IMG/VR virus record: IMGVR_UViG_3300035670_000040 | Location: 1-64,000 of that record | Reading direction: 5' to 3' (one strand) | DNA: 64,000 bases | Source of the DNA: a virus | Shown: in pieces, positions 1 through 64,000 of the stretch | Layout: the number at the start of each line of letters is the position of its first letter | Numbering within the stretch: the stretch's first letter is position 1 | Made by a program: the position numbers and the translations under genes | Notes under the pieces: generated by a model | What the model was told of the DNA's origin: nothing | The model's database searches: none | What the model saw: only the letters and a program-made list of their open reading frames with translations

Positions 1-444
1 GTTGCACCTGTAGCTCCATCAAAACCTGTTGCACCTGAACCTGTTGCACCATCAAAACCTGTAGAACCCTGTAAACCTGTTGCACCTGTAGCTCCATCAA
101 AACCTGTTGCTCCTGAACCTGTTGCACCATCAAAACCTGTAGAACCCTGTAAACCTGTTGCACCTGTAGCTCCATCAAAACCTGTTGCTCCTGAACCTGT
201 TGCACCTGTTAAACCAGTTGCTCCATCAAAACCTGTGGAACCTTGTAAACCAGTTGCTCCATCAAAACCAGTTGCTCCATCAAAACCTGTGGAACCTTGT
301 AAACCAGTTGCTCCATCAAAACCAGTTGCTCCAGAACCTGTTGCACCAGTTAATCCTGTTGCTCCATCAAAACCTGTTGCACCATCAAAACCTGTTGCTC
401 CTGAACCTGTTGCACCAGTTAATCCTGTTGCTCCGTTTAATTTT
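1..444. repeat. Nested tandem repeats encoding the collagen-like tract
   Basis: Near-identical 78-bp units begin at 1, 79 and 157 (26 codons: eight triplets plus one GS doublet). A 54-bp unit begins at 235 and 289 (six triplets), and a related block recurs at about 334 and 403. All units are in frame with the fibre gene on the minus strand. The repeat continues off the left edge. Confidence 0.85.
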
Positions 445-578
445 AATAAATCTACATAAGCAGATAAACTCCATACTTGTGTTTTAAATTCTGAATTCTC
501 TTGAGAGTTTATTCCTACAAAGTAGTCATTATCAGTTAATGTTGATTTTAGTGGAAAATCTGTGAATTTCTTAGGCAT
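1..578 (-). CDS. Collagen-like tail fibre/virion protein (3' end beyond window)
   Basis: Start codon at 576-578; the reading frame stays open to base 1, so the C-terminus lies outside. About 45 N-terminal residues ([14 protein letters not shown]...) precede a Gly-X-Y-like tract rich in GAT, GFD, GST and GLT triplets. The N-terminus resembles the head of phage structural proteins, probably the attachment domain, and the repeats suggest a collagen-like trimeric shaft. The tract is not perfect collagen: GS doublets break the triplet register. A TATAAATA late-promoter box ends 5 nt before the ATG. Fibre or other surface virion protein is an inference from repeat type and late promoter. Confidence 0.75.
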
Positions 579-583
579 ATGTT

Positions 584-591
584 TATTTATA
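584..591 (-). promoter_or_regulatory. T4-type late promoter of the collagen-like gene
   Basis: On the minus strand the box reads TATAAATA, the T4 late consensus, with 5 nt before the ATG at 578. T4 late transcripts start about 6 nt after the box, which here is the start codon itself; no ribosome binding site can fit. Confidence 0.65.
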
Positions 592-1042
592 TATAATTTA
601 ATCTTTCTCCATCACTCGTTAACATTCTTTCATCATTTCCAGTTATTATTAATTTTTGATCATATAACGGAGAATAAATATTTATAGGGTCACTGGAGAT
701 TCTTGTTATTTCTGGTAAAATATTTATTTTTCCTTTTAAATAGGTTTTTGTTTTTCCTGTTGGAAAACTTATTTGTAAATCATAATTATATTCTCCTGTA
801 GGAATATTTATAATTTGTTTTGGAATAGAGATAAGTCCCATCTCTGGAACTACTATTTTAATAGTATCAGAATATGTTGATAATTCTAAAAATACAGGAG
901 AAGCTAAATTTTTACTAGATCTAAATTGTAGGAATACATCACAATCCAATAAATTTACAGCGGAATTATTTTCCATTATAGTTATGGAACTAATACCTTT
1001 CCAAGTATCTCCACATATTTGATCTGAAAAATTATAAATCAT
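587..1042 (-). CDS. Ig-like virion/baseplate protein (BppU-N-like)
   Basis: 151 aa. The N-terminus carries a [12 protein letters not shown] motif, followed by a beta-rich pattern (FLQFRSS..., [30 protein letters not shown]). This resembles the small Ig-like domains found in phage baseplate upper proteins and in virion proteins that decorate fibres. It lies directly upstream of the collagen-like fibre gene on the same strand, so a role in fibre attachment is plausible but inferred. A late-type box lies about 64 nt upstream of the ATG. Family assignment is by pattern only. Confidence 0.5.
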
Positions 1043-1105
1043 TCTTTATTTTACTTATTATTTTTTGCTAACATTTAAAAAAATAAAACGAATAATTATA
1101 ACATA

Positions 1106-1113
1106 TATTTATA
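1106..1113 (-). promoter_or_regulatory. Probable late promoter upstream of the Ig-like gene
   Basis: Minus-strand TATAAATA in the 133-bp gap between hsp20 and the Ig-like gene. It is an exact match to the T4 late box. The leader would be about 58 nt, unlike the very short leaders at other late boxes here. Confidence 0.5.
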
Positions 1114-1150
1114 TATTTTGAAAAATTATTATAAAAATATATAAGAATCG

Positions 1151-1718
1151 ATGCTCAACAAGATTAAGATATTAATTAATCAACTTTAATGTCGATATTT
1201 AATACCTCCGGTTGAGTTACAGGGACGGTTACTCGCAATAACCCGTCAATATAACTTGATTTTATTTGTTTAACATTTGCATTTTCATTTAACAAAAATG
1301 ACAAAGCACCTTTTCTTGTACTAATTCCCCTCTTAACATAAGAGCAAGAATCCTTACAATCTTCTGTTTTATCTTCTTTTAATACACTTATATATAAATG
1401 TCCATCTCGGACCTTTACATCAATGTTATTTTTTCCTACACCAGCTAAAGCAACCTCGACAACATATTCTTTTAAATTGTTGTCTTTGTCTTTAACTGTT
1501 TTTACATTGTATGGATATACAGCATTTGGAACATCGAAAGCTTTTTCGAATTCACCAAATACATTGTTAAACCAGTTGTCATTAAACAAAGCGGGTAACT
1601 GGCGATAAACCCTCTCTGTGGACGAATAATGTCCGGGTATTAGTTGTGTTGTTATTGTATTCATTTTTTTATTTCTCCTTGTTATAAGCGAGTTTTTGAT
1701 TAAGATCTTGTTGAGCAT
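1151..1718. repeat. 14-bp inverted repeat flanking hsp20
   Basis: ATGCTCAACAAGAT at 1151-1164 recurs exactly as its reverse complement at 1705-1718. One arm lies just after the hsp20 stop, the other about 40 nt before its start, so the gene is enclosed by the pair. Confidence 0.7.
1176..1664 (-). CDS. hsp20: Small heat-shock protein Hsp20
   Basis: 162 aa, an ATP-independent holdase chaperone. The alpha-crystallin domain spans about residues 50-150 (EYVVEVALAGV, VRDGHLYISV, KGALSFLLNE, DGLLRVTVPV), and a C-terminal IDI at 157-159 matches the I-x-I oligomerisation motif. The ATG at 1664 is preferred over an upstream in-frame ATG at 1727 because AAGGAG lies 10 nt upstream of it. Hsp20 is common in T4-like marine phages, where it is thought to help virion assembly or protect host functions. 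The gene is its own transcription unit, with a bidirectional terminator on its upstream side and a 14-bp inverted repeat around it. Confidence 0.92.
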   Translation of the reverse strand: MNTITTQLIPGHYSSTERVYRQLPALFNDNWFNNVFGEFEKAFDVPNAVYPYNVKTVKDKDNNLKEYVVEVALAGVGKNNIDVKVRDGHLYISVLKEDKTEDCKDSCSYVKRGISTRKGALSFLLNENANVKQIKSSYIDGLLRVTVPVTQPEVLNIDIKVD

Positions 1719-1750
1719 CAAAACCAAAATTATTTACTTCTTAAAAAGAA

Positions 1751-1781
1751 AAAAAACGCAAATTTTAAATTTGCGTTTTTT
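1751..1781. terminator. Bidirectional intrinsic terminator
   Basis: A near-perfect inverted repeat (AAAAAACGCAAATTT and its complement, separated by about 1 nt) followed by T-runs on both strands. It separates hsp20 from the next minus-strand gene upstream. Confidence 0.8.
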
Positions 1782-1802
1782 TTCTTTTTATAAATTTATT
1801 TT

Positions 1803-2009
1803 TTAACTATTTTGAGTTTCTACAAATTCATAAAGCTCTTTTGCTCTTGAAATAATATCTTCTGACTTTGGAAAAAGACTATCTATTTGATCTTGTGGAA
1901 TAGATGATTCATTACCCAAACGAATATTATTAATTGTTTCAATGTATTTATTAAAACAATCAGCATGAGCTAATTTAAGAACTTCAAGTCTTATTTCATA
2001 ACCATTCAT
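1803..2009 (-). CDS. Conserved small phage protein, function unknown
   Basis: 68 aa, mostly helical by composition, starting MNGYEIRLEVLKLAHAD and acidic at the C-terminus. Small proteins with a DGYEIR-like start occur in T4-like marine phages; no function is known to me. A strong Shine-Dalgarno (AAGGAGG) sits about 10 nt upstream of the ATG, in contrast to the many leaderless genes here. It is followed by the hsp20 terminator, so it probably ends the dut-side transcription unit. Confidence 0.75.
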   Translation of the reverse strand: MNGYEIRLEVLKLAHADCFNKYIETINNIRLGNESSIPQDQIDSLFPKSEDIISRAKELYEFVETQNS

Positions 2010-2045
2010 GTGTGTGTATCCTCCTTTCTAATAAAAACTTTTGTG

Positions 2046-2465
2046 TTAAACACCAGTAGAACCAAATCCACCATCTCCTCTTTGAGATTCTTCTAATTTT
2101 TCTACAATTTCAAAATCAAAAGAATAATGTTTTTCAAAAATTATTTGAGCGATTCTATCTCCTTTTTTTATAGAAAATGTTCTTTCTTTATCTGTATTAT
2201 AAAGAATAACAGCAATTTCTCCTCTATAATCAGAGTCAATTATACCAGCAAGTACATCTATACCATTTCTAATTGCTAAACCTGATCTTGGTTCTATTCT
2301 TCCATAGAAGCCAGTAGGAATCTCCATTACAACTCCTGTTTTTATAACTGTTTTTTCTTGTGGATATACATAATAATCATGTAATGAATATAAATCATAT
2401 CCAGCAGCTTGTTCAGACCCTTTTGTTGGTATTTTTGAATTATTATCTATTAGCTTTATTTTCAT
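2046..2465 (-). CDS. dut: dUTPase (deoxyuridine triphosphatase)
   Basis: 139 aa; hydrolyses dUTP to dUMP and PPi, limiting uracil in DNA and supplying dTMP synthesis. All five trimeric-dUTPase motifs are present: AGYDLY (21-26), PRSGLA (59-64), the segment GIDVLAGIIDSDYRGEI (68-84) with the catalytic aspartate, RIAQII (104-109) and the C-terminal P-loop-like RGDGGFGSTG (129-138). Length is normal for the family. It sits with nrdA and nrdB in a nucleotide-metabolism run and has its own sigma70-like promoter. Confidence 0.95.
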   Translation of the reverse strand: MKIKLIDNNSKIPTKGSEQAAGYDLYSLHDYYVYPQEKTVIKTGVVMEIPTGFYGRIEPRSGLAIRNGIDVLAGIIDSDYRGEIAVILYNTDKERTFSIKKGDRIAQIIFEKHYSFDFEIVEKLEESQRGDGGFGSTGV

Positions 2466-2474
2466 TAAACCAAT

Positions 2475-2503
2475 ATAATACTAAAATTATTTTGTTATAT
2501 CAA
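2475..2503 (-). promoter_or_regulatory. Sigma70-like promoter of dut
   Basis: Minus strand: TTGATA (2498-2503), 17-nt spacer, TATTAT (2475-2480), then 9 nt to the dut ATG. The predicted leader is only 2-3 nt. Confidence 0.6.
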
Positions 2504-2520
2504 TAACAAAATAATATAAA

Positions 2521-2847
2521 TTATGGCCTAAAACCAGCTGGTGTTTTCCTACCACCTTTTAACATAGGAATTTTATCGTTTTTTGATTGTGGTTCTTTTT
2601 TATTTGATTGTAAAACACTTTGAAGTTTTGTTACTAATTGTTTATTTTGTTTAGCTTCATTTAGTTTATTTTTTATTTCTGGATATAATCTAGACAATCC
2701 TTCAAAAACTAAAGGCAATCCAAAAGCAACAACATAAACAAGAGCAGCACCCAAGGTTTCATTTGCATCCTCAGAAATTAATTGAGTTTCTTTTTTATTT
2801 ATTGATTCGTATACTTGTTCTAAATTTTTAAAATCTTCAGTTTTCAT
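2521..2847 (-). CDS. Late small membrane-associated protein, unknown
   Basis: 108 aa. The N-terminus (MKTEDFKNLEQVYESI) is amphipathic, residues about 32-50 form one hydrophobic segment (GAALVYVVAFGLPLVF), and the C-terminal third is basic (MLKGGRKTPAGFRP). It is preceded by a late-type GATAAATA box 6 nt before the ATG, so it is probably made late and may be a virion or lysis-stage protein. The LEQVY.S motif recurs near the N-terminus of the gene at 62751, hinting at a common leader. I recognise no family. Confidence 0.65.
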   Translation of the reverse strand: MKTEDFKNLEQVYESINKKETQLISEDANETLGAALVYVVAFGLPLVFEGLSRLYPEIKNKLNEAKQNKQLVTKLQSVLQSNKKEPQSKNDKIPMLKGGRKTPAGFRP

Positions 2848-2853
2848 TTTATA

Positions 2854-2861
2854 TATTTATC
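2854..2861 (-). promoter_or_regulatory. Late promoter box, leaderless type
   Basis: GATAAATA on the minus strand followed by 6 nt (TATAAA) and the ATG at 2847. It overlaps the 3' edge of the nrdA region. Confidence 0.6.
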
Positions 2862-2862
2862 T

Positions 2863-4512
2863 TTAACCTTCACAACTTTTACAACTCAAAATATTTCTTG
2901 CCAAATTTTGTGCAGCATTTCCACTTCTTTGATAGTACAAACCTTTAATACCTTGTTCCCATGCAAAAATCATAAGTTCATTTATCTCTTTAGCCTTTGT
3001 ATCGGAACTAACCATAATATTTAAAGATTGTCCTTGATCAATATATTTTTGACGTTGAGCGGCCTGAATGATGATTTCTTTTTGAGAAATTTCACCAAAG
3101 GTTTTAAATACATCCTTTTCTTCTTGAGTTAAAAAATCTAAATGTTGAACGCTTCCTCCATGTAAAAGAATAGATTTCCATGTATCATCATCATGTTTTC
3201 CTTTTTCTTTTAATAATTTTTTAAGATATGGATTTTTATATGAAAATTTACCTTTAGCTAAATCTTTTACATAATAACAAGATTCGATTGGTTCTATACT
3301 AGGAGATACTTGTCCAAGAATAAATGACGAACTTGTAGTTGGCGCAACAGCAAGTGTAGTTGTATTTCTTCTACCATATCCTTTTAGTAACTCTGGTTCA
3401 CCAAATATTTCAGAAAGTTCTTTGGTTGCTTTATCTGATTTTTCTCTTATAAGTCTCCATATTTCATTATTCAACATTTTAGCCTCAAATGATTCAAAAC
3501 CTATCATTTTAGACTGTAATAAAGAATGCCATCCTAATACACCAACACCCAATGCTCTCTGGTTTATTGCAAATTTTCTAGGTGCTTCCATAAACTTAAT
3601 ACCTTCTGTTTTGTTAATAAATTCAGTCATAACAGCATCTAAAAAATAAACTAAGGTTTCTACTGCATCGGTATCTTTCCATTCTTCCCATTTTTCTAAA
3701 TTTAACGAAGATAAATCACAAACAAAAGATTCGTCTTCTGAGTTTGATAAATGTATCTCGTTACATAAATTAGAATTATTTATTTTTAATCCTTTATCTT
3801 TATAAACTTGAGGAGATTGGTTGTTAGAATTATCGCTAAAGAAAATATAAGGATAGCCAGATTCAAATCTTTTTTTAATAACAAGACCCCAAATCCTGCG
3901 AGCATCTTTATCACCATCAATCATTTTTTTCATCCACTCATCAGATACACAAACACCAATAGAAAGATTTTGAATTGGGTTTCCTTCAGATTTAATTTTT
4001 AAAAATTCTTCAATATCTGGATGATCAATTGGAAGGTATGCTGCAAATGACCCTCTTCTAACACTTCCTTGAGAAACTACATTCATCAATTTATCAAACA
4101 ATTCCATAAAATGAACAGAACCAGTAGATTCTCCGCCAGATGAAATAGCATTACCTCTTCCTCTTAATTCTCCAAAATAAGCCGATGTACCGCCACCATG
4201 TTTGGTCATCATTGCAACTTCTGAAACTTTATTCATAATCCCTTCCATTGTGTCAGGTACTAAAGAACCAAAGCAAGAAATCGGCATTCCCCTTTTTCTT
4301 CCGAAATTGCTCCATATAGGACTAGACAAGGAATAGAAGCTTCTAGACATATAGTCTTCAAATTTATCAGCAAATCCTTTTAAGTTTAGATATCTTTCTG
4401 CTGCTTCTGCAATATCTCTAATTCTTTTCTCTGCTGTTTCCCCCTCTAGCAAATAACCTCTTTCGAGAAATTTTCGTGAATCTTTGTTTAACCATTCGTA
4501 TTTGTTTGTCAT
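2863..4512 (-). CDS. nrdA: Ribonucleotide reductase class I, large subunit
   Basis: 549 aa; reduces ribonucleotides to deoxyribonucleotides together with NrdB. Visible features are PISCFGS with the first redox cysteine (C80), HGGGTSAYFG, the active-site NLCNEI with C250 and E252, APTTSSSFI, and the C-terminal CKSCEG cysteine pair that is re-reduced by a thioredoxin or glutaredoxin. It is shorter than bacterial NrdA (about 750 aa), and no N-terminal ATP-cone is present, so allosteric activity control is probably missing. A 56-aa gene lies 4 nt upstream and nrdB beyond that. Confidence 0.95.
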   Translation of the reverse strand: MTNKYEWLNKDSRKFLERGYLLEGETAEKRIRDIAEAAERYLNLKGFADKFEDYMSRSFYSLSSPIWSNFGRKRGMPISCFGSLVPDTMEGIMNKVSEVAMMTKHGGGTSAYFGELRGRGNAISSGGESTGSVHFMELFDKLMNVVSQGSVRRGSFAAYLPIDHPDIEEFLKIKSEGNPIQNLSIGVCVSDEWMKKMIDGDKDARRIWGLVIKKRFESGYPYIFFSDNSNNQSPQVYKDKGLKINNSNLCNEIHLSNSEDESFVCDLSSLNLEKWEEWKDTDAVETLVYFLDAVMTEFINKTEGIKFMEAPRKFAINQRALGVGVLGWHSLLQSKMIGFESFEAKMLNNEIWRLIREKSDKATKELSEIFGEPELLKGYGRRNTTTLAVAPTTSSSFILGQVSPSIEPIESCYYVKDLAKGKFSYKNPYLKKLLKEKGKHDDDTWKSILLHGGSVQHLDFLTQEEKDVFKTFGEISQKEIIIQAAQRQKYIDQGQSLNIMVSSDTKAKEINELMIFAWEQGIKGLYYQRSGNAAQNLARNILSCKSCEG

Positions 4513-4516
4513 AAAT

Positions 4517-4687
4517 TTAAATATTGTCTTGTTTTTCTGATTTTAATTCTACAATAATTTTATCTCTAATCGTAATTTGATTTTCGAGATTTTTAATTAT
4601 TGTTAACAATTCTTCAATTGTTTCTTGTTGAGCATTTCTCCAAGATGACGCCAATTCATCAGCAGTTTTATCTGATTTAAAATGCAT
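4517..4687 (-). CDS. Small coiled-coil protein between nrdA and nrdB
   Basis: 56 aa. ATG at 4687, 6 nt after nrdB ends, and TAA at 4517-4519, 4 nt before the nrdA start, so the gene fills the gap exactly. The sequence (MHFKSDKTADELASSW..., then EELLTIIKNLENQIT) predicts a helix with coiled-coil character. Tight packing and co-direction suggest co-translation with the reductase genes; a role as a small reductase partner is speculation. No family recognised. Confidence 0.65.
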   Translation of the reverse strand: MHFKSDKTADELASSWRNAQQETIEELLTIIKNLENQITIRDKIIVELKSEKQDNI

Positions 4688-4693
4688 AAAAAT

Positions 4694-5665
4694 TTAAAAT
4701 AAATCGTCTTCTGAAAATGATTGTGTAAACTTTTGGTATCCAGTTGGTTTTGAATGGAAAAAATCTGTCATGTTAGTACCCAATAATTCTTCCTCAAACC
4801 ACATGGTAGAGGAAATAAGATTTTTGTCAATATCAAAAACCTTTGAGTATCCTATTTGTTCTAATGAAATATTGATTCGGTTTTTAATAAATTCTTTTAC
4901 TGTATCAGCATCTAAACCATCTTCTTTTATACCATTTATCATCCAGTCTACTATTTTAGATTCTGCTTTAAATGCTTCTTGAGCCTCGGTAAGAATTTTA
5001 TCTTCTAATTCTTTATCGAATAATTCGGGATATTCTTCTCTAATAGTGTTAACTATTTTAGATCCTATTAGACCATGCAACAACTCTTCGTTTCTAGTAT
5101 ATTTTACTTGTTGATCAGTGTCTTTAAGAACATTTTTAAAACGAGCGAACCAGTTAATAACATAAAATTGAGAGAATAATGAAACATTTTCTACAAACAA
5201 TGTAAAAAGAATCAAAGCATAAAGATATTGTTTTTTGGAATCTTTGTAATATTTGTGTGTGTATTTTTTTAGATATTTTACTCTTCCTTCAATCCAATCC
5301 AATTTTAGATTATCTTCGAAAACATTTTCCATTCCTAATACAGTAATCAATCTTTCATATGCATTGTTATGGATAACTTCGGTATTTGCCATTGCATAAC
5401 CTAAGTCTGACAAAGAAGGATGTGGTAGATTTTCTCCAAGTTTAGCCCAAAAGGTTTTAACACTAATTTCGATTTGTCCGATAGCAGACAATGTTCTAAT
5501 AATTATTTCACGTTCTTTATCGGTTAAATTTACTTTAAATTGTTGAATATCAGAAGAAAAAGAAAACTCTTTATCTGTCCAAAATCCAGCATAGATTGCT
5601 TCGATAAATTTTTCTGTCCAAGGATACTTGTTTGGTTTGCGCGATATTTGTTCTTCGAAAATCAT
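4694..5665 (-). CDS. nrdB: Ribonucleotide reductase class I, small (radical) subunit
   Basis: 323 aa; houses the di-iron centre and tyrosyl radical that activate NrdA. E66 (QIEIS), E96 and H99 (ANTEVIHNNAY), the FVENVSLF glutamate, and the glutamate and histidine of NEELLHG fit the metal ligands. Y103, four residues after H99, occupies the radical-tyrosine position, so this is a conventional class Ia/b-like R2. The C-terminus (SFSEDDLF) is acidic and hydrophobic, as expected for the tail that docks on NrdA. It has a TTGCTT-type promoter. Confidence 0.95.
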   Translation of the reverse strand: MIFEEQISRKPNKYPWTEKFIEAIYAGFWTDKEFSFSSDIQQFKVNLTDKEREIIIRTLSAIGQIEISVKTFWAKLGENLPHPSLSDLGYAMANTEVIHNNAYERLITVLGMENVFEDNLKLDWIEGRVKYLKKYTHKYYKDSKKQYLYALILFTLFVENVSLFSQFYVINWFARFKNVLKDTDQQVKYTRNEELLHGLIGSKIVNTIREEYPELFDKELEDKILTEAQEAFKAESKIVDWMINGIKEDGLDADTVKEFIKNRINISLEQIGYSKVFDIDKNLISSTMWFEEELLGTNMTDFFHSKPTGYQKFTQSFSEDDLF

Positions 5666-5674
5666 AGTACTATA

Positions 5675-5702
5675 ATTATCATAAAAGCGGGAGTAAAAGC
5701 AA
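5675..5702 (-). promoter_or_regulatory. Promoter of nrdB (TTGCTTTTAC type)
   Basis: TTGCTT (5697-5702), 16-nt spacer, GATAAT (5675-5680), then 9 nt to ATG on the minus strand. The extended -35 TTGCTTTTAC is shared with the uvsX promoter, with the same 16-nt spacing. Confidence 0.55.
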
Positions 5703-5735
5703 GATTATTCTTTCCAAATTTTATATCCACATTTC

Positions 5736-5807
5736 TCATCGAACTTTACAGAAAGATTCATAAATTTTGAATATAAAACATAGCAAAAGTAAAAAGGAAA
5801 TTTGCAT
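5736..5807 (-). CDS. Possible 23-aa hydrophobic peptide upstream of nrdB
   Basis: ATG at 5807 with AGGAG at 5815-5819 (7-nt spacing), encoding MQISFLLLLCFIFKIYESF... then TGA. The ideal ribosome site is the main evidence; one hydrophobic stretch could span a membrane. A second tiny frame, 18 codons ending KIWKE (5705-5761), overlaps its 3' end in another frame. The pair may be two mini-genes, a frameshift remnant or chance. The rest of the 235-bp gap holds the nrdB promoter and the promoter of the plus-strand gene at 5901. Confidence 0.3.
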   Translation of the reverse strand: MQISFLLLLCFIFKIYESFCKVR

Positions 5808-5864
5808 AAAAAATCTCCTAAAAGATAAAAAAACCAAGCTAGAAATAAATTAAAAAATTTCATA

Positions 5865-5894
5865 TTGACTAGTGCCAATATTTAATGCTATTAT
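5865..5894 (+). promoter_or_regulatory. Sigma70-like promoter, leaderless gene
   Basis: TTGACT (5865-5870), 18-nt spacer, TATTAT (5889-5894), then exactly 6 nt to ATG 5901. Transcription should start at the start codon. Confidence 0.7.
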
Positions 5895-5900
5895 AGTAGT

Positions 5901-6641
5901 ATGTCTAGTATAAAAATAAAAATTTTTCCTACTGAAAATGAATATTTTGAATATTTGGAAAAACCGTTTCCTTCTTCTAGTATAAATCCAGAATGGTTAA
6001 AAAAAATTCCCACATATTATACAGATAAAAAACAAATAGATCAATTAAATATGCCTACATCTACAATAAAAAATTGTATGCCTGTTAGAGATATGATTGG
6101 TTGTGGTTTCACAATTCCTCTTCCTTGTGATGTTTGGGTTGAAAAAATTAAAACAGAAGAGGAAGATGAGATGACCAATTTTAGATGGGCATTAGGAAAT
6201 CTAAACCTTATAACCCCACATGTAATGCAGCAATCAAACGGAATTCCTGTTCCTGAAGGTTTTTGTGAAGAGCCTTATAGATTTAATAATTTTTGGATAA
6301 TAGAGACTCCTAAAAATTGGTCATGTATATTTAAACATCCCTCGTATTATGATGATCTTCCGTTTAGGGTTCTTGATGGTCTTGTGGATACGGACAAATA
6401 TCCATTACCTGTTAATTTCCCTTTCTTTATAAAGAAAGGATTCACTGGTCTTATTGAAAAGGGAACACCAATTGCTCAAGTTATTCCATTTAAAAGAGAA
6501 AATTTCAATGTTCAATTTTACAAATACAATTCAAATTTTTTATTCAAATGGTATAAAGCATCTTCAAATTTTTTTAATATCTATAAAAGACACTTTAGGA
6601 CAAAGAAAAATTTTAAAATCTCAAAGTGTCCTTTTCATTGA
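5901..6641 (+). CDS. DUF6065-like conserved protein
   Basis: 246 aa. The pattern PEWLKKIP, a CMPVRD segment, GCGFTIPLPCDVWV, FWIIETPKNWSCIF, LDGLVDTDKYPLPVNFPFF and KGTPIAQVIPFKRE matches what I recall of the DUF6065 family, found in phages and bacteria and functionally undefined. The fold looks beta-rich and soluble. The gene is monocistronic, driven by a strong sigma70-like promoter ending 6 nt before the ATG, so early expression is likely. Its 3' end overlaps a convergent HExxH gene by 29 bp. Confidence 0.6.
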   Translation: MSSIKIKIFPTENEYFEYLEKPFPSSSINPEWLKKIPTYYTDKKQIDQLNMPTSTIKNCMPVRDMIGCGFTIPLPCDVWVEKIKTEEEDEMTNFRWALGNLNLITPHVMQQSNGIPVPEGFCEEPYRFNNFWIIETPKNWSCIFKHPSYYDDLPFRVLDGLVDTDKYPLPVNFPFFIKKGFTGLIEKGTPIAQVIPFKRENFNVQFYKYNSNFLFKWYKASSNFFNIYKRHFRTKKNFKISKCPFH

Positions 6642-6957
6642 TAAGTTCACTTTTATAAATTTTTTTAGATATCTCCATTAAAAATAAAGCTGTTTGTAAA
6701 GGGGATATGTGGTTTATTAATCTTTTTTCTGCTATAAGTACTTTTGTTTCTGACCATTTAGGGTATATAAAATGTATACATTCGTGAAACATTGTTGGAA
6801 TAATGTCTTTTCTATAATCAAATTCTAAGAGATCGTCATAACACAAACCCACAACTCCTTTCATTTTTCTGAATGAAAAGAACTCAGGTTTTTTTGTTTT
6901 AACCAACTCTAAGCAATTATTATATATTTTAGTGAGTTGTCTTTTTGTGAATTTCAT
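6613..6957 (-). CDS. HExxH-motif putative metalloprotease
   Basis: 114 aa. Residues MFHECIHFIYP contain an H-E-x-x-H zinc-protease signature, and downstream glutamates and histidines (TKVLIAEKRLINH) could give the third ligand. The size and motif recall small SprT/WLM-like or ImmA-like phage peptidases, but I cannot choose among these. The start at 6957 is chosen because it forms an ATGA overlap with the stop of the upstream methyltransferase, indicating translational coupling. Substrate unknown. Confidence 0.55.
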   Translation of the reverse strand: MKFTKRQLTKIYNNCLELVKTKKPEFFSFRKMKGVVGLCYDDLLEFDYRKDIIPTMFHECIHFIYPKWSETKVLIAEKRLINHISPLQTALFLMEISKKIYKSELINEKDTLRF

Positions 6958-8036
6958 TTTTTTTGTTTTTTCCATATCCAAATTGGTTCAACAAATATTC
7001 CATCTTTTCCTGATTTACTATTAATTCTTTTTGCCATTCTATAGTTTATATTTTCAACCTTACAACTATTTTCAAGAGTTGAAATGAAATCATTCATGGG
7101 ATCACATATATTGTTTACTGTGTGGTTACAATAAACATCACTTATATTTATTGCTATATGTCCTTCTTGTTTTAGTATTTTCCAACAAGATTCTATTGTT
7201 GGAAATAAAAAATTATTTAACCATTTATCAAGTTTTTTGTATCTTTGCCAAGACTGTGTTTTGTCTTTTGAATATCTCTCTATTATAAAATAGGGAGGAC
7301 TTGTAAAAATAAAATCAGGGTTATAATCAAGTTTTGAAGCAGCTTCTTCTGCTGGTTCCATTATCATTTGTATTTGTTTTTTATATCCAAATGTTTCTAT
7401 TTGTTTCAAATAACCATCAAATAAATCTTTGTTTGGGTCTATTCCTATATATTCTTCAACATTTTCACATGCCATTGCTCCTGATAATCTATCACCCCAA
7501 CCTGAGCTAAAGTCTAATACTTTTTTTGCATTAAAATATTGATATAAACATTTTGCAGAAGATGGACGAAATTGGCTTGCTATATATTTTCGCATTGCAA
7601 CGCATGTTCTTAGAGTATCTGATGTTACTTCCTTTACCCTTAAGGACCACAACCCATTTAATAATGTGAAAAAGAATTTTTTATCATTCCATGTTCTGTA
7701 AGGAGAAGGCGAATTTATAGAATCACATCTATATCTTAGATCTTGATGAAAATAATTTGAAGATTTATTTCCTGTATTACAGGAATCAATATACTTCCTA
7801 CCAACATCCCATTTATAATCGTATCTAGAAAAGACATCACTTTCCTTTATCAAGGAAAGGCAATTTAGTTTGTTTAGACTATCAAAGTCTTGTTTTGCAT
7901 CATCTATTTTTATTTCTTTTTGAATATTTAAATTTCTGGTTTTATTCCATATTTGTTCTTTTATTTCATCATCTGGTTTTGGAAACTTTGAAATTATTTC
8001 TTTCCATTCTATTTTTGTGTATATTGTGGTTGTCAT
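6954..8036 (-). CDS. DNA methyltransferase (TSPPY type, N6-A or N4-C)
   Basis: 360 aa. The SAM-binding motif is KKVLDFSSGWGDRLSGA (171-187) and the catalytic motif TSPPYF (245-250), the order and spacing of amino-MTases. An acidic residue at the end of the next strand (GIDPNK, 198-203) fits SAM ribose binding. A FRPSSAKCLYQYF segment precedes motif I. No cognate endonuclease adjoins, so it is probably an orphan phage methylase protecting phage DNA from restriction or marking it for packaging or replication. Coupled by ATGA to the HExxH gene; divergent from the nuclease at 8084. Confidence 0.8.
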   Translation of the reverse strand: MTTTIYTKIEWKEIISKFPKPDDEIKEQIWNKTRNLNIQKEIKIDDAKQDFDSLNKLNCLSLIKESDVFSRYDYKWDVGRKYIDSCNTGNKSSNYFHQDLRYRCDSINSPSPYRTWNDKKFFFTLLNGLWSLRVKEVTSDTLRTCVAMRKYIASQFRPSSAKCLYQYFNAKKVLDFSSGWGDRLSGAMACENVEEYIGIDPNKDLFDGYLKQIETFGYKKQIQMIMEPAEEAASKLDYNPDFIFTSPPYFIIERYSKDKTQSWQRYKKLDKWLNNFLFPTIESCWKILKQEGHIAINISDVYCNHTVNNICDPMNDFISTLENSCKVENINYRMAKRINSKSGKDGIFVEPIWIWKKQKK

Positions 8037-8048
8037 TAAATTTAGTTA

Positions 8049-8077
8049 TTGATTTTTTATATCAAAAATTATATTCT
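8049..8077 (+). promoter_or_regulatory. Sigma70-like promoter of the RecB-like nuclease
   Basis: TTGATT (8049-8054), 17-nt spacer, TATTCT (8072-8077), then 6 nt to ATG 8084: the same leaderless geometry as at 5901. Confidence 0.6.
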
Positions 8078-8083
8078 TTATAG

Positions 8084-8923
8084 ATGACAAAATCAATAAA
8101 AAGTTTTGATGATTTCATTTTTTTGAACGAAAGATTTAAGGGTATTAGGTTTTTTGAAAAAGATCACAAGTATAAAATAAATGGAACTTTATCAAAGTAT
8201 TCTGTAACTTCTCTTTTGAAGAAATATTCATTAGAATTTGAATCAGAGAAGATAGCAAAAAATTTAGCATTTAAACAAAATAAAAAAACAGAGGACGTTT
8301 TGAAAGAATGGGATTTTAAAAAGAATTATTCATGTTTGAAGGGTACTGAATTTCATAAATATATAGAAAATTTTTTAAATAGAAAATTTGTTTCTATTGA
8401 TGAAAGCGCATTTGAACTTTTTTTATTATCGGAAAAATGTAAAAATATAGACCAAAAGAAAGAAGAATATATCCAAGTTTTCAAAAAAATGATAATCAAT
8501 TTTTTGGATTTTTACAAATGGTATGATAAAAATTATTATTTTTTGAAGTCTGAATTTGTTGTTGGTGACGAAGAAAGCGGTATTTGTGGAACAATAGACA
8601 ATTTATCATTCCATAAAAAAGAAAAAACTCTGGCTATACTCGACTACAAGACAAATAAAAATATAAAAACCGAAGGATTTAAGGGACAAAAGATGCTTAA
8701 TGATCTTTCACATTTACAAGATTGTGAGTTAGTAAAATACTCATTACAACTTCACATCTATAAACACATATTGGAAAAACACACAGGGTTTCAGGTAAAT
8801 AATTTACATATTATTTGGTTTCCTGAAGATAAAAATTATGAGATCATAACTCCACTTTGTTTAAATGAAGAAGCCAAAATGCTGATAAATAAAGAAATAT
8901 TATTTAATGAAAATGTATCTTGA
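8084..8923 (+). CDS. PD-(D/E)XK nuclease, RecB/AddB-like
   Basis: 279 aa. The motif series of RecB-family nucleases is visible: GTEFHKYIE with H91, E157, GTIDN with D172, the core LDYKTNK with D187 and K189, and YSLQLHIYKHIL, the usual Q-Y helix. Length suits a single-domain phage exonuclease of the Cas4/lambda-exonuclease-like type. Likely roles are processing DNA ends for recombination-dependent replication or degrading host DNA; context cannot decide. It is divergent from the methyltransferase, so a restriction-like pairing was considered but is not supported. Confidence 0.75.
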   Translation: MTKSIKSFDDFIFLNERFKGIRFFEKDHKYKINGTLSKYSVTSLLKKYSLEFESEKIAKNLAFKQNKKTEDVLKEWDFKKNYSCLKGTEFHKYIENFLNRKFVSIDESAFELFLLSEKCKNIDQKKEEYIQVFKKMIINFLDFYKWYDKNYYFLKSEFVVGDEESGICGTIDNLSFHKKEKTLAILDYKTNKNIKTEGFKGQKMLNDLSHLQDCELVKYSLQLHIYKHILEKHTGFQVNNLHIIWFPEDKNYEIITPLCLNEEAKMLINKEILFNENVS

Positions 8924-8953
8924 CAGAGTAAATATTATTACAAACTAAAAATT

Positions 8954-9826
8954 ATGATCGATCCATTAACACAAAAATATTTAGAAATAGTCAATGAAGG
9001 CTGTGCTGATAAAGGCATTGTAAAAACAAATCTAAAAACAGGTTCTTCTGCTTTAGGTGATTTAAAGACTGCAAACGATCCAGAAGAAAATGTAACATTG
9101 AAAAAGCCAGTAGAAAGTGAACATAATTCCGATGATGATAATGGAGAATTAGAAAAATCTAAATCTTATAAAGACATGAAAGAAAACAAACAATTAAATC
9201 CGTTCGAAACTCTTTATAATAAGATCCTATCAGAAGAAGATTCTTTTGGTTGGTCTATGGATAAAGACGAAGAAGATGAAAACGAAGAGACAACAGGAGA
9301 AGTTGATGATTTTGAATTATCAGACGAATCAGAATCCGATGAAATGGATGATGAAATGGATGATGAAGGTGATTCTGACGAAGTAACATTCACTCTTGAT
9401 AAAGAAACTGCTCAAAAATTAATAGAAGTTCTTCAATCTGCTATTGGTGGTGAAGACATGGGTGAAGATGAAGACATGAGTGAAGACATGGGTGAAGATG
9501 AAGATGAAGACATTTTTTCCTCTGAAGATGAGGAAGATGAAGAAGGTGATGAAACCTTAACGAAAGAAGAAGTTGATGCTGAAATCGTTGGTCATTCTTT
9601 AGTTGATCAAGAAAAGCTTTTAAAAGGAATGAACAATCCTAAAAACAATGTAGTTAAAGGATCACTTTCTGCAAAGAAAAAGAAAGCAAATGTTCCCCTT
9701 ACAGGAAAAGGATTCAAAGGGCAATTAAGTAAACATAAAGAATCAGCAGGAAAATCATTACAAGGTAAAAATAATAAAGTAAATGCAGTAAATGCAAAAA
9801 ACAAAACACTTGTTGATAATAAGTAA
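8954..9826 (+). CDS. Highly acidic head/prohead-core-like protein
   Basis: 290 aa. The N-terminus (MIDPLTQKYLEIVNEG) and the NPFETLYNKILSEE segment resemble leader segments of T4-like prohead proteins. The middle (about residues 100-205) is very rich in D and E with short repeats of GEDEDMSED type. The C-terminus is basic (KKKKANVP, KGFKGQLSKHKES). An acidic body with a basic end fits a scaffold, internal head or DNA-condensing protein. It is followed by a strong terminator. Not identified as a named T4 gene. Confidence 0.6.
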   Translation: MIDPLTQKYLEIVNEGCADKGIVKTNLKTGSSALGDLKTANDPEENVTLKKPVESEHNSDDDNGELEKSKSYKDMKENKQLNPFETLYNKILSEEDSFGWSMDKDEEDENEETTGEVDDFELSDESESDEMDDEMDDEGDSDEVTFTLDKETAQKLIEVLQSAIGGEDMGEDEDMSEDMGEDEDEDIFSSEDEEDEEGDETLTKEEVDAEIVGHSLVDQEKLLKGMNNPKNNVVKGSLSAKKKKANVPLTGKGFKGQLSKHKESAGKSLQGKNNKVNAVNAKNKTLVDNK

Positions 9827-9855
9827 AATTAAATTAAAAAATTAAAAAATTAAAA

Positions 9856-9883
9856 ACTCCACCTAAACAGGTGGAGTTTTTTT
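9856..9883 (+). terminator. Intrinsic terminator after the acidic protein gene
   Basis: Stem ACTCCACCT / AGGTGGAGT with a 4-nt loop (AAAC) followed by seven T. One of the few GC-rich hairpins in the window. Confidence 0.9.
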
Positions 9884-9890
9884 ATAAGTA
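9883..9890 (+). promoter_or_regulatory. Late promoter variant TATAAGTA
   Basis: TATAAGTA directly after the terminator, 5 nt before ATG 9896. One mismatch to the late consensus, with the same leaderless spacing as other late boxes. Confidence 0.5.
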
Positions 9891-9895
9891 GATAT

Positions 9896-10243
9896 ATGAG
9901 TTTTAAACAATACATTGAGGAAAACAATCTTTTAAATTCTATTATAAAACCTAAAAAAAATCATACACAAGCATTAAATAGAAATACAATTGATCGTAAT
10001 CATCTAAATTTTGTTCCTAGATCAGATAATGTAAAAAGATCACATTATATTATAAAAAAGTTTGAAAAAAATAAAAACTTAAAATTTTTGCCAATTCCTT
10101 CCGAAAAAATAGCATCTGAGTTAGCTAATATTTTTGGATTAACAATAACTGATGATAAAAAGAATTTTAATATGTCTTTAAAAAGAACTGGTTTAAATTT
10201 AGTAAGATATAATAATAAATATTCTGTAATAAGGAAAAAATAA
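9896..10243 (+). CDS. Late hypothetical protein, basic
   Basis: 115 aa starting MSFKQYIEENN, lysine- and asparagine-rich throughout and strongly basic. No transmembrane segment or known motif. Transcription should start at or next to its ATG. It ends 1 nt before the gp14-like gene, so the two are probably co-transcribed, which favours a role in head completion or neck assembly. Confidence 0.65.
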   Translation: MSFKQYIEENNLLNSIIKPKKNHTQALNRNTIDRNHLNFVPRSDNVKRSHYIIKKFEKNKNLKFLPIPSEKIASELANIFGLTITDDKKNFNMSLKRTGLNLVRYNNKYSVIRKK

Positions 10244-10244
10244 A

Positions 10245-10871
10245 ATGGAATCTGTTAGATTTTTAAATAAGAAAGTAAATTTAAACGAAAGGAATAATTT
10301 TGACAATTGGAATCGTGAACAGATTCAAATGTATGGTCAAGATGTTAAGTTTTTTTCCAATTTAACAACACTTTCTTCTGTAGATTCTTTATATGGTGAA
10401 GACACTGTATCTGGTTTTGGTGAAGGTAAAAATCTAATAGTTTTACTAAATTTAAATAATGATAGTTATCTTTTATCTAAATTTGGTATTGTGGCTGATA
10501 GTGATTTAAATGGTGTAATTCATCCAAAAATGTATGAAGAAGTTTTTGGAGAGGGAAGTGAACCAAAAGCTGGAGATGTTGTAGAACTAGAAGAGTTTGG
10601 TTCTGACAGAATACATTTCCCAAAAAGAGGAGCAACTGTTTATGAATTAACAGAAGTTATAGATGAGTTTCAAATAAATCCTTTAGGTGGACATTACTTG
10701 TGGTTCTTTAAGGCTAGAAGGTATGAGTATAGCTATGAAACCGGAGGACCAGGTGCTGGGCAAGGAAATACACAAAGAGACGATAATGATGCATTAGAAG
10801 AATCTTCTCAACAGAATTTTGACTATTTGAGTAATCCATGCGCTAATGATAGCATCTATGGTGATTATTAA
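10245..10871 (+). CDS. 14: Neck/head-completion protein, gp14-like
   Basis: 208 aa. EQIQMYGQDVKFF near the N-terminus, GEDTVSGF, LLSKFGI, a MYEEVFGEG segment and a C-terminal FPKRGATVYELTEV...LWFFKARRYEYSYE follow the pattern of T4-like gp14. T4 gp14 joins the finished head to the tail. The C-terminal 40 residues (GPGAGQGN..., ANDSIYGDY) are polar and low complexity. Head genes such as gp13 and gp15 are not adjacent. Assignment is by motif pattern and would need a profile search. Confidence 0.6.
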   Translation: MESVRFLNKKVNLNERNNFDNWNREQIQMYGQDVKFFSNLTTLSSVDSLYGEDTVSGFGEGKNLIVLLNLNNDSYLLSKFGIVADSDLNGVIHPKMYEEVFGEGSEPKAGDVVELEEFGSDRIHFPKRGATVYELTEVIDEFQINPLGGHYLWFFKARRYEYSYETGGPGAGQGNTQRDDNDALEESSQQNFDYLSNPCANDSIYGDY

Positions 10872-11122
10872 ATACTTTTAGCATTCAGGTCTTTTCCAAT
10901 CAAACGTCTTTGTATTTGATCTTCAACACTAGATATATATTTTTTTATTTTAACGGGACTTAATTTAATATTTTCAAATTTTTTCTTTCTCTGTTCAGCC
11001 TCCTCTGCAATCATATTGATAGCTTCATATAAAGCTATCCATCTTGCATAGTATAATGATTTATCAAAAGAATTTTGTGTATTGATTAAATTTATTTTAT
11101 TTTTATTTTTTGTCTTCATCAT
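10868..11122 (-). CDS. Hypothetical small protein
   Basis: 84 aa, basic and helical, with a central WIALYEAINMIAEEAEQRKKKF segment. Two adjacent ATGs (11122, 11119) are possible starts. It overlaps the upstream membrane-protein gene by 20 nt, so the two are likely co-translated, and its 3' end overlaps the convergent gp14-like gene by 4 bp. No family recognised. Confidence 0.6.
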   Translation of the reverse strand: MMKTKNKNKINLINTQNSFDKSLYYARWIALYEAINMIAEEAEQRKKKFENIKLSPVKIKKYISSVEDQIQRRLIGKDLNAKSI

Positions 11123-11507
11123 TTGTTAAAAGTGAACTAATTTGTATGGTTTCATTCTTTTTAATAACAGAAAATTGCATTATTACAGAATTTAATTTGT
11201 TACAAGAGACACATGTAAATTCTAATTTTTCATTTTGGTCTGGTATAAAGGTTAAAATGTTTTTATCCGAACAATACGCGCATTCTAAAATTGTTGATAG
11301 ATTTTCTAATTTATCCAACTCTTTTTGTCTAGTCTTTTCTTTAAAAAAAGAAATTATAATTTTAGCTATAACAGAATAAAGTACATATAATATCAAAAAA
11401 GAAAAAAGGAAAACATATAAAAAATGTCCACCCGACAAGACAGAAATAAGACCAAACAAGGAAGACAATATTATATTTGATACTAAAAACCTTAATATAT
11501 TTTTCAT
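11103..11507 (-). CDS. Membrane protein with C-terminal zinc ribbon
   Basis: 134 aa. Two hydrophobic segments (about residues 5-25 and 28-52) form an N-terminal membrane hairpin. The C-terminal half has CAYC and CVSC, two CxxC pairs 24 residues apart, forming a probable zinc ribbon on one face of the membrane. It starts from a strong promoter ending 6 nt before the ATG, so it is likely early. A membrane-anchored zinc ribbon could act on host envelope or transport processes; the function is not known. Confidence 0.65.
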   Translation of the reverse strand: MKNILRFLVSNIILSSLFGLISVLSGGHFLYVFLFSFLILYVLYSVIAKIIISFFKEKTRQKELDKLENLSTILECAYCSDKNILTFIPDQNEKLEFTCVSCNKLNSVIMQFSVIKKNETIQISSLLTNDEDKK

Positions 11508-11513
11508 GTATCA

Positions 11514-11542
11514 ACAATACAAAAAATACATTATAATGTCAA
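11514..11542 (-). promoter_or_regulatory. Sigma70-like promoter, leaderless membrane gene
   Basis: Minus strand TTGACA (11537-11542), 17-nt spacer, TATTGT (11514-11519), 6 nt, ATG 11507. Consensus -35 and optimal spacing. Confidence 0.75.
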
Positions 11543-11550
11543 TAAAAATT

Positions 11551-11955
11551 TTAATTTATCTTTGAATCATCTAACACTTTTGATCCCATTAATTTAATGT
11601 GATCCAAAATTCTTTTTATATCTCTCAAGTATTTTTTTAAATTAGATTTTTGGTCTTTTGTTAATGTTTTATTGTTATTAATACAATAATTTATTTTTTG
11701 ACCAATTTCATAGAAAACAATATACCCATTTGTAAAGTCTTCTATTATATTTTCTAATGGCCATGGTATAGATCCTTTTATTGGTGGTTCTGGTAATCTT
11801 TCTCCACCGGATCTGATATTTTGTTGATATGAATAGTTATAATCAGACTGATTTGATGTGACAAAATCTTTGCGAGCAGGAGTTTCATATGCTGAATATG
11901 TTCTAATATTAGCAGAGCTTCCTATCATCTCCTCAATAATTTTGTCTAATTTCAT
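11551..11955 (-). CDS. Hypothetical protein, helical C-terminus
   Basis: 134 aa. The start at 11955 is fixed by an ATGA overlap with the stop of the zinc-ribbon gene upstream and by TAGGAAA before it; an in-frame upstream extension is rejected. The first 60 residues are polar and tyrosine-rich (RTYSAYETPARKDF). The rest, from PWPLENIIEDF to the C-terminus, reads as a helical domain. No known family. Confidence 0.65.
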   Translation of the reverse strand: MKLDKIIEEMIGSSANIRTYSAYETPARKDFVTSNQSDYNYSYQQNIRSGGERLPEPPIKGSIPWPLENIIEDFTNGYIVFYEIGQKINYCINNNKTLTKDQKSNLKKYLRDIKRILDHIKLMGSKVLDDSKIN

Positions 11956-12110
11956 ACGTTTCCTACTTTTACTAGTTGATTGCATCTAGGACAAACCCAT
12001 TTAATTTGATTGTTTTGTACTTTACCATAAGTAGTTGCTCCACAATAAAAACAACCAACTGGTTTATTGTTAACTTTATTATAATCTATTTTTTGTTCTT
12101 TGTTGTCCAT
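11952..12110 (-). CDS. 52-aa zinc-ribbon mini-protein
   Basis: MDNKEQKIDY... with C20-x2-C23 (GCFYCGATTYGK) and C40-x2-C43 (VCPRCNQ), a four-cysteine zinc ribbon like those of transcription or translation factors. ATG at 12110, TGA at 11952-11954 overlapping the next ATG (ATGA). The arrangement is a tidy operon member even though the gene is very short. Such mini-ribbons often bind RNA polymerase or nucleic acid; which one is unknown here. Confidence 0.65.
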   Translation of the reverse strand: MDNKEQKIDYNKVNNKPVGCFYCGATTYGKVQNNQIKWVCPRCNQLVKVGNV

Positions 12111-12158
12111 TATATTATTTACTTACCTTCTGATGGTTTCCAATCATCGTTTGTGAAA

Positions 12159-12908
12159 TTAAATGGTTTGTTTTTTATAATTTTTTACTTTTTTCATCAC
12201 AAACTTTAAAAAATCACTTCTCATAACATCCATTTCGTCTTGCAACATATACGTATAAATATTATTGTCCTTTGATTCTTGATCATCAAAAATCCCATAT
12301 ATTTCTTTAAATCCTGAATTTTTAATATCAACTTGCCAAGAATCACCTATACCAAAAACATAACTAAATTTTCCCACTCTGGAAAGAGTTAACATAATAT
12401 CTTCTTTTGACATGCAACCCATTTCATCGATGATAATTCCGTATGCGTTATATGAGGTTCCTCTTAAAAGGGCAACTGGTTGTGATTCCACTGTACCGTC
12501 TGCAATGAGTTTATTTACTTGACTTGGTGGTAAAAGTTCTTCCAATTTTTGTTGGAATGGAATCATGTATGGACTTAGGCGAGTTTGTAAATCGCCACCA
12601 AGCCAACCAAGCGTTCCTGTTCCACTTTGTACAATATTTCTAATATAGAGAATATTTGATATCTTCTTCATATTAAGAAGTTTTAGACATATATATGTAG
12701 ACAAAAGTGTTTTTCCAGAACCCCAAATACCATCAATTAATGTCATATTTGCCTTTTTATCAATTACGGTATCTATGATTTCTTTTTGTTTTATGGTCCA
12801 AGGTAATTCTCTTATAGACAAATCAAAGCTTATTTTTTCGTTTTGATGAATATAAGCAGAAGTGTCCTTAGTGTTAATTTTCTTTTTAGGCTGTGGTTTT
12901 TTTGACAT
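12159..12908 (-). CDS. phoH: PhoH-like P-loop ATPase
   Basis: 249 aa. Walker A GIWGSGKT (60-67), a RNIVQSGTGTLGWLGGD segment, Walker B IIIDEMG, and GIGDSWQVD near the C-terminus match the PhoH family, common in marine phages. PhoH proteins are ATPases with proposed RNA-helicase or RNase-adaptor roles; the phage function is uncertain. The start at 12908 is chosen because it follows the upstream stop; an ATG at 12926 would overlap. The next 50 nt carry a +1-frame coding-like tail (see findings). Confidence 0.85.
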   Translation of the reverse strand: MSKKPQPKKKINTKDTSAYIHQNEKISFDLSIRELPWTIKQKEIIDTVIDKKANMTLIDGIWGSGKTLLSTYICLKLLNMKKISNILYIRNIVQSGTGTLGWLGGDLQTRLSPYMIPFQQKLEELLPPSQVNKLIADGTVESQPVALLRGTSYNAYGIIIDEMGCMSKEDIMLTLSRVGKFSYVFGIGDSWQVDIKNSGFKEIYGIFDDQESKDNNIYTYMLQDEMDVMRSDFLKFVMKKVKNYKKQTI

Positions 12909-12916
12909 AAAATTTA

Positions 12917-13225
12917 TTAAGCCCAATCACGACATGCCATTGCTTTTGGAGTTCCTGCTTTTGCAGAAGAACAGCCGTGTCTTTTTTTGAAAGATTTCTT
13001 TCTTTTAGTATTTCCAGATTTTCCTGTCACTCTAACACCGGCCTGACCCCAGTGAATTTTTTTATAAGAACCATCTGATTGTTTAGCACACTTCATCCAT
13101 TTCTTACCCTTTCGATCACTAGAAGCTTTTTTTGTTGGACCTGTACATTTGGCGGCTTCTTCCAATAAAGAAGAAACCAAATTATCAAAATTTTCTGGTA
13201 TCATATTATTATTATTTACATCCAA
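12917..13225 (-). CDS. Conserved basic phage protein (DUF5872-like)
   Basis: 102 aa. KGKKWMKCAKQSDGSYKK, then HWGQAGVRVTGKSG, NTKRKKSFKKRHGC and a terminal MACRDWA match a small basic protein widely shared by T4-like phages and giant viruses (recalled as DUF5872). Conserved Cys, His and Trp positions suggest a compact nucleic-acid-binding or metal-binding fold. It lies immediately upstream of phoH. A second ATG at 13204 could be used. Confidence 0.6.
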   Translation of the reverse strand: MDVNNNNMIPENFDNLVSSLLEEAAKCTGPTKKASSDRKGKKWMKCAKQSDGSYKKIHWGQAGVRVTGKSGNTKRKKSFKKRHGCSSAKAGTPKAMACRDWA

Positions 13226-13258
13226 TTTTTATTTTTTTATAAATTGGTATTATTGAAA

Positions 13259-13266
13259 GATAAATA
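13259..13266 (+). promoter_or_regulatory. Late promoter of the tail sheath gene
   Basis: GATAAATA, 12 nt before ATG 13279. No Shine-Dalgarno in the short predicted leader. Confidence 0.6.
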
Positions 13267-13278
13267 TTTCTATAAAAT

Positions 13279-15996
13279 ATGGCTACAAAAATCATACAAT
13301 CACCTAGAAGAATCCAATCACCCGGTGTTCAAATCACAGAAATAGATCTAACAAGAAGACCAACTTCTCAAAGACCAATAAGACCAGCTGCGATGGTTGC
13401 TGGCTTTGCCGCTCAAGGACCAACTGATGAAATTGTTAAAATAACAAGCATGGCCCAGTTTAATACTGTTTTTGGTCTTCCAGAAACAGCAGCTGAAAGA
13501 TATCTATCCCACACAGTTGAACAATTAGTTTCTTCTGGATCTGATGTTCTTGTTACAAGACTTCCTTATGGTAAAAATGCTGGAGAAGGAATTCAAAACT
13601 ATTATAGTGCATTATTTTTCCCAATCGTTCCTCATGGAAAAACTTATGGTGAAGCCGAAACATATTATGTTCTTCCACCAAAATCTGTTCTTTTAAGTGA
13701 AGATGCATATGAAACTCAAATTAAAGACAGAAATATTGCATGGACAAATAATTTTCAGGTTTCAACTGTAGAAAACAAAACATTCAATTTAACATGGGAT
13801 GCTGCTAGTGCCATATTTCTAGATATTGTAAATGATTTAAGAGTTACAGATGTTCCAGTAGTAAACAGTTATTTTGGACCATCTGAGACTGTTTATTCTG
13901 GTCCTGTACTATTACCAAGTCAATTAAATTTATCCAGACCATTAACATCATTTAATATTCAGAGAGCTTTTGAACAAAGAATAAACGAGGTAGTTGATAG
14001 ACTAGCATACAACACAAATAACCAAACAAATCAATTAGATACACAAGTTGTTGGAGTTCCCACTGCTTGGGCATCTGTAACTACGAACTTATCTCTAACA
14101 AGTTTTGCTGAACAACTTTCAGCAAACAGTTCATCTAGAAATTTATTTAATATTCCTATTAAATATACTTTAAATTATCTAACAAATAATTCTGATAATA
14201 TTGATAAATTTACAATAAACAGTGTAGATGATATTAATAAATCAGGAATAATAATTGTTAATAGTGATAAACTAAGAAATAATGATTTATTCGAAGGGTT
14301 CTATGTTGGATTAACAGATAATTCCGATGACAGTCCTTATACAGATTTCAAATCAGTTACTGCATTAAAAGCAGTTAATTCTATTTCTGCTATTGATGGA
14401 ATGCCTCTTTCTGATTCAACAAAGGCTATTCAAACATTCTTTACAGTACCAGAAGAGAGATTGAATTTTACTTTATCTGAATCATATTCCAGTATTAATT
14501 TCCAGAGTGTTTCTGAAAAGATGGCTAGATGGCCCTCATATGATTTTTCACAGGATTCATTTAATGATTGCTTAAAGTTATTTGTCTTTAAAATTAATAC
14601 TTCAACAAACTTACAAGATGCTATTACTTTAAATACACCATCAACCGTTGAAGCTTATGTTGGATCTCTGTATTCACAAAGAAAACAAAATAACCCAAAT
14701 GGTGGTAGACTTGTGAATTTCTTTATTGAAAATAAAGTAGAAAACAATTCAAATTCCAGAATTAAGATGGTTGTAAATCCAAATATATCAGAATCTGGAA
14801 CATGGACTGATTCTTTTGCAATGCCAACAAAGAGAGTTATAATTTCTGATGCTGCAAAGTCTCTTTGGGCTACTGGTATATATACACCAACTACTATAAC
14901 TGAACAGAATAAAAGAATAGGAAATCTAATGTTAAAATTAGATAGAACATTCCAGATGTATGAATTGACTGAGAACGAAACAAAAAATATTGATATTGTT
15001 TGTGAAGCAGGACTCGGTACAATTAATGCTGGTGTTAAATATCAAAAGACTATCACTGGGAATATTGATCAAGAAACTTTTGATGATACTATTCCAGTTG
15101 ATATTACTAATTTAAAACAAATTCCAAAAAATTATAGAGAATATCTACAAACACCAGATATTGTAAGAGATTCTTATGTAGATATTATAAAAAGATTTAG
15201 GGCAGTTGCTCAACAGAGAAAAAATCATGTATTTATATCAGATCCTTTAAGATATATATTTGTTAAGGGTATTAATTCTAAAGCAACTGATAAAAAATCA
15301 TTTAATTTTGTTAATGATATCTTTAGACCATTACAGAATTCATATGCAAAAGTTGGTAGATCTACATATATGTCTGTTTATGCGAACTGGATGAGAAGGT
15401 ATGATGCTGCTTCTGATGAATTTACATGGGTTCCGCCTTCTGGTTTTGTTGGAAAAATAATGCTTAATGCAAAGAAAAGAGCACCTTGGACTGCACCAGC
15501 AGGATTTAATTATGGAAGACTTTCCGGTGTTGCTGATTTGGCTATAAATCCAAATCAAAGACAAAGAGATATTCTTTATAGGTCTTCATATAACCCAGTT
15601 GTAAACTTCCCAAGAGAAGGTATGGTTGTTTATGGTCAAAAAACATTTATTAATTATCAAACAGCTTTTGATAGATTGAATGTAAGAAATCTATTTTTAC
15701 ATTTAGAAAAAGAAGCAACCAGAATATTGGATAGATTTGTATTTGAACCAAACACAATACCTACCAGAAATAGAGTTATCTTACGTTTAACACCTATTTT
15801 TGAAAGAGCTAAAACACGTCAAGGTGTCTATGATTATAGACTTGTTTGTGATGAAAGAAACAATACACCAGATGTAATTGATAGAAATGAATTAAGATTG
15901 GCTGTTTATATACAACCCGTAAGAACAGCAGAATTTATATTAGCTGACTTCATTGCAACAAGAACTGGTACAGATCTTGATGATCTTATAGGCTAA
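13279..15996 (+). CDS. 18: Contractile tail sheath protein
   Basis: 905 aa; the subunit of the contractile sheath that drives the tube through the host envelope. The N-terminus (SPGVQITEIDLT, then PAAMVAGFAAQGPTDE) is the handshake region of sheath proteins. The C-terminal fold has FINYQTAFDRLNVRNLF, LEKEATRILDRFVFEPN and RLAVYIQPVRTAEFI, the conserved sheath domain. The protein is much longer than T4 gp18 (659 aa); the extra length lies in the middle (about residues 120-560), where surface domains are inserted in other sheaths. It starts the plus-strand tail operon. Confidence 0.95.
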   Translation: MATKIIQSPRRIQSPGVQITEIDLTRRPTSQRPIRPAAMVAGFAAQGPTDEIVKITSMAQFNTVFGLPETAAERYLSHTVEQLVSSGSDVLVTRLPYGKNAGEGIQNYYSALFFPIVPHGKTYGEAETYYVLPPKSVLLSEDAYETQIKDRNIAWTNNFQVSTVENKTFNLTWDAASAIFLDIVNDLRVTDVPVVNSYFGPSETVYSGPVLLPSQLNLSRPLTSFNIQRAFEQRINEVVDRLAYNTNNQTNQLDTQVVGVPTAWASVTTNLSLTSFAEQLSANSSSRNLFNIPIKYTLNYLTNNSDNIDKFTINSVDDINKSGIIIVNSDKLRNNDLFEGFYVGLTDNSDDSPYTDFKSVTALKAVNSISAIDGMPLSDSTKAIQTFFTVPEERLNFTLSESYSSINFQSVSEKMARWPSYDFSQDSFNDCLKLFVFKINTSTNLQDAITLNTPSTVEAYVGSLYSQRKQNNPNGGRLVNFFIENKVENNSNSRIKMVVNPNISESGTWTDSFAMPTKRVIISDAAKSLWATGIYTPTTITEQNKRIGNLMLKLDRTFQMYELTENETKNIDIVCEAGLGTINAGVKYQKTITGNIDQETFDDTIPVDITNLKQIPKNYREYLQTPDIVRDSYVDIIKRFRAVAQQRKNHVFISDPLRYIFVKGINSKATDKKSFNFVNDIFRPLQNSYAKVGRSTYMSVYANWMRRYDAASDEFTWVPPSGFVGKIMLNAKKRAPWTAPAGFNYGRLSGVADLAINPNQRQRDILYRSSYNPVVNFPREGMVVYGQKTFINYQTAFDRLNVRNLFLHLEKEATRILDRFVFEPNTIPTRNRVILRLTPIFERAKTRQGVYDYRLVCDERNNTPDVIDRNELRLAVYIQPVRTAEFILADFIATRTGTDLDDLIG

Positions 15997-16011
15997 TTTA
16001 ACACATAGAAA

Positions 16012-16019
16012 GGTAAATA
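16012..16019 (+). promoter_or_regulatory. Weak late-promoter-like box before gp19
   Basis: GGTAAATA, 7 nt before ATG 16027. It matches the late box at six of eight positions and has the short spacing seen at other late genes. Confidence 0.4.
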
Positions 16020-16026
16020 TAATTAT

Positions 16027-16560
16027 ATGTCAATATTAACACAACAAGGTATTAGAAACTTTCACGAAGTTGCTGGAAGAAAAGATTTTTTTAGACAGAA
16101 TCTTTTCAGAATTATAAATTTTGGAGGTAATGTCTTGGATCAAGATGATTTGATCTATGTAGAATCAGCAACTCTTCCCAGTAAAACAATTAATAATGTA
16201 ACAGTTCCTTATATGGGATTACAATTCAATGTTCCCGGTACGGTACAGTATCCAAACAGTTCTGCTTGGTCTGTTAACATAAGAATGGATGCTGGTTTAG
16301 AGATAAGAGAAAAACTTGAAGGTTGGATGAAAAGAATTTTTGACGATGAAGATAGCACCGGAGATTATAGTATTCCTGATGGAGATGATGGAACTACCAC
16401 TCTTCTTTTATTAGACAAAAAAGGAAATACACTAAGAACATATGACTTGTTTGGTTGCTATTTAACTAATTTAGGAGAATTTACTTTAAACATAGGAACT
16501 GCTGGTGATATAATCACTGCTCCAGCCACAATTGCTTACCAATATTGGAGAGTAAGATAA
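16027..16560 (+). CDS. 19: Tail tube protein
   Basis: 177 aa, close to T4 gp19 (163 aa). RQNLFRIINFGG, ESATLPSKTINNVTVPYMG, FNVPGTVQYPNS and a C-terminal FTLNIGTAGDIITAPATIAY follow the tube-protein fold. It polymerises as hexamer rings inside the sheath and forms the DNA conduit. It is directly downstream of gp18, as in T4. Confidence 0.93.
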   Translation: MSILTQQGIRNFHEVAGRKDFFRQNLFRIINFGGNVLDQDDLIYVESATLPSKTINNVTVPYMGLQFNVPGTVQYPNSSAWSVNIRMDAGLEIREKLEGWMKRIFDDEDSTGDYSIPDGDDGTTTLLLLDKKGNTLRTYDLFGCYLTNLGEFTLNIGTAGDIITAPATIAYQYWRVR

Positions 16561-16582
16561 TCAATTAAAATTCGTATTTTTT

Positions 16583-16590
16583 GATAAATA
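16583..16590 (+). promoter_or_regulatory. Late promoter, leaderless type
   Basis: GATAAATA followed by TATCAT and ATG 16597. Confidence 0.65.
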
Positions 16591-16596
16591 TATCAT

Positions 16597-17322
16597 ATGG
16601 CGGATGAATTATCTAGTCCTTATGAAAACTACTTAAAAACATTATCTGAATGGCCTACAGCTATAGGCTCTTCAAATCAATGGTTTTTGTGGTTTGATGT
16701 ATCTAGTGTTAATGCTCTTACAAAAAAATTAAACGAAACTCTTTACAAATTCGAGGGTAATTTTGGAACAGAGAATGGATGGTATGTAAATGAAAATACA
16801 GTATCCAAACTAACAGAAGACGAATATCATTTTAAAGAAAGAGTGGGTTGTGTTTTTGCGAAACAAGTAAGTTTACCCACTGAATCTTTTGAGGCTGGTA
16901 ATGAAGGTTTAAGTTATGGTGGTTGGCTACCACCAGCAACATCTAACAACAGGACAAAATATAATAAGCTTAGAGTTACATTTCTAGAAACAAATGCTTC
17001 TTTTGTTGATTTTGTTATTAAACCTTGGTTGGTTTTAGCATCATATTATGGAATGATGTCTAGAAGGCAAGATAGTGATAAAAATATTAAATGTACCTTT
17101 TGTGATGTTCATTTTTTAGCAAGAACATCAGCAAAAAATCCACAAGAATCTAGGAAATCTTATAGATTTCAAAATATTGTCCCTGTTAGTATAGACGGAG
17201 AACAATATTCATATTTATCGGACGATATGAAGACTACATCAGTTGATTTTGTATATGATCAATACTATATAAGAGATACACACTCTTATGCAAATTTAGA
17301 AAGAACATATTACAATTCCTGA
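16597..17322 (+). CDS. Tail-tube-fold baseplate/tube protein
   Basis: 241 aa. FVDFVIKPWLVLASYYGMMSR and FQNIVPVSIDGEQYSY...SVDFVYDQYYI form a conserved C-terminal half typical of gp19-like tube-fold proteins used as tube initiators or terminators (gp48, gp54, gp3 class). It lies right after gp19 and has its own late box. The exact T4 counterpart cannot be fixed from sequence alone. Confidence 0.6.
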   Translation: MADELSSPYENYLKTLSEWPTAIGSSNQWFLWFDVSSVNALTKKLNETLYKFEGNFGTENGWYVNENTVSKLTEDEYHFKERVGCVFAKQVSLPTESFEAGNEGLSYGGWLPPATSNNRTKYNKLRVTFLETNASFVDFVIKPWLVLASYYGMMSRRQDSDKNIKCTFCDVHFLARTSAKNPQESRKSYRFQNIVPVSIDGEQYSYLSDDMKTTSVDFVYDQYYIRDTHSYANLERTYYNS

Positions 17323-17327
17323 TAAAA

Positions 17328-18206
17328 ATGTCTTATTATATTCATAATCTTCAATTTCCATTTACAAACACAATATTGAGTTTTAAAGAACTAACATGTG
17401 AACAATCTTATTCATTAATAAGAATAAATAATAATTTTCCAGCTTCTTCTGAAAATAGAACAGATTATCATATTCAACTTGTTAATATATTAAAGGATTG
17501 TATAAAAGAAAAAGAAAATATATATAATCTCAATATTCTAGAATTTTTAATGTTTTGTATAAGAATAAGATCTTTATCCATATCAACTAATGTTGAATTA
17601 GAAGTTGGAAAAAGAGATGATAAGAACGTAAAAATAAATATAAATTTTTATGATCTGATGGCAAATGTTTTTGAATCAACAAATATAATAGAAAAATATA
17701 AAACTATAAATGTAGATGATGTCGAAGTTTCATTAAGCTGGCCTCTATTAAAAGACGAAATATTTTTTCTAAATTCAATAGAAGATGACCAGTTTAAAAA
17801 ATTTGTTAATTCTATTCCTTTATTTGTTGATAAAATTATTATAAAAAATAAAATTTTTGATTTTAAAAATCTTGAGTTTGAACAAAAAAGAACATTAATC
17901 GATTCTTTACCTGTTTCTGTTCAGAATATTATTCAAACAAATATATTATCTCTTTTAAAAGAATTATCAGAAATGACTTTATTTGGTTTAGAAGATTTTA
18001 ATCAATATAAGTTAGAGTTTTATAATGCCACAATACAAGATATTATAAGATTTCTATTTGCTGGTAATGAAGATTCAGAAATAGCAGAGATTTGTTTTCT
18101 TAAAAAATTTAATTTTAATATAAATGAAATTTATAATATGACACCTCAACAAAAAAATAATTATATAAATTATCTTATACAATCAACAAAAGAACAAGCT
18201 ACTTGA
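17328..18206 (+). CDS. Baseplate hub assembly protein, gp26/gp51-like
   Basis: 292 aa. It begins with a short beta segment and FKELTCEQSYSLIRI, then a helical C-terminal domain after IFDFKNLEFEQKR. The arrangement (N-terminal FKEL, central SISTNVELEVG strand region, mid FDFKNL) is shared with the next gene, so the two are paralogues. T4 gp26 and gp51 are hub assembly factors of this type and sit in the same part of the tail region. It could also act as the tail assembly chaperone, given its place just before the tape measure. Confidence 0.55.
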   Translation: MSYYIHNLQFPFTNTILSFKELTCEQSYSLIRINNNFPASSENRTDYHIQLVNILKDCIKEKENIYNLNILEFLMFCIRIRSLSISTNVELEVGKRDDKNVKININFYDLMANVFESTNIIEKYKTINVDDVEVSLSWPLLKDEIFFLNSIEDDQFKKFVNSIPLFVDKIIIKNKIFDFKNLEFEQKRTLIDSLPVSVQNIIQTNILSLLKELSEMTLFGLEDFNQYKLEFYNATIQDIIRFLFAGNEDSEIAEICFLKKFNFNINEIYNMTPQQKNNYINYLIQSTKEQAT

Positions 18207-18239
18207 TTTTTAATTTTTTTTATTAATTAAAGTAATAAA

Positions 18240-19055
18240 ATGAGCGATAATACAAATATTTCATTTAACGAACTACTTAAAGAATTAACAACTCTAACTA
18301 ATACATTTGTTATAGATATAAAAATTCCTTCTTTAAATCAAACTGTTCAATTTAAAGAACTTAATACTAGACAACAAAAAAAGTTATTAGAAACAGTAAC
18401 CGATACTTCGGTTTATAAAACTGAATTTTCAAAGGTTTTTTTAGATATTATAAAAGAAAATTTAATAACCGAGAATATCGATGCAGACAATTTTACTATT
18501 TATGATAAAATTGCTATTGGTATTTTTTTAAGATCAAAAATTTCAAAAAGTCTAAATGTTATTTTTAACGAATCTCCTGTATATACTGAAAATATAGATA
18601 TATCTCCGATTATAGAAAAAATAAAATTATATATTCACCCTGTATCTGAAAGTTTTAATATAGTTAAAAATGATTCTGTTTTGAGTGTTGAACTAAGTGT
18701 TCCTACTATATCTTTGGAGGCAAAGTACGAATCAGAAATTACAAAAACAACTAAAAAAATGGAAAATATCAAGAATATTAATGAAATGGGAACTGTCCTA
18801 TCTGATGTTTTTATTGGAGAAATTTCCAAATTTATTAGTAAAATTACATTTAATTCACAAGAAATTGATTTTAAAAATTTTACAATTAATCAAAGAATTA
18901 AATTTTGTGAAGTTTTAACTGCGGATTTAACTCAAAATATACTTGAAAAGATATCTGAATGGAAAAAAACATTAGATGATATTATAGAAGTTTCTTCAAA
19001 AGATGGAAGTTATAAGAAAGTATTATCATTAGATAATTTATTATTTTTAATGTAA
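18240..19055 (+). CDS. Paralogous hub assembly/tail chaperone protein
   Basis: 271 aa. VQFKELNTRQQKKLLETV aligns by eye with FKELTCEQ of the preceding gene, and EIDFKNFTINQRIKFCEVL with FDFKNLEFEQKR. Both have a middle beta region and a helical end. Placement between tube genes and the tape-measure gene is where other myoviruses keep tail chaperones. Highly AT-rich, like its neighbour. Confidence 0.55.
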   Translation: MSDNTNISFNELLKELTTLTNTFVIDIKIPSLNQTVQFKELNTRQQKKLLETVTDTSVYKTEFSKVFLDIIKENLITENIDADNFTIYDKIAIGIFLRSKISKSLNVIFNESPVYTENIDISPIIEKIKLYIHPVSESFNIVKNDSVLSVELSVPTISLEAKYESEITKTTKKMENIKNINEMGTVLSDVFIGEISKFISKITFNSQEIDFKNFTINQRIKFCEVLTADLTQNILEKISEWKKTLDDIIEVSSKDGSYKKVLSLDNLLFLM

Positions 19056-19079
19056 TTCTTTTTAATTTTAATATTTTGT

Positions 19080-19087
19080 CATAAATA
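19080..19087 (+). promoter_or_regulatory. Late promoter of the tape-measure gene
   Basis: CATAAATA, 5 nt before ATG 19093; leaderless geometry. Confidence 0.65.
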
Positions 19088-19092
19088 GTATT

Positions 19093-22053
19093 ATGGCAAC
19101 AGATGTATCGGGAATAGTTTCTGAAATTCAAAAAGTTTTTGGTGATAATTTAAAAAATCCATCAACTATTCTTAATTCGTTTTTTGAATTTTTATCAAAA
19201 AACGATCCAGAAGTTTTATCTATTCAAAAAGAATTTAAAAGGAAATATTTAATACCATTATTAAAATCTTGGGATAAATTAACCAAAGATGTTGATAAAA
19301 ATGCACTTAAAGCATCAGATGTTTTTAATAAACTTGACAAATTCTTCTCTTCTTTTGAACAAGAAACAAAAAATATTATAAATCAAAACAATAAAAAATT
19401 TAATAATACTATTGAAGATATTAAAAATGTTTATTTGAATCAAAATAAATCTGAAAATACTCAACAACCTACAGTTCTTCAAAATAATAGTGATAAAAAT
19501 AGTTATGAAAACATTTTAAATACATCTGATTCACCAACAGAAGAAAAATTAATAGAGAAAAAGACACCAGAAACTATTATTTCTTTCAGCTTACCCACAA
19601 TAAGTTTAATAGATAAGTGGATAAACAAATTATCAAACGATAATGCAGAAAATTTAAAAAGATTAAACCTCGGACAAACAAAACAAGGTAGTATATTGGA
19701 TAATTTATTGGATTTAGCTACGTCTCTTCCTGTATTATTTGCAGCAATTGGTGGTGCATCCGCTCTTGCTGGAATGTTTTGGCCTGAAATCAAAGAATAT
19801 ATTAATGAAAAGTTTGGTGATAAAGCAGCAGAAGTCTTTGATCAGTTTCAAGGAACAGTAAATGGATTAACAAAATTTATATCTATTGGTGGTCTTCAAG
19901 TTACTGTTGGTAAAACATTCCAAACATTAGGTTCTTTGCTTGGTACTGTTGCTGATGACTTTGCTAGTGGTGCTAAAAAAATATTTGGTGGTATTTTTGA
20001 TAATTTATTGGGTGTTGGTGGAACTGCTGCTGCTGGTGCTGCTGATAATGTTGCAGGGGCAGCTATAGGAAAGGGACTAGGTTCTACATTACAAAAAGGA
20101 GCTTCTCTTTTATTCAGAGGATTATCAATAACAGCATTGAGAGCAATTCCATTAATTGGAACTATCATTAGTTTTTCTCAAGCTTGGGGTCGCTTCAAGC
20201 AAGGTGAGTATGCACAGGGTGTAATTGATATTGGTGCAGGACTAGCCGCATTTGTGCCCGGTATTGGTACGGGTCTTTCTATAGGTCTAAGTGTTATGAA
20301 CGCTATTATAGACTTTAAAAGTCCGGAAGAAAAAAAGGAATTAATACAGAAAACATTTAATATTGCCGGAATGTTAACAAAGGGTGTTGGTGTTTATGCC
20401 AAATTAATGGGTGGACCAGTGTTGAAAAGAATTCCCTTTTTAGGATCTTTATTTAATTTCGCAAGTGCAAAAGAAAAATTTGATCAAAATAATATATTAG
20501 GAGGAACATTGGATCTTGCTTCTGGTATTGCTGCTTTTGTGCCCGGTGTAGGATTGCCTGTCTCTATAGGATTAGATATTCTAAGTTCAATTATAGGAAC
20601 ACAAGAAGCAAAAGAAAGTGGTGTTCAACAAACAGGGTTTGATTATGCTAAAATGGCACTAAAAGCTACGAAATTTGTTACAAAATTAGGTAAACCTTTT
20701 TTTAAAAGAATACCTCTTCTTGGAAGTTTATTAAGTTTTGCAGATGCATGGGATAATTTTCAAAATGACAATATATTAGCTGGTTCTCTAGATCTTGTTT
20801 CTGGTGTTGCCAATTTGTTTCCAGGTATAGGAACAGGACTTTCTTTAGGTGTTGATGTTTTAAATACTCTCATGTCAACAAAGGGAGAGGACGGAAAAAC
20901 AAGATTTCAGGCTGTTGGTGATTGGTTTTCTAAAGTTTGGAAGTGGGTAAAAGAAACGCCTGTTATGAAAACCTTTTTTGATCTATATGATGGTATAGAA
21001 GCTGTATTCATGGGTGATATGCCTAGAGCATTTAAAACATTATCAAATATTCCTCTAATTGGTGGAATGTTTGAATCAATAGGAAAAGCATTAAACTTAG
21101 ATACAAAAAATTCTCCTACATTGGAATCATCTAAACCATTTAGAACAAATAATACACAAAAAATAATAGATAATTTACCAACAGAATATAATAAGAAAGA
21201 AGAAGATAAATTAATAGAACAAGACAAAGAACTTATTTCTAAAAGAAAAAAAATAGAAGAAGATAAGGTAAAAACTGAACAACAACCAGTTAAAGATAGA
21301 TCGGAAGCAGATGCTAAAAACAAAAAAATACAAGAACTCAATAAAGATTTAGATAACCTTGTTAACGAAAGACATGATTTACTAATTCAAATTAATAGAC
21401 AAAAAGAATTAAAAGAAGGTAAAAAATTCGAAAATAAAAAACCAAAAGAGGATAATTTATTAGAGAATAATCAATCATTAAATGATAATAATATACAAGA
21501 AGAAGACAATTTAAAATCAAAACTACAAGACAAGGTAAGTCAACTTGCAAAGATACAAAAAGAAAAATCCAGAGATCCAAAAAGATTGGAAAAAATAACT
21601 TCATTAAGAAAAGAGATAGAGGAATTAACAAATTCTGTTCATGCAAATGATTTTGATGAAACTAATATGTTTAATTTACCAGTAAAACAAAAAAACTTTT
21701 CTTATCAACCTAGTTCTGGTCCTAATTTTGGTTCTGGTAAGTATGTTTTTCTTCCTAAAGATGAAAGAATAACATCTTTTAATGATAAAGGACCGATAAA
21801 TGATACATTTAAACAACTTAATAAAAACATAGAAAAGTTAACAGAAAAAATGTTAGGTGTTACAAATGAAATTTCTGCATTGGCACTAAAACAACAAAAC
21901 ATGAATAATAGTCAATCACCAACTATTATAAATAACAACAACACAACTCAGTCAACAAATAAATTGGATATGTCTTCTACTAGAGATCAAAATATGATGG
22001 CAAGATATGATTATATTAGAAACAATTCATATAACAGAACATCATATACATGA
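19093..22053 (+). CDS. Tail tape-measure protein with glycine-zipper repeats
   Basis: 986 aa. It sits between the hub chaperones and the tube-cap protein, where T4 has gp29-type tape-measure functions. Residues 1-150 are helical and polar, and 200-350 are glycine- and alanine-rich and hydrophobic. Three copies of a roughly 94-residue unit follow (about 350, 445 and 538), each with RIPLLGSLLSFADAW-like and LDLVSGVANLFPGIGTGLS-like hydrophobic hairpins, and a partial fourth lies near 650. Residues 690-850 are charged coiled coil. The hydrophobic zippers could form the membrane channel when the protein is ejected. Length should set tail length. Confidence 0.75.
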   Translation: MATDVSGIVSEIQKVFGDNLKNPSTILNSFFEFLSKNDPEVLSIQKEFKRKYLIPLLKSWDKLTKDVDKNALKASDVFNKLDKFFSSFEQETKNIINQNNKKFNNTIEDIKNVYLNQNKSENTQQPTVLQNNSDKNSYENILNTSDSPTEEKLIEKKTPETIISFSLPTISLIDKWINKLSNDNAENLKRLNLGQTKQGSILDNLLDLATSLPVLFAAIGGASALAGMFWPEIKEYINEKFGDKAAEVFDQFQGTVNGLTKFISIGGLQVTVGKTFQTLGSLLGTVADDFASGAKKIFGGIFDNLLGVGGTAAAGAADNVAGAAIGKGLGSTLQKGASLLFRGLSITALRAIPLIGTIISFSQAWGRFKQGEYAQGVIDIGAGLAAFVPGIGTGLSIGLSVMNAIIDFKSPEEKKELIQKTFNIAGMLTKGVGVYAKLMGGPVLKRIPFLGSLFNFASAKEKFDQNNILGGTLDLASGIAAFVPGVGLPVSIGLDILSSIIGTQEAKESGVQQTGFDYAKMALKATKFVTKLGKPFFKRIPLLGSLLSFADAWDNFQNDNILAGSLDLVSGVANLFPGIGTGLSLGVDVLNTLMSTKGEDGKTRFQAVGDWFSKVWKWVKETPVMKTFFDLYDGIEAVFMGDMPRAFKTLSNIPLIGGMFESIGKALNLDTKNSPTLESSKPFRTNNTQKIIDNLPTEYNKKEEDKLIEQDKELISKRKKIEEDKVKTEQQPVKDRSEADAKNKKIQELNKDLDNLVNERHDLLIQINRQKELKEGKKFENKKPKEDNLLENNQSLNDNNIQEEDNLKSKLQDKVSQLAKIQKEKSRDPKRLEKITSLRKEIEELTNSVHANDFDETNMFNLPVKQKNFSYQPSSGPNFGSGKYVFLPKDERITSFNDKGPINDTFKQLNKNIEKLTEKMLGVTNEISALALKQQNMNNSQSPTIINNNNTTQSTNKLDMSSTRDQNMMARYDYIRNNSYNRTSYT

Positions 22054-23087
22054 GCAAAATAAGTTTAAAAGAAGTAAGTTATTTAAAAGATAGTGAACTT
22101 TTCACAGTAGATGACGACACAATTGAAACATCTGGTGTTAGAGACATAATCTCAGTATCATCATTTTTGAAAAGAACCAAACTTTTTCCCAAAAAAGCAA
22201 TAGATATTGTAAACGATTTTGATTGGAAAAATAGAGGAATGGACACATCGGAAGTTCCTACTATCACTTTAGAAGAAAGAACCTTGTCCATGTCAGGAGT
22301 TGCTAAAACTCTTGCAAATATATATGACACAGCAAAAGGTATAGTAGATTCTGGCGATTTCAAAGAAGCTTTATCTGATCCATATGGTGTAATGTATCAG
22401 GTTGAGACTCAGGGATCAAACTTTGTATATCATTTTCCTTGGTTGCTGGGTTCTGGTGGAACTATAAGGGGTATTAAAAACACTTGGAATGATATGTCTG
22501 GAAATAGTGCATCGAGTCCTGCTAATAGCGGAGAACCTAGTAAAGCTGAAAAAATTGCTGGATTTGTTGCTGGTTTAGCCGCTGGAGCCGCTTCGCCTGG
22601 TTGGGGGATGGAACCAATATACACATTCTCAAAAACCGAACAATACTCTGTAACAATAAAATTTCCTTTATACAATACAGTTGATATTTCTTCTACTAGA
22701 AGAAATTTTGATTTTGTAAATTTAATAACATTTCAAAATTTAAAAAACAGAACATCCATGGTTACATATATTCCTCCTTCTGTTTATACTGTGTCTTGTA
22801 ATTCTATTGGTGGTTTATATATGCCTATTGCTGTTGTTGAAGATCTTAAAATAGAAAGCATAGGAACTGTTAGAAAAACAGATGAAATAATTCTTGGTCA
22901 AAATTTACTAATACCTGAAGCATATTCTGTATCAATAACACTTAGAGAATTAATATCACAATCAACAAATATTTTTGAGGGTGCTATGGGAGGAAATAAA
23001 GTTGAAGTTTTTTCTGATAGAAATTTGTCTAGTTTAAGAGAAGCTCCAAACCAACCAACAGTAAAACCACAAACCAACCAAGGATAA
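22050..23087 (+). CDS. Baseplate tail-tube cap/initiator (gp48/gp54-like)
   Basis: 345 aa, overlapping the tape-measure gene by 4 nt. The C-terminal half has KFPLYNTVDISSTRRNFDF, a VTYIPPSVYTV segment, GLYMPIAVVEDLKIE and LLIPEAYSVSITLREL, the pattern of proteins on which the tube starts to polymerise at the baseplate. The centre holds a Gly/Ala-rich hydrophobic segment (AGFVAGLAAGAASPGWG). T4 needs gp48 and gp54 together; this is one of them or a tube-fold relative. Confidence 0.65.
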   Translation: MSKISLKEVSYLKDSELFTVDDDTIETSGVRDIISVSSFLKRTKLFPKKAIDIVNDFDWKNRGMDTSEVPTITLEERTLSMSGVAKTLANIYDTAKGIVDSGDFKEALSDPYGVMYQVETQGSNFVYHFPWLLGSGGTIRGIKNTWNDMSGNSASSPANSGEPSKAEKIAGFVAGLAAGAASPGWGMEPIYTFSKTEQYSVTIKFPLYNTVDISSTRRNFDFVNLITFQNLKNRTSMVTYIPPSVYTVSCNSIGGLYMPIAVVEDLKIESIGTVRKTDEIILGQNLLIPEAYSVSITLRELISQSTNIFEGAMGGNKVEVFSDRNLSSLREAPNQPTVKPQTNQG

Positions 23088-23120
23088 ACCCCCAAACAAC
23101 TTAAAATATCAAACAATATT

Positions 23121-23471
23121 ATGAAAAAAAAAGATATATTAGAAATATCAGATAGTTCATTTAAATTTGAAAATTTTTTCAATGTGTATGAAACCGATAA
23201 AGGATATAGATTCTTTAATTTATTAAAGAATATATCCATATTCCCATCAAATAACAGTGAAGTAGAAGAAGAATATATAGCAGACGGTACAGATACTTGG
23301 TATTCTATTTCTCATAAAATATACGGAACTTTAAATCTTTGGTGGTTGGTTTGTTTATATAATGGAACAATAAATCCATTCAAACCATTAAAATCAAAAA
23401 CTGTATTGAAAGTACTAAAGGGAGAATATGTGGGGTTGGTTTTAAGTGAAATAAAAAAACAAATATTATAA
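23121..23471 (+). CDS. 53: Baseplate wedge protein gp53 (LysM-like)
   Basis: 116 aa. The core ADGTDTWYSISHKIYG followed by NLWWLVCLYNG is the LysM-like motif seen in gp53-type wedge proteins and in phage Mu gp45-linked factors. In T4, gp53 completes the wedge and helps six wedges join the hub. T4 gp53 is longer (196 aa). It lies next to the tube-cap gene and 1 nt upstream of the terminase. Confidence 0.75.
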   Translation: MKKKDILEISDSSFKFENFFNVYETDKGYRFFNLLKNISIFPSNNSEVEEEYIADGTDTWYSISHKIYGTLNLWWLVCLYNGTINPFKPLKSKTVLKVLKGEYVGLVLSEIKKQIL

Positions 23472-23472
23472 T

Positions 23473-25311
23473 ATGCCTAAAAAAATAATAGCTCCTGTAG
23501 ATATTACCAATGAAGAGATGGTTGTTGATGGTGATTTTTTTAAAGGAAATGAAAATCTTTTAAGAGGAAATGCCACATTAAAGTGGACAAAGGAGATGGA
23601 GGAGGACTTGAAACTTTGCAGAAAAAGTATTTTGCATTTCGCTGAAAGTCATTTTTATATTGTTACTCTAGACGAAGGAAAAAGAAAAATAGAACTATAT
23701 AAATTTCAAAAAAGATTATTAAAATCTTTCAAGGCAAATCGATTTAATATTGTATGTGCTAGTAGACAGGTAGGAAAAAGTACTTGTATAACAATGTATG
23801 CACTTTGGTTGGTTTGTTTTTTTGATGATAAAAGAATAACTATTGTAGCTAATAAAGCAGATACTGCTGAAGAAATTTTTGGTAGAATAAGGATGGCATT
23901 TGAAGAACTTCCATTATATCTAAAACCATCGGTTAAATCTTGGAGAAAAAATGGTTTTAATTTAGCTAATGGATCAGCAATACAAGTTAGTACAACATCA
24001 TCAGCTGGTCCTCGTGGTTCTACAAGTAATCTTTTGCTTATAGATGAAATGGCCCATTGTCCAAATGAAGTCATGAAAGAACTTTGGAAATCTGCTATTC
24101 CTATTATTTCGTCTTCTAAAAATTCACAGATAATAGTTATCAGTACTCCTAATGGAACTGATAATAAATTTTATGAATTATATAAAGAAGCACAAAAACC
24201 AAAGAGTGAATGGAATTTAGAGATGGTTCATTGGGAGGACGTACCCGGTAGAGACGAGGCTTGGAAAATATCTACAATAGAACAACTTGGTTCGGAAGCT
24301 GATTTTGAACAAGAATTTGGTAATCAATTTTTTACAAAAGGAAAAACTATTGTAGATCCAAAACTATTAGAGGATTTAAAATCAAAATGTAAGGAACCTG
24401 TTTTGGTTTTAGATGAGGGTTCTTATAAAATTTTTGATTTTCCAAAAGAAAATGATTTTTTTGTAGTAGGTGTGGATGTTGGAGAAGGAATTGGTAGATC
24501 AAATACTGTTGTTCAAATATTGAATGTATCTGATTTAACATCTATAAAACAAGCAGCAATTTATGTTAATAATCAAATAAGTCCATACCATTTTGGAACA
24601 AGATTGATGGGTATACTTGATGATTGGGGTAGACCTCCTATTTTAATCGAAAATAATAATAGCGGTCAACAAGTATTAGACGTTTTAGGTAAAATCCACA
24701 ATTATGAAAATATAGTATCATATTATAGTGAAGGTATGAGTAAGCAGTATAAAAACGAAAATAGATTAGGTATTCATAACCATACAAACACAAAATATAG
24801 AGGTACTTCTAATTTTAGATATTGGGTTAATTCTTTAAATGCAATTTCTTTTTATGATTTAGATACATTACTGGAAATAAATAATTTTATTCAGCATCCT
24901 AATTACACATACAGTAAAAGAACGAATGATGATTTTGATGATAGAGTATTTGCATTAATTTGGGCTATGTTTATTTTAGAACCATCGGTTGTTGAGAGGT
25001 ATTTTTATGTTAATAACTTAGATGAACAAGGAAGACCTCTATTAATAAAACCTTTTGTGAATAATTCAGATTTATTAAAGAAAAGTTCTCTTTTTTCTGG
25101 TAAAGGAAGTGTTTATAGAAAGACCGAGAATAATCATAGACCTATGAATTATATAGGTATGGATGAAAATGATGGAACAGATCCCAATGAGTCATTGGAT
25201 CTTGTATTTTGGCTTAATAATTTGTGGGAAAGGGATTCAAGTATAAATAATACAGGAGAAAATAAAAATAAAGATTCTGAAGAATCACAGAATCCTATAT
25301 TTCTTTTTTAA
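23473..25311 (+). CDS. 17: Terminase large subunit (DNA packaging ATPase-nuclease)
   Basis: 612 aa, like T4 gp17 (610). The ATPase has ASRQVGKST as Walker A (96-104), LLLIDEMA as Walker B (187-194) and the coupling motif VISTPNG. The nuclease domain begins VVGVDVGEGIGRSN (D334) and continues with LIENNNSGQ and a late DDFDDR acidic cluster. It docks on the portal, pumps DNA into the head and cuts it. Its place between gp53 and the hub genes is unusual: in T4 it sits with gp16 just before gp18. No small terminase is seen here. Confidence 0.95.
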   Translation: MPKKIIAPVDITNEEMVVDGDFFKGNENLLRGNATLKWTKEMEEDLKLCRKSILHFAESHFYIVTLDEGKRKIELYKFQKRLLKSFKANRFNIVCASRQVGKSTCITMYALWLVCFFDDKRITIVANKADTAEEIFGRIRMAFEELPLYLKPSVKSWRKNGFNLANGSAIQVSTTSSAGPRGSTSNLLLIDEMAHCPNEVMKELWKSAIPIISSSKNSQIIVISTPNGTDNKFYELYKEAQKPKSEWNLEMVHWEDVPGRDEAWKISTIEQLGSEADFEQEFGNQFFTKGKTIVDPKLLEDLKSKCKEPVLVLDEGSYKIFDFPKENDFFVVGVDVGEGIGRSNTVVQILNVSDLTSIKQAAIYVNNQISPYHFGTRLMGILDDWGRPPILIENNNSGQQVLDVLGKIHNYENIVSYYSEGMSKQYKNENRLGIHNHTNTKYRGTSNFRYWVNSLNAISFYDLDTLLEINNFIQHPNYTYSKRTNDDFDDRVFALIWAMFILEPSVVERYFYVNNLDEQGRPLLIKPFVNNSDLLKKSSLFSGKGSVYRKTENNHRPMNYIGMDENDGTDPNESLDLVFWLNNLWERDSSINNTGENKNKDSEESQNPIFLF

Positions 25312-25313
25312 AA

Positions 25314-25934
25314 ATGAACCAATCTATTTTAAATAAATCAAGAAATGATAAATTCGCTCTTTTGTTTGGATTACCTGTTGGTATAAAACAAAAGATTGAC
25401 CCTGTTTTAATGAGCGATTTTAATGACAGTAAGGTGGAATTAAGTATATTTGGATTATCTGTTCCTGATATAACAATTCCACCTATATCATTAGGATTTA
25501 GTGGTCAAACATATAAAACAAGTTCTTTTTCAAGACCAGATTTCAGTCCATTAGAAGTAAAATTTTTTATAGATAATGGATATCATAATTATTATATTTT
25601 ATGGAAATGGTTAAATGAATTTAATGATTCAAAATATTCCACAAGTGATATAGTTACTACACAAGAAATACCACATATTGGTGATTCCGATATGGAAAAT
25701 CCATTTTCAGATTATGTAACTAATTTAAATTTAATTGTAATGGATGAATATAATAATAAATTAATGAAAATAATTTATGAAGACGCATTTATAACAAATT
25801 TAGGAGGAATAAGTTATTCACATCAAGATGGAGCAGAAATAATTGGTTCAGTGTCTTTTGCATATAACCAACTTCATATTGAAATGGAACACAATGTGAA
25901 TGATTGTAAAGTAAATTGTCATGACAAAATATGA
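25314..25934 (+). CDS. Tube-fold baseplate protein
   Basis: 206 aa. The C-terminal LIVMDEYNNKLMKIIYEDAF followed by ITNLGGISYSHQDGAEI and a GSVSFAYNQLHIEM strand is the standard end of tail-tube-like domains. The N-terminus has SGQTYKTSSFSRPDFSPLEVKF, another tube-fold hallmark. It is probably a tube-proximal baseplate ring protein, gp54- or gp48-type. It overlaps the hub gene by 14 nt and follows the terminase by 2 nt, so it is strongly coupled. Confidence 0.6.
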   Translation: MNQSILNKSRNDKFALLFGLPVGIKQKIDPVLMSDFNDSKVELSIFGLSVPDITIPPISLGFSGQTYKTSSFSRPDFSPLEVKFFIDNGYHNYYILWKWLNEFNDSKYSTSDIVTTQEIPHIGDSDMENPFSDYVTNLNLIVMDEYNNKLMKIIYEDAFITNLGGISYSHQDGAEIIGSVSFAYNQLHIEMEHNVNDCKVNCHDKI

Positions 25935-27507
25935 TAAAATTAATGGTGAATTGGTTACTTTAAGAAACCAATTATATAAAATAAGAATAACCATGTATAA
26001 TAACATGGATAAACCTGTTTTTATACCATATAAGGTTGTTATGGGATTAACGATAGAAGAAACCATTATTAATTGGTGGAGCAAGGGATGGATTATTCTT
26101 CAAAATGATTTTGAAGTTTTGGAAAAAGGAGCTAATCCCGATCTTTTCACAGAATCAAAGGATTCTTATAATGAGAATAACTATATTTATAAATTTAGAC
26201 ATGATGGTAGAAATAAAATAAACATAAGAATATCTACAGTATCTGATGATATTCTGGATGAAAAACTTTGGACAATGGATTATGACTTCATTATATATGA
26301 TGTTGAAGATATGGAATCTATAAATTCTGTTAAAAAAGCAAAAAAATTTTATTTTATTGATGAAAGATATCAAATTTTTTCTGAAAGAAATATTCCTTGG
26401 TCAACATCTACACATGGAGATGCAGCAAAATCAGGAACTCCTGTCTGGTCATTACCAGATAGTCAAAGAAAAATGAATCCTTGTGATGCAATAAAATCAA
26501 TAATAAACACAGCATCATGTAATTCATTTGTAACTTCTGTAAAACAAGGTGAAATAAAGGTTGGTTATGATTATGAACACGGATCTATAGATAAACCAGA
26601 CATTCCTTTAAATAATATAAACAATGAGTTGTGGAATAAGGGATATATATCTCCTGATTATAATGTTTTTTACACGTCTCCATCTAATTCAACAGTGATT
26701 GATGACTTAGATTTTATGTTAAACCATGCTGTTGGTGACAAAAAAGATCCTGTTTTTTTAAGGCTTAGTCGATATGATAAAAAATGGGAATTATTATCAT
26801 TAAAAGATTATTTTTTTGAAGCTAAACAACTGGAACAATTATTATTAGATGATGGAATAGCTCCAACATCAAAAGCATACGTAGGAAGAGCATCTTTACA
26901 AAAAGATGATAAAAAAATAATAAACTTTACTTCCCCCAGAGCTTCTTTGATAAGAAATTATAAATTCTCGCAAATGGCTCCAGTTGATGATCTTAGATTT
27001 ACAAACAGACCAATACATATGTTTGATTTTTCGTCAGGAACGTATAATATCCATGCTAAAGATAATAAAATTGAAAGTTTTTATGAAAATTTTAAAGAAA
27101 TATGTACTTCTGGTGGTCTTTATTCTTTTTCTTCTACTAGTGGAAATGGTCAGATTTGGATGAATATAAATAAAACCAAAAAAGAGGGAATTTCTGTAGA
27201 AAATTCATTTTTAACTCAAGGCCCAACTATATTAAATTCTGTTAGGATGGCTAAAGATATGTTGTTTTTAAATCAAAGTTTATATTTTCAAAATGAAGGT
27301 TTAACTCTCCGAACACCGGGTAATTTTATATTCGTAGACAAAGTTGATTCGAGTGATATGAACTTATTTAATGATAAATTTTTAGGGCAATGGTTTATAA
27401 CAAAAGTAATTCATTATTTTGATCAAAATATGTATGTTACAGAAGTTTATTCTAATAAATTTGATTCATCACAAAAACATTGGGATGTTGTTGATAAAAA
27501 ATATTAA
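25921..27507 (+). CDS. 27: Baseplate hub protein, gp27-like
   Basis: 528 aa. A long N-terminal region with RITMYNNMDKP and a GLTIEETIINWWSKG segment precedes a C-terminal domain ending in LRTPGNFIFVDKVDSSD and LGQWFITKVIHYFDQNMYV, typical of hub proteins that form the trimeric ring around the spike. T4 gp27 is 391 aa, so this version carries extra segments. Location just upstream of the gp5-like spike gene supports the call. Confidence 0.7.
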   Translation: MTKYDKINGELVTLRNQLYKIRITMYNNMDKPVFIPYKVVMGLTIEETIINWWSKGWIILQNDFEVLEKGANPDLFTESKDSYNENNYIYKFRHDGRNKINIRISTVSDDILDEKLWTMDYDFIIYDVEDMESINSVKKAKKFYFIDERYQIFSERNIPWSTSTHGDAAKSGTPVWSLPDSQRKMNPCDAIKSIINTASCNSFVTSVKQGEIKVGYDYEHGSIDKPDIPLNNINNELWNKGYISPDYNVFYTSPSNSTVIDDLDFMLNHAVGDKKDPVFLRLSRYDKKWELLSLKDYFFEAKQLEQLLLDDGIAPTSKAYVGRASLQKDDKKIINFTSPRASLIRNYKFSQMAPVDDLRFTNRPIHMFDFSSGTYNIHAKDNKIESFYENFKEICTSGGLYSFSSTSGNGQIWMNINKTKKEGISVENSFLTQGPTILNSVRMAKDMLFLNQSLYFQNEGLTLRTPGNFIFVDKVDSSDMNLFNDKFLGQWFITKVIHYFDQNMYVTEVYSNKFDSSQKHWDVVDKKY

Positions 27508-27518
27508 GTATTATTAAT

Positions 27519-27833
27519 ATGAATTCTGATTTTTTAAAAAGAAGACTAGAAGAAACGAGACAAAGACAGCTTCAATCATCAAATAAAAATCTTTCTATGC
27601 CATCTATTGGTCAAATGGCAAAAGGTCTAGGAAGAAGTGTTATTAATAATGCTGTTAGTGTTGCACAAGGGAACGATCTTAGATTAACACCAGAAGAAGC
27701 AAATAGAAGATTATCTATTTGCAAGGGGTGTCAATTTTTTGAGTCTTTATCACAAAGATGTTCAAGATGTGGATGTTTTCTTTCTATGAAAACTTATTTA
27801 AAAGCTGAAAAATGTCCTATTGGTAAGTGGTAA
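27519..27833 (+). CDS. DUF6171-like zinc-binding protein
   Basis: 104 aa. The C-terminus ICKGCQFF...RCSRCGCFLSMKTYLK...KCPIGKW has six cysteines in the order I recall for DUF6171, a small phage zinc-binding family. The N-terminal half is basic and helical. It lies between hub and spike genes, so it may be a small virion component or an assembly factor; no function is established. No late box is seen at its start, so it is probably read from upstream. Confidence 0.65.
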   Translation: MNSDFLKRRLEETRQRQLQSSNKNLSMPSIGQMAKGLGRSVINNAVSVAQGNDLRLTPEEANRRLSICKGCQFFESLSQRCSRCGCFLSMKTYLKAEKCPIGKW

Positions 27834-27847
27834 ATTAAGTTTTATTA

Positions 27848-27855
27848 TATAAATA
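27848..27855 (+). promoter_or_regulatory. Late promoter before the 605-aa gene
   Basis: Exact TATAAATA, 14 nt before ATG 27870; predicted leader about 8 nt. Confidence 0.6.
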
Positions 27856-27869
27856 TCTTATATAATAAT

Positions 27870-29687
27870 ATGGTGATTACTTTTATAAATCCAGACGACG
27901 GGAAAGAACATAAAACATCTGACAATAACCCTCTTACATCACTAAGTTATTTAGGTAATTCTACTCCTATACAACAACCTAATACTAGTAATTTAACATA
28001 TAATCCAAATGTAGGAATACAAAGTTTTACTAATAGTAGTACTGTAACAGTTCCTCCAGCAAATGCTAATGTTTCTGGTGAAAATTATATTAATGAAACT
28101 GTCAAAAAAGCTGAACCATTAAATAAATTCGAAACAGCAGTTAATAACTTAACTGATCCATTAAAGTATACAGAACCATTAACACCACAAAATTTTAACT
28201 TAGATCCAAACAAAGTAACATCAGGATTGGGTTCTGGTCCAGAAACAAATAAAAAAATAAAAGGTGATCCTAAAATAGTAGAAGCAGTAGCAAATAAAAA
28301 GTCAGATGCTACAAAAGAAAAACAAATTGGAGGTAGTTCTAGTAATGTTTCTATAAACATTGTTGATGTAGGTAAGGCGGCAAGATTAAACCTAGACGAT
28401 CTTCTTGCTCTTTCGACATATGTTTCTGGTCCAACTAATTTAAATTTACTAGCTGCATGGGTTTACCTTTTATATAACGGCTCAGGTGCTGTCAATAAAA
28501 CAGTTAGTATGGAAAACAATCCAAATAAAAATGATCAACCTATTACAATCTCTGGAAATATGTTGATGTATATGTGGACTAAAGGAAATTCTATTGTAAA
28601 GGGATATTTTCACAAAGGAATTACAAAAATTTTTAAAAAAACTCCAGCATTTAAAGATAAGTTTTTTGAAGATATTGGTGAAGCTGGAACAACAATGCTT
28701 TCAAATAGTGAAAGATTACCAAGCAATCCTGTGTCTGGATCATCAAAGCATACACCATCATTGGTTGAAAGAATGTTGAATAAAATTCATCCTAAATTTT
28801 CACAAGAATTGGAAAAGTATGTGAATGTTCTTAAAGGAAAAGTTTATTTGGCATTACCATCAGGTATTTTAGGATCAATTCAATATGCTATTAGTTATAT
28901 AAATGGAATTGTAACAGCTGTTGCACAACAAATAAATGAAATTTATCAAGGAGCATTAAAAGCGATAAGAGGATTTATTGCAGCAATTGATTCTATTATG
29001 GGAATGATAATGCAAACTATTTTATCATTGGTCGATAAAATTATTCCTCTTGAAATAATTTGTTTAATTTTAGATATTATATCTATGTTTGTTGGTGATT
29101 TAACATTTATAACAAATTTCTTTTCTCATTCAGCTAAAATATCAGATGTTTTAAAAGCATTTAATATAGGTGATCCTAATATTGCAAATTTTTTAAGTGA
29201 TCCTATAAACTCATTAAAAGATTTTCTTCCTGATGATATTAAAAATATAGTTAGCATAGCAGACAGTGTTGCAAATGACCCTATGGGATATTTAGGAGGT
29301 GTGTTGAGTGATTATGGTTATTCTTATATGGCAAAATATTTAGAAGGAGATATTATGGGTGGAGTTCTTGATCAATTTGGATCTCAAGCACCTATTCTAT
29401 ATCCTATTTCTGGTATTATGAAAAAATATGGAGTTTCTGGAAAAATTCAATTAACAGATCCAAACGAACCTTCTCCAAATGTAGTTTTACCAGCAATCAT
29501 TACAGAATTTAGAAAAGATGTTAAAAAAACATTTGATGGATTAGGAAGATCAACAGAAAAATTACAAAATACAATAGACCAAAAAGTTTATGATATAGGA
29601 CAAGGTGCTTCTGATACATTTGGTCTTGGAAATATAAGCGAAAGATCAAATGATCTTGGGTTTGGAACAACAAACACATCAGGTTAA
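27870..29687 (+). CDS. Large baseplate-region structural protein, unknown
   Basis: 605 aa. Residues 1-160 are low complexity (T, N, P and K rich). The middle (about 330-470) holds long hydrophobic helices (LPSGILGSIQYAISYINGIV, AIDSIMGMIMQTILSLVDKI, LICLILDIISMFV-like), and the C-terminus is polar with Gly/Ser. The size, late promoter and place between hub and spike genes make it a virion or baseplate protein. The helical hydrophobic core recalls tape-measure or hub-plug proteins. No T4 homologue recognised. Confidence 0.6.
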   Translation: MVITFINPDDGKEHKTSDNNPLTSLSYLGNSTPIQQPNTSNLTYNPNVGIQSFTNSSTVTVPPANANVSGENYINETVKKAEPLNKFETAVNNLTDPLKYTEPLTPQNFNLDPNKVTSGLGSGPETNKKIKGDPKIVEAVANKKSDATKEKQIGGSSSNVSINIVDVGKAARLNLDDLLALSTYVSGPTNLNLLAAWVYLLYNGSGAVNKTVSMENNPNKNDQPITISGNMLMYMWTKGNSIVKGYFHKGITKIFKKTPAFKDKFFEDIGEAGTTMLSNSERLPSNPVSGSSKHTPSLVERMLNKIHPKFSQELEKYVNVLKGKVYLALPSGILGSIQYAISYINGIVTAVAQQINEIYQGALKAIRGFIAAIDSIMGMIMQTILSLVDKIIPLEIICLILDIISMFVGDLTFITNFFSHSAKISDVLKAFNIGDPNIANFLSDPINSLKDFLPDDIKNIVSIADSVANDPMGYLGGVLSDYGYSYMAKYLEGDIMGGVLDQFGSQAPILYPISGIMKKYGVSGKIQLTDPNEPSPNVVLPAIITEFRKDVKKTFDGLGRSTEKLQNTIDQKVYDIGQGASDTFGLGNISERSNDLGFGTTNTSG

Positions 29688-29693
29688 TTTATT

Positions 29694-32600
29694 ATGAGTT
29701 ATGTAAAAGATCCAATTTATGGAAATCATTTAGGAATCGTAGTAAACGATGCAAGTTTTGATCCTGAACAAAGAGGTAGGGTTCAGGTATGGATTCCTTA
29801 TTTATCAAATACTTTACATTCTAATTGGAATGAAAAGATGGATGATAAAAAATTTAAACATATTCATGAATCAGGTGCATTGACTCCTGAATTAGTAGAA
29901 GAATTAAAAAATGTTTTACCTTGGGCTGAATGTGCTGGACCAATTATGGGTGGTGGAACATCTGCAACATACAATCCATCAACAGGAATAACAGATACAA
30001 ATCCACACAGGACGTTTGTAAAACCAGTTTCTAGGATATCAAATACAACAAAAGAAAATGTTAAGTATGCTTATTCTGACGGAACTACAAGAAATAAACC
30101 TATTCAAGATGATTTAATGAATAAATTGTCTGAAGCAGCTTACGATGCATATGGTCCAGATGCAAAAGTTGTAATTTATAGTGGAGGTCAAGATGCAATA
30201 GGTGAAGGTGAAAGAAGAACAGGTACAACCAGACACGATGATGGATTTGCTGCTGATGTTTACATTGAAAAAAACGGAAGATACTTAGCAAATGAAGAAA
30301 TGGCTCCAATGATTCAATATTGGTTAGCTAATAAAAACGGTGGTGTTGGTTATGGAATGTTAAAAGATGGTCAAAAAGCTGGATTACATTTAGATATTAG
30401 AACCCCAGAACAAGGTCAACAGTTTGCTAGTACTTATTGGGCTTATCAAGGAGAGCAAAATGATGAACCTGCTATAGTTCAAGCAAAAAATTCTGGTAAA
30501 AATGGAGTTTTACCAGAATTGCAGAATTCTCAGGTTACAAAAACAGCTGCTGATACAGCAGAAGTTGCTGGAACAACGGTAAATGCAGCAAAAACAGCAA
30601 AAGAAGCAGACTTTACACCACAGGACATTTCTTCCTCAACAGGATTTAGTCAAAATTTAGTAAATGCTATTAAAGTATGGGAAGGATTTAAAGGTGAAGC
30701 TGGACAAGATAATACATTAATAACTGGTGGATATGGTACTGAGGCTCCAACTGGAACAAAATATACACCAGAACAAGCTGAAGCAGCACTAATAAATGAT
30801 TTACAAACCAAAAGATTACCAATTTTAGAAAGAAAATTAGAAAAAAACAATATTACAGTAACTCAGGCTCAAAAAGAAGCTTTACTTTCCTTTGCTTTTA
30901 ATAGAAATCCAGAAAAAGGGTTAGATGACGTATTAGTTGGATCCTCATCTTGGGATGATATATCAGCTAAAATGAGAGAAAATTTTGCTGGACCAGATAT
31001 AAGAAATAACCCTAATCACCCAGATTATAATGGTTTAAAAAATAGAAGAGAAAAAGAAATAGAATACGCAAATACAAATGGTGCTAAAGGAGGAAATTTT
31101 AATTCTAATGGATCAGATTCTTCTGTTATGGTTAATCCAATACCAAATTTTAACCCATCAGTAATTCCTGCTGGTGTTGCTGGAGCACAACCATCTGGAT
31201 TTATTTCAACACCAAAAATAGGTGCAAAGGTTTTTGTTTTCTTTTTAGCTGGTGATATTCAAAAACCAATTTATTTTGCTGGTTTATTGGAAAAAGAATC
31301 ATATCAAAAAGTTCAATCTGTATCTAGTCCAGAAGTTCAAGTAACAAATGAAAATGTACATAGAATAAATGAGGTACATGGTTCCATTAATTCAACAAAC
31401 ATGTTTGGAAACATTAATGGAGTTCCTGTGGAAGAACAACAGGTGTCACTTGGTAAACAAGGATCATTGTATCAGTCAGGATCTTATGTTCATGAGATAG
31501 CTGCTGCTGGTAAAACAACTACTTGTTACGGAGATAATCATAATCAATCTCTTGGTCATGAAATCAGAAATGTAAAAATGACCTATCAATTATCATCGGA
31601 AGATCTTAATTTTAGTGCAGGTTTTAATGGAACAGAAAAAGAAATAAATGAAAAATTAAAAGCACAAGAAGATATTCATAAGATTTCTAAAGAAATTCAA
31701 GAAGAAAAAATAAAAGAGATTGAAAGTAATGCAAAAAACGGAGAAAAGGTTCCATGTCCTTTATGTTCTACTTCACATGCAGTTGATAGAGCAAGTGCAT
31801 TTAGCAAAAAAGTAATTTCTTTTTTAAGTAGAATATTAAAAATTCCATATTTTTCTTATGTAGTTGATGTTGTAAATTTTTTAAATAATGTTTTAGTTGT
31901 TCCATTTTGTTCCATCGTACCCGGTAGTGCATTGGGTAAATGTGGAAACGAAGAATGTGAAAATGGATTTGTTCCTTCTCCACAAAAACCAATAGAAGAT
32001 GCAAATAAAAAGGCAATACAAAAATTAGTTTCAAAACAAAAAGAAATAGGTGAATTGGAAAAAAAATTAGGGAGTGGTGGATGTTATTCTGTTACGGCAT
32101 TGAAAGATGTTGTAATTTCTGCTGGTGGTCCTATGAATGATGCAAAATGTTATGCTGAGACGACAAATATATCAGAACCTATTGGTGGACAAACAAAAGG
32201 AGAGGATGGAAAGGGTAGTACTCAAACAATAAGAGCTAGATCTGCAAAAAGTTTAAAAGATGTTCCATATATCCCCCCTGTGCAGTATCCAGGTGGTAAT
32301 ATACTACTTAAAGGTGGTAATGCTGTAAAAATAATCGCGGGAGCACCAGGTATTGAATTGAATACAATAGGAAAAATATCATTAAATTGTGGTTCTATAG
32401 AAATTTTATCATCAGATGGGAAATTGTTACTTGGATCAAAAAATCACACAACTCTAAGTGGCAAAGTTGTAACGATAAATGCTAATGACAAAACAAAAGA
32501 AGGTGGTGTTAATATAAATTCTCCACATATGATATGCAAGGGATTCACTGCAACCGGAGATATTGGTATAAAGGGTGGAGCTAGAATTGATGGTGAATTA

Positions 32601-33281
32601 TCAATACCTTATTTAAATACTGTTGCTCAAAGAATGCAGTGTGATGATGGTATGTCACCAGATCAAAGAATTCCTTTTGCGAATTGGGCCATAGGTGCAG
32701 CACAATCAAATGACACGGCAAACACAGTAAGGCTTGCTTTGACACATTATTCCATGACTGGTTCGTTATTATTGCTTTCAAATATTATAAAATTTGTAAT
32801 GGAAAATTATAATACAATCCTTACAAATTGCATACTTGAACCATCAATAACGGGTATATATTATGGTTTTTGTTTAAATTCAGCAGGACCTGGTTCTTCT
32901 TGGGGATATATTCAAAACTTTGCACACAATCATATGGAAGATCCCAAACCACATCATCATGATTATATTATGCCAAAAGGTACATATTACGATGATATTG
33001 CTGGGGTAAATGATTCTGCTGTTGAACCAAACGAGGTTCCTACAAGGGCAAGAAAAAACGGATTAGGACCAGAAGGTGGACCGAAATCATTAGCTGGTTG
33101 TGGTGGTTTTGGTGGTTGGGCTGGTTCTTCTGGTGGAAGAAAAGCTAAATTAAACTCCTTTGGTTTAGACAACGATTTAAAAGGATTTAACGGTACTGTT
33201 ATTAATAAAAACAACACTAAAGTAGTATATGAAAAAGATGGTAATGTTCGTTTGACAGTAGATGAAACTCCTTGTGATTAA
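29694..33281 (+). CDS. 5: gp5-like spike with two peptidoglycan hydrolase domains
   Basis: 1195 aa. Residues 1-85: gp5-type OB-fold (DPEQRGRVQVWIPYL, WAECAGPI). About 120-250: M15-like zinc peptidase pattern TRHDDGFAADVYI (H181, D188) and GLHLDIR (H232, D234). About 315-470: GH24/T4-lysozyme-like domain with E330, D339 and T344, then ALLSFAFN and LKNRREKEIEYA. The OB-fold part resumes at PKIGAKVFVFFLAGD. About 680-770: CPLC and CGNEEC cysteine pairs. About 866-980: VgrG/gp5 beta-helix (GGNILLKGGNAVKI, KISLNCGSIEILSS). About 1078-1092: histidine-rich NHMEDPKPHHHDY, perhaps metal binding. It pierces the envelope and digests peptidoglycan during ejection. Confidence 0.85.
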   Translation: MSYVKDPIYGNHLGIVVNDASFDPEQRGRVQVWIPYLSNTLHSNWNEKMDDKKFKHIHESGALTPELVEELKNVLPWAECAGPIMGGGTSATYNPSTGITDTNPHRTFVKPVSRISNTTKENVKYAYSDGTTRNKPIQDDLMNKLSEAAYDAYGPDAKVVIYSGGQDAIGEGERRTGTTRHDDGFAADVYIEKNGRYLANEEMAPMIQYWLANKNGGVGYGMLKDGQKAGLHLDIRTPEQGQQFASTYWAYQGEQNDEPAIVQAKNSGKNGVLPELQNSQVTKTAADTAEVAGTTVNAAKTAKEADFTPQDISSSTGFSQNLVNAIKVWEGFKGEAGQDNTLITGGYGTEAPTGTKYTPEQAEAALINDLQTKRLPILERKLEKNNITVTQAQKEALLSFAFNRNPEKGLDDVLVGSSSWDDISAKMRENFAGPDIRNNPNHPDYNGLKNRREKEIEYANTNGAKGGNFNSNGSDSSVMVNPIPNFNPSVIPAGVAGAQPSGFISTPKIGAKVFVFFLAGDIQKPIYFAGLLEKESYQKVQSVSSPEVQVTNENVHRINEVHGSINSTNMFGNINGVPVEEQQVSLGKQGSLYQSGSYVHEIAAAGKTTTCYGDNHNQSLGHEIRNVKMTYQLSSEDLNFSAGFNGTEKEINEKLKAQEDIHKISKEIQEEKIKEIESNAKNGEKVPCPLCSTSHAVDRASAFSKKVISFLSRILKIPYFSYVVDVVNFLNNVLVVPFCSIVPGSALGKCGNEECENGFVPSPQKPIEDANKKAIQKLVSKQKEIGELEKKLGSGGCYSVTALKDVVISAGGPMNDAKCYAETTNISEPIGGQTKGEDGKGSTQTIRARSAKSLKDVPYIPPVQYPGGNILLKGGNAVKIIAGAPGIELNTIGKISLNCGSIEILSSDGKLLLGSKNHTTLSGKVVTINANDKTKEGGVNINSPHMICKGFTATGDIGIKGGARIDGELSIPYLNTVAQRMQCDDGMSPDQRIPFANWAIGAAQSNDTANTVRLALTHYSMTGSLLLLSNIIKFVMENYNTILTNCILEPSITGIYYGFCLNSAGPGSSWGYIQNFAHNHMEDPKPHHHDYIMPKGTYYDDIAGVNDSAVEPNEVPTRARKNGLGPEGGPKSLAGCGGFGGWAGSSGGRKAKLNSFGLDNDLKGFNGTVINKNNTKVVYEKDGNVRLTVDETPCD

Positions 33282-34096
33282 TCTATTATTTTTGGCCAAA
33301 ATGGACCAGTAAGAGCATCAACTAGGTCCATATCATTTGATGATCTCATATCCTTAACATTTTTAATCTGTATCTTTAAATTAAGTTTAGTTGCAACAAT
33401 GTTTCTTGAATCAAAATAATATTTAAAATATTTCATTTCTTTTTTTTCATTTTGAACTTTTACTACAAATAATGGAATTTCTCTTCCATATTTTATTCTT
33501 TCTAGATCACCTGTACTATATGATATTAATTCTACATTCCAACCTTTATTAAGATAATTTTTCTTTATAAACTCAGAAAAATCTTCAGCGGTTTTATTTA
33601 ATTTTTCATTCCAAATATCGTATGTAAATTTTTTTAAACTTTCTAGTGTTATTTCTTCATTAATATCATTAATATCAAACCCACCTTGTCCACAAACTTC
33701 TTTTACATTATAAACTTCTTTTCCAGAAGGATCACATATTATCTCATCTTCTATTCTACATCCGTCTTGAAGTATTGAAAGCTTTACCTCAAGAAGTGGC
33801 TTGTATTTATCTAATGTTCTTTTCATTAATTCACCTAGACTTAATCTAGGATCACCAACATCGGTTAAGTTTACTAATGAATCAATCCAAGGACTTATAT
33901 CAAAAGCAGAAGGACCAGGTATTAAAACAGGATCAACATCATCTCTTTTAGCTAATTTTATAACTTCGCAAAGAAATGGTGTTATATTTTCTACTGTTAA
34001 ATTTTTTGGATTTGATAAATCTGGATATTTTGATATATCAGGAAGTTCTGGGATTTCACATACGTCTGGATTTAATGGTTTACTAGAACTGCTCAT
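33278..34096 (-). CDS. Unknown protein, possibly structural
   Basis: 272 aa, acidic and proline-rich at the N-terminus (PLNPDVCEIPELPDISKYPD), mixed helix and strand afterwards, ending ALTGPFWPKIID. The N-terminal part resembles linkers of virion proteins, but there is no known family. It is last in a minus-strand run of three unknowns downstream of the sliding clamp and converges with the spike gene with a 4-bp overlap. No terminator is visible between the two. Confidence 0.65.
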   Translation of the reverse strand: MSSSSKPLNPDVCEIPELPDISKYPDLSNPKNLTVENITPFLCEVIKLAKRDDVDPVLIPGPSAFDISPWIDSLVNLTDVGDPRLSLGELMKRTLDKYKPLLEVKLSILQDGCRIEDEIICDPSGKEVYNVKEVCGQGGFDINDINEEITLESLKKFTYDIWNEKLNKTAEDFSEFIKKNYLNKGWNVELISYSTGDLERIKYGREIPLFVVKVQNEKKEMKYFKYYFDSRNIVATKLNLKIQIKNVKDMRSSNDMDLVDALTGPFWPKIID

Positions 34097-34098
34097 AA

Positions 34099-34470
34099 TT
34101 ATTCAACCTCACCTTGATGCTGTTGTATAAAAACATTTTTAAGAAACTCCATTACTGCATCTTTATCTTTTGGAGATTCATATCCCTGTAAAATAACTCT
34201 TTCACCATCCATAGTATAACCTAAAAGAAGAAAACTACTTAAGTATTCTTCAATAATACCTTTTAAAATTGTTAAATCTCTAATAACAACAGAATTTCTT
34301 CCTTCGTTGGACTTCAACCATTTATCCATACTTCTTTTTAGTTCAACAGCATTTAATGCATCATATAATTTATTTTCAATATCATCTATTTTTTGTGATG
34401 AAGATGATAAATTAGGCATTGTTGATTGTATTTGTTTTGGTTTTTTAGTCCTTTTTTTATTAGGAGGCAT
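34099..34470 (-). CDS. Hypothetical protein, basic N-terminus
   Basis: 123 aa. A basic, disordered start (MPPNKKRTKKPKQIQ) precedes a helical region (KIDDIENKLYDALNAVELKR) and FLLLGYTMDGERVILQGYES. AAGGAAA lies upstream of the ATG at 34470, 2 nt after the previous stop. No family recognised; its position in the replication operon suggests early or middle expression. Confidence 0.65.
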   Translation of the reverse strand: MPPNKKRTKKPKQIQSTMPNLSSSSQKIDDIENKLYDALNAVELKRSMDKWLKSNEGRNSVVIRDLTILKGIIEEYLSSFLLLGYTMDGERVILQGYESPKDKDAVMEFLKNVFIQQHQGEVE

Positions 34471-34472
34471 GA

Positions 34473-34796
34473 TTAATTTCCTTTGTATGTTGATGATTTA
34501 TTGTTAATATTAAATTTACTTAAATATTCAACAACAATTTCTATTGAAGATGTTTTTATTCTAAAATTTTCAGGGATATATTGACCTCCATCATAAATTT
34601 CAAAAAATTCTTCTCCCAAATAATTTTTATTATTGAAACAAGTTATTAATATAGATGTATTTGATGGATCAACGATTACAGTCCAATTTCTACAATCATT
34701 ATTACTATAATCTACATATAACTTATCAGCCACATATCCACTATCTCTTAATCTTTTAAGAAAATAACTTATTGATGTTATCTTAGTTTTTGCCAT
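34473..34796 (-). CDS. Conserved phage protein of unknown function
   Basis: 107 aa. It begins MAKTKITSISYFLKRLRDSG, a start I associate with an uncharacterised family in T4-like phages, then NCRNWTVIVDP-like strands and a C-terminal helix. It is compact, soluble and without catalytic motifs. It lies just downstream of the clamp gene, the position of clamp-loader genes in T4, but it is far too short to be gp44 or gp62. Confidence 0.6.
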   Translation of the reverse strand: MAKTKITSISYFLKRLRDSGYVADKLYVDYSNNDCRNWTVIVDPSNTSILITCFNNKNYLGEEFFEIYDGGQYIPENFRIKTSSIEIVVEYLSKFNINNKSSTYKGN

Positions 34797-34820
34797 ATTA
34801 ATATAATTATTGCAATAATT

Positions 34821-35567
34821 TCACTTAACAAGTGCTGATGTTATATATTTTACATCAATAAATTCATCTTCTTTTACATTAAAGACAAAAACCTTGTATT
34901 CATTATTTATTTTTACATTTATACTACTATTTTTTGTATAAATCAAATTTTTAAAAAGTTCTATACTTATTGGTGTTGGTTGTTTAATTGAATCACCAAT
35001 ATATTTGTCACATATTTTAAATTCAACACTATCTTTATTATATTGTGTTAAATCATTAATTTCTGCATATATAGAACTCTCATTTTCCTTAAAATATATC
35101 TTTGAAACGTCTGGTGAAAACGAATAAGCAGACATTATTTTATTCTGACAAGGTAATGGTATTGAAAACTCTGTATCAAATTTTAAATTTGATATTTTTT
35201 TAAGACTAAATGGTGTTTTTGACATTACACTATCATCAACCAAGTGATATTTAAAATGTGTTTTATCAGGAACATCTTTTGTTTGACATTTTAAATAATT
35301 CTCATTAATTATTATTTCTATAAATTTAGAATCCAAACAATCCAAACCACATAAAAACCTTTGAATGTCTATAATATTTATTTTATGCGGTTCTTCTTGC
35401 TTTTCTGCAAGAATACCTTTTATGTAAAGAATAACTATATTATCGGATGATGAACTTATTGAATAAATTTGATCATCTTCTATTTTTATCGTACAGCTAT
35501 CACATAATCTCCCAATAGTTTTTAAAAATCTTTGAAGAAAAGACTTTTCAACAGAAAAACTTGTCAT
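34821..35567 (-). CDS. 45: Sliding clamp (DNA polymerase processivity factor)
   Basis: 248 aa, near T4 gp45 (228). The two-domain clamp pattern is visible: KIEDDQIYSISSSSDNIVILY and INIIDIQRFLCGLDCLD in domain 1, then HFKYHLVDDSV, a KIYFKENESSIYAEINDLTQ segment, FKNLIYT and a terminal DVKYITSALVK. This matches what I know of T4-like gp45. The clamp tethers gp43 and is also the mobile enhancer of late transcription with gp33 and gp55. Its start overlaps the previous gene by 4 nt (ATGA). No clamp-loader genes (44/62) lie in the window. Confidence 0.8.
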   Translation of the reverse strand: MTSFSVEKSFLQRFLKTIGRLCDSCTIKIEDDQIYSISSSSDNIVILYIKGILAEKQEEPHKINIIDIQRFLCGLDCLDSKFIEIIINENYLKCQTKDVPDKTHFKYHLVDDSVMSKTPFSLKKISNLKFDTEFSIPLPCQNKIMSAYSFSPDVSKIYFKENESSIYAEINDLTQYNKDSVEFKICDKYIGDSIKQPTPISIELFKNLIYTKNSSINVKINNEYKVFVFNVKEDEFIDVKYITSALVK

Positions 35568-35971
35568 TTTTGATTTGCTTTATTTATGTTCTGAAACACT
35601 TTTCCAAACATTCCAGTTAATTTTGTTAAGTTGTTATTAATTTTTTCCAAATTTGTGTTTATATTCTTAATATCAAATTCTAAACTAGAATAAGAAATCT
35701 GGTTATCATGTGTTTGTGTATTAGAAATACTTTGAGGTTGAATGTTTTGGATAGGTGGAATACTGTGAACTTGATAGTTTTGTGAAGATTGATCTCTATT
35801 AGGTGGTAGAGCCTGTGCTTGTTTAGCTCCTTTTACAAATTCATGTAGATTTATTCTATCAGCTGGAACATCCGGCCTAGATTCCATCATGGAATCTATG
35901 TTTCTCATTTTACTTTTAACCATACCAGCCAAAAGTGCTGCTTCCATTGCTTCTTCTTGTTCAGATATCAT
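35564..35971 (-). CDS. Hypothetical coiled-coil protein upstream of the clamp
   Basis: 135 aa. The start at 35971 is chosen because it lies 1 nt after the folE2 stop with GGAG upstream. The N-terminal helix is acidic (EQEEAMEAALLAGM), the middle is Q/N/P-rich and disordered, and the C-terminal helix (DIKNINTNLEKINNNLTKL) is a likely coiled coil. ATGA overlap with gp45 suggests stoichiometric co-translation. A clamp- or polymerase-associated role is speculative. Confidence 0.6.
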   Translation of the reverse strand: MISEQEEAMEAALLAGMVKSKMRNIDSMMESRPDVPADRINLHEFVKGAKQAQALPPNRDQSSQNYQVHSIPPIQNIQPQSISNTQTHDNQISYSSLEFDIKNINTNLEKINNNLTKLTGMFGKVFQNINKANQK

Positions 35972-35972
35972 T

Positions 35973-36797
35973 TTATTTTTCTCCATATTCTATTTTTACC
36001 AATGTTTCATATGTGTTTATACTTTCTTTTTGTGAAAGTTTAACCAAATAATGCTTAATATGTCTTTCATTTACATATTTTTGTAATTTTTCAGATACAT
36101 TTTTTGCAATTTCTTCTATAAAAAGTGCATTTTCATACATTAATTCTGTTTGATATGCTTCATCTTGTAAGTTTGTCATATTATATACAGGACTTGAACA
36201 TGATTTATCTAACAAAACTATTAAATCGTCTATCCAAAACGATTTTTTAATATTAATATCATCGAATTCTACTCTAAAGAAAGCATTTCCTCTCTGATTA
36301 TGAGCGCCATAATCAGAAATCTCTTTTGAAGCTGGGCAAAGCGATGAATATGGTAAGTTTGTTTCTAGAAAATATTTCTTTTTATTTCCTTCTAAGCACA
36401 AATAAATGGAAGAATCGTACTTATACAAACATTTCTTGTTAGAAACAGGTGTTTGTTTTGTGCAAAAGTATGAAAAATCAACTTTTATGTTTAAATTTTG
36501 TGATTCAAAATCTTTTATAAACCTATTTTGCACATCATCAAACAACTCATCTATAGTTGGAAATGTTTTTGACAAAAAATAATCAGATATTTTGTTAATG
36601 TTTACACCATTTGTTTTATTATTAAGTGAAGTTTCGATCCTTACATGACAAGGAGACATATAAGAGTCTCCACTCTTGCTTACTATTTTTATAGGTATGA
36701 ACAAATCTCCACACCCAACTACAGTTGAGTGTGGAGATTGATCAACTACGTTTTTGGAAACGTATAAAATATCATTTTCTTTCTTTTTTTCAGGCAT
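35973..36797 (-). CDS. folE2: GTP cyclohydrolase IB (FolE2 family)
   Basis: 274 aa. Converts GTP to 7,8-dihydroneopterin triphosphate, the first step of folate and of 7-deazaguanine (preQ0/queuosine) synthesis. The key segment is LCPASKEISDYGAHNQRG (153-170), with C154, E159 and H166 as zinc or catalytic candidates. Most FolE2 proteins have CPCSKEIS, so the second cysteine is alanine here. Further matches are VVGCGDLFIPI and SYMSPCHVRIETSL. The start at 36797 follows the gp32 stop by 4 nt; an upstream in-frame ATG would overlap gp32. Co-transcription with gp32 and gp45 suggests a DNA-metabolism role. Confidence 0.75.
   Translation of the reverse strand: MPEKKKENDILYVSKNVVDQSPHSTVVGCGDLFIPIKIVSKSGDSYMSPCHVRIETSLNNKTNGVNINKISDYFLSKTFPTIDELFDDVQNRFIKDFESQNLNIKVDFSYFCTKQTPVSNKKCLYKYDSSIYLCLEGNKKKYFLETNLPYSSLCPASKEISDYGAHNQRGNAFFRVEFDDINIKKSFWIDDLIVLLDKSCSSPVYNMTNLQDEAYQTELMYENALFIEEIAKNVSEKLQKYVNERHIKHYLVKLSQKESINTYETLVKIEYGEK
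36704..36739 (-). promoter_or_regulatory. Stable hairpin inside the folE2 5' coding region
   Basis: Perfect 11-bp inverted repeat AATCTCCACAC (36704-36714) / GTGTGGAGATT (36729-36739), with a further CAAC/GTTG pairing in the loop. It covers codons 20-32 and is unusually GC-rich for this genome. A regulatory role is a guess. Confidence 0.4.
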
Positions 36798-36801
36798 GAT
36801 A

Positions 36802-37698
36802 TTAAAGATCTTTAAGAATTTCTTCAATTTTAGCATCAGCATCATCAAAACTATCTGTTTCTTCTTTAACTTGCTTTTTTTCAACTACGTTTTTCTTTTC
36901 AAAGATACCAGCATTTGATTCAATTTCAACCATATTATCGTAATTTGCATCTTCATTCTCCGATAATGTCTGTTGTGCGTCTTGAGAATCTTTTTCAAGA
37001 CCTAAAAAGTGGAAATCTAGCAATTCTTTAATCTCAGCATAAGTTTTATGGTTAAAAATCTTATCCAAATCTTTAATTTGAGTATAAATTTCGTCAATAT
37101 CATCAATTCCATCAAGTTTAGAAGGAGACATAAACTTGGAACTAACATATGTCGGATATCCACCCTCATTCTGTTCAACTTTAATCTTAAAACTACAACC
37201 ATTCTCTGATAAATCAAACACTTTTGCACCAAACTCGTCAGATTCATCTCCAGAAATTGCATCAGTAATAATTTTGTTCAACTGTTTACCATATCTAAGA
37301 ATTTTTACCTTTCCTTCGTTATCTGGATTGGTTGGATCTTTAACAACGTAGACATTTGCAAGCCAAGATTCATTTCTCTTAATTGGACGGGTCTTATCGA
37401 TCTCTGTTTCGTTCTTTGTACGATAAATTCTCGAACGATACTCTTCAATTGGGCATTTTTCTCCATATGTTGTTGGACAGAGAAAAGAAATCATATTGTT
37501 TGACACAACACTCTTCCACATATGGTGATAATAGTGGAAAAATGTCCTATCTGGTGCTTCAATGTTTGGAAGCAACCTAAGAACATATGTTTTTCCTGTC
37601 TCCATTTTCATAAAATCCTTGAAATTGCTTTCAGTTGGAGCTTTTTTGTTGAGTGCATCCTTAATGGATTCGAATAGATTACTAGTGTATTTGTTCAT
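36802..37698 (-). CDS. 32: Single-stranded DNA-binding protein
   Basis: 298 aa, like T4 gp32 (301). The basic N-terminus (self-interaction), a core with KTYVLRLLPNIEAPDRTFFHYYHH and then CPTTYGEKCPI (zinc-site Cys/His), and an acidic C-terminal tail (DSFDDADAKIEEILKDL) match the three gp32 domains. It coats ssDNA and recruits recombination and replication proteins through the tail. It follows the gp59-like gene as in T4 and has its own TTGACA promoter. Confidence 0.93.
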   Translation of the reverse strand: MNKYTSNLFESIKDALNKKAPTESNFKDFMKMETGKTYVLRLLPNIEAPDRTFFHYYHHMWKSVVSNNMISFLCPTTYGEKCPIEEYRSRIYRTKNETEIDKTRPIKRNESWLANVYVVKDPTNPDNEGKVKILRYGKQLNKIITDAISGDESDEFGAKVFDLSENGCSFKIKVEQNEGGYPTYVSSKFMSPSKLDGIDDIDEIYTQIKDLDKIFNHKTYAEIKELLDFHFLGLEKDSQDAQQTLSENEDANYDNMVEIESNAGIFEKKNVVEKKQVKEETDSFDDADAKIEEILKDL

Positions 37699-37713
37699 AA
37701 TTTTCAGACTGCG

Positions 37714-37742
37714 ATATTAGTTTATTTTTTGTGTTATGTCAA
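37714..37742 (-). promoter_or_regulatory. Promoter of gene 32
   Basis: TTGACA (37737-37742), 17-nt spacer, TAATAT (37714-37719), 15 nt to ATG. Overlaps the end of the upstream gene. Confidence 0.65.
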
Positions 37743-38375
37743 ATTCTTTTTGACAAAATCTTTTGTTTTATTAACCCAAAGTATTATTTTTTCCTTTGAA
37801 TGACAATTATTGAATCTTATTTTATAAGATTCAATATTCTTTATAAGATTTGGAATCCAAATATTTCGTTCGTCCTCTTGAAGCATAAAGAATTCAGTGG
37901 AAACACCAATTGCTATTAAAGAATAAATGTTTATTTTTCCTTCTTTATAATGTTTTACCCATGTTGGCATACATAAAGTTTTATGTTTTATGTATGAATC
38001 CATATTAATTCTTTCTCTTAGACAAAAAGATCCTAAATATATAATACTGTTTTTTATTTCATCTAACTGAGAATCAGGTGAGCAGTTTTCTTTGTGATCT
38101 TTATATAAAGAAAAGCATTTTATAGCCTTTCTTGATGTAAAAAATGATAATGGAGGATAATTTTCATTAGGATATACAAAAGAAAATGATTCAAAGAAAA
38201 AATTCAAATTTATATGTTTGAATTTATTAAAAAAGTTTTCTAATTTATACAAATCAATTCTAGTTGATGAATTGATGTTATCAAAATTCTTTCTAGGATT
38301 ATATGGTTCACCTTTCCTAGAATATTTCAAATAACAATTGTATATTTGTTTTTGTTTTTCGGTTATGTCGGTCAC
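37734..38375 (-). CDS. Helicase-loader candidate (gp59-like by position)
   Basis: 213 aa, close to T4 gp59 (217 aa). The gene order gp33-like, this gene, gp32 reproduces the T4 33-59-32 order. Its sequence (QIYNCYLKYSRKGEPYNPRKNF, LENFFNKFKHINLNFFFESF) is helical and rich in K, F and N. I cannot confirm gp59 from motifs, so the call rests on length and synteny. gp59 loads the gp41 helicase onto gp32-coated ssDNA. A 13-bp hairpin lies inside the coding region. Confidence 0.5.
   Translation of the reverse strand: MTDITEKQKQIYNCYLKYSRKGEPYNPRKNFDNINSSTRIDLYKLENFFNKFKHINLNFFFESFSFVYPNENYPPLSFFTSRKAIKCFSLYKDHKENCSPDSQLDEIKNSIIYLGSFCLRERINMDSYIKHKTLCMPTWVKHYKEGKINIYSLIAIGVSTEFFMLQEDERNIWIPNLIKNIESYKIRFNNCHSKEKIILWVNKTKDFVKKNLT
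37808..37836. repeat. 13-bp perfect palindrome with 3-nt loop
   Basis: TATTGAATCTTAT / ATAAGATTCAATA around TTT, within the 3' coding part of the gp59-like gene. No T-run follows, so it is not an evident terminator. Confidence 0.6.
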
Positions 38376-38662
38376 TTGTTAAATTTTGAACGAAATATTT
38401 TTTTGTAAAAACCAGGTATATTGTCTATATATGTTTTTATAACATATTGAAGATTATATTCTCCTAAAAGATCACAATATAACTTTTGAATTTCTTTATC
38501 TTCAATAATTAATTTTAATAAATTAAGAAAATTTAATTTTTTATTCTGACAGATACTTATAAAAGAACCAAATTGAAGAGTAATTTCTTCAAATTCGTTT
38601 ACATCCAAAGAATTTGATGGATTTATTAATTTTTCTATTTGTTGATACGATGTTATAATCAT
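38372..38662 (-). CDS. gp33-like late transcription coactivator candidate
   Basis: 96 aa (T4 gp33 is 112). Small, helical, between the DHH gene and the gp59-like gene with ATGA overlaps on both sides. T4 gp33 bridges RNA polymerase and the sliding clamp for late transcription. Since gp55, gp45 and late boxes are present, a gp33 is expected, and this position matches T4 order. No diagnostic motif is visible, so the call is by synteny. Confidence 0.45.
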   Translation of the reverse strand: MIITSYQQIEKLINPSNSLDVNEFEEITLQFGSFISICQNKKLNFLNLLKLIIEDKEIQKLYCDLLGEYNLQYVIKTYIDNIPGFYKKIFRSKFNK

Positions 38663-39567
38663 TGTGGTTTCAAATTCTTCATCATTTCCATAAAAACAGG
38701 TGTCAATTTTCCTCCTGCGGAATTTGAACTACCACCACCTTCGCAAACTTTTTCTGCAAACACACTGATATCAAAATTTTTAATACTTGATTTTTTTCTC
38801 ATGTTTACTTTTTCTGTTTTCACGTTTATAAAAAAGAATATATCTGGATCATACTTATTAATAAGGCAATCAATAGCAAGTAAATTGTATTTTTCACCAA
38901 TAACAGCAATAGTATTGTATTTTTCTTCTTTTATTTTTAATTCACCAGAAAATTTCTGATAAGATTCTGCTAATTTACATCCCAAATATTTTTCATTCTC
39001 AATTAATTTTTTTTGAGATTCTGTAAATGGTTTAAATCCTGATTTGTAGTCTTCTATGAATTTAGAAAAATTATTTTTATATTCTGACCAGAACAATACA
39101 TTTAGATCATACGAGTCTTTAAGTTTTAAGTCATAACAATCAAAATCATTAGCCAGTGCTATAAGATATTTTTGACTTGTTGTTAGGGTATTTTTTTCTT
39201 TTAAAAAGGTATTATACATCAATGATGTATTCGATGTGGTTTCTTTAAAAACTACTTTTGATGTTTTAAACTGATTTAAAAATTTTTCTGATCTTTTGTG
39301 GTGATCTATAAAAACAAATTCAGAACTATCAAAATTTAAAAAACTTTCTCTTAAAGAAAAATCCATAATAAGAGTTGTTGGTTTGTTTATTGTTTTTTCA
39401 TTATACAACATCAACCTATCTTCAATGGTATTATTAAATAATTCCTCATATTCTATAGTTGCATCTGGTCTTGCCCATAAAAAACAAAGAAGACTTACAG
39501 CACCATCGAGATCACCGTGAGTGAAAACCTTATACAATTTATTTGACATTAAAATACTTATATCCAT
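38659..39567 (-). CDS. DHH-DHHA1 family phosphoesterase
   Basis: 302 aa. The metal-binding set is present: THGDLDG (H17, D19, D21), LIMDF (D69), IDHHK (D88, H89, H90) and ALANDFD (D141), plus the C-terminal CEGGGSSNSAGG that matches the DHHA1 GGGH motif with serine for histidine. Relatives are RecJ, nanoRNase NrnA and c-di-AMP phosphodiesterases. In the helicase operon a nanoRNase or 5'-3' exonuclease role fits; hydrolysis of host cyclic-nucleotide signals is possible. The start at 39567 directly follows the gp41 stop. Confidence 0.8.
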   Translation of the reverse strand: MDISILMSNKLYKVFTHGDLDGAVSLLCFLWARPDATIEYEELFNNTIEDRLMLYNEKTINKPTTLIMDFSLRESFLNFDSSEFVFIDHHKRSEKFLNQFKTSKVVFKETTSNTSLMYNTFLKEKNTLTTSQKYLIALANDFDCYDLKLKDSYDLNVLFWSEYKNNFSKFIEDYKSGFKPFTESQKKLIENEKYLGCKLAESYQKFSGELKIKEEKYNTIAVIGEKYNLLAIDCLINKYDPDIFFFINVKTEKVNMRKKSSIKNFDISVFAEKVCEGGGSSNSAGGKLTPVFMEMMKNLKPQ

Positions 39568-39568
39568 A

Positions 39569-40951
39569 TCATTCAATATCATCTCCTAATGATGCTAGTA
39601 ATCCTATTGTATCAGATACGTGACTTTTTTCATTTTTATTTTCTCTATTGCTAGAAACAATAAAAGAAGTGGAGACATTATCTGGATCTTTTAATGTTAA
39701 AGTTGGATAATCTATTTCTAATACAGTATGACAATCTCTAGGACCAAACCTGTTTTTTGTTATACCTAGATGTATTATTCCTAGTTCAATGTCTTCTTCT
39801 TCTGTCCATATCGAAAATTGAGCATCTGCTGTGTGTGAAAGACCCATAGATTCACTAGTTGTTTCAAGACCTGGATTTTGTTGATTATATCCAGATCTAT
39901 TTGTCTGAGTAGCTGAAATAACAGGACATTCAAATTGATAAGACATTGCTCTAACCATTTCTGTTATTTCTTTAACAGCCTCATAAGAAGAGACACCTTT
40001 CTCACTAGGAGCAATAAGATTTAAATAATCCAAAATAATAACATCAGGTTTTATTCCAGATGCTATTAATTTTTCTATATATGTTTTTATATGAAAACAA
40101 GAAACTGTTTTAGGAGGAAATTCTTTTATTATAAGTTTTGAATTTTTGTGTTTTATCTTATAAGAATTTAATTTATCTTTTAAAAGAACAATCTGATCAG
40201 CTAAATCATCCATACATATTTGTGACAATTGTGAACTTATTCTTTTTGCATAAACTTGTTCAGACATTTCCATAGAAATTAAAACAACATTTTTATTTTG
40301 ATTTAAAATATTTGTTGCTATATTTCCTAAAAATATAGATTTACCAACGTTTGTTACACCGTAAAAAACATATAATGCCCTACCAGTTGCAAGGAATCCT
40401 CCACCTATTCTTTCATCCAACCACTTCCAACCAGAAGGAATGTATGTAAATGTTTTTTGTAATTCCTGACAATGTAAATCTATATTTTCCAAATAATCAA
40501 AACCATTGTCGATTACAAGAGATATTGAACACGCCTTTTCAAAAGATTTTAAAATTTCAGAAGTGTTTATGTTTCCACTTTGAATGTTTAAACTGGTCTT
40601 CAAAACAGTATTAAATACCGATTTTTCTTTTAAAAATTTTTCTGTATTCTTTGTAAGAAGTTCTTTGTTATATTTTTTATCAATATCCGAAAACCCCAAG
40701 AAAACTTCTTTTATAATTTTTCTCTTTGATTCATCAACAACATTTAATTTTAATTCAGTTGGGTTTGGTATTTTTTTATGATTTCTATAAAAATCACAAA
40801 GTATAGATATAAATGTTCTATTCTTTTCATCCGAAAAGAATGAAGGATTTAAATGTTCATATATTGATTCAAAATATGAACTATCAAAAAAACAATTATA
40901 TGTTATAACCTTTTCAAAAAGGTCATAATCAAAATCAATAACTTCTCCCAT
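39569..40951 (-). CDS. 41: Replicative DNA helicase (DnaB-type, gp41)
   Basis: 460 aa (T4 gp41 475). The N-terminal helical domain is followed by a RecA-fold motor: Walker A GVTNVGKS (198-205), NVVLISMEMSEQVYAKRI, Walker B VIILDYLNLI, and the sensor ISATQTNRSG. It unwinds 5' to 3' on the lagging strand and would partner a primase not seen here. The C-terminus is acidic (LGDDIE). It follows uvsX by 2 nt. Confidence 0.93.
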   Translation of the reverse strand: MGEVIDFDYDLFEKVITYNCFFDSSYFESIYEHLNPSFFSDEKNRTFISILCDFYRNHKKIPNPTELKLNVVDESKRKIIKEVFLGFSDIDKKYNKELLTKNTEKFLKEKSVFNTVLKTSLNIQSGNINTSEILKSFEKACSISLVIDNGFDYLENIDLHCQELQKTFTYIPSGWKWLDERIGGGFLATGRALYVFYGVTNVGKSIFLGNIATNILNQNKNVVLISMEMSEQVYAKRISSQLSQICMDDLADQIVLLKDKLNSYKIKHKNSKLIIKEFPPKTVSCFHIKTYIEKLIASGIKPDVIILDYLNLIAPSEKGVSSYEAVKEITEMVRAMSYQFECPVISATQTNRSGYNQQNPGLETTSESMGLSHTADAQFSIWTEEEDIELGIIHLGITKNRFGPRDCHTVLEIDYPTLTLKDPDNVSTSFIVSSNRENKNEKSHVSDTIGLLASLGDDIE

Positions 40952-40953
40952 AA

Positions 40954-42102
40954 TTATTCTTCAATAAGAACTTTTTCAGATTTTTGTTTTAAAACAATAT
41001 TTGCTTCGTTTTTAAATTTTAGTTCATGTTTAAGTTTATTTTCCAATAATGGTAAAATCTTGGATTCCCAAACGGAATCATCATCTTTCCAATCTTTATA
41101 AAAACCAAGAACTTCTTCACCGACAGCATATCTATGTCCTTGTTTATGTATTATTCCATATCCTTCAGCCATTTCTAACAAACCAGAATACTTTGATAAA
41201 CCTGTTCTGAAATTAAGATACATTTCACATTCCAAGAAAGGAGGAACAAAACGATTTTTTGTTGTCAAAACTCTCATAGTCAATCCATTCACATCTTTTG
41301 ATAAAGGAGTCACTTCATCGCTTGCATTTTTGTTATCGGATTTTCCTACTCTTTCTTGTTTTGTTGCCATTTGAACAAGTACAGATGACATATAAAGAGG
41401 ACCAGATCCTCCGCTTTGACTTTTAACAAGTGTTGGATACATCGCACCAGGATTATCATAAATATGATTAGTAAAAACCACTGGACAGTTTGCTTTTGCC
41501 GCAGCATGTGTAATTGCTCTCAACATAGACTTCAAAGAAACTGCCCTAGCCCCCATATCAGCGGAATCTTTACCATCTTCTATAACCTTGGCTTCTCTTG
41601 CAGAGATTAAATTTCCCAAGGAGTCGATAGCAAGAAGAACTTTTCCCTGAAGACCCTTTTCTATAATGGTTTTTAAGAATTTTACAATCTGGTTTCTACA
41701 ATCTTCTATAATCTCTGTCGGACAATGTTTGATTTTTTTAGGATCACATCCTAAATTTATTGCTGTTTCTGGATCAAGAGCATTTTCTGTATCAAAGTAA
41801 ACAACATGCATTCCTTTTCTCTGTGCTGTTGCCATAATTTTGTTTACCATCAAAGTCTTTCCACATGCTTGTGGACCAGCAAATCCCGTAATCCTACCCA
41901 TGGGAATTCCTCCATAAAGAGAACCAGAAATGATAGCATTAAGAGCCATACAACCAGTATCAATCCATTCACTTACTGTTGAAAGTGTATTTTCATTTAA
42001 GAACGCAGCATCTGGATTAAGATCATCCAGAACCTTAAAAGCATCTTCAATATATCCAGTTTCTTCGTTTTGTTGATTTGTTTCTTTTTTTGTTTTTGCC
42101 AT
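40954..42102 (-). CDS. uvsX: RecA-like recombinase UvsX
   Basis: 382 aa (T4 UvsX 391). Walker A GPQACGKT (76-83), YFDTENALDPE, Walker B KVLLAIDSLGN, PVVFTNHIYDNPG and the DNA-binding loop segment SQSGGSGPLYMSSV are as in UvsX. It assembles on gp32-coated ssDNA with UvsY and catalyses strand invasion for recombination-dependent replication. The acidic N-terminal region is typical. Promoter: TTGCTTTTAC type. Confidence 0.95.
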   Translation of the reverse strand: MAKTKKETNQQNEETGYIEDAFKVLDDLNPDAAFLNENTLSTVSEWIDTGCMALNAIISGSLYGGIPMGRITGFAGPQACGKTLMVNKIMATAQRKGMHVVYFDTENALDPETAINLGCDPKKIKHCPTEIIEDCRNQIVKFLKTIIEKGLQGKVLLAIDSLGNLISAREAKVIEDGKDSADMGARAVSLKSMLRAITHAAAKANCPVVFTNHIYDNPGAMYPTLVKSQSGGSGPLYMSSVLVQMATKQERVGKSDNKNASDEVTPLSKDVNGLTMRVLTTKNRFVPPFLECEMYLNFRTGLSKYSGLLEMAEGYGIIHKQGHRYAVGEEVLGFYKDWKDDDSVWESKILPLLENKLKHELKFKNEANIVLKQKSEKVLIEE

Positions 42103-42114
42103 AATTGTTGAATG

Positions 42115-42142
42115 ATTATAGATATTTTTTTGGTAAAAGCAA
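42115..42142 (-). promoter_or_regulatory. Promoter of the uvsX-41 operon
   Basis: TTGCTT (42137-42142), 16-nt spacer, TATAAT (42115-42120), 12 nt to ATG; shares the extended TTGCTTTTAC with nrdB. Confidence 0.65.
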
Positions 42143-42148
42143 GAAATA

Positions 42149-42178
42149 AAAAACCCCGATTTAAAATCGGGGTTTTTT
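42149..42178. terminator. Bidirectional intrinsic terminator
   Basis: Stem AACCCCGATTT / AAATCGGGGTT with T-runs on both strands; lies between the 129-aa gene (42202) and uvsX, insulating the two minus-strand units. Confidence 0.9.
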
Positions 42179-42201
42179 ATGCCTTATGTCAATACTAAAT
42201 T

Positions 42202-42591
42202 CTATTCATCAAATAGCTTAATAACATCTGGTCCCTTGTTTTCTGGAGTGGTTATTCCTTGATTTGATGGTACATATAAATTACTCTTATTGAAGATTTG
42301 AGAATATTGAGCCTGTAATCTAAAGTCAATTGCTTCTATGTCTGTAGTTGTTATAGTTTCCTTATTATAAGAAAGAACAACATCAGATTCTTTTTCTGCT
42401 AAGAATTCTCTAAAAAACAGAGGAAATAGCTGAATAGACATTCTATTATCCGGTGTTGGAACCGTAGATAGAATTACTGGATTCTTAACATTTAATTTAC
42501 TTTCATCTTCAGATGAAAGTTCTCCAAGAATTGTTCTTCCTACATAATCTAGAAAAACTACTATTTTTTTATTTGTTTGTGTATCACTCAT
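42202..42591 (-). CDS. Sm-like-fold candidate, replication-linked protein
   Basis: 129 aa. VVFLDYVGRTILGELSSED near the start reads like an Sm/SH3 barrel strand pair, and the rest includes MSIQLFPLFFREFLA and a C-terminal DVIKLFDE. The tail resembles the LF-acidic tails of gp43 here (TKLFSEDYD), a possible clamp-binding peptide. It lies between uvsX and polymerase with a terminator after it. No named homologue is known to me, though similar small proteins occur in T4-like phages. Confidence 0.6.
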   Translation of the reverse strand: MSDTQTNKKIVVFLDYVGRTILGELSSEDESKLNVKNPVILSTVPTPDNRMSIQLFPLFFREFLAEKESDVVLSYNKETITTTDIEAIDFRLQAQYSQIFNKSNLYVPSNQGITTPENKGPDVIKLFDE

Positions 42592-42635
42592 ATTAGACTT
42601 TATAGTTTATATAAACAAAATAAAAAGTCAACATA

Positions 42636-45218
42636 TTAATCATAATCTTCTGAAAAAAGTTTTGTTATATCTGTTTCATAATTGCATGTAAGTGATGGAA
42701 AACTCCATCCTATACATGAATAAATTCTTTCTAATGGAGGAGATACAGTTTTTTTGAACATTTTTTCGTAATCAGGGACAATATCTTTTTTTATTTCTTC
42801 TGGAAAAACTTCATTATAGGAAATAACATTTATGTTGTATTTGTTTTTGGAAACATAAAAGATTTTAACCTTGTTTCCGCTAGAAATTTTTTCATATAAA
42901 TGTTCTATGTTATAACTTTTTAAAAGATTGTTAAAGTATATTGATGCTTTTACATGATTAGGAGTTGCTTTAGGTGTTTTAAATCCAACTGTTATAGATT
43001 CATATTTTGAAATATCTGTAATTTTTTTTCTTGTAGAAATTAAATTTATATCCATCTCTAAGAACTTTTTATATGATTCTATAAAAATATTATCAGATTC
43101 TTTTTTATCTTCTGATAAAATAATTGATTCAACAACGTTTCTAATCAAGTCCTTTACTTCATTTGACATTGTTGATTTAGCCAACTCCACTCCTTTATAT
43201 ATAAATTGTTTTTTTGGTTTTGTTCCTTCTTTATCAATTACATGAAGAATATACATTTTCTTCTCAAGAAACAATCCTTTATCACAAATTGTTTCTCTCT
43301 TAAAAACAAACCTTGGATCTATTGAATTATGTTTCTGTTTTGACCAAATTATAATTTCTTTATTTAATTTTTTATCAATTTCATCTATTATTTGTTTAGC
43401 TAGGGGTGTTACTTCTTTATTATCATCCAACAATAAGGAATTTTCCTTTTTTAATAAAGGATCTATTGTAAAAAAAATACTATCCGTATCAGAATATAGA
43501 TATACACCATTTTTTTCTCCATCAAATCCTCTTTCTTTCATGTAATCAAAAACAATATCGGATGCTTTTTTGATGACTGATTGACCAGTCATTGTTACAC
43601 TCGCAGAATGATCAATATCATATAGGGGAGAGAACTTTTGAGCAAAAGTTCCATAAATAGAATTCAAAACAAGTTTGTAAACATTTTGCTGTGTGTCCAA
43701 GTCTTGAATTTTTTGCTTAATTTTTTGTTTTTCGGCTTTATCGGTTATATTAGAACTTTCTTTCTGATATTTTTGCATCTCATTTTTAGCATCCACCCTT
43801 TGTTTGTATAATTTATCAATATAACAGGGAACTACACCCTTTGTTTTTTGTGTATACAATACATCATAATCAGAAATACATATTTTTTCTCTTTCAACTA
43901 ATTTTAAAAATTTTTCTTTTGATAAAGAGATTATTTTACCATTAATTAAAGATAATTTGTATTCGTCATCTGTTTTTTCTAAAATTTTTCCTATTTTAGT
44001 TTCAGGTGAAATATTTAATGTAATAATTGTATTGGGATATAGACTATTGGCATCATAACTAACCAGTGACTTCTGTAATCCTCTTTCTGGATCATGTACA
44101 TACCCTCCAACATATTCTTGTTTTTCATGATCTGATTTAAATGTTGGAATCATCTTACCCTGCAATAATGCCTCATGTGCAATTGCTCCTGTAATCATAG
44201 AAACCTTACCAGTAGCCTTTTCAAATGGGATAAACCCTTTATATGATAAGTTTCTTACCAAATCCAAATATTTCAATGTTTCTTCTAGTTTTACAAGAAG
44301 TCTTACGTCTTGAATATTATATTTTACAAATGTATTCCAGTCAGATTCTGCTAATTCTGCTAAATTACCTGTTCCAAAATCAATTTTTCCTTCTTTTAGT
44401 TCTTTCTCAGCAATAAAATTCAGACTATATGACTCAGAATCGCCTCTAGAAAAGGCTTTATAGATAATCATGTAGTCTAGATTGGAAACTCCAGAAATAT
44501 ACCACTTATCAAATGGTTTGTTGTACTTGTTTATAACAACACCTTCTCTACAATAAACATTTTGAATAGGAGAAAGTCTATTATATTCGTCTCCCTTAAA
44601 TTGTTTAATCCTATTAATGAGATAAGGGACATCGAATGTTTCTGTATTCCATCCACACATTATATCTGGTGGATCTTTTTCCCAAAACTGTAAGAATTTT
44701 TCTAATAATTCGTATTCGTTCTCACAAAAATAATAAATTTCATTTGATTCTTTTGAGGAATACTTTTTTGTACCCCAACTATAATACTTCTTTTTTAAAG
44801 AATCATATATGGTTATTAAATTTATAGGATCTTCTGCCTGAGAAGGTTCCGGAAATTTTTCTGGGCTAAAAGTTTCCAAATCCCAAAAATATATTTTCAA
44901 AGGAAAGCCTGATAAATCTTTTGTTTTCTGATCTTCTCTGAATGTATTGATTAAAAAATCTTGTTCTACATTCAAATTTTGAAAAATTCTTTTTATAGGT
45001 GTTTCATTTACAAATTTATTTCTATAATAATTGTTTTTGAATGTAAGTTTTTTTAATTTTGTATTAAAAATAGAAATTCCATCAGTTTTTTCATTACTTT
45101 CAATATATAAACTAGGTTCGTAGGATGTTTCGATTTTTATTCTATTACCATCCTCATCCCAAGTCCAAAGATTAATGCATCCGTCTTTATTATTATATGC
45201 TACGTTTCGATAAGCCAT
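42636..45218 (-). CDS. 43: Family B DNA polymerase
   Basis: 860 aa (T4 gp43 898). The exonuclease motifs are YFWDLETFS (Exo I), MCGWNTETFDVPYL (Exo II) and YNIQDVRLL (Exo III). The polymerase motifs are SYDANSLYPN (387-396, motif A with D389), KLVLNSIYGTF (motif B) and YSDTDS (575-580, motif C). The protein is a complete replicative polymerase with proofreading. The C-terminus TKLFSEDYD should bind the clamp. The start codon lies in an 8-bp hairpin shared with the stop of the upstream glycosyltransferase gene. Confidence 0.96.
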   Translation of the reverse strand: MAYRNVAYNNKDGCINLWTWDEDGNRIKIETSYEPSLYIESNEKTDGISIFNTKLKKLTFKNNYYRNKFVNETPIKRIFQNLNVEQDFLINTFREDQKTKDLSGFPLKIYFWDLETFSPEKFPEPSQAEDPINLITIYDSLKKKYYSWGTKKYSSKESNEIYYFCENEYELLEKFLQFWEKDPPDIMCGWNTETFDVPYLINRIKQFKGDEYNRLSPIQNVYCREGVVINKYNKPFDKWYISGVSNLDYMIIYKAFSRGDSESYSLNFIAEKELKEGKIDFGTGNLAELAESDWNTFVKYNIQDVRLLVKLEETLKYLDLVRNLSYKGFIPFEKATGKVSMITGAIAHEALLQGKMIPTFKSDHEKQEYVGGYVHDPERGLQKSLVSYDANSLYPNTIITLNISPETKIGKILEKTDDEYKLSLINGKIISLSKEKFLKLVEREKICISDYDVLYTQKTKGVVPCYIDKLYKQRVDAKNEMQKYQKESSNITDKAEKQKIKQKIQDLDTQQNVYKLVLNSIYGTFAQKFSPLYDIDHSASVTMTGQSVIKKASDIVFDYMKERGFDGEKNGVYLYSDTDSIFFTIDPLLKKENSLLLDDNKEVTPLAKQIIDEIDKKLNKEIIIWSKQKHNSIDPRFVFKRETICDKGLFLEKKMYILHVIDKEGTKPKKQFIYKGVELAKSTMSNEVKDLIRNVVESIILSEDKKESDNIFIESYKKFLEMDINLISTRKKITDISKYESITVGFKTPKATPNHVKASIYFNNLLKSYNIEHLYEKISSGNKVKIFYVSKNKYNINVISYNEVFPEEIKKDIVPDYEKMFKKTVSPPLERIYSCIGWSFPSLTCNYETDITKLFSEDYD

Positions 45219-45230
45219 GAGTTGGCTTAT
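45210..45230 (-). promoter_or_regulatory. Start-codon hairpin of the gp43 mRNA
   Basis: ATAAGCCA / TGGCTTAT arms with a 5-nt loop. In the mRNA the right arm holds the UG of the gp43 AUG and the left arm holds the UAA stop of the upstream gene. It may repress gp43 translation unless a ribosome terminates there. Confidence 0.5.
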
Positions 45231-46528
45231 ATTATCTGATCTTTATTTAGTAAAGTCAAGTTAGGATATTTTTCATTTCTCTCTTTTGACCCCCATCCAG
45301 TCAAATAAAGACCTTCATATAGATCCATATGATCTTCTAACCACATTGTTTCAGCAAAATCTCTGGCTTTCTTTGATTCTTTCATATAAACATTTACATC
45401 AGATGTTAAATGTTCCAACATACCTACTAAATCTCTTCCTGTTTTGAATTTGTTTTGAGATAATTCATAGGTACATAAGTCTTGGTATGCACCAGGTATT
45501 CCGAGAGCACCAGCTTCTATCATTTTAATATTACTCTTTGATTTATTAAAGATATTATCAACCAAAGGAGCAAAAGTAACATTACAATTCGCATCTACTA
45601 GACCTTGTGGGTACTCTGGTAACACAGACCAGTCTAAATACTCCATTTCTCCATTGTCTATAAATGGTTTTACTGCTAATGGGTAACATCCCTTCCAAAC
45701 AAACTTAAATTTCTTTCTTGCTTTGATAATTTCATCAACTACATGACCGAAATCGTCTTTCATACCCGTTCTATTCAAAACATCTATATGTGTACCTGAT
45801 CCAGAATAAAGAACTCTTGGTCTTTTCTTGTTCTTCTCAAAGTTTTTGAGAAGTTTTTGAGAGTCGTACATTCTATCAAGCCAAAATTTCGGCGCGTAAT
45901 TAGGAATAACTGTTATATTCTTATTTCCTGTCTTTTCTATATAATAATCTTTCATGAATTGACAAGTTACAGTCATTTCATCCATCATTCCTATGATTTC
46001 TAAAATATTTTTTACAATTTTTTCATCATTAAATGCGTCCTTGCATCTATTGTAATCAGGAATATCTTCTCTAAAAACAATATCATCAACTTCATAAATA
46101 AGTCTAAGATCAATAGATTTTTTAATTTTATTAAGTTCTTTGATAAAAGATAATTGATGTTCAGTTGCTTGTCTTTGGAATCTAACGGCTTTTAGAGATT
46201 GGTAAAACCTGACATCTAAAATCATTTGTGTCATTCCAGAACAAACTGCTTTTTGATAAAAATTTAAAAGATATTCTGGCCATATCATTCTCCAGAATCC
46301 ACATCCACCATAGTCAGCATAATAATTTAAGACTCTAGGAAGACTGGATTCTGGCATTTCAATTGGTGCTGGTGTAGGAATCTTTATAGGGAAAAGATGA
46401 ACATAAAAATAATTTAATAAATTATTTTGAGTCCCAACAGGAGGAAACGGGATTTCTTTCTTAAGAACATTAAATCCATATGTAACTCTTCTATCAGAAT
46501 TTTCTTCTTTTTTTATTTTTAAAGCCAT
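45227..46528 (-). CDS. Glycosyltransferase, GT-B fold (family 1/4-like)
   Basis: 433 aa. The C-terminal Rossmann half has RPRVLYSGSGTHIDV, FKFVWKGCYP and SNIKMIEAGALGIPGAYQ, the acceptor/nucleotide-sugar site pattern of GT-B enzymes with a conserved glutamate. The N-terminus includes YADYGGCGFWRMIWPEYLL. Similar glycosyltransferases occur near gp43 in T4-like marine phages. The substrate is unknown: phage DNA, virion proteins or host glycans are possible. Promoter 16 nt spacing, TATAAT. Confidence 0.75.
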   Translation of the reverse strand: MALKIKKEENSDRRVTYGFNVLKKEIPFPPVGTQNNLLNYFYVHLFPIKIPTPAPIEMPESSLPRVLNYYADYGGCGFWRMIWPEYLLNFYQKAVCSGMTQMILDVRFYQSLKAVRFQRQATEHQLSFIKELNKIKKSIDLRLIYEVDDIVFREDIPDYNRCKDAFNDEKIVKNILEIIGMMDEMTVTCQFMKDYYIEKTGNKNITVIPNYAPKFWLDRMYDSQKLLKNFEKNKKRPRVLYSGSGTHIDVLNRTGMKDDFGHVVDEIIKARKKFKFVWKGCYPLAVKPFIDNGEMEYLDWSVLPEYPQGLVDANCNVTFAPLVDNIFNKSKSNIKMIEAGALGIPGAYQDLCTYELSQNKFKTGRDLVGMLEHLTSDVNVYMKESKKARDFAETMWLEDHMDLYEGLYLTGWGSKERNEKYPNLTLLNKDQII

Positions 46529-46539
46529 AATTGTGATAT

Positions 46540-46567
46540 ATTATATCAAGTAATTTATAAAAATCAA
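46540..46567 (-). promoter_or_regulatory. Promoter of the glycosyltransferase-gp43 unit
   Basis: TTGATT (46562-46567), 16-nt spacer, TATAAT (46540-46545), 11 nt to ATG on the minus strand. Confidence 0.65.
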
Positions 46568-48369
46568 ATTACTATTCTTGTTTTCCCGTTTATTTTTTCC
46601 AAAGTTATAACATTATCTATATTGTTTTTAGAAACAGAAGGATTGTGTGAAATAATATATATTGATTCTTTGTATTTTTCGGATTTTTCTTTTAAAATCT
46701 CCAATACTTTGTTTGTTCCGATTTCATCCAATGCTGAATCAAAAAGTTCATCATACATATTAAGTGAATAATATATACCAGACTGTGATTTAAGTATGTC
46801 CTGAAATGTAAAAAGTATTGAAATATCTATTCTTTTTCTTTCTCCTCCACTAAAATTAAAATAAGAGCATTCTTTTTTGTTCTCATTTATAATTGTTTCG
46901 TCAAAATATTCATCAAAGGTACATGTACATGGTGCTTCTAGTCTTTTTAAATAAAAATTCAATTTATTATTGAAGAAAACAAGAAGTTTTTTAATAATAT
47001 GTGTCTTAACACCCTCCTCTGAAACAATAAGTTTTGAATTTTCTAGAATATTCAGTGTTTTTTGTTGATTTGTAAGTTTTTCTTCTATTTCTTTTACGGA
47101 TTGTTCTATTTCTTTTATTTTTTCTTCTGTATGATCCTTTTCTTGTAGTAAACTATCTATAGATTCTTGAATTTCCGAATTTTTGTCATTAATTGTAGAA
47201 TTCTCCTTTATTAAAACATCTATATTTGTTATTTTTTGATTAAATGTTTTATATAAATCATTTAATTCTCTTTGTTTTTTGATAAAATTATTTTTTTCAT
47301 TTAAAATTTCATGTCTTTGTTTTGATATATTATCAAATTCTTGTTTTTTTGTGTTTTTATCATCAGATAATTGATTTAAATGTTCTTCTATAGAAGAATC
47401 GTCTTCATCCGACAGTTTTTTCTTACATGTTGGACATATTCCTGTTTTATTCTTTAATGATTTTATTTGTTTTTCTATATTTTCAATTTCAGTATGAAAA
47501 ACTGCTTCTTTTTTGGAAGCATCCAGCAATGAGTCAGCTATTTTTGATACTTTTTCTTCTATTTTTTTAATAGCACTTTCAGTTTTTTTCAAAGATTCCT
47601 CCAATTTACTTTTTGTGTCTAAAAGTGTTTGATTTTTATTTGTTTTTAACTTTTCTTCGTTTTCTTTTATTTTATTTTTTAAAGTTTCAATTTTTTGATC
47701 CTTTATTTGTTGGTTTTTTAATTTTTGTTCTTTAAAAAAAGAAATTGTTTTTTGTTTTTCTGAAAAAAGGCTGGAAGAAATATCATATTCTTTTTTTAAG
47801 TCATTGTAATCCTGCCTAACATTAGAAAGCATCTCACTAAAAACGTTTATTTGAAGAATACTTTCAATAAATTTTCTTTTTTCCACTTTCTTCTGAGCCA
47901 TGAATGGAATAGTATTGTCTAATGACATTATTACAGAGTTTCTAAACAACTCTTCATTTGCTCCTATAAGTTCTATTATGGCTTCGTCTGTTTTTTGAAT
48001 GGTAGAGTATGTTGTATCGACTTCTTTCTTATACAAATGAACTTTACTTGGATTTAAACTTCTTTCTATCTTGTATTCTGTAGTTTTACCGTCTAATGGC
48101 GTTAAGTCAAATTCCAATTCAACCAAACAAGTTTCTTTAGAATGATTGTGAACAATTTTGTCTTTTTTGATATCTCTTATAGTATTTCCGAAGATAACCC
48201 AATATAAGGCATCTAAAATTGTGGTTTTTCCACAACCATTTTTACTTTGTTTATCTTTATTTTCCCCTGTTATAAGAAAAATTCCTTTTTTAAGAGACAA
48301 TTCTAATTCATCATCACCAACAGATAAAAAATTTTTAATTTTTAATTTTTTAAATAAAATTTTTTTCAT
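46564..48369 (-). CDS. 46: Recombination nuclease subunit gp46 (Rad50/SbcC-like)
   Basis: 601 aa (T4 gp46 560). Walker A region FLITGENKDK then KNGCGKTTILDALYW; long coiled-coil arms on either side of a zinc hook CPTCKKK (C312, C315); signature FSGGERKRIDISIL and a D-loop/Walker B MYDELFDSALDE. With gp47 it forms the Mre11-Rad50-type complex that resects DNA ends. In T4, 46 and 47 are close neighbours; here about 9.2 kb of sugar genes separate them. Confidence 0.93.
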   Translation of the reverse strand: MKKILFKKLKIKNFLSVGDDELELSLKKGIFLITGENKDKQSKNGCGKTTILDALYWVIFGNTIRDIKKDKIVHNHSKETCLVELEFDLTPLDGKTTEYKIERSLNPSKVHLYKKEVDTTYSTIQKTDEAIIELIGANEELFRNSVIMSLDNTIPFMAQKKVEKRKFIESILQINVFSEMLSNVRQDYNDLKKEYDISSSLFSEKQKTISFFKEQKLKNQQIKDQKIETLKNKIKENEEKLKTNKNQTLLDTKSKLEESLKKTESAIKKIEEKVSKIADSLLDASKKEAVFHTEIENIEKQIKSLKNKTGICPTCKKKLSDEDDSSIEEHLNQLSDDKNTKKQEFDNISKQRHEILNEKNNFIKKQRELNDLYKTFNQKITNIDVLIKENSTINDKNSEIQESIDSLLQEKDHTEEKIKEIEQSVKEIEEKLTNQQKTLNILENSKLIVSEEGVKTHIIKKLLVFFNNKLNFYLKRLEAPCTCTFDEYFDETIINENKKECSYFNFSGGERKRIDISILFTFQDILKSQSGIYYSLNMYDELFDSALDEIGTNKVLEILKEKSEKYKESIYIISHNPSVSKNNIDNVITLEKINGKTRIVI

Positions 48370-48417
48370 TATATTATGTATAATATAACATATGTTTTTA
48401 ATATATTCAACAATATA

Positions 48418-49140
48418 TTAAAAACAACTAAAATTAGAATAATATAAATTATCTAAACGATAATGAATTGAATCCAAACCTTCGCATAACTCTATTATTC
48501 TTGGTTTGTTTAATGATGATGCTATTGTGGTAGGAGAACTTTGATTTCCCAAAAACAACTTACAGCTATTAATTTTTATAAAAAAATCATATAAACAAGA
48601 CACTTTTAACATTTCTACGTTGTTTTTAAATTTAAAATTATTATATTGTTCTTCATCAAAACATATAAATTTTGCATTTTGATTATTTTTAATAATTTCT
48701 TCATATTTTTTAGAAGATTTCTGAGTTAATGGTATTCTAACAGATCTATTAATTAATAAGACATCTTTTAAAGAATCATCTTTTTCTGAAATTTCTATCC
48801 ATTTATAATCTTTAGGTGTGTTTTTTTCATTTAAAAATGTTTTTAAAAAAATATTCAACCAATTATCTCTATATAAAAGATTAGAATATCTAAATGATAC
48901 AAGATTTATATCAATACTCTGATTGTCATATATTTCAAAACTTTCAAACCAATCCTGTTTCTTTAAAACAGGGTATAAATCATTATAAGTGAAATCTAAT
49001 CCTTTTTCAAAATTACAACCGATATTACTTAAAAATATTTTTGCTTTAAAACCGGAAATCTCATAGTTTCTTTTGCATACCATCAAACTATTAATAAAAT
49101 CACCTAGTTTTGGACCTGTTAAATAACTTTTACTTACCAT
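48418..49140 (-). CDS. GT9-like glycosyltransferase (heptosyltransferase fold)
   Basis: 240 aa. The N-terminal GPKLGDFINSLMVCK resembles the G-D-x-I-x-S-L start of ADP-heptose-type GT-B enzymes. The C-terminal CKLFLGNQSSPTTIASSLNKPRIIEL matches the nucleotide-sugar site (GNQSSP, then an isoleucine-glutamate). It is the downstream end of the sugar island and overlaps the DUF4254-like gene by 11 nt. Confidence 0.6.
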   Translation of the reverse strand: MVSKSYLTGPKLGDFINSLMVCKRNYEISGFKAKIFLSNIGCNFEKGLDFTYNDLYPVLKKQDWFESFEIYDNQSIDINLVSFRYSNLLYRDNWLNIFLKTFLNEKNTPKDYKWIEISEKDDSLKDVLLINRSVRIPLTQKSSKKYEEIIKNNQNAKFICFDEEQYNNFKFKNNVEMLKVSCLYDFFIKINSCKLFLGNQSSPTTIASSLNKPRIIELCEGLDSIHYRLDNLYYSNFSCF

Positions 49141-49381
49141 ACATTTTAGTAGATCCTTGTTTATATAACTTTTGTGGTTTTCCTGATACGATTAACTCGT
49201 TGATTTTTTCATCTATTTCTTGAATCAAATCAGTTCTGAAAGAATTTGCCACATTTGTTACTCTAGTAGCATCTGCAATTTGTTTATCAGAAGCATTTTT
49301 ATCTCTCTTAATATCTTCTGCCATCCAAATCCTAATATTAGTAATAGTTAATTTGTCAATTAAATTTCCGATTGTATCCAT
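49130..49381 (-). CDS. DUF4254-like small protein
   Basis: 83 aa, helical. NIRIWMAEDIKRDKNASDKQI and an ANSFRTDLIQEIDEKI segment match my memory of DUF4254 (W-x-x-E-D, N-x-x-R-x-D-L-x-E-x-I-D), a small family often found in glycan clusters. Function unknown. AAGGA 9 nt upstream of ATG; overlaps the FkbM gene by 22 nt. Confidence 0.6.
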   Translation of the reverse strand: MDTIGNLIDKLTITNIRIWMAEDIKRDKNASDKQIADATRVTNVANSFRTDLIQEIDEKINELIVSGKPQKLYKQGSTKMYGK

Positions 49382-49995
49382 ATTTTATTTCCTTCTATAA
49401 AATTTGAATTAATATACCAATCTTCGTATGGTTTATTATTCCATTCTGGATTAGAATCCAGACATACTGCATTTTCTACAACTCTAGTATACCCTTTACT
49501 TGTTAGTAAATCAAATATTTTGTTTTTTTGTTCAGATCCAGAACAATATAAATTATGTTCAATTGTCATTAATTTAAACTTCCATTTATTAAAATCTATA
49601 GTATTTAATATAGTAAATTCGTGACCTTCCACGTCTAAAGACAGATAATCTATGGTATCGTCTTTTAAATTTTTTTCTAAAACATCATTTAGAATAAAAC
49701 AAGGAGTTTTAATTCCTTGTTTTGTTATTTTATCAGATGAAAAATAACATTCTCCATTATTATCAGATATAGCACCATAAATATTGATACAATTTCTGTT
49801 TTTAATTAGATTTTGATATACTGAATAGTTTGCCTCTATACATAATCCACTCCAGTTATAATATTTTTCTAAACAATAGGTATTGCTTGTTTGTATTCCA
49901 TCATAAGCTCCAATGTCAACAAAGACTCCGTTAGTTTTATATAATAGATTTTCAAGAACCCATTTGTCTTGTTTTGATTGAGAGAAGTATTTCAT
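49360..49995 (-). CDS. FkbM-family methyltransferase
   Basis: 211 aa. SAM-binding GVFVDIGAYDGIQTSNT followed by LCIEANYSVYQNL, and IDYLSLDVEGHE, are the signature of FkbM/Methyltransf_21 O-methyltransferases, which commonly methylate sugar hydroxyls in surface glycans. It overlaps its neighbours on both sides (4 and 22 nt). Confidence 0.8.
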   Translation of the reverse strand: MKYFSQSKQDKWVLENLLYKTNGVFVDIGAYDGIQTSNTYCLEKYYNWSGLCIEANYSVYQNLIKNRNCINIYGAISDNNGECYFSSDKITKQGIKTPCFILNDVLEKNLKDDTIDYLSLDVEGHEFTILNTIDFNKWKFKLMTIEHNLYCSGSEQKNKIFDLLTSKGYTRVVENAVCLDSNPEWNNKPYEDWYINSNFIEGNKIWIQSEI

Positions 49996-50912
49996 AAATT
50001 TGTTATAATACTATATAAATTATCTCTAAATTTTATATTATTCCATTTAGATCTATAATATCTTACATTATCCAATCCAGAATCCATAATTTGTTTCAAA
50101 TTAAAGTTATTTGATATTGAGATATTTGGAGTTTCTGTTGTTATATGACGAAACATATACGAATTGTTAACAGCCAATGGAGTATCTACACTAATAGCAT
50201 AGTCTATTACAGATGACAGACCTCTTCCATGCATCTCGTCATATAAAAAGACATTTAAAGAATTAGAATTTAAAAATTTTAAAATATCATTATCAGATAA
50301 AAAATTTGTAGTAAAAACAACAGATACGTTTGGATTTGTTATTTTATTTTTACATCTTTCTATTATATTATTTGTAGTATTACCGCTATAATCTCCAAAA
50401 AAAGGATTTGTTATATGTAATTTTATAATAGCTTTATTAAATGTCTGAGATACTAATTCACAAATTTTTTCAAATCCTTTATTATCGAAACCAAAACCAA
50501 AACTTCCTATTACTGGAACTTCATTTGTTTCTTTTTTTAAAGAAAAATCAAAGATTGGTCTAATTAAAGGATAAATTCTTTCAGAAGGATTAAAAGACAT
50601 ATCTGCTGTTAAATAACCATCACTGTGTAAATTATAAGGATAAGTTAATTCATGAAAAATAAAAAGCTGTTTTTTATTTTTTAATTGTTCTGTTTTTTGT
50701 CTAGACAACCATTTCATCGTTGCCGTGTGCCAGTTATAAATTATAATATCTGGATTATGTATTGATAAAATAGAATCAAAATCTTCTACATTATTTGTTT
50801 CTAAGTTTAGAAATTCATACCTAGATTCATTTTGTAAAATATTTTTTATTCTTTTTCCATACTGATATACACCACATTCAAAAATTTTGCTATTTACTAA
50901 TAAAACTTTCAC
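49992..50912 (-). CDS. Glycosyltransferase, GT-B fold
   Basis: 306 aa. It begins MKVLLVNSKIFECGVYQYGK, and PVIGSFGFGFDNKGFEKICEL is the start of the C-terminal Rossmann domain typical of GT4-like enzymes. FLYDEMHGRGLSSVIDYAI provides a conserved acidic site. Overlaps neighbours by 4 nt. Donor and acceptor unknown. Confidence 0.65.
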   Translation of the reverse strand: MKVLLVNSKIFECGVYQYGKRIKNILQNESRYEFLNLETNNVEDFDSILSIHNPDIIIYNWHTATMKWLSRQKTEQLKNKKQLFIFHELTYPYNLHSDGYLTADMSFNPSERIYPLIRPIFDFSLKKETNEVPVIGSFGFGFDNKGFEKICELVSQTFNKAIIKLHITNPFFGDYSGNTTNNIIERCKNKITNPNVSVVFTTNFLSDNDILKFLNSNSLNVFLYDEMHGRGLSSVIDYAISVDTPLAVNNSYMFRHITTETPNISISNNFNLKQIMDSGLDNVRYYRSKWNNIKFRDNLYSIITNL

Positions 50913-52141
50913 TTAGAAATAATTTGAAATTTAGGACAAGGAACAATAAAAGAACCACCAGAAGATAAAAAATCATCTTCTCTTTTTATAAACTCATTGA
51001 TAAAATGCCAAGGTAAAACCAACATATAATCAGGATTCATTTCTCTAACTTCTTCCTCTGATTTAATTGGTATATTAGTTCCTATTGTTTTTAACCCAAA
51101 CTTATAATGGCTTCTTTCTGCTATGGCATCAATTAATGTATTATCTAATCCAAAATATTGAAGAAGAGTATTTCCTTTTGTAGATGCTCCATAACCACAA
51201 ATAATTTTTCCTTTTTCTTTTTCTGATTTTATAAAAGAAACAGTTTGTTCTTTTAACTTTTGAATATTATCGTAAAAATCAAGCCATGTTTTTTCACTAT
51301 TAATTCCTGTTTCTTTTTCCCATATTAATAAGGACTCTATTCTTGTATTACAAATATCACGATATGGTGCTGTAGAAAATTTAAGAATATCACTATTCTT
51401 CTTTTTAATATAAATTCTAAAACTTCCTCCATTTACATCATTTAATTGACAATCTACAATTTTAAAATTAGCTTCTGTTAAAAGTTTATTTATAGATTCT
51501 AAAGACCAATAATATACATGCTCATGGCAAATATTATCAAATGCCAGTTGTTTTATCATTAATGGTGTGTAACTCATTTGTAAAACAAAAATACCATCAT
51601 CATCTAAAACATCATAAACATCATTTAAAAAGTTTATAGGTTCATCTAGATCATAAAACATTGCTATACATGTTATAACATTAGCTTTTTGGTTTTTAAA
51701 TTTTGATTTATTGAAATTTTCTAATGTAAAATAATCTTGAATTATTTGATCAGCTATTTTTTCGGATTCTTGTTTAAAAGAGTCTTCTGCTGGATCAATT
51801 CCTAACTTTTTAAATGTTTTAGGAACATAACTTAATAAAGTTCCATCATTACACGCTATATCTAACCACAAATCATTTTCTTTAAAATTTTGCAAAGAAA
51901 TTATGCTGTCAACAATTCCGCTTAATTCCCTTTTCATGGTAGAATTAATTCCGCTTCTATACCAATACTTTCCAAACATTGAATGAATTGGTGTTGTTTT
52001 GTTTAATCTTGCTGAACCATATCTTTCATCTATTACTAAAGTCAAATCATGCTTTCCTGCTCTTGCATCTGAATCTTTATCTATAAAATCGGATACATAT
52101 AAATCACCCAAACTAAATAATTTTTTATTAAATTCTATCAT
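50909..52141 (-). CDS. Sugar C-methyltransferase-like protein
   Basis: 410 aa. The SAM motif LWLDIACNDGTLLSY, CHEHVYYWS and the C-terminal KIICGYGASTKGNTLLQYFG (Methyltransf_14-type Rossmann domain) place it with NovU/TylCIII-like deoxysugar C-methyltransferases. These usually carry an N-terminal zinc-binding cysteine cluster, but no such cysteines are present in the first 100 residues, so that domain is altered or replaced. Such enzymes act on keto-deoxysugar nucleotides, consistent with the Gmd gene upstream. Confidence 0.75.
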   Translation of the reverse strand: MIEFNKKLFSLGDLYVSDFIDKDSDARAGKHDLTLVIDERYGSARLNKTTPIHSMFGKYWYRSGINSTMKRELSGIVDSIISLQNFKENDLWLDIACNDGTLLSYVPKTFKKLGIDPAEDSFKQESEKIADQIIQDYFTLENFNKSKFKNQKANVITCIAMFYDLDEPINFLNDVYDVLDDDGIFVLQMSYTPLMIKQLAFDNICHEHVYYWSLESINKLLTEANFKIVDCQLNDVNGGSFRIYIKKKNSDILKFSTAPYRDICNTRIESLLIWEKETGINSEKTWLDFYDNIQKLKEQTVSFIKSEKEKGKIICGYGASTKGNTLLQYFGLDNTLIDAIAERSHYKFGLKTIGTNIPIKSEEEVREMNPDYMLVLPWHFINEFIKREDDFLSSGGSFIVPCPKFQIISK

Positions 52142-52165
52142 ATAATATATATTAATTGTTGTTTA

Positions 52166-53137
52166 TTATCTTTTCAATAAAGAAATATCATTTTTTACCA
52201 TTTTAGAAACCATTTCTGAAAATGATGTTTTTGGTTTCCAATTTAAAACAGTTTTAGCTTTTGTTGCATCTCCTCTTAAAACATCTACTTCGGCTGGTCT
52301 AAAGAATTTTTCATCTTTTACAACATATTTAGACCAATCTGTTATTCCTATATTTGAAAATGATTCATCTAAAAAGTTTCTAATTGTTCTGGTTTCACCT
52401 GTAGCTAAAACATAATCATCTGGCTTTTCTTGTTGAAGCATAAGCCACATCCCTTCAACATAATCAGGAGCATATCCCCAGTCTCTAGATGCTTCTAAGT
52501 TGCCCAAACTTAATGTTTCCTGTAATCCTAAATGTATTCTAGCTATACCGTCTGTTATTTTTCTTGTTACAAACTGTTTTCCTCTTCTTTCGCTTTCGTG
52601 ATTGAATAAAATACCGCTACAATTAAACATATTATAAGATTCCCTGTAATTTTTACAAATCCAGTGACCATATAACTTGGCAACGCCATAAGGAGATCTT
52701 GGATAGAATGGCGTTGTTTCTTTTGCTGGATTTTCTACCATTTTTCCAAACATTTCCGAAGAAGATGCTTGATAAAATTTTATATTTTTACTTCCATATT
52801 CTCTTATTGCTTCAAGCATTCTTAATACACCAACACCTGTGGTGTTTGCTATTACTTCTGGTGTATCCCAGCTATCTTCAACAAACGATTGTGATGCTAA
52901 ATTATAAACTTCGTCTGGATTTGATTCTTTTAAACATCTTACTAATGAATTTTGATCTGATAAATCTCCTTTTACAAAGTTTATGTGATTTACTAAATGT
53001 GTAGTATTTCTTCTGTCCTCATTAGCCTTTCTTCTTTCTATACCAAAAACCTCGTAGTCTTTTTCTAATAACAATTCGGCTAGATGACTTCCATCCATTC
53101 CATTAATTCCACTTATTAATGCTTTTCTTTTTTTCAT
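52166..53137 (-). CDS. gmd: GDP-mannose 4,6-dehydratase
   Basis: 323 aa. NAD(P)-binding GINGMDG (10-16), catalytic SSSE (125-128) and Y150-x3-K154 (SPYGVAK), RRGKQFVTRKI and GNLEASRDWGYAPDYVEGMW are characteristic of Gmd. It makes GDP-4-keto-6-deoxy-D-mannose, precursor of fucose, rhamnose and related deoxysugars. The start at 53137 is 8 nt after the upstream stop. No fucose synthetase (epimerase/reductase) follows; the next genes are transferases. Confidence 0.92.
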   Translation of the reverse strand: MKKRKALISGINGMDGSHLAELLLEKDYEVFGIERRKANEDRRNTTHLVNHINFVKGDLSDQNSLVRCLKESNPDEVYNLASQSFVEDSWDTPEVIANTTGVGVLRMLEAIREYGSKNIKFYQASSSEMFGKMVENPAKETTPFYPRSPYGVAKLYGHWICKNYRESYNMFNCSGILFNHESERRGKQFVTRKITDGIARIHLGLQETLSLGNLEASRDWGYAPDYVEGMWLMLQQEKPDDYVLATGETRTIRNFLDESFSNIGITDWSKYVVKDEKFFRPAEVDVLRGDATKAKTVLNWKPKTSFSEMVSKMVKNDISLLKR

Positions 53138-53145
53138 GTTTTTAA

Positions 53146-53829
53146 TTATAAATTTTTCCAATTAATACAAGGAGTTAAATTTTTATCCACCTGTGTCGTT
53201 ACACCAGGTAATGGATTCCATAGTCTTGTATTTTTTTCGGTTATTAGATATCGAAAAAGATCTCGGTCATTCAATTTAAATTTATAAGCAGCATCTTTCA
53301 TTGTACTATTCCAAAATTCTCTTGTGCATGACCAAGTGCAACAGGTAGATTCACATGTTCTCCAATGACAATTTGTTTTTTTAGAAAAAGCTATATATTC
53401 TTTACCTAAAGTGATATCATCTGATCTTGTATATCTATCTAAATGATCATATCCTGTAACCAAATTAAAATTTAAAACACCATAATATATAGTTTTTATG
53501 GAATTTTCTAGATGCAAATAATCATCTTCCACGAAATATAAGTGATTAGTTAATTCATCTGCTATTTTAAAGGTTTCTAATAAACTTTTTTCATTATTAT
53601 TATAATCAATTTTTACTACTTCAAAATTTTTAGGAATATTTTTATATAAAACACCTTTAGGACCATCGTGTACAAAAATAACTTTATTAACTAATTCTGA
53701 AGAATATTCTAGAGCTTTTAGAAAAGAATTAAGACATTTTATTTTATCAAACCAATCGGGTCTTATATGTTTAAATTGATTTTTTAAAATTTCATTCTCA
53801 CAACACCTATATATTATATCAATTTTCAT
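53146..53829 (-). CDS. Putative glycosyltransferase (GT-A-like)
   Basis: 227 aa. VNKVIFVHDGP and LYFVEDDYLHLEN give a GT-A-type nucleotide-binding acidic cluster, and CHWRTCESTCCTWSC is a cysteine-rich stretch. PLPGVTTQVDKNLTPCINW at the end is distinctive. Family unknown. It overlaps the DUF5672-like gene by 11 nt. Confidence 0.55.
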   Translation of the reverse strand: MKIDIIYRCCENEILKNQFKHIRPDWFDKIKCLNSFLKALEYSSELVNKVIFVHDGPKGVLYKNIPKNFEVVKIDYNNNEKSLLETFKIADELTNHLYFVEDDYLHLENSIKTIYYGVLNFNLVTGYDHLDRYTRSDDITLGKEYIAFSKKTNCHWRTCESTCCTWSCTREFWNSTMKDAAYKFKLNDRDLFRYLITEKNTRLWNPLPGVTTQVDKNLTPCINWKNL

Positions 53830-54556
53830 TTTTATTAAAAAGTTTTTTTGCTATTTGTATAGGCAATATATCATTATTATTTTCTAATAAATCTAACAAT
53901 TCTTGTTTATAACCATGACCTCCATGAAATCCGAAATGTGAATCTATTGTAATATTTTTTTCATTTAAATCAATAGGACATTCAAAAGAAAATCTTTTTG
54001 CTGTTTTTACATCAGCATATTTAATTCCAAGTTCTTTGAATTCTTTTCTTTTTAATATACAGAAAAAATTATCTTCTGGAACATAATCTGGATCAGGATA
54101 ATCTAATTTTGATGCTTCTTCTAAGATTTTTTTTGATCTCAGTGAAAACCCACCATTTCCTACTATAATAGGAGTTTTTCTTATATCTATACCCATATTA
54201 CAAGTATACATTCCTCTTTGTGACAATAAAATATCCCAAGGAGCGCCTATATAATCAAAGTTCAAAAAATCATCAGTCCACATGAGAGGATTTGTTACAA
54301 ATCCATCAGGTTGCACTATTAAAACATGGCTTGTGTTTATATAGTTGTAAAGTTCCTTAACACAAAATAAACTATATTCTCCCAAGCTTTTTATTTTTGG
54401 TATAATTTTTGTTTTTATGTTTGAATGTTCTTTATCGCTTAATAAAAACGAATCTCCAAATTTTATATATCTGGAACTATACTCTATAGCCTTTATACTT
54501 TTATCTGAATCTCTCGTATTAATTGATACTATTGTTACATTTTCAAGATTTAACAT
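53819..54556 (-). CDS. DUF5672-like glycosyltransferase-type protein
   Basis: 245 aa. HVLIVQPDGFVTNP followed by FDYIGAPW, VGNGGFSLRSKK and VPEDNFFC is the DUF5672 pattern as I recall it, a family related to GT-A enzymes acting on polysaccharides. An FHGGHGY motif is near the C-terminus. Confidence 0.7.
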   Translation of the reverse strand: MLNLENVTIVSINTRDSDKSIKAIEYSSRYIKFGDSFLLSDKEHSNIKTKIIPKIKSLGEYSLFCVKELYNYINTSHVLIVQPDGFVTNPLMWTDDFLNFDYIGAPWDILLSQRGMYTCNMGIDIRKTPIIVGNGGFSLRSKKILEEASKLDYPDPDYVPEDNFFCILKRKEFKELGIKYADVKTAKRFSFECPIDLNEKNITIDSHFGFHGGHGYKQELLDLLENNNDILPIQIAKKLFNKNEN

Positions 54557-55418
54557 GTTTTTGTAATTCTTTTATTATCTCTGAATAACTAGGTGTTTTA
54601 TAAAAAATTAAATTTTTTGTTTTTTTGAAATTAACACCTTTCCCCAAAACATCAGGTCTTCTTCCGTTTGCATAAACTGGCATAAAATGCGCTCCTTCCA
54701 TATCCAAAACAACATTTATCAAATTTTCTTTAGCGCATATTTGAGTCAAATTAGCTGTTCCTGTTTGATTCTGTACACAGAATAAACAATTTTCAGAATT
54801 TAAAAGAGAACACCAGTCTTTTAAATTTACTAAATGAACATTTGGCATTTTACTAAAAATTTCGTTATGAAATCCTGTTATATAAATTGGAACATTATAT
54901 TGTTTTTGTAAATTTTCAACCAAACCAAAACTATAATCATCTGGCATATTTAAATGCTCTCTATGTTTTCTTATTCGTCTATTCAAACATATAAATTTTT
55001 TATTCGGTACTATTGAATGGTTATAATCTAGGTTTGTTATTAAATCATAATCTTCCTCAAAGAAACGATATTTTGGCTTAGAATCTACAAAATACAAATC
55101 ATGAAAATCTTTTGTTTCCTGAAAAATACAATTTAAATAAAATTCTATAGAGTTGATTTCATTAACAACTTTTTGCTTTTTTATTTCTTCATATTCTTTC
55201 CAAGAAATAGTTTTAATTTGTTTACTATACAAAAATTCTCTACCGCTACATGTAACAACAACATCCTCATTTGTGTTTAATTGTTTTGTATTTATGAGTC
55301 TCTTTGATAAAAGATGTGTTGTTATAACTTCCCAACCAAGTTCGTAATAATTTTCTAATGGTCCAATCTGAAGTGTTTTATCACTATGAATTTCTCTTCC
55401 TGCTATAAAAAATTTCAT
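54543..55418 (-). CDS. Putative GT-B glycosyltransferase (fucosyltransferase-like?)
   Basis: 291 aa. FICLNRRIRKHREHLNM recalls the arginine-rich GDP-binding motif of GDP-fucose transferases (GT23/GT65 class), and CLFCVQNQTGTANLTQI looks like a donor-site loop. With Gmd in the same operon a GDP-deoxysugar donor is plausible, though unproven. Overlaps both neighbours (4 and 14 nt). Confidence 0.5.
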   Translation of the reverse strand: MKFFIAGREIHSDKTLQIGPLENYYELGWEVITTHLLSKRLINTKQLNTNEDVVVTCSGREFLYSKQIKTISWKEYEEIKKQKVVNEINSIEFYLNCIFQETKDFHDLYFVDSKPKYRFFEEDYDLITNLDYNHSIVPNKKFICLNRRIRKHREHLNMPDDYSFGLVENLQKQYNVPIYITGFHNEIFSKMPNVHLVNLKDWCSLLNSENCLFCVQNQTGTANLTQICAKENLINVVLDMEGAHFMPVYANGRRPDVLGKGVNFKKTKNLIFYKTPSYSEIIKELQKHVKS

Positions 55419-56128
55419 ATAAAAATGTCTAAACTTTCTATGTTAATGCAATTATTGTAAGAAAATTTACAATTTTCGTCCAAATAATACAATGTTTTTT
55501 TATTTAAAAAATTATTTTTATTCATAACAGAAAACCAAGGACCAGTATTTATTCCTATAATCTTTTTTGTATATAGTGACAATTGGCCTATGTTATAAAC
55601 TGACATGTTATAATCTAATGTACATGGTATATCCTTTATATTCTTTGTTGTAATTAATTTTTTATTTTTGAATTTTTCTATAAATTGATTTTCTGCTATA
55701 TCTTTCGATAATTGATTGCTTAGAGGTATAGAATTTATTAAAAGTATATCCCAGTCTTGAGATGTTGGGTTGTTTCCTTTTATTTCAGGTAACATATCTT
55801 CTATTTTTTTAAAGGGACATGTTAAGCCTAACAATTTGCATAGTTTATTATACGAATATAGTCTTAATTCGCACAGGTTAAACGGTATGGGGGGGATTCC
55901 AAATTGTCCAACCCAACCTCTATAACTATCAATCGGTGCATTATTATATGGTTTTACAATAATTCTTTGTTTTTCATTTACAAAGTCTTGAACTTGGCTA
56001 CTATGTTTATCCAAAACATAATAATCAATAATCAAGTCTGGATAAATTTTTAAAAGTTCATTTAAAAAATGAGTATGCAGCAAACAATCTCCTAAATGCG
56101 TTTCGCTTTTAAAATTTATTTTTTTCAT
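55415..56128 (-). CDS. GT9-like glycosyltransferase
   Basis: 237 aa. It begins with HLGDCLLHTHFLNELL, the L-G-D helix of heptosyltransferase-like enzymes, and ends with LYTKKIIGINTGPWFSVMN, corresponding to the C-terminal donor site. It resembles the gene at 48418 in layout, so the island has two GT9-like members. Confidence 0.55.
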   Translation of the reverse strand: MKKINFKSETHLGDCLLHTHFLNELLKIYPDLIIDYYVLDKHSSQVQDFVNEKQRIIVKPYNNAPIDSYRGWVGQFGIPPIPFNLCELRLYSYNKLCKLLGLTCPFKKIEDMLPEIKGNNPTSQDWDILLINSIPLSNQLSKDIAENQFIEKFKNKKLITTKNIKDIPCTLDYNMSVYNIGQLSLYTKKIIGINTGPWFSVMNKNNFLNKKTLYYLDENCKFSYNNCINIESLDIFI

Positions 56129-56915
56129 ATATAAATTTTAACTTTTCTAAACATTCTTTTTCTGAAACTATTTTTTCTTGAGGTCCATAATTTTGAACAA
56201 CAGAAAAACCGGTTTTTTTTATAAAAGTTTCTACACCTTTTTTAAATGTGTTTATAAAATCTTCTCCTCTAATTTTACTTTGTTGATGATCAGGAACAAT
56301 ATCTTTTAAATATTTAAAAGATTCATGAACATCTGCAAAATATCTAAATGGAGGGTGAAAGTTTTTTTCAATTGAAAGATATGTGTGATATACATGTTCC
56401 ATAGCATTATAAAACTCTTCATCCATCAATCCAATTTCATCTAAAACGGTTTTGTGATAATAAGAAAATGCTCCTAAAAGATTAAAATATAAATCTATTT
56501 TAATATTATTTTTATATTCTATGGTTTTTATTATATTAAAAGACCCATTGTTTGGATTTTTATTATGATTACCATGTAAAGCATAATTTAAATGCAAAAT
56601 ACCTGTATTTTTGGATGTTTCTATATATTTTTCAAAAACATTTTTATCTATTATTTCTACATCATCTTCCATCAAAAAAATATGTTCACAATTTTTGTTT
56701 AAAAGAAATTGTAGTGCCTTATTTTTAGAAAATGCTACTCCTTTTCTTCCTTTTGTTTTAATATAATTTTTAGGAATAAAAGAAGGTGTTGTTTCTCCGT
56801 CATTAACAACGACAATCTCTATATCTTCTCTTTTAATCAAAGAATTTATAGACTTTTCATAAAAATCTAAACGATCACAGGTTATTAAGCCGCAACCTAT
56901 TTTATTTTTTTCCAT
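56109..56915 (-). CDS. Family 2 glycosyltransferase (GT-A)
   Basis: 268 aa. GCGLITCDRLDFYEKSINSL, DIEIVVVNDGET and HIFLMEDDVEII are the start, nucleotide-binding and D-x-D-like elements of GT2 enzymes. AMEHVYHTYL and a HPPFRYF segment provide the acceptor half. Overlaps its neighbours by 20 and 14 nt. Confidence 0.75.
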   Translation of the reverse strand: MEKNKIGCGLITCDRLDFYEKSINSLIKREDIEIVVVNDGETTPSFIPKNYIKTKGRKGVAFSKNKALQFLLNKNCEHIFLMEDDVEIIDKNVFEKYIETSKNTGILHLNYALHGNHNKNPNNGSFNIIKTIEYKNNIKIDLYFNLLGAFSYYHKTVLDEIGLMDEEFYNAMEHVYHTYLSIEKNFHPPFRYFADVHESFKYLKDIVPDHQQSKIRGEDFINTFKKGVETFIKKTGFSVVQNYGPQEKIVSEKECLEKLKFIYEKNKF

Positions 56916-57651
56916 AATTTGATTGTAAAAAATTTATATTTTGTAGAACAGTCTCTTCATTTGATTCGGTTATTTCATTGTGATTAGGAATAAACTTGTT
57001 TTTATTCATAAAATAACCATAAGAATATCTTACCGTTAAGTCTTCACTAGGAAAATCTTTTATATAAGAATTTTCCATAGTTTTTTTATTCTCTACCATT
57101 TTTAAAGAAATGCTTGGATAAAATCCATTTGGCGTATATAATTTTTTATTTTTTAATCTAGTAATATAATCATAAACATCTAAATCATGAGTGTTTATAA
57201 ACTGTTCATCAAAAAAACCAACATTTTTTATTATACCTTTAAATGTATATAAAAATTTAGTATTAAGTTTTTTTGAAATTTTCAAAATAAATCCGTTATC
57301 ATCTTCTACGTCTAATGTCTTATCATCAACATATCCTGATAAGAACCAAGTTCCAAATGTTTTTGCTGTTTCGTGTATTTTTTCAAAAATACTACTGTCA
57401 TTAATAATTTGATCAGAGTGTAAAATAAAATAATAATCTAAATTATTGATTCTAAAATCATGAAGAATTAAATTCCTCATGTGGGCAATAGATACTTTAT
57501 CAACAAAAATATGATTTTGTATTTTATTGTTTTTAATTGTCGTTTTTCTATTACTAACAACACATACATAAACATTTTCTGGTATTTTATCCAGAACATT
57601 ATTTAATGAATCGTCATCATACAAATCTAATAATCCTATTCCTGTTTTCAT
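56902..57651 (-). CDS. Family 2-like glycosyltransferase
   Basis: 249 aa. VSIAHMRNLILHDFRIN then YYFILHSDQIINDS supplies a GT-A core with an S-D-Q in place of the classical D-x-D, and IKNVGFFDEQFINTHDLDVYDY the catalytic base region. It is the first gene of the island, overlapping the gp47 stop by 4 nt, so it is co-translated with gp47. Confidence 0.65.
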   Translation of the reverse strand: MKTGIGLLDLYDDDSLNNVLDKIPENVYVCVVSNRKTTIKNNKIQNHIFVDKVSIAHMRNLILHDFRINNLDYYFILHSDQIINDSSIFEKIHETAKTFGTWFLSGYVDDKTLDVEDDNGFILKISKKLNTKFLYTFKGIIKNVGFFDEQFINTHDLDVYDYITRLKNKKLYTPNGFYPSISLKMVENKKTMENSYIKDFPSEDLTVRYSYGYFMNKNKFIPNHNEITESNEETVLQNINFLQSNYGKK

Positions 57652-58679
57652 GTAGTTTTATTGTAAATTTCAGTCAAATATTTAATTGTTTCTTCTTTAC
57701 AGTCAATATCCAATGTATCTATATATTCGCATATATTTTGAAGAATGTCAACAGAGTCATATGTTTTTGTTTCTGTTTTATCATTATCTTCTTTTTCCAA
57801 ATACTCTGTTTTAACATTAAATGGTTCATGTTTCATAACCTTCATTAATAAATTGCTTGCATCCTCTTGTTTTAATGAAGAATCTAAATTTAGAGAAACA
57901 AAATTGTTTTTAATTTTGTTGGAAAGATTTTTTTTATTCAAATCTTCGGTTTTTAATTTCACAAATTTTGGAGAAAATGTGTTTTCAATAAAATCAAATG
58001 ATTGATTATCCAGATCAACGATATAATAACCTCTTTGATCTCCTGTATCTCCAAAATTGTGTTGATATGGGCTTCCTAAATATAAAATTTGTCCTTTTTC
58101 ATATATTCTGTGGTCTTTTTTGTGAAAATGACCTGATATTATGAAAGAACTTTTGTTTAATAGATTTTTAGATTCTTCTCCCTTTTCACATGTCTTAAAA
58201 GTATTCATGTAAAAAGTATTGATCTCAAAATGACCAAAACAAATGTCTGAATTTGGAATATTTGAACAAGAAACACCCCAAGGAATAAATGATATTGTTT
58301 TATTGTTTTTTGTTTTTAATAAAAAATATTCTTTATCAACTATTTTAATATTATTCCATCCATCAAAAACACAGATTGAATTTATATCACTATTCTCCTT
58401 GTGTAGACAATCATGATTTCCAGCCAAAATAATAATTTTGAAATCTATAAAATAATCAAAAAAGTTTTTTGCTGTATGTATTGTTTTTAAAGAAATTTCG
58501 GATCTATTATGAAATACATCACCAGCAATAACTATTGTTTTAATTCCATTTTCTTTATAATATTTCGATGCTCTCTTAGCAAATTCTAAAGATATATCGT
58601 GCCAATCCTGACTGTCTTGATAAAGACCTATATGGATGTCAGAAAAACATCCAACTTTTGAATCTATAATATCAATCAT
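57648..58679 (-). CDS. 47: Recombination nuclease subunit gp47 (Mre11/SbcD-like)
   Basis: 343 aa (T4 gp47 339). Metallophosphoesterase motifs: CFSDIHIG, IAGDVFHNR, LAGNHDCLH and SGHFHKKDH. The ATG at 58679 is preferred to a TTG at 58685. Works with gp46 on DNA ends. Its start overlaps gp55 by 8 nt and its end overlaps the sugar island. Confidence 0.93.
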   Translation of the reverse strand: MIDIIDSKVGCFSDIHIGLYQDSQDWHDISLEFAKRASKYYKENGIKTIVIAGDVFHNRSEISLKTIHTAKNFFDYFIDFKIIILAGNHDCLHKENSDINSICVFDGWNNIKIVDKEYFLLKTKNNKTISFIPWGVSCSNIPNSDICFGHFEINTFYMNTFKTCEKGEESKNLLNKSSFIISGHFHKKDHRIYEKGQILYLGSPYQHNFGDTGDQRGYYIVDLDNQSFDFIENTFSPKFVKLKTEDLNKKNLSNKIKNNFVSLNLDSSLKQEDASNLLMKVMKHEPFNVKTEYLEKEDNDKTETKTYDSVDILQNICEYIDTLDIDCKEETIKYLTEIYNKTT

Positions 58680-59280
58680 TATCAAAAGGATTTAAATCTT
58701 TTGTTATAGTTGTTTGATTATTTTTAAGCAAGTTTGAATAACCCTCTGTCATTAACATATATTCTTGCTGATACCTTTCTTGTGCTTCATGGATAGTTTT
58801 TTCTTTTTTAATTCTATTTCTAAATGCATTGAATGCTATTCTAGTAAAATAAGAGAATGGATTTGTTCCCTTTTCTCTATCATATTTTTTAGAAATAAGC
58901 GCCTTAAACATTCTTACAATTCCATCACCAACCATCTCTTCTCTGTATGTATATCCTGCAAAATTTGATGAATAACTTAGTTTACTTGAAATTTTGTTTA
59001 ACATTTCTGCTAATTCATTTGATATAACACCACTATTGTAATATTTTACAATTTCATCATCAAATTGTTTAGGATCAACATAAAATTTTTCCTTCGGAAT
59101 TTTAGGTCTGTTTTGTCTTTTCTTTTTTTCTAATTCATCATAATCAATGTCTTCTAATTCATCAGAATCTTCATCATAATCTTCGGCATAAATTTCATTC
59201 TCTGGATTGTATGCCAAATATTCTTCGTCATCAAATTCTTTAAATTTCTTTTTCGATAGTTTTGTATTTTTCTTCATCAT
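58672..59280 (-). CDS. 55: Late sigma factor gp55
   Basis: 202 aa (T4 gp55 185). FYVDPKQFDDEIVKYYNSGV, LAEMLNKISSKLSY, EEMVGDGIVRMFKAL and NPFSYFTRIAFNAFRN form the reduced sigma2-like core that recognises TATAAATA boxes. A highly acidic N-terminal extension (residues 18-50) and the C-terminal LNPFDND are present; the latter could contact the clamp. Overlaps uvsW by 41 nt in another frame. Confidence 0.93.
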   Translation of the reverse strand: MMKKNTKLSKKKFKEFDDEEYLAYNPENEIYAEDYDEDSDELEDIDYDELEKKKRQNRPKIPKEKFYVDPKQFDDEIVKYYNSGVISNELAEMLNKISSKLSYSSNFAGYTYREEMVGDGIVRMFKALISKKYDREKGTNPFSYFTRIAFNAFRNRIKKEKTIHEAQERYQQEYMLMTEGYSNLLKNNQTTITKDLNPFDND

Positions 59281-60664
59281 ATAGTTTTTTTCTTTCTTTC
59301 AAATGTTTAATAGCATATTTTGTATTATCTGTTATATCAAAAATTGTTGCAATTTTTTTTGTTGGGTGGAGTCTTAGTGCTCTTCCAATTGATTGCATGA
59401 TTTTTATCTTTGCTTTTCCTGCTGATGCAAAAATAATATTATGCAAATTTGGTATATTAATACCAGTACTGAATATTTTTGACATAGCAACAACTATAAC
59501 ATCATTACTTTTTTCCATCAATGATCTTATGGTTTCTCTTTCCTCTATTTCTGTTGAACCCCTTATAAAATAAATTTGTTTTTTGCTTTTATCTTTTAAA
59601 TAATCATATAAAAACTGACCATGATCTATTCTATCAACCATTATAATAGTGTTGTTTTCAATTTTTTCTGATAAATTACAAATAATTTTGTTTCTTTCCA
59701 AACTATTTGTAAGAAATTCAAATTCTTTATTGTAAAGATCCATTGATGGGTCTGTTGAATAAAGATATGATGGTATATTCTTGTGTTTTATTTTTAAAAT
59801 AACAATTTGAAATGAAGAAATATAATCTTGTTTTTCGAGATTTATTGTTTTTTCTTCGTATGTTATTGGTCCAAATTTTCCTATAATATTCCATTGATCA
59901 ATCAATGAAGGAGGCATTGTTCCTGTATATCCAAAGGTATATGGAGTATTTAAAAGTGAAAATATTTTGTTTATATTATTTTGTTTGCGAATTCCGTGGA
60001 CTTCATCACATATAAAAACATCTAATTCTGCTAATATAGACAAATCACTAGATTTACTTAACAGAATTTGAGTTCCTGCTATGATTATATCTGAATTTTC
60101 AAAATCTGGTTTATTTTTTCCAGACCACTTCGTTACTCTATCAAGTCCATATTGTATAAAATCATTTGATGTCTGTTCAACAAGTTGAATAGAAGGAACC
60201 AATACCAGAACTTTTGCATTTTCTTTGTTTAATAAAGATCTTATGTTTTTTATTAGACAAGCCATAACATAAGTTTTCCCTCCTGCTGTTGGAAGAATTG
60301 TTACTCCTCTTCCTTGCAACAAACTTTTTTCTATGGATTTTTCTTGATAAGATCTAAAATCCATACTTAATTTTTGAATTTCAAAATCTTTTATTTCTTT
60401 TATAGGATTGTAAAGATTTCTTATTTCTTCTTCTATTTGAACAAATATACCTTTCTTAAAAAAGAAATCGATCACTTCTCCTAGTAGTCCAATCTCAAAT
60501 TTACCAGAAGGAGTTATACAATAAAGTCTTTTTTGAACAAATGGAGAATTACTTCTGTATGCAGGATTTTGAACGGAAAAATATTCTCTCACCAATGAAA
60601 CCATTGATGAATCTCCGTCTAATTGGAGTATATTTTTTTTCTTTCCGCTAAATTTTATATTCAT
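59240..60664 (-). CDS. uvsW: RNA-DNA and recombination helicase UvsW
   Basis: 474 aa (T4 UvsW 503). SF2 motifs: RSYQEKSIEKSL (Q-like), ILPTAGGKT (Walker A, 124-132), FICDEVHG (motif II), YTGTMP (III), and QSIGRALR (VI). It unwinds R-loops and branched DNA, shifting replication from origin- to recombination-dependent mode. ATG overlaps the uvsY stop in TAATG. Confidence 0.92.
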   Translation of the reverse strand: MNIKFSGKKKNILQLDGDSSMVSLVREYFSVQNPAYRSNSPFVQKRLYCITPSGKFEIGLLGEVIDFFFKKGIFVQIEEEIRNLYNPIKEIKDFEIQKLSMDFRSYQEKSIEKSLLQGRGVTILPTAGGKTYVMACLIKNIRSLLNKENAKVLVLVPSIQLVEQTSNDFIQYGLDRVTKWSGKNKPDFENSDIIIAGTQILLSKSSDLSILAELDVFICDEVHGIRKQNNINKIFSLLNTPYTFGYTGTMPPSLIDQWNIIGKFGPITYEEKTINLEKQDYISSFQIVILKIKHKNIPSYLYSTDPSMDLYNKEFEFLTNSLERNKIICNLSEKIENNTIIMVDRIDHGQFLYDYLKDKSKKQIYFIRGSTEIEERETIRSLMEKSNDVIVVAMSKIFSTGINIPNLHNIIFASAGKAKIKIMQSIGRALRLHPTKKIATIFDITDNTKYAIKHLKERKKLYDEEKYKTIEKEI

Positions 60665-61059
60665 TATGTTGTTTCGAGTTTATTAATATCTATGATATTT
60701 TTCAAATCATAACTCATTGTTTTGAATATTTGTTCAACTTTTTCCAAATATTCAATCATGATATTGGTTTCTTCTATTTCTTCATCTATTGTAATAATTT
60801 GTTCTGTTGAATCAATTTTTAAATCAAGACTTTTTCTAGGTATTCCTTTTGGAATATCTTGTAATTTAGAAAGTACAGATTCTTTTATTTCTTTTCTTTT
60901 TTTGTTTAAAATGTTTAGTTTTCTTTTATGAGAAATTAATCTTGCAACCCATTTGTGTTTCACGCCGGGTAGTTGTAATTGTTTCTCTAAAAGATTAAGT
61001 TCGTCTATTTTAGTATCCAATGTTATTTCATTTTCATACTCTTCGAACAAATTTTTCAT
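60664..61059 (-). CDS. uvsY: Recombination mediator UvsY
   Basis: 131 aa (T4 UvsY 137). LDTKIDELNLLEKQLQLPGVK then WVARLISHKRKLNILNKKRKE and a helical C-terminus with EEIEETNIMIEYLEKVEQIF follow the UvsY layout. It loads UvsX on gp32-coated ssDNA. Adjacent to uvsW as in T4. Its promoter ends 6 nt before the ATG. Confidence 0.8.
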   Translation of the reverse strand: MKNLFEEYENEITLDTKIDELNLLEKQLQLPGVKHKWVARLISHKRKLNILNKKRKEIKESVLSKLQDIPKGIPRKSLDLKIDSTEQIITIDEEIEETNIMIEYLEKVEQIFKTMSYDLKNIIDINKLETT

Positions 61060-61064
61060 AAATA
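61057..61064 (+). promoter_or_regulatory. Late promoter box of the 61079 unit
   Basis: CATAAATA on the plus strand, 14 nt before ATG 61079; it overlaps the uvsY start codon and its divergent promoter. Confidence 0.5.
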
Positions 61065-61065
61065 T

Positions 61066-61093
61066 ATAATAATATATTATGAATAAATTACAA
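61066..61093 (-). promoter_or_regulatory. Promoter of uvsY, leaderless type
   Basis: TTGTAA (61088-61093), 16-nt spacer, TATTAT (61066-61071), then 6 nt (ATATTT) and ATG 61059 on the minus strand. Confidence 0.6.
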
Positions 61094-61345
61094 CAAATAA
61101 TTTTAAATGTTATACAAGAAATGGATTGGGGTGGTGTATATGGCTCAACATCAGGACCATCTGCTGAACAAGGGACTCAATTATATAACACAGACTCGTA
61201 CGCAACCGGATCAAATATTATACCAAATAATAATTTTCCTATGCAGAAAAGAACATTTCCTGAACTAATTAATCAAAAGAAAAAGAAAAAAAATGGCAAA
61301 CAAAAACAAAAACAAAGGAAAAGCATTCGAAAGACAAATTTGTGA
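61079..61345 (+). CDS. Small protein with basic tail, unknown
   Basis: 88 aa. The N-terminal helix (MNKLQQIILNVIQEMDWGGVYG) is followed by a glycine/serine linker and a lysine/glutamine-rich tail that overlaps the nuclease gene by 53 nt in another frame. The overlap makes the last 17 residues suspect of being by-product sequence. A late box upstream suggests late expression. Confidence 0.5.
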   Translation: MNKLQQIILNVIQEMDWGGVYGSTSGPSAEQGTQLYNTDSYATGSNIIPNNNFPMQKRTFPELINQKKKKKNGKQKQKQRKSIRKTNL

Positions 61346-61784
61346 AATACTAACTAATTGTTTTGGAATAAACTTTCAGAGAATTCCCAACTCCGGTTCT
61401 TATGTTGGAGGAAAAAACATAGTTAGGTATGATGGTTTAACAGAAGAACAAAAACTTTTGGCTGATGGTGATATTATAGTTCCTTCTGAATTAAGTCATA
61501 TTTCAATGGAATGTAAATCATATAAAGATTTTTCATTTAGCGGTCTTTTTTTAGGAAAAAATGCATTACTGGATGGATGGATAGAACAATCATCAAATAC
61601 AAAAAAATCTAAATGGCTTTTGTTTTTTAAAATAAATAACAAAGGTATATTTGTTGTTTATGACATTTCAAAATTTCCTGTAAATATGCAAAAAGAAAAT
61701 TATCATCTGTACAAAAACCAATATGTTATACAGGATATAAACGAATTTTTAGAAAAAAATAAAAACAAATTATATGAAAAATAA
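61293..61784 (+). CDS. Hjc-like PD-(D/E)XK nuclease, putative Holliday resolvase
   Basis: 163 aa. GKAFERQICEIL (E13), a RIPNSGSYVGGKN loop, ADGDIIVP (D58, D60) and MECKSYKD (E73, K75) give the E...D...E-x-K order of Hjc-like and VRR nucleases. T4 uses endonuclease VII (gp49) for branched DNA; this enzyme may do that job here before packaging. Confidence 0.65.
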   Translation: MANKNKNKGKAFERQICEILTNCFGINFQRIPNSGSYVGGKNIVRYDGLTEEQKLLADGDIIVPSELSHISMECKSYKDFSFSGLFLGKNALLDGWIEQSSNTKKSKWLLFFKINNKGIFVVYDISKFPVNMQKENYHLYKNQYVIQDINEFLEKNKNKLYEK

Positions 61785-62313
61785 AACAGAATGCATATAT
61801 TGCGGTTCAACTAGTTACGGAAAAACTTGTTATTTGTCTCCTAATAAAGTACACGTACATACTGGTGATCCAACTGTTTGTATATATTGCGGTTCTAAAG
61901 CAATAGGATCTGGATGTTATAATAATCCATATGGAAAAATTCATGTAAGAGGACCAGAATTTTTAAATAGATTTACAGAACAAGCTGAAAAATCTATTTT
62001 GTTAAAGTACTTTTTAGAAAAAATTAATAAAGATGAAGAAAAACAATCTAATTCTTTTTTAGATAATTTTTATTCTAAAGTTCGTTCAATGATAACTAAC
62101 TTAAGTGTGCCTTTATTGGAATCATTTTTTTTAATGGAAAAACCAACATATAAAAACCTTGATAAAGAGCAAATGGTTATTGCTATTGAATCGAAAAAAC
62201 TTGTTTCAAGTAAATTATCCGAAATGAAAGATATTTTGTCTGAAATAAATTTAGTTTTACCAACAGAAATAGTTGAAGAAATTATAGTTGATGCTATTAT
62301 TTCTTCTAAATGA
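61774..62313 (+). CDS. Tandem C-x2-CGS zinc-motif protein
   Basis: 179 aa. Two copies of a roughly 27-residue module, C7-I-Y-C10-G-S...C19...H27/H29 and C36-I-Y-C39-G-S...C48...H57, look like tandem zinc knuckles. The C-terminal 110 residues are helical. Overlaps the nuclease gene by 11 nt and the next gene by 4 nt (ATGA). No function known; nucleic-acid binding is plausible. Confidence 0.65.
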   Translation: MKNKTECIYCGSTSYGKTCYLSPNKVHVHTGDPTVCIYCGSKAIGSGCYNNPYGKIHVRGPEFLNRFTEQAEKSILLKYFLEKINKDEEKQSNSFLDNFYSKVRSMITNLSVPLLESFFLMEKPTYKNLDKEQMVIAIESKKLVSSKLSEMKDILSEINLVLPTEIVEEIIVDAIISSK

Positions 62314-62765
62314 CGGATTATTTGTTTTTTTCTTTAAAAAATCGCTTGACAATTTTTAATTATACCTTATATTTAAATATAATTGAAGAAACCATTATAA
62401 AATATATAGAAGAATGGGATTTATTAGATAAAGATTATAAAGTTCCTAATAAAATACCATATTATTATGATTTTTTATCTAAAGTATTAAAAGAAGAAAT
62501 AGATAAAATTAAAAAAATTCAAAAAAACACCAATACTAAATCGATTGTATTAATAAATTTACAAAAAAAAGGAAAGTTTTCAAAATATTTTGACAATTAT
62601 GATGTTTTTATAAAACAAAATGTAAAAATCTTAAAAAAACTTGAAAAAAACGTGTTTATTACAGATTTAGAGTTTTCCAAAACAAATGGAACATTTCAAC
62701 ATTTAAACTGTTTGGATCTTTTAGGAGAAGAAGAAGAATTTTTAAAAAAACTAACAATTGTTTGA
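62310..62765 (+). CDS. Hypothetical lysine-rich protein
   Basis: 151 aa, rich in K, I and E, with a long helical middle (LSKVLKEEIDKIKKIQKN). Starts in an ATGA overlap with the zinc-motif gene and ends in a 15-bp convergent overlap. No motif recognised. Confidence 0.6.
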   Translation: MTDYLFFSLKNRLTIFNYTLYLNIIEETIIKYIEEWDLLDKDYKVPNKIPYYYDFLSKVLKEEIDKIKKIQKNTNTKSIVLINLQKKGKFSKYFDNYDVFIKQNVKILKKLEKNVFITDLEFSKTNGTFQHLNCLDLLGEEEEFLKKLTIV

Positions 62766-63044
62766 TTTTTTCTCCAACTCATAGAGTTCTTTCAATGCAT
62801 CTTCAAATGAATATGTTTTTAAACCAATAGAAGTTTCTGGTTTTATTGTAGGATTTGTTTTTTCTTCTTCTGACAATATAGAATTGAATGTATTGATTAA
62901 ATCGTTCTCAAGTTTTTGATTCTGTGGATCTCTTTCAAAAAAAGGAGAAAATGAAGGACTAGATGAAGGAGTTAAAATTATTGAATTTTTACCCTTTACT
63001 TGTGAAGAATAAACTTGTTCAAGGCTTTTATGCACAGCTTTCAA
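62751..63044 (-). CDS. Small protein with LEQVY leader motif
   Basis: Up to 97 aa; no ATG is available. TTG at 63044 or GTG at 63035 (giving VHKSLEQVYSSQV) must be the start. The N-terminal SLEQVYSS echoes LEQVYESI of the gene at 2521. The middle is S/P-rich and the C-terminus acidic-helical (FEDALKELYELEKK). Overlaps the lysozyme stop, so it is probably translationally coupled. Confidence 0.5.
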   Translation of the reverse strand: MKAVHKSLEQVYSSQVKGKNSIILTPSSSPSFSPFFERDPQNQKLENDLINTFNSILSEEEKTNPTIKPETSIGLKTYSFEDALKELYELEKKSNNC

Positions 63045-63645
63045 TTAATTTTGCTTCGGTTTCTCTTCTTTCAAGAAGTCCATCAAGACCTTTTCCAACC
63101 CAAAGTCTTTTCATTTTTCTTACTTCTTTTGCAATCCCTTTATAATCTTTAAAAGGTATCAATTCTTTAATATTTCTCATTTCCAGTCTAGATTGACCAT
63201 TTAAACTTGTTCCTCTATTAAAAACAATCGAGACAATAGCACCATAGGCATCTTCTTTTAGCTCTGTAGCCCCCAGAAACGTTTTATTTGTTAGTTTGGT
63301 AAACTTGGGCCATGTTATACTGTAAAAAATATCTAGAGCTTTTTCCCAATCAACAGTTATTCCTGCATTTCTCAGAATTCTAGTATATTCTCTTCCTTTT
63401 TCACCAGTCTTACCAACAGAACCTTGAATTAATTCAATTTGATTTTGTGGAAGAAAATTAAATATTTTTGAAAGTTCTGTTTTAGTATAATATGCACAAT
63501 CAATTCCTATTGCTATTGTTGGTCCAGATGCTCCTTTTGGCCATGTAAATTTAGATAAGAATTTATCATAATAAGATTTTCCACCACCTACTTCGTATTT
63601 TAAGAGCAAGTCAAGTGTTTTTGGAGAAGGTTTATCGTAATTCAT
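63028..63645 (-). CDS. Endolysin, lysozyme-fold (pesticin-type) muramidase
   Basis: 205 aa. LDLLLKYEVGGGKSYYDKF supplies the catalytic glutamate, SGPTIAIGIDCAYY the following strand with an acidic residue, and GAIVSIVFNRGTSLNG...EMRNIKEL the helical half, as in pesticin/T4-lysozyme-like enzymes. No signal peptide, so a holin is needed. The start at 63645 is chosen for its GGAAG site; an ATG at 63651 abuts it. Overlaps the membrane-protein gene by 14 nt, forming a lysis-type pair. Confidence 0.75.
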   Translation of the reverse strand: MNYDKPSPKTLDLLLKYEVGGGKSYYDKFLSKFTWPKGASGPTIAIGIDCAYYTKTELSKIFNFLPQNQIELIQGSVGKTGEKGREYTRILRNAGITVDWEKALDIFYSITWPKFTKLTNKTFLGATELKEDAYGAIVSIVFNRGTSLNGQSRLEMRNIKELIPFKDYKGIAKEVRKMKRLWVGKGLDGLLERRETEAKLIESCA

Positions 63646-64000
63646 AGTCATCTTCCTTTGAATTACTTGTAATTACTGTTATTTCTTCAAATTTTTCTGT
63701 TTTATTTTCTGATTTAAAATCAACATTTGAATCAGATTTATATCTAAAGTCTAATAATGTCTGAACACCTAAATAACTACCGATTATTACTGCTAATATT
63801 TTTATTGTTTCAACAAATATTGTAACAAATGCAGATGTTATTGTTGCTGACATTCCAGATGTTAAAAATAAAACAAAAATACTAACCGCATAAAACACAG
63901 AAAGTATTATTACAGAACAAAAAACAACAAAAAATTTTTTTGATGCTAAAAAGTTTATATTACTCAAGTCTTTTTGATATTCTGTTGGTGTATTTGGTGG
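63632..64000 (-). CDS. Membrane protein, holin candidate (5' end beyond window)
   Basis: The frame is open to the right edge; the first visible codons read PPNTPTEYQKDLSNIN and no ATG occurs, so the start lies outside (a TTG at 63967 is the only internal candidate). Two transmembrane segments (KKFFVVFCSVIILSVFYAV and a second with TIKILAVIIGSYLGV) precede a charged C-terminal tail. Overlap with the endolysin gene suggests a holin, but it could be another virion membrane protein. Confidence 0.6.
   Translation of the reverse strand, partial: PPNTPTEYQKDLSNINFLASKKFFVVFCSVIILSVFYAVSIFVLFLTSGMSATITSAFVTIFVETIKILAVIIGSYLGVQTLLDFRYKSDSNVDFKSENKTEKFEEITVITSNSKEDDYELR

Follow-up and report, generated by a model that had tools for sequence, protein, structure and literature searches.

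Results

A gp5-type spike gene in the tail module of a T4-like phage

The window, that is, the entire 64,000-nucleotide stretch of viral DNA analyzed here (IMGVR_UViG_3300035670_000040), harbors an ATG-initiated ORF that runs without interruption and starts at the same position in all relatives (Table 1). The gene is found 3' of the tail-tube gene (phrog_45, 25314–25934), with unassigned tail genes also preceding it, and the full virus record of 130,820 bases also includes tail sheath and large terminase genes and T4-like replication genes encoding UvsX, a DnaB-type helicase, DNA polymerase, and an SbcC-like subunit. The encoded 1195-residue protein very probably forms the central spike (gp5/VgrG type) with which a T4-like contractile phage punctures the cell, and one loop of its OB domain holds a two-slot hydrolase insert that comprises an M15-fold zinc peptidase (slot 1) and a GH24 muramidase (slot 2).

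Other features of this record are worth recording. The 605-residue gene directly upstream of the spike has an N-terminal part (27834–28242) that is replaced or strongly diverged between relatives that are otherwise 87 to 93% identical, and constitutes a second variable patch of the tail module. A 986-residue protein (19093–22053) gives a local PHROG match (residues 430–496) to peptidase/endolysin families and no Pfam match. The tail sheath protein (13279–15996) is 905 residues long, with the 496-position sheath profile spread over residues 13 to 898, and seems to contain large insertions. A second GH24 protein of 207 residues (63028–63651, minus strand) is probably an ordinary endolysin.

Table 1. 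Features of the spike gene and its insert, numbered from the first nucleotide of the window
Feature	Coordinates	Strand	Evidence
Central spike gene, gp5 type, 1195 aa	29694–33281	+	ORF; PF04717 and PF00959 above cut-off; full-length relatives
OB (Phage_base_V) domain, first half, residues 1–108, conserved scaffold	29694–30017	+	69–100% identity to all relatives; 64/108 columns invariant
Slot 1, predicted zinc peptidase domain of MepK-like M15 type (LAS fold), residues 109–280	30018–30533	+	DNA breakpoints vs L002 and L003–L005; Rhizobium phage homologues; Foldseek; hhalign to MepK
Putative zinc-ligand motif H-x6-D, H181-D-D-G-F-A-A-D188	30234–30257	+	Same motif as YcbK/MepK (PMC3927764)
Putative second zinc-ligand motif H-x-D, G-L-H232-L-D234-I	30381–30398	+	G-x-H-x-D invariant in slot-1 homologues
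Linker between slots, 69 nt, residues 281–303, TKTAADTAEVAGTTVN...	30534–30602	+	blastn segment, 85.5% identity to L003–L005
Slot 2, GH24 lysozyme domain, residues 304–478	30603–31127	+	PF00959, phrog_7, Foldseek; breakpoints vs L003–L005 and L014/L017
GH24 catalytic triad E330/D339/T344	30681–30725	+	Aligned with T4 gp5 E184/D193/T199 (PMC3004832)
OB domain, second half, residues 479–535	31128–31298	+	PF04717 at 495–531; 43% identity and hhalign 96% to uninterrupted OB homologue
Beta-rich shaft and C-terminal region, residues 536–1195	31299–33281	+	Scaffold 50–92% identical
Zinc-ribbon-like four-cysteine site, C688-P-L-C691 ... C750-G-N-E-E-C755	31755–31958	+	Invariant in seven distinct spikes
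Tip candidate of the initial annotation, HNHMEDPKPHHHDY, residues 1078–1091	32925–32966	+	Only H1078 and D1090 invariant

The insert splits the OB domain

The Phage_base_V profile (PF04717) is matched above cut-off, but the match begins only at profile position 39, whereas a 171-residue protein of Alishewanella phage Slicko01 matches positions 1 to 71 without a break. Residues 2 to 28 of the Slicko01 protein align with spike residues 6 to 33, and its LPWAQYA sequence (41–47) aligns with LPWAECA (75–81), with the first OB half of the spike corresponding overall to Slicko01 residues 2 to 47; Slicko01 residues 44 to 85 align with spike residues 493 to 534 (hhalign, 96%; BLAST, 43% identity). Approximately 5 residues in the Slicko01 OB protein correspond to ≈420 in the spike. 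This alignment to an uninterrupted OB domain, together with the half-only PF04717 match, therefore places both predicted hydrolases inside the OB fold, in the loop between its halves. In T4 gp5, LPW lies at position 52, and the counterpart of the second half runs from about position 70. An AlphaFold model of residues 1 to 545 is too poor to resolve the OB domain, and thus the split is read from the sequence. We assign the N-terminal OB domain of a gp5/VgrG-type spike on the profile match for its second half and the homologue alignment for its first.

Two predicted cell-wall hydrolases

The PF00959 (Phage_lysozyme) match in slot 2 extends over residues 328 to 455 (E=3.2e-9; profile positions 2–125 of 125) with a score of 37.6 bits relative to a cut-off of 22.3 bits, which excludes chance. 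Slot 2 also matches the phrog_7 endolysin family (E=1e-19), and the best 13 Foldseek matches of the slot-2 model are all GH24 lysozymes or endolysins, the nearest structures being of the P22/R21/SpmX type rather than T4 lysozyme.

The M15-like domain proper of slot 1 comprises residues 131 to 277. Homologues are found in Rhizobium phage tail proteins (35–37% identity, E=3e-11), and H181-x6-D188 and H232-x-D234 are kept both in these and in a 73% identical relative (L014), as part of a set of invariant motifs (SGGQ, RTG, R-H-x2-G-x-A-x-D, and G-x-H-x-D). An hhalign comparison with Escherichia coli MepK is collinear, including GGVGY, H-x-D, and all three zinc ligands, with a weak pairwise score (P=0.0017) and ≈30% identity over 89 columns; the zinc ligands of YcbK have been assigned as H-x6-D plus a later His (PMC3927764). 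The AlphaFold model of slot 1 is of low confidence (pLDDT 46.6, pTM 0.50), yet the best 25 PDB matches that Foldseek returns for it are all Hedgehog/M15 folds (Hedgehog domains, ChiX, and LysB4); in the viral library, the same model matches phage proteins at E=1e-5, with D-Ala-D-Ala carboxypeptidases ranked lower. In Pfam searches, slot 1 of the window reaches no family, M15 included, and slot 1 of L014 matches VanY below the cut-off (E=0.014). Searched against PDB sequences, the slot-1 family gives weak matches to LdcB, chance matches to enterotoxins, and nothing else. The E-x-x-H acid/base of VanY/VanX-type enzymes is absent from slot 1, which has A-G-L-H at this position and the H-x-D form as in MepK. 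Conservation in the Rhizobium phages and purifying selection (dN/dS of about 0.15) exclude chance as the source of this domain, and its catalysis and exact M15 subfamily are predictions because of the lack of a Pfam match and the poor model.

The initial annotation had proposed two cell-wall hydrolases on one central spike, and both are supported here. The H..D...H.D zinc peptidase pattern that it placed at about residues 120 to 250 is found as the two slot-1 motifs, and the T4-lysozyme-like domain placed at about residues 315 to 470 corresponds to the Pfam-supported GH24 domain, with its E-D-T triad in place. A structure model lacking the peptidase fold had been named as the refuting outcome; the slot-1 model is of low confidence, but with its Hedgehog/M15 matches it does not refute the proposed peptidase. 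As a further observation, two Rhizobium phage “putative tail proteins” (L007:10192–12693 and L008:10123–12792) harbor a MepK-like peptidase domain that their annotation lacks and that follows a Phage_lysozyme2 domain.

Slots are exchanged separately between conserved borders

The spike is found on eight relative contigs, three of which (L003, L004, and L005) have the same insert, giving six distinct spikes and, with the window, seven. These seven display six slot combinations (Table 2). Slot 1 is one of three M15 types or Cys-peptidase-like, and slot 2 is GH24, SLT-like, 3D/YuiC-like, or without an assigned family, where SLT, 3D, and Cys-peptidase are labels read from motifs that profile searches did not confirm. 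Searches of the records with PF05951, PF08291, and PF06725 gave no match; PF01464 matched one gene only, elsewhere on the L018 contig and not in the spike. The putative Cys-peptidase-like slot 1 of L018 and L030 matches no family or PDB entry. Slot 2 of L030 (residues about 310–480) matches phrog_6631, a family with no annotated function, and resembles YuiC; phrog_6631 may represent lytic transglycosylases of the 3D type. Scans of genome contigs revealed no bacterial or prophage relative.

Table 2. Slot combinations among the seven distinct spikes; assignments by motif are candidate labels
Combination	Spike	Slot 1	Slot 2
1	Window, L001	MepK-like M15	GH24
2	L002	Hedgehog-like M15 (PF01085 above cut-off)	GH24
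3	L003/L004/L005	VanY-like M15 (subthreshold; SxHxxGxAxD...EKWHFE)	Domain without family assignment, 3D-like motifs by eye
4	L014	MepK-like M15	SLT-like motifs (ETGFNP, GYLQ)
5	L018	Cys-peptidase-like motifs (GRC, GH, SDN)	SLT-like (ESGFNP)
6	L030	Cys-peptidase-like	3D-like (YuiC in each of the top three PDB sequence matches, E 0.4–0.8)

At the DNA level, the boundaries are sharp. Over about 20 kb, the window and L002 are 91 to 93% identical, but their blastn alignment ends at 30017 and restarts at 30535; the alignment with L003–L005 (86–88%) stops at 30018, keeps 30534–30602, and resumes at 31128; and that with L014/L017 loses 30590–31131 only, that is, slot 2. The 69-nucleotide linker stays even where both slots differ. 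Slot 1 has changed with slot 2 retained between the window and L002 and between L014 and L018, and slot 2 has changed with slot 1 retained between the window and L014 and between L018 and L030. Protein identities follow the same borders: the window spike (P0001) and that of L002 share 100% of the N-terminal scaffold, 23% of slot 1, 94% of the linker, 57% of slot 2, and 92% of the C-terminal scaffold, with values for L014 of 77% (N-terminal), 73% (slot 1), 23% (slot 2), and 51% (C-terminal). Across the seven spikes, invariant columns number 64/108 in the N-terminal scaffold, 0/172 in slot 1, 7/23 in the linker, 3/175 in slot 2, and 247/717 in the C-terminal scaffold. Both slots are under purifying selection, with dN/dS values between the window and L001 of 0.14 (slot 1) and 0.49 (slot 2), and of 0.15 for slot 1 between the window and L014.

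These comparisons, which draw on seven distinct spikes, identify the insert region as a two-slot exchange site in which the scaffold is conserved and the slots are replaced separately. A rule of “always one peptidase and one glycan cutter” would in part be a reading of motifs. We also considered whether slot 1 had recently been transferred between the window and L014 and dropped this reading, since the slot-1 identity is close to that of the N-terminal scaffold and common descent suffices.

The shaft and the candidate tip

The C-terminal region is probably a beta-helix, as judged from its repetitive Gly/beta pattern; the structure models are of single chains, with residues 546 to 1195 outside them. 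The initial annotation had pointed to cysteine pairs at about residues 680 to 770, and these are present as C688/C691 and C750/C755. All four are invariant in 7/7 spikes, and the shaft may thus plausibly hold a structural zinc site, with metal binding itself a prediction. The CPxC and CxNxxC arrangement resembles a zinc ribbon, which is unusual in a beta-helical spike.

The same annotation had proposed a metal-binding HxH tip in the histidine stretch NHMEDPKPHHHDY at residues 1079 to 1091, and neither conservation nor position supports this claim. H1087 and H1089 are replaced by Ile and Val in both L014 and L018 (NQ...IHVDY), and H1088 is Asn in L030 (HNHDY). Approximately 105 residues remain C-terminal of the stretch, unlike in apex HxH sites; in spikes of the P2 gpV/phi92 gp138 type, an iron-loaded HxH lies at the C-terminal apex, whereas here the HxH is neither conserved nor apical. 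T4 has a PAAR tip, gp5.4, whereas a search for a PAAR gene (PF05488) gave no match in the 130,820-base record, which may be incomplete; the spike may therefore form its own tip.

Discussion

We propose that tail contraction would drive a trimeric spike across the outer envelope and that the OB collar would then present each enzyme in three copies about the shaft; the peptidase would cut peptide cross-links and the muramidase glycan strands, so that a hole opens for the tail tube. Recombination would exchange whole catalytic domains and leave the spike undisturbed, because the two ends of the insert are near each other in the OB barrel. Relatives have made such exchanges one slot at a time, with slot 1 of a peptidase type and slot 2, as far as readable, of a glycan-cutting type. 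There is, in our judgment, an even chance that the OB loop serves as a dedicated platform of two sockets, where a peptide cutter and a glycan cutter are replaced independently, matching host wall chemistry or escaping hydrolase inhibitors, on an otherwise constant puncturing machine.

The reason for swapping might lie mainly in evasion of tail-hydrolase inhibitors, such as Spackle-like superinfection exclusion proteins or host lysozyme inhibitors, rather than in wall chemistry. We regard this as a possible but minority explanation: the gp5 lysozyme domain is bound and inhibited by T4 Spackle (PMC7677548), and the slots differ while the remaining tail is 87 to 93% identical, which suggests closely related hosts; however, slot 1 is swapped too, not the lysozyme alone. 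This alternative concerns motive and is compatible with the two-socket anatomy.

It is unlikely that slot 1 is instead a zinc-bearing, noncatalytic peptidoglycan-binding domain of the M15 fold, leaving the lysozyme alone to cut. The closest fold matches are Hedgehog N-domains, which keep the fold without known peptidase action, and the missing E-x-x-H and above-threshold M15 profile match fit such a role. Against this, both slot-1 motifs are invariant in homologues and collinear with those of MepK, an annotated peptidoglycan L,D-endopeptidase, and the named peptidoglycan peptidases ChiX and LysB4 are also among the fold matches.

Still less probable is the arrangement of the initial annotation, in which two hydrolases between the OB domain and the helix are joined by a metal-loaded HxH tip and serve hosts with unusual peptidoglycan. 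Both hydrolases exist, and the missing PAAR protein would leave room for a self-made tip, but the substituted, nonapical histidines argue against an HxH tip. The enzymes do precede the beta-helix in linear order, as had been stated; their placement does not hold, since the Slicko01 alignment puts the insert within the OB domain, a feature overlooked at the time, as was the exchangeable nature of both cassettes. That the cassette pattern is a chimeric assembly artefact is highly improbable even though every relative is a metagenomic contig, given intact reading frames in all of them, recovery of the L003-type cassette in three different samples and of the window's cassettes in a second sample, breakpoints at domain borders with the linker kept, and purifying selection in the slots.

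If the two-socket proposal is correct, a contractile phage changes its wall-opening enzymes like tool bits while the spike remains unaltered, and it becomes testable whether phage entry is limited by peptidoglycan chemistry or by tail-hydrolase inhibitors. The conserved borders and linker would show where an OB domain of VgrG/gp5 type naturally accepts insertions and inform how spikes tolerate cargo.

Dual hydrolases at the center of a myophage baseplate, two-domain virion lysins, and domain mosaicism are known already; in the openly accessible literature searched, we found no report of a spike whose OB domain holds two hydrolases that are exchanged one slot at a time. Endolysins, tail spikes, and tail fibers undergo widespread and ongoing shuffling of domains (PMC10684548), and a two-slot insert nested in the OB domain of a spike is not described in the accessible part of that work. 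The “putative tail proteins” of Rhizobium phages RHph_TM21B and RHph_I42 (QIG77576.1 and QIG74761.1) share the slot-1 domain (35–37%) beside Phage_lysozyme2 and are an independent instance of peptidase and glycan-cutter pairing; they differ in being larger, in lacking an OB domain, and in placing the glycan cutter first and the peptidase second. E. coli MepK/YcbK, a peptidase of the M15 family (PMC3927764), shares H-x6-D, GGVGY, and H-x-D in that order, here found in a phage tail. Two-domain virion-associated lysins such as HydH5 (PMC3150257) likewise combine a peptidase/amidase and a lysozyme domain in one virion protein, but HydH5, from staphylococcal phage phiIPLA88, is not a spike, and its domains are not nested in an OB fold. 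In Anabaena phage A-1(L), as far as the accessible part of the report describes, the hub protein gp15 carries glycan-cutting and peptidase domains at the center of the myophage baseplate and is active on host cells (PMC10966104); its enzymes reside on a gp27-like hub, with the spike gp25 bearing none, whereas here they are nested in the OB domain of the spike, and cassette exchange goes unmentioned in that part of the report, whereas here the slots are exchanged. Finally, T4 gp5 (PMC3004832; NC_000866) shares the OB domain, a GH24 domain with the E-D-T triad, a beta-rich C-terminal shaft, and a likely baseplate hub role; it carries one enzyme, positioned between the OB domain and the helix (PMC3004832), whereas the spike characterized here is predicted to carry two, inside the OB loop itself.

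Follow-up and report, generated by a model that had tools for sequence, protein, structure and literature searches.

The window analyzed here comprises 64,000 nt (positions 1 to 64,000) of IMG/VR record IMGVR_UViG_3300035670_000040, an incomplete 130.8-kb record from an uncultured aquatic T4-like phage. Twelve open reading frames (o1 to o12) fill positions 48,418 to 57,651 between gp47 and gp46, all on the minus strand and mostly overlapping (Table 1), which agrees with the initial annotation in both coordinates and layout. From o12 toward gp47 the spacings are −11, −22, −4, −4, +24, −16, −11, −14, −4, −20, and −14 nt, then −4 nt to gp47; this last overlap (ATGA), read earlier as wiring into the recombination operon, is present in the sequence. 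All 12 genes are intact, and 200 shuffles of the island yielded no stop-free run longer than 125 codons, as against up to 410 codons in the real genes. A foreign composition was rejected given that the G+C content of the island (25.6%) shows no break against gp46 (24.5%), gp47 (25.3%), or the genome (28.0%). The late-promoter test found 36 occurrences of TATAAATA, few of them upstream of genes, and is blunted by the A+T content. No tRNA was found in the record and no tail-fibre gene among the 12 island genes.

Table 1. Genes of the gp47-gp46 interval and its flanks, listed from the gp47 side (L numbers denote compared loci)
Feature	Coordinates	Strand	Assignment	Basis
gp47	57648..58685	-	SbcD/Mre11-type nuclease, right flank	phrog_100 9.5e-65; stop overlaps o1 (ATGA)
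o1	56902..57651	-	Glycosyltransferase	phrog_2456 glycosyltransferase 7.1e-7
o2	56109..56915	-	GT2-type glycosyltransferase	phrog_2456 7e-22
o3	55415..56128	-	Probable GT9-like transferase	Motif noted by visual inspection alone
o4	54543..55418	-	Probably glycosyltransferase, from context	L248/L249 homologue 76%
o5	53819..54556	-	DUF5672 protein	PF18922 6.2e-20; L248/L249 homologue 83%
o6	53146..53829	-	Probable GT2-type transferase	Via L241 relative
o7	52166..53161	-	GDP-mannose 4,6-dehydratase (Gmd)	TIGR01472, PDB 2z1m
o8	50909..52141	-	NDP-hexose 3-C-methyltransferase-like enzyme, module member	PF08484 1.1e-44
o9	49992..50912	-	Probable glycosyltransferase from context, module member	L247 homologue 73%, beside o8
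o10	49360..49995	-	FkbM-family methyltransferase, module member	PF05050 3.2e-14
o11	49130..49381	-	Short DUF4254 protein, 83 aa, module member	PF14063 5.6e-8
o12	48418..49140	-	GT9/WaaC-fold glycosyltransferase, o11 partner	AF2 pLDDT 96 + Foldseek
gp46	46564..48369	-	SbcC/Rad50-type, left flank	phrog_77 8.7e-100
GTx	45227..46528	-	Glycosyltransferase between gp46 and gp43, lineage-conserved	phrog_7162 5.6e-21

Family searches supported the two GT2-type genes predicted earlier, with both o1 and o2 matching a PHROG glycosyltransferase family and o2 additionally matching Pfam GT2 at 2.6e-4, below Pfam's own cut-off. The DUF5672-like (o5) and FkbM (o10) genes were likewise recovered, the latter also scoring just above the TIGR01444 cut-off. 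Three further labels, fucosyltransferase-like for o4, GT-A-like for o6, and GT-B for o9, were backed by no search. No family match was obtained for o4 (Pfam, NCBIfam), for o6, or for o9 and its homologues; the sole o6 relative found, in L241, is 25% identical and itself matches GT2 at 0.007. Pfam searches with the homologues of o9, o4, and o3 returned nothing useful. Two GT9-like genes had been proposed, of which o12 stands by its predicted fold and o3 does not, since it had no family match; a 73% identical o3 homologue lies at the same site in L248/L249.

The Gmd assignment of o7, whose likely start is the ATG at 53,137, was confirmed by 431.5 bits against TIGR01472 (equivalog cut-off 415) and by matches to GDP_Man_Dehyd (3.2e-130) and PDB 2z1m (1.4e-108). 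A score of 365 bits to 2z1m, versus 117 bits to 2pk3, sets it closer to Gmd than to RMD, a reductase. The C-methyltransferase call also holds, as o8 combines a SAM methyltransferase domain (PF13489, 6.4e-16) with Methyltransf_14. Its closest solved relative is MtmC of mithramycin biosynthesis (PDB 4rv9, 2.7e-41), with EH and Y motifs aligned; the alignment begins at residue 54, and no match to the N-terminal zinc-binding Methyltransf_13 was obtained at E up to 0.1. Because that domain was not found, o8 was filed as TylC3/MtmC-like and not as a full member. It may nonetheless be predicted to methylate C3 of a 4-keto sugar nucleotide. MtmC, which acts on another nucleotide sugar, is reported to be a bifunctional C-methyltransferase/ketoreductase (PMC5103430), and by analogy o8 may have a ketoreductase role.

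As stated previously, no reductase or epimerase accompanies these enzymes: the sole Epimerase-family (PF01370) match in the 130.8-kb record was Gmd itself, and no separate ketoreductase was found in this incomplete record. GDP-mannose supply genes were not seen among the families scanned, so that the description of the pathway as self-contained was not supported on either count. Homologues of o8 were found at 43 phage loci (53-92% identical), and plasmid C-methyltransferases reached only 34-39% among the best matches. A search for a cellular source took the 80 genomic sequences most similar to the Gmd (55-63%) and found none of the remaining tested window proteins within 8 kb of them, and therefore no donor or host is named.

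The DUF4254-like gene proposed earlier was recovered as o11, which scored 33.2 bits (gathering cut-off 27) and covers only positions 3-64 of the 144 in PF14063, short of the full domain. We know of no function for DUF4254. A planctomycete DUF4254 protein (L302) consists of two tandem copies of the 83-aa phage unit, which occurs at 55 phage loci with 25 invariant residues. The predicted fold of o11 is a helical hairpin (pLDDT 90), and a fold search with this hairpin gave no significant match. Residues are kept at 86-93%, whereas fourfold sites match at only 26-59%, indicating strong constraint; recent transfer as the cause of the high identity was rejected because divergence at synonymous sites is extensive. 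In 26 of the 55 loci o12 follows o11 immediately downstream, and the o12 model was matched by Foldseek to E. coli WaaC (5.9e-7, TMq 0.66) and also to WaaF and TibC. Before folding, a PDB search with the o12 profile had given no real match, and PF01075 (GT9) was matched by 2 of 28 homologues (best 0.0069) and not by o12.

The synteny comparison proposed in the initial annotation bore out the insertion. In relatives the gp47-gp46 gap falls into two classes, 0-13 bp at 32 loci and 4.2-9.6 kb at 20 loci, and no gap of intermediate size was seen. Most T4-like phages have these two DNA-repair genes next to each other. As the initial annotation stated, T4 keeps the two genes close (46-46.1-46.2-47 within about 0.45 kb), and they are nearly adjacent in two cyanophages; therefore, the block is inserted relative to these phages. 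Together with the family searches, this upheld the view of a sugar-gene island inserted between gp46 and gp47, wired into the recombination operon, with Gmd and the C-methyltransferase at its centre. The 4.2-9.6 kb islands carry other genes, mostly sugar-related (GT2, GT6, GT10, GT11, GT47, epimerases, a carbamoyltransferase, methyltransferases). For 10 of the 12 window genes, the full islands had no same-cluster match or a single one of 21-28% identity, whereas relatives of o1 and o2 recur there: o1 is resident beside gp47 in the lineages nearest the window (homologues in the same place, 35-74% identical), and o2 relatives occur at the site in every full island compared.

In L040, the closest relative by backbone, GTx is 99% and gp43 95% identical, yet a different gene (Methyltransf_24) adjoins gp46; GTx is also found in loci with gp46 and gp47 adjacent. 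The genes o3-o5 are 73-83% identical in L248/L249, whose gp47 is only 40% identical, and o8-o11 are 73-92% identical in L247, whose gp46 is only 46% identical. Judged from these comparisons, the window island is a mosaic, and the interval is a hot spot at which the gp47-side glycosyltransferases stay and the rest swaps. A cargo of stuffer DNA or decaying genes, a possibility that was kept open for the LPS clusters of cyanophages (PMC3037559), is scarcely credible at a site whose content is overwhelmingly of one functional kind, where all 12 genes are intact and o11 is constrained as described. The initial annotation had missed that only o1 and o2 stand as residents, the remainder being a swappable cassette and in part a wider phage module.

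In 51 of the 55 phage loci the C-methyltransferase is accompanied by the 83-aa DUF4254 protein, and Gmd-like enzymes are usually present as well. These loci lie at several genomic sites in records of 12 kb to 735 kb, including one 735-kb phage, and this part of the cargo (o8-o11) is an older travelling module found across many large phages. Rather tentatively, it might be an undescribed glycosylation module, a C-methyltransferase with an obligate half-size DUF4254 protein and a GT9-fold transferase, common to many large-phage lineages; the T4-like gp46-gp47 interval would be its loading dock, and virion or host glycan types would switch like a serotype.

Gene content, overlap within the operon, the hot-spot pattern, and conservation of the module are seen directly in the sequences, and from these observations we infer the identity of the sugar, the order of the steps, and the acceptor as follows. 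In this lineage the gp47-gp46 interval would serve as a permanent site for the exchange of glycan genes, with the residents o1 and o2 (beside gp47) and GTx (downstream of gp46) probably acting on a fixed acceptor. The genes lying between o2 and gp46 would form a cassette that phages trade, with homologous recombination within the core genes on either side as a plausible mechanism. Gmd would convert host GDP-mannose to GDP-4-keto-6-deoxymannose, o8 would attach a branching methyl group to C3 and, by analogy with the reported activity of MtmC, may reduce C4 as well, the FkbM protein may O-methylate, and the transferases would build and cap the glycan, which would be assembled in the cytoplasm for display on a surface. 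A swappable surface-glycan cassette is considered probable. The best explanation of the whole, an exchange site holding a factory for a C-methylated 6-deoxyhexose surface glycan of the virion or host envelope, is favoured with moderate confidence.

Virion proteins, phage DNA, and the host surface had all been offered as targets. Hydroxymethyl bases need a thymidylate-synthase-fold gene (a gp42-type hydroxymethylase), and this fold (PF00303) was absent from the incomplete window record and from eight relatives (five of 132-226 kb), with positive controls. T4-type DNA glucosylation is disfavoured because there is no gp42-type gene; moreover, FolE2 is present in the genome and QueC absent, and a capped, FkbM-methylated, multi-enzyme glycan exceeds the needs of known DNA glycans. 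Placement of glycans on modified bases is accordingly judged very unlikely, even though the island is located in the replication operon, a-gt adjoins gp47 in T4, and a title cited within PMC12619734 reports DNA hypermodification by glycosyltransferases that use diverse glycans.

The virion and the host surface both still stand as targets. Soon after infection begins, the enzymes could alter the LPS core or another host surface glycan and thereby shut out co-infecting phages, a role that would suit the WaaC fold of o12 and the position of the island among gp47, gp46, and gp43, whose operon is early/middle in T4. Pelagimyophage glycosyltransferases have been read as host-envelope modifiers (PMC7029224), and o11 and o12 recall the flavobacterial link of DUF4254 to the LPS heptosyltransferase RfaF, a pairing of DUF4254 with GT9 that suggests LPS core enzymes no less than virions (PMC9425974). 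We consider host-envelope modification less likely than not, however, given that phages of widely differing kinds, presumably with different hosts, retain the o8-o11 module, and that no flippase, polymerase, lipid-carrier transferase, or membrane segment was found among the island proteins (no hydrophobic window > 1.06). Because the island has no membrane protein, gtr-type serotype conversion by a membrane flippase and a membrane glucosyltransferase was also disfavoured. The virion is put forward as the target only provisionally, as a plausible candidate, a virion protein being slightly more likely as acceptor than the host LPS core.

Aquatic T4-like phages are already known to carry sugar gene islands. 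The LPS gene clusters of cyanomyophages and the host recognition cluster of pelagimyophages are likewise variable islands of glycosyltransferase and sugar-nucleotide genes, found near hli03 or phoH or in the vrlC-gp14 structural region (PMC3037559, PMC7029224). The window island differs in occupying the gp47-gp46 site in the recombination operon and not vrlC-gp14 with its tail fibres. Synechococcus phage DSL-LC02 (OR032571; PMC10611076) similarly carries Gmd, a C-methyltransferase-family gene, and then glycosyltransferases and FkbM, but its third gene is a GDP-L-fucose synthase, its C-methyltransferase is only 33% identical to that of the window, and it has no short DUF4254 match. The proposed GDP-route to virenose also uses Gmd and a TylC-type 3-C-methyltransferase on GDP-4-keto-6-deoxymannose; that route, however, serves cellular LPS with a separate epimerase/reductase, neither of which is in the phage record (PMC3539893).

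Glycosyltransferases outside the structural operon are also described for mycobacteriophages (Che8 gp110, Corndog gp38), and Che8 gp110 is reported to be essential for virion glycosylation (PMC12363180). The protein o2 is related to Pacc40 gp98 (30.6% over 170 aa, 4e-17), encoded two genes from gp100, which is 84.5% identical to Che8 gp110. At only about 30% identity across 170 aa, and to a neighbour of the gp110 family, the homology is distant; Che8 gp108-gp110 gave no match to o1 or o2. The mycobacteriophage sets differ in having two or three genes, with no sugar-nucleotide pathway found beside them. In chloroviruses and other giant viruses, virus-encoded Gmd, methyltransferases, and glycosyltransferases make a virion glycan with a proven target. 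These are eukaryotic viruses, with genomes unrelated to the window phage; their glycan pathways are reviewed in PMC9614988.

The exchange site described here is sharply bounded by two core genes, and the genes that reside there are distinguishable from those that are exchanged. The small conserved kernel, made up of a Gmd-like enzyme, the C-methyltransferase, and the 83-aa DUF4254 protein, provides concrete enzymes to assay, as well as a minimal DUF4254 model in which phages use singly the unit that bacteria carry in two copies, and a methylated deoxyhexose gives a specific mass to seek on virions or envelopes. A replaceable sugar-gene cassette suggests that these phages trade cassettes and so change a surface sugar coat, carried probably by the phage particles themselves or by the host cell.

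The window covers the opening 64 kb of an IMG/VR virus record of 130,820 bp, whose minus-strand core genes run in the order uvsY, uvsW, gp55, gp47, island, gp46, GTx (a glycosyltransferase) and gp43. The twelve island genes, designated o1 (adjoining gp47) to o12 (adjoining gp46), were recovered as ORFs at exactly the positions of the initial annotation. Eleven of the 12 junctions, including that with gp47, overlap by 4-22 bases (gp47 and o1 share ATGA in the sequence), and the remaining one is a 24-base gap.

IMG/VR was scanned with gp47 and gp46, yielding 117 loci. Where a single locus contained both genes, the gap between them measured either 0-13 bp (n = 32) or 4.2-9.6 kb (n = 20), with no intermediate sizes, which marks the interval as a hot spot. 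In close relatives, o1 and o2 homologues stay beside gp47, and the remaining island genes differ. After clustering of the gap proteins, 10 of the 12 window genes stood alone or with one weak partner family (21-28%). Pfam matches for one representative from each of the other 45 clusters comprised GT2, GT6, GT10, GT11, GT25, GT47, epimerases, DegT aminotransferase, carbamoyltransferase, methyltransferases and one dATP/dGTP-diphosphohydrolase domain. Compared with T4, which carries 46-46.1-46.2-47, and with two cyanophages, which carry gp47, one small ORF and then gp46, the island is inserted, as initially proposed. Within the lineage, one change on the gp46 tree parts adjacent from island states; with the root on distant T4, the adjacent clade falls within the island lineages, and secondary loss there is therefore as likely as gain.

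In almost every related locus, including those with adjacent gp46 and gp47, GTx holds a fixed place between gp46 and gp43; its best match among 50,697 phage records is 25%. In Kyanoviridae, sugar genes also lie around the gp47-gp46 operon: a carbamoyltransferase gene separates uvsW from gp55 in S-SSM7, and in Bellamy an epimerase gene follows gp46 directly. QueC was not found in the window's record and is present in relative IMGVR_UViG_3300034101_004588.

Feature coordinates and sites of the o8-o11 module (L numbers, loci of relatives or other genomes)
Feature	Position or loci	Remark
gp47	57648-58685	minus strand
Island, o1-o12	48418-57651	minus strand
gp46	46564-48369	minus strand
GTx	45227-46528	minus strand
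gp32	36802-37698	PF08804
FolE2-type GTP cyclohydrolase	35973-36884	PF02649, 7.9e-40; beside gp32
Protein matching part of N6/N4 DNA methylase family	6954-8036	PF01555, 2.8e-8
Cyanophage S-SSM7, sugar gene	L308:1064-2638
Cyanophage Bellamy, sugar gene	L307:5105-5821
Last two genes before gp46 on opposite strand, some distant islands	L083:8390-10000, L075:8385-10000	two ORFs, about 262-281 aa
Planctomycete DUF4254 protein	L302:1201-2007
Module between gp47 and gp46	L206-L209, L218, L220, L247, L242
Module upstream of gp55-gp47-gp46	L278, L291	another lineage
Module near gp43 and uvsX	L228, L229
Module elsewhere	other loci	no core gene recognised

Relative L040 shares GTx (99%) and gp43 (95% protein identity) with the window, at 87-99% DNA identity across both genes; a Methyltransf_24 gene adjoins its gp46 in place of o12, and DNA identity drops to 82% over the first 300 bases of gp46. 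L050 and L002 are one contig; over the initial 1,200 bases of its gp46 identity is 61-85%, against mostly 83-91% for GTx and gp43. Genes o3-o5 recur in L248/L249 at 73-83%, yet gp47 there is only 40% identical; o8-o11 recur in L247 at 73-92%, yet gp46 there is only 46% identical. Judged by these identities, the island is a mosaic, for which homologous recombination within the core genes on either side would be the simplest mechanism of exchange.

Scanning with o8 gave 43 phage loci (53-92% identity), well beyond what the backbone predicts, and o11 gave 55 (67-93%). In 51 of the latter o8 is present, within 3 kb of o11 in 46; o12 directly follows o11 in 26 of the 55. A Gmd-like or fucose-synthase-like dehydrogenase lies near the module in most loci, and the module also occurs in LR756501, a 735-kb record. 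Across 47 aligned sequences, o11 averages 76% identity per column with 25 invariant residues. Its relatives retain 86-93% protein identity to the window with only 26-59% of fourfold sites matching, which rules out recent transfer and indicates that constraint keeps o11 alike. The o11 model is a two-helix hairpin without significant structural match in the PDB. The phage profile matches one planctomycete DUF4254 protein twice (residues 104-155 and 173-250); from this protein, the bacterial form resembles the phage unit duplicated in tandem, and the phage form probably dimerises.

Among the enzymes, o7 (TIGR01472, 431.5 bits against a cut-off of 415; PDB 2z1m, 1.4e-108) qualifies as a true GDP-mannose 4,6-dehydratase. 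o8 has Methyltransf_14 architecture, with MtmC the best solved relative and TcaB9 next; a domain search did not find the N-terminal zinc-binding domain typical for the type. Because MtmC is reportedly a bifunctional ketoreductase/methyltransferase (PMC5103430) and Gmd plus a TylC-type enzyme has been proposed as the route to GDP-linked virenose (PMC3539893), the likeliest product of o7 and o8 would be a 3-C-methyl-6-deoxyhexose, and an MtmC-like bifunctional o8 could bypass the missing reductase. Family matches identified o10 as FkbM, o5 as DUF5672, o11 as a short DUF4254, and o1 and o2 as glycosyltransferases; family searches gave no firm assignment for o3, o4, o6 and o9. Sequence searches assigned nothing to o12; its model (pLDDT 96) matched WaaC, WaaF, other GT9 structures and the heptosyltransferase TibC.

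The initial annotation had offered virion, phage DNA or host surface as targets. T4-type DNA glucosylation requires a gp42-type enzyme and is disfavoured, as PF00303 is lacking both in the window's record and in eight relatives, of which five measure 132-226 kb. Serotype conversion of the gtr type requires membrane proteins and is likewise disfavoured, there being none among the island proteins. Two targets remain, virions and host envelope. TibC glycosylates a protein, and its match to the o12 model would favour virions, as does the module being common to phages with presumably different hosts. Virions are also suggested by the relation of o2 to Pacc40 gp98 (4e-17), which lies near gp100; the latter is 84.5% identical to Che8 gp110, for which an essential role in glycosylating the virion is reported (PMC12363180). 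For the host envelope speak the predicted WaaC fold of o12, the published reading for pelagimyophages (PMC7029224) and the link of DUF4254 to heptosyltransferase RfaF noted in flavobacteria (PMC9425974), which the phage o11-o12 pair matches. We hold virions, weakly, to be slightly ahead.

Sugar clusters are already known in T4-like aquatic phages (PMC3037559, PMC7029224). In DSL-LC02, whose Gmd and fucose enzymes have been described (PMC10611076), genes for Gmd, a C-methyltransferase-family protein, fucose synthase and FkbM follow one another; all of these types but the fucose synthase occur in the window's island. As far as the literature searched goes, in which a single paper mentions DUF4254, two things are new: the exchange site at gp46-gp47 and the kernel of C-methyltransferase and short DUF4254.
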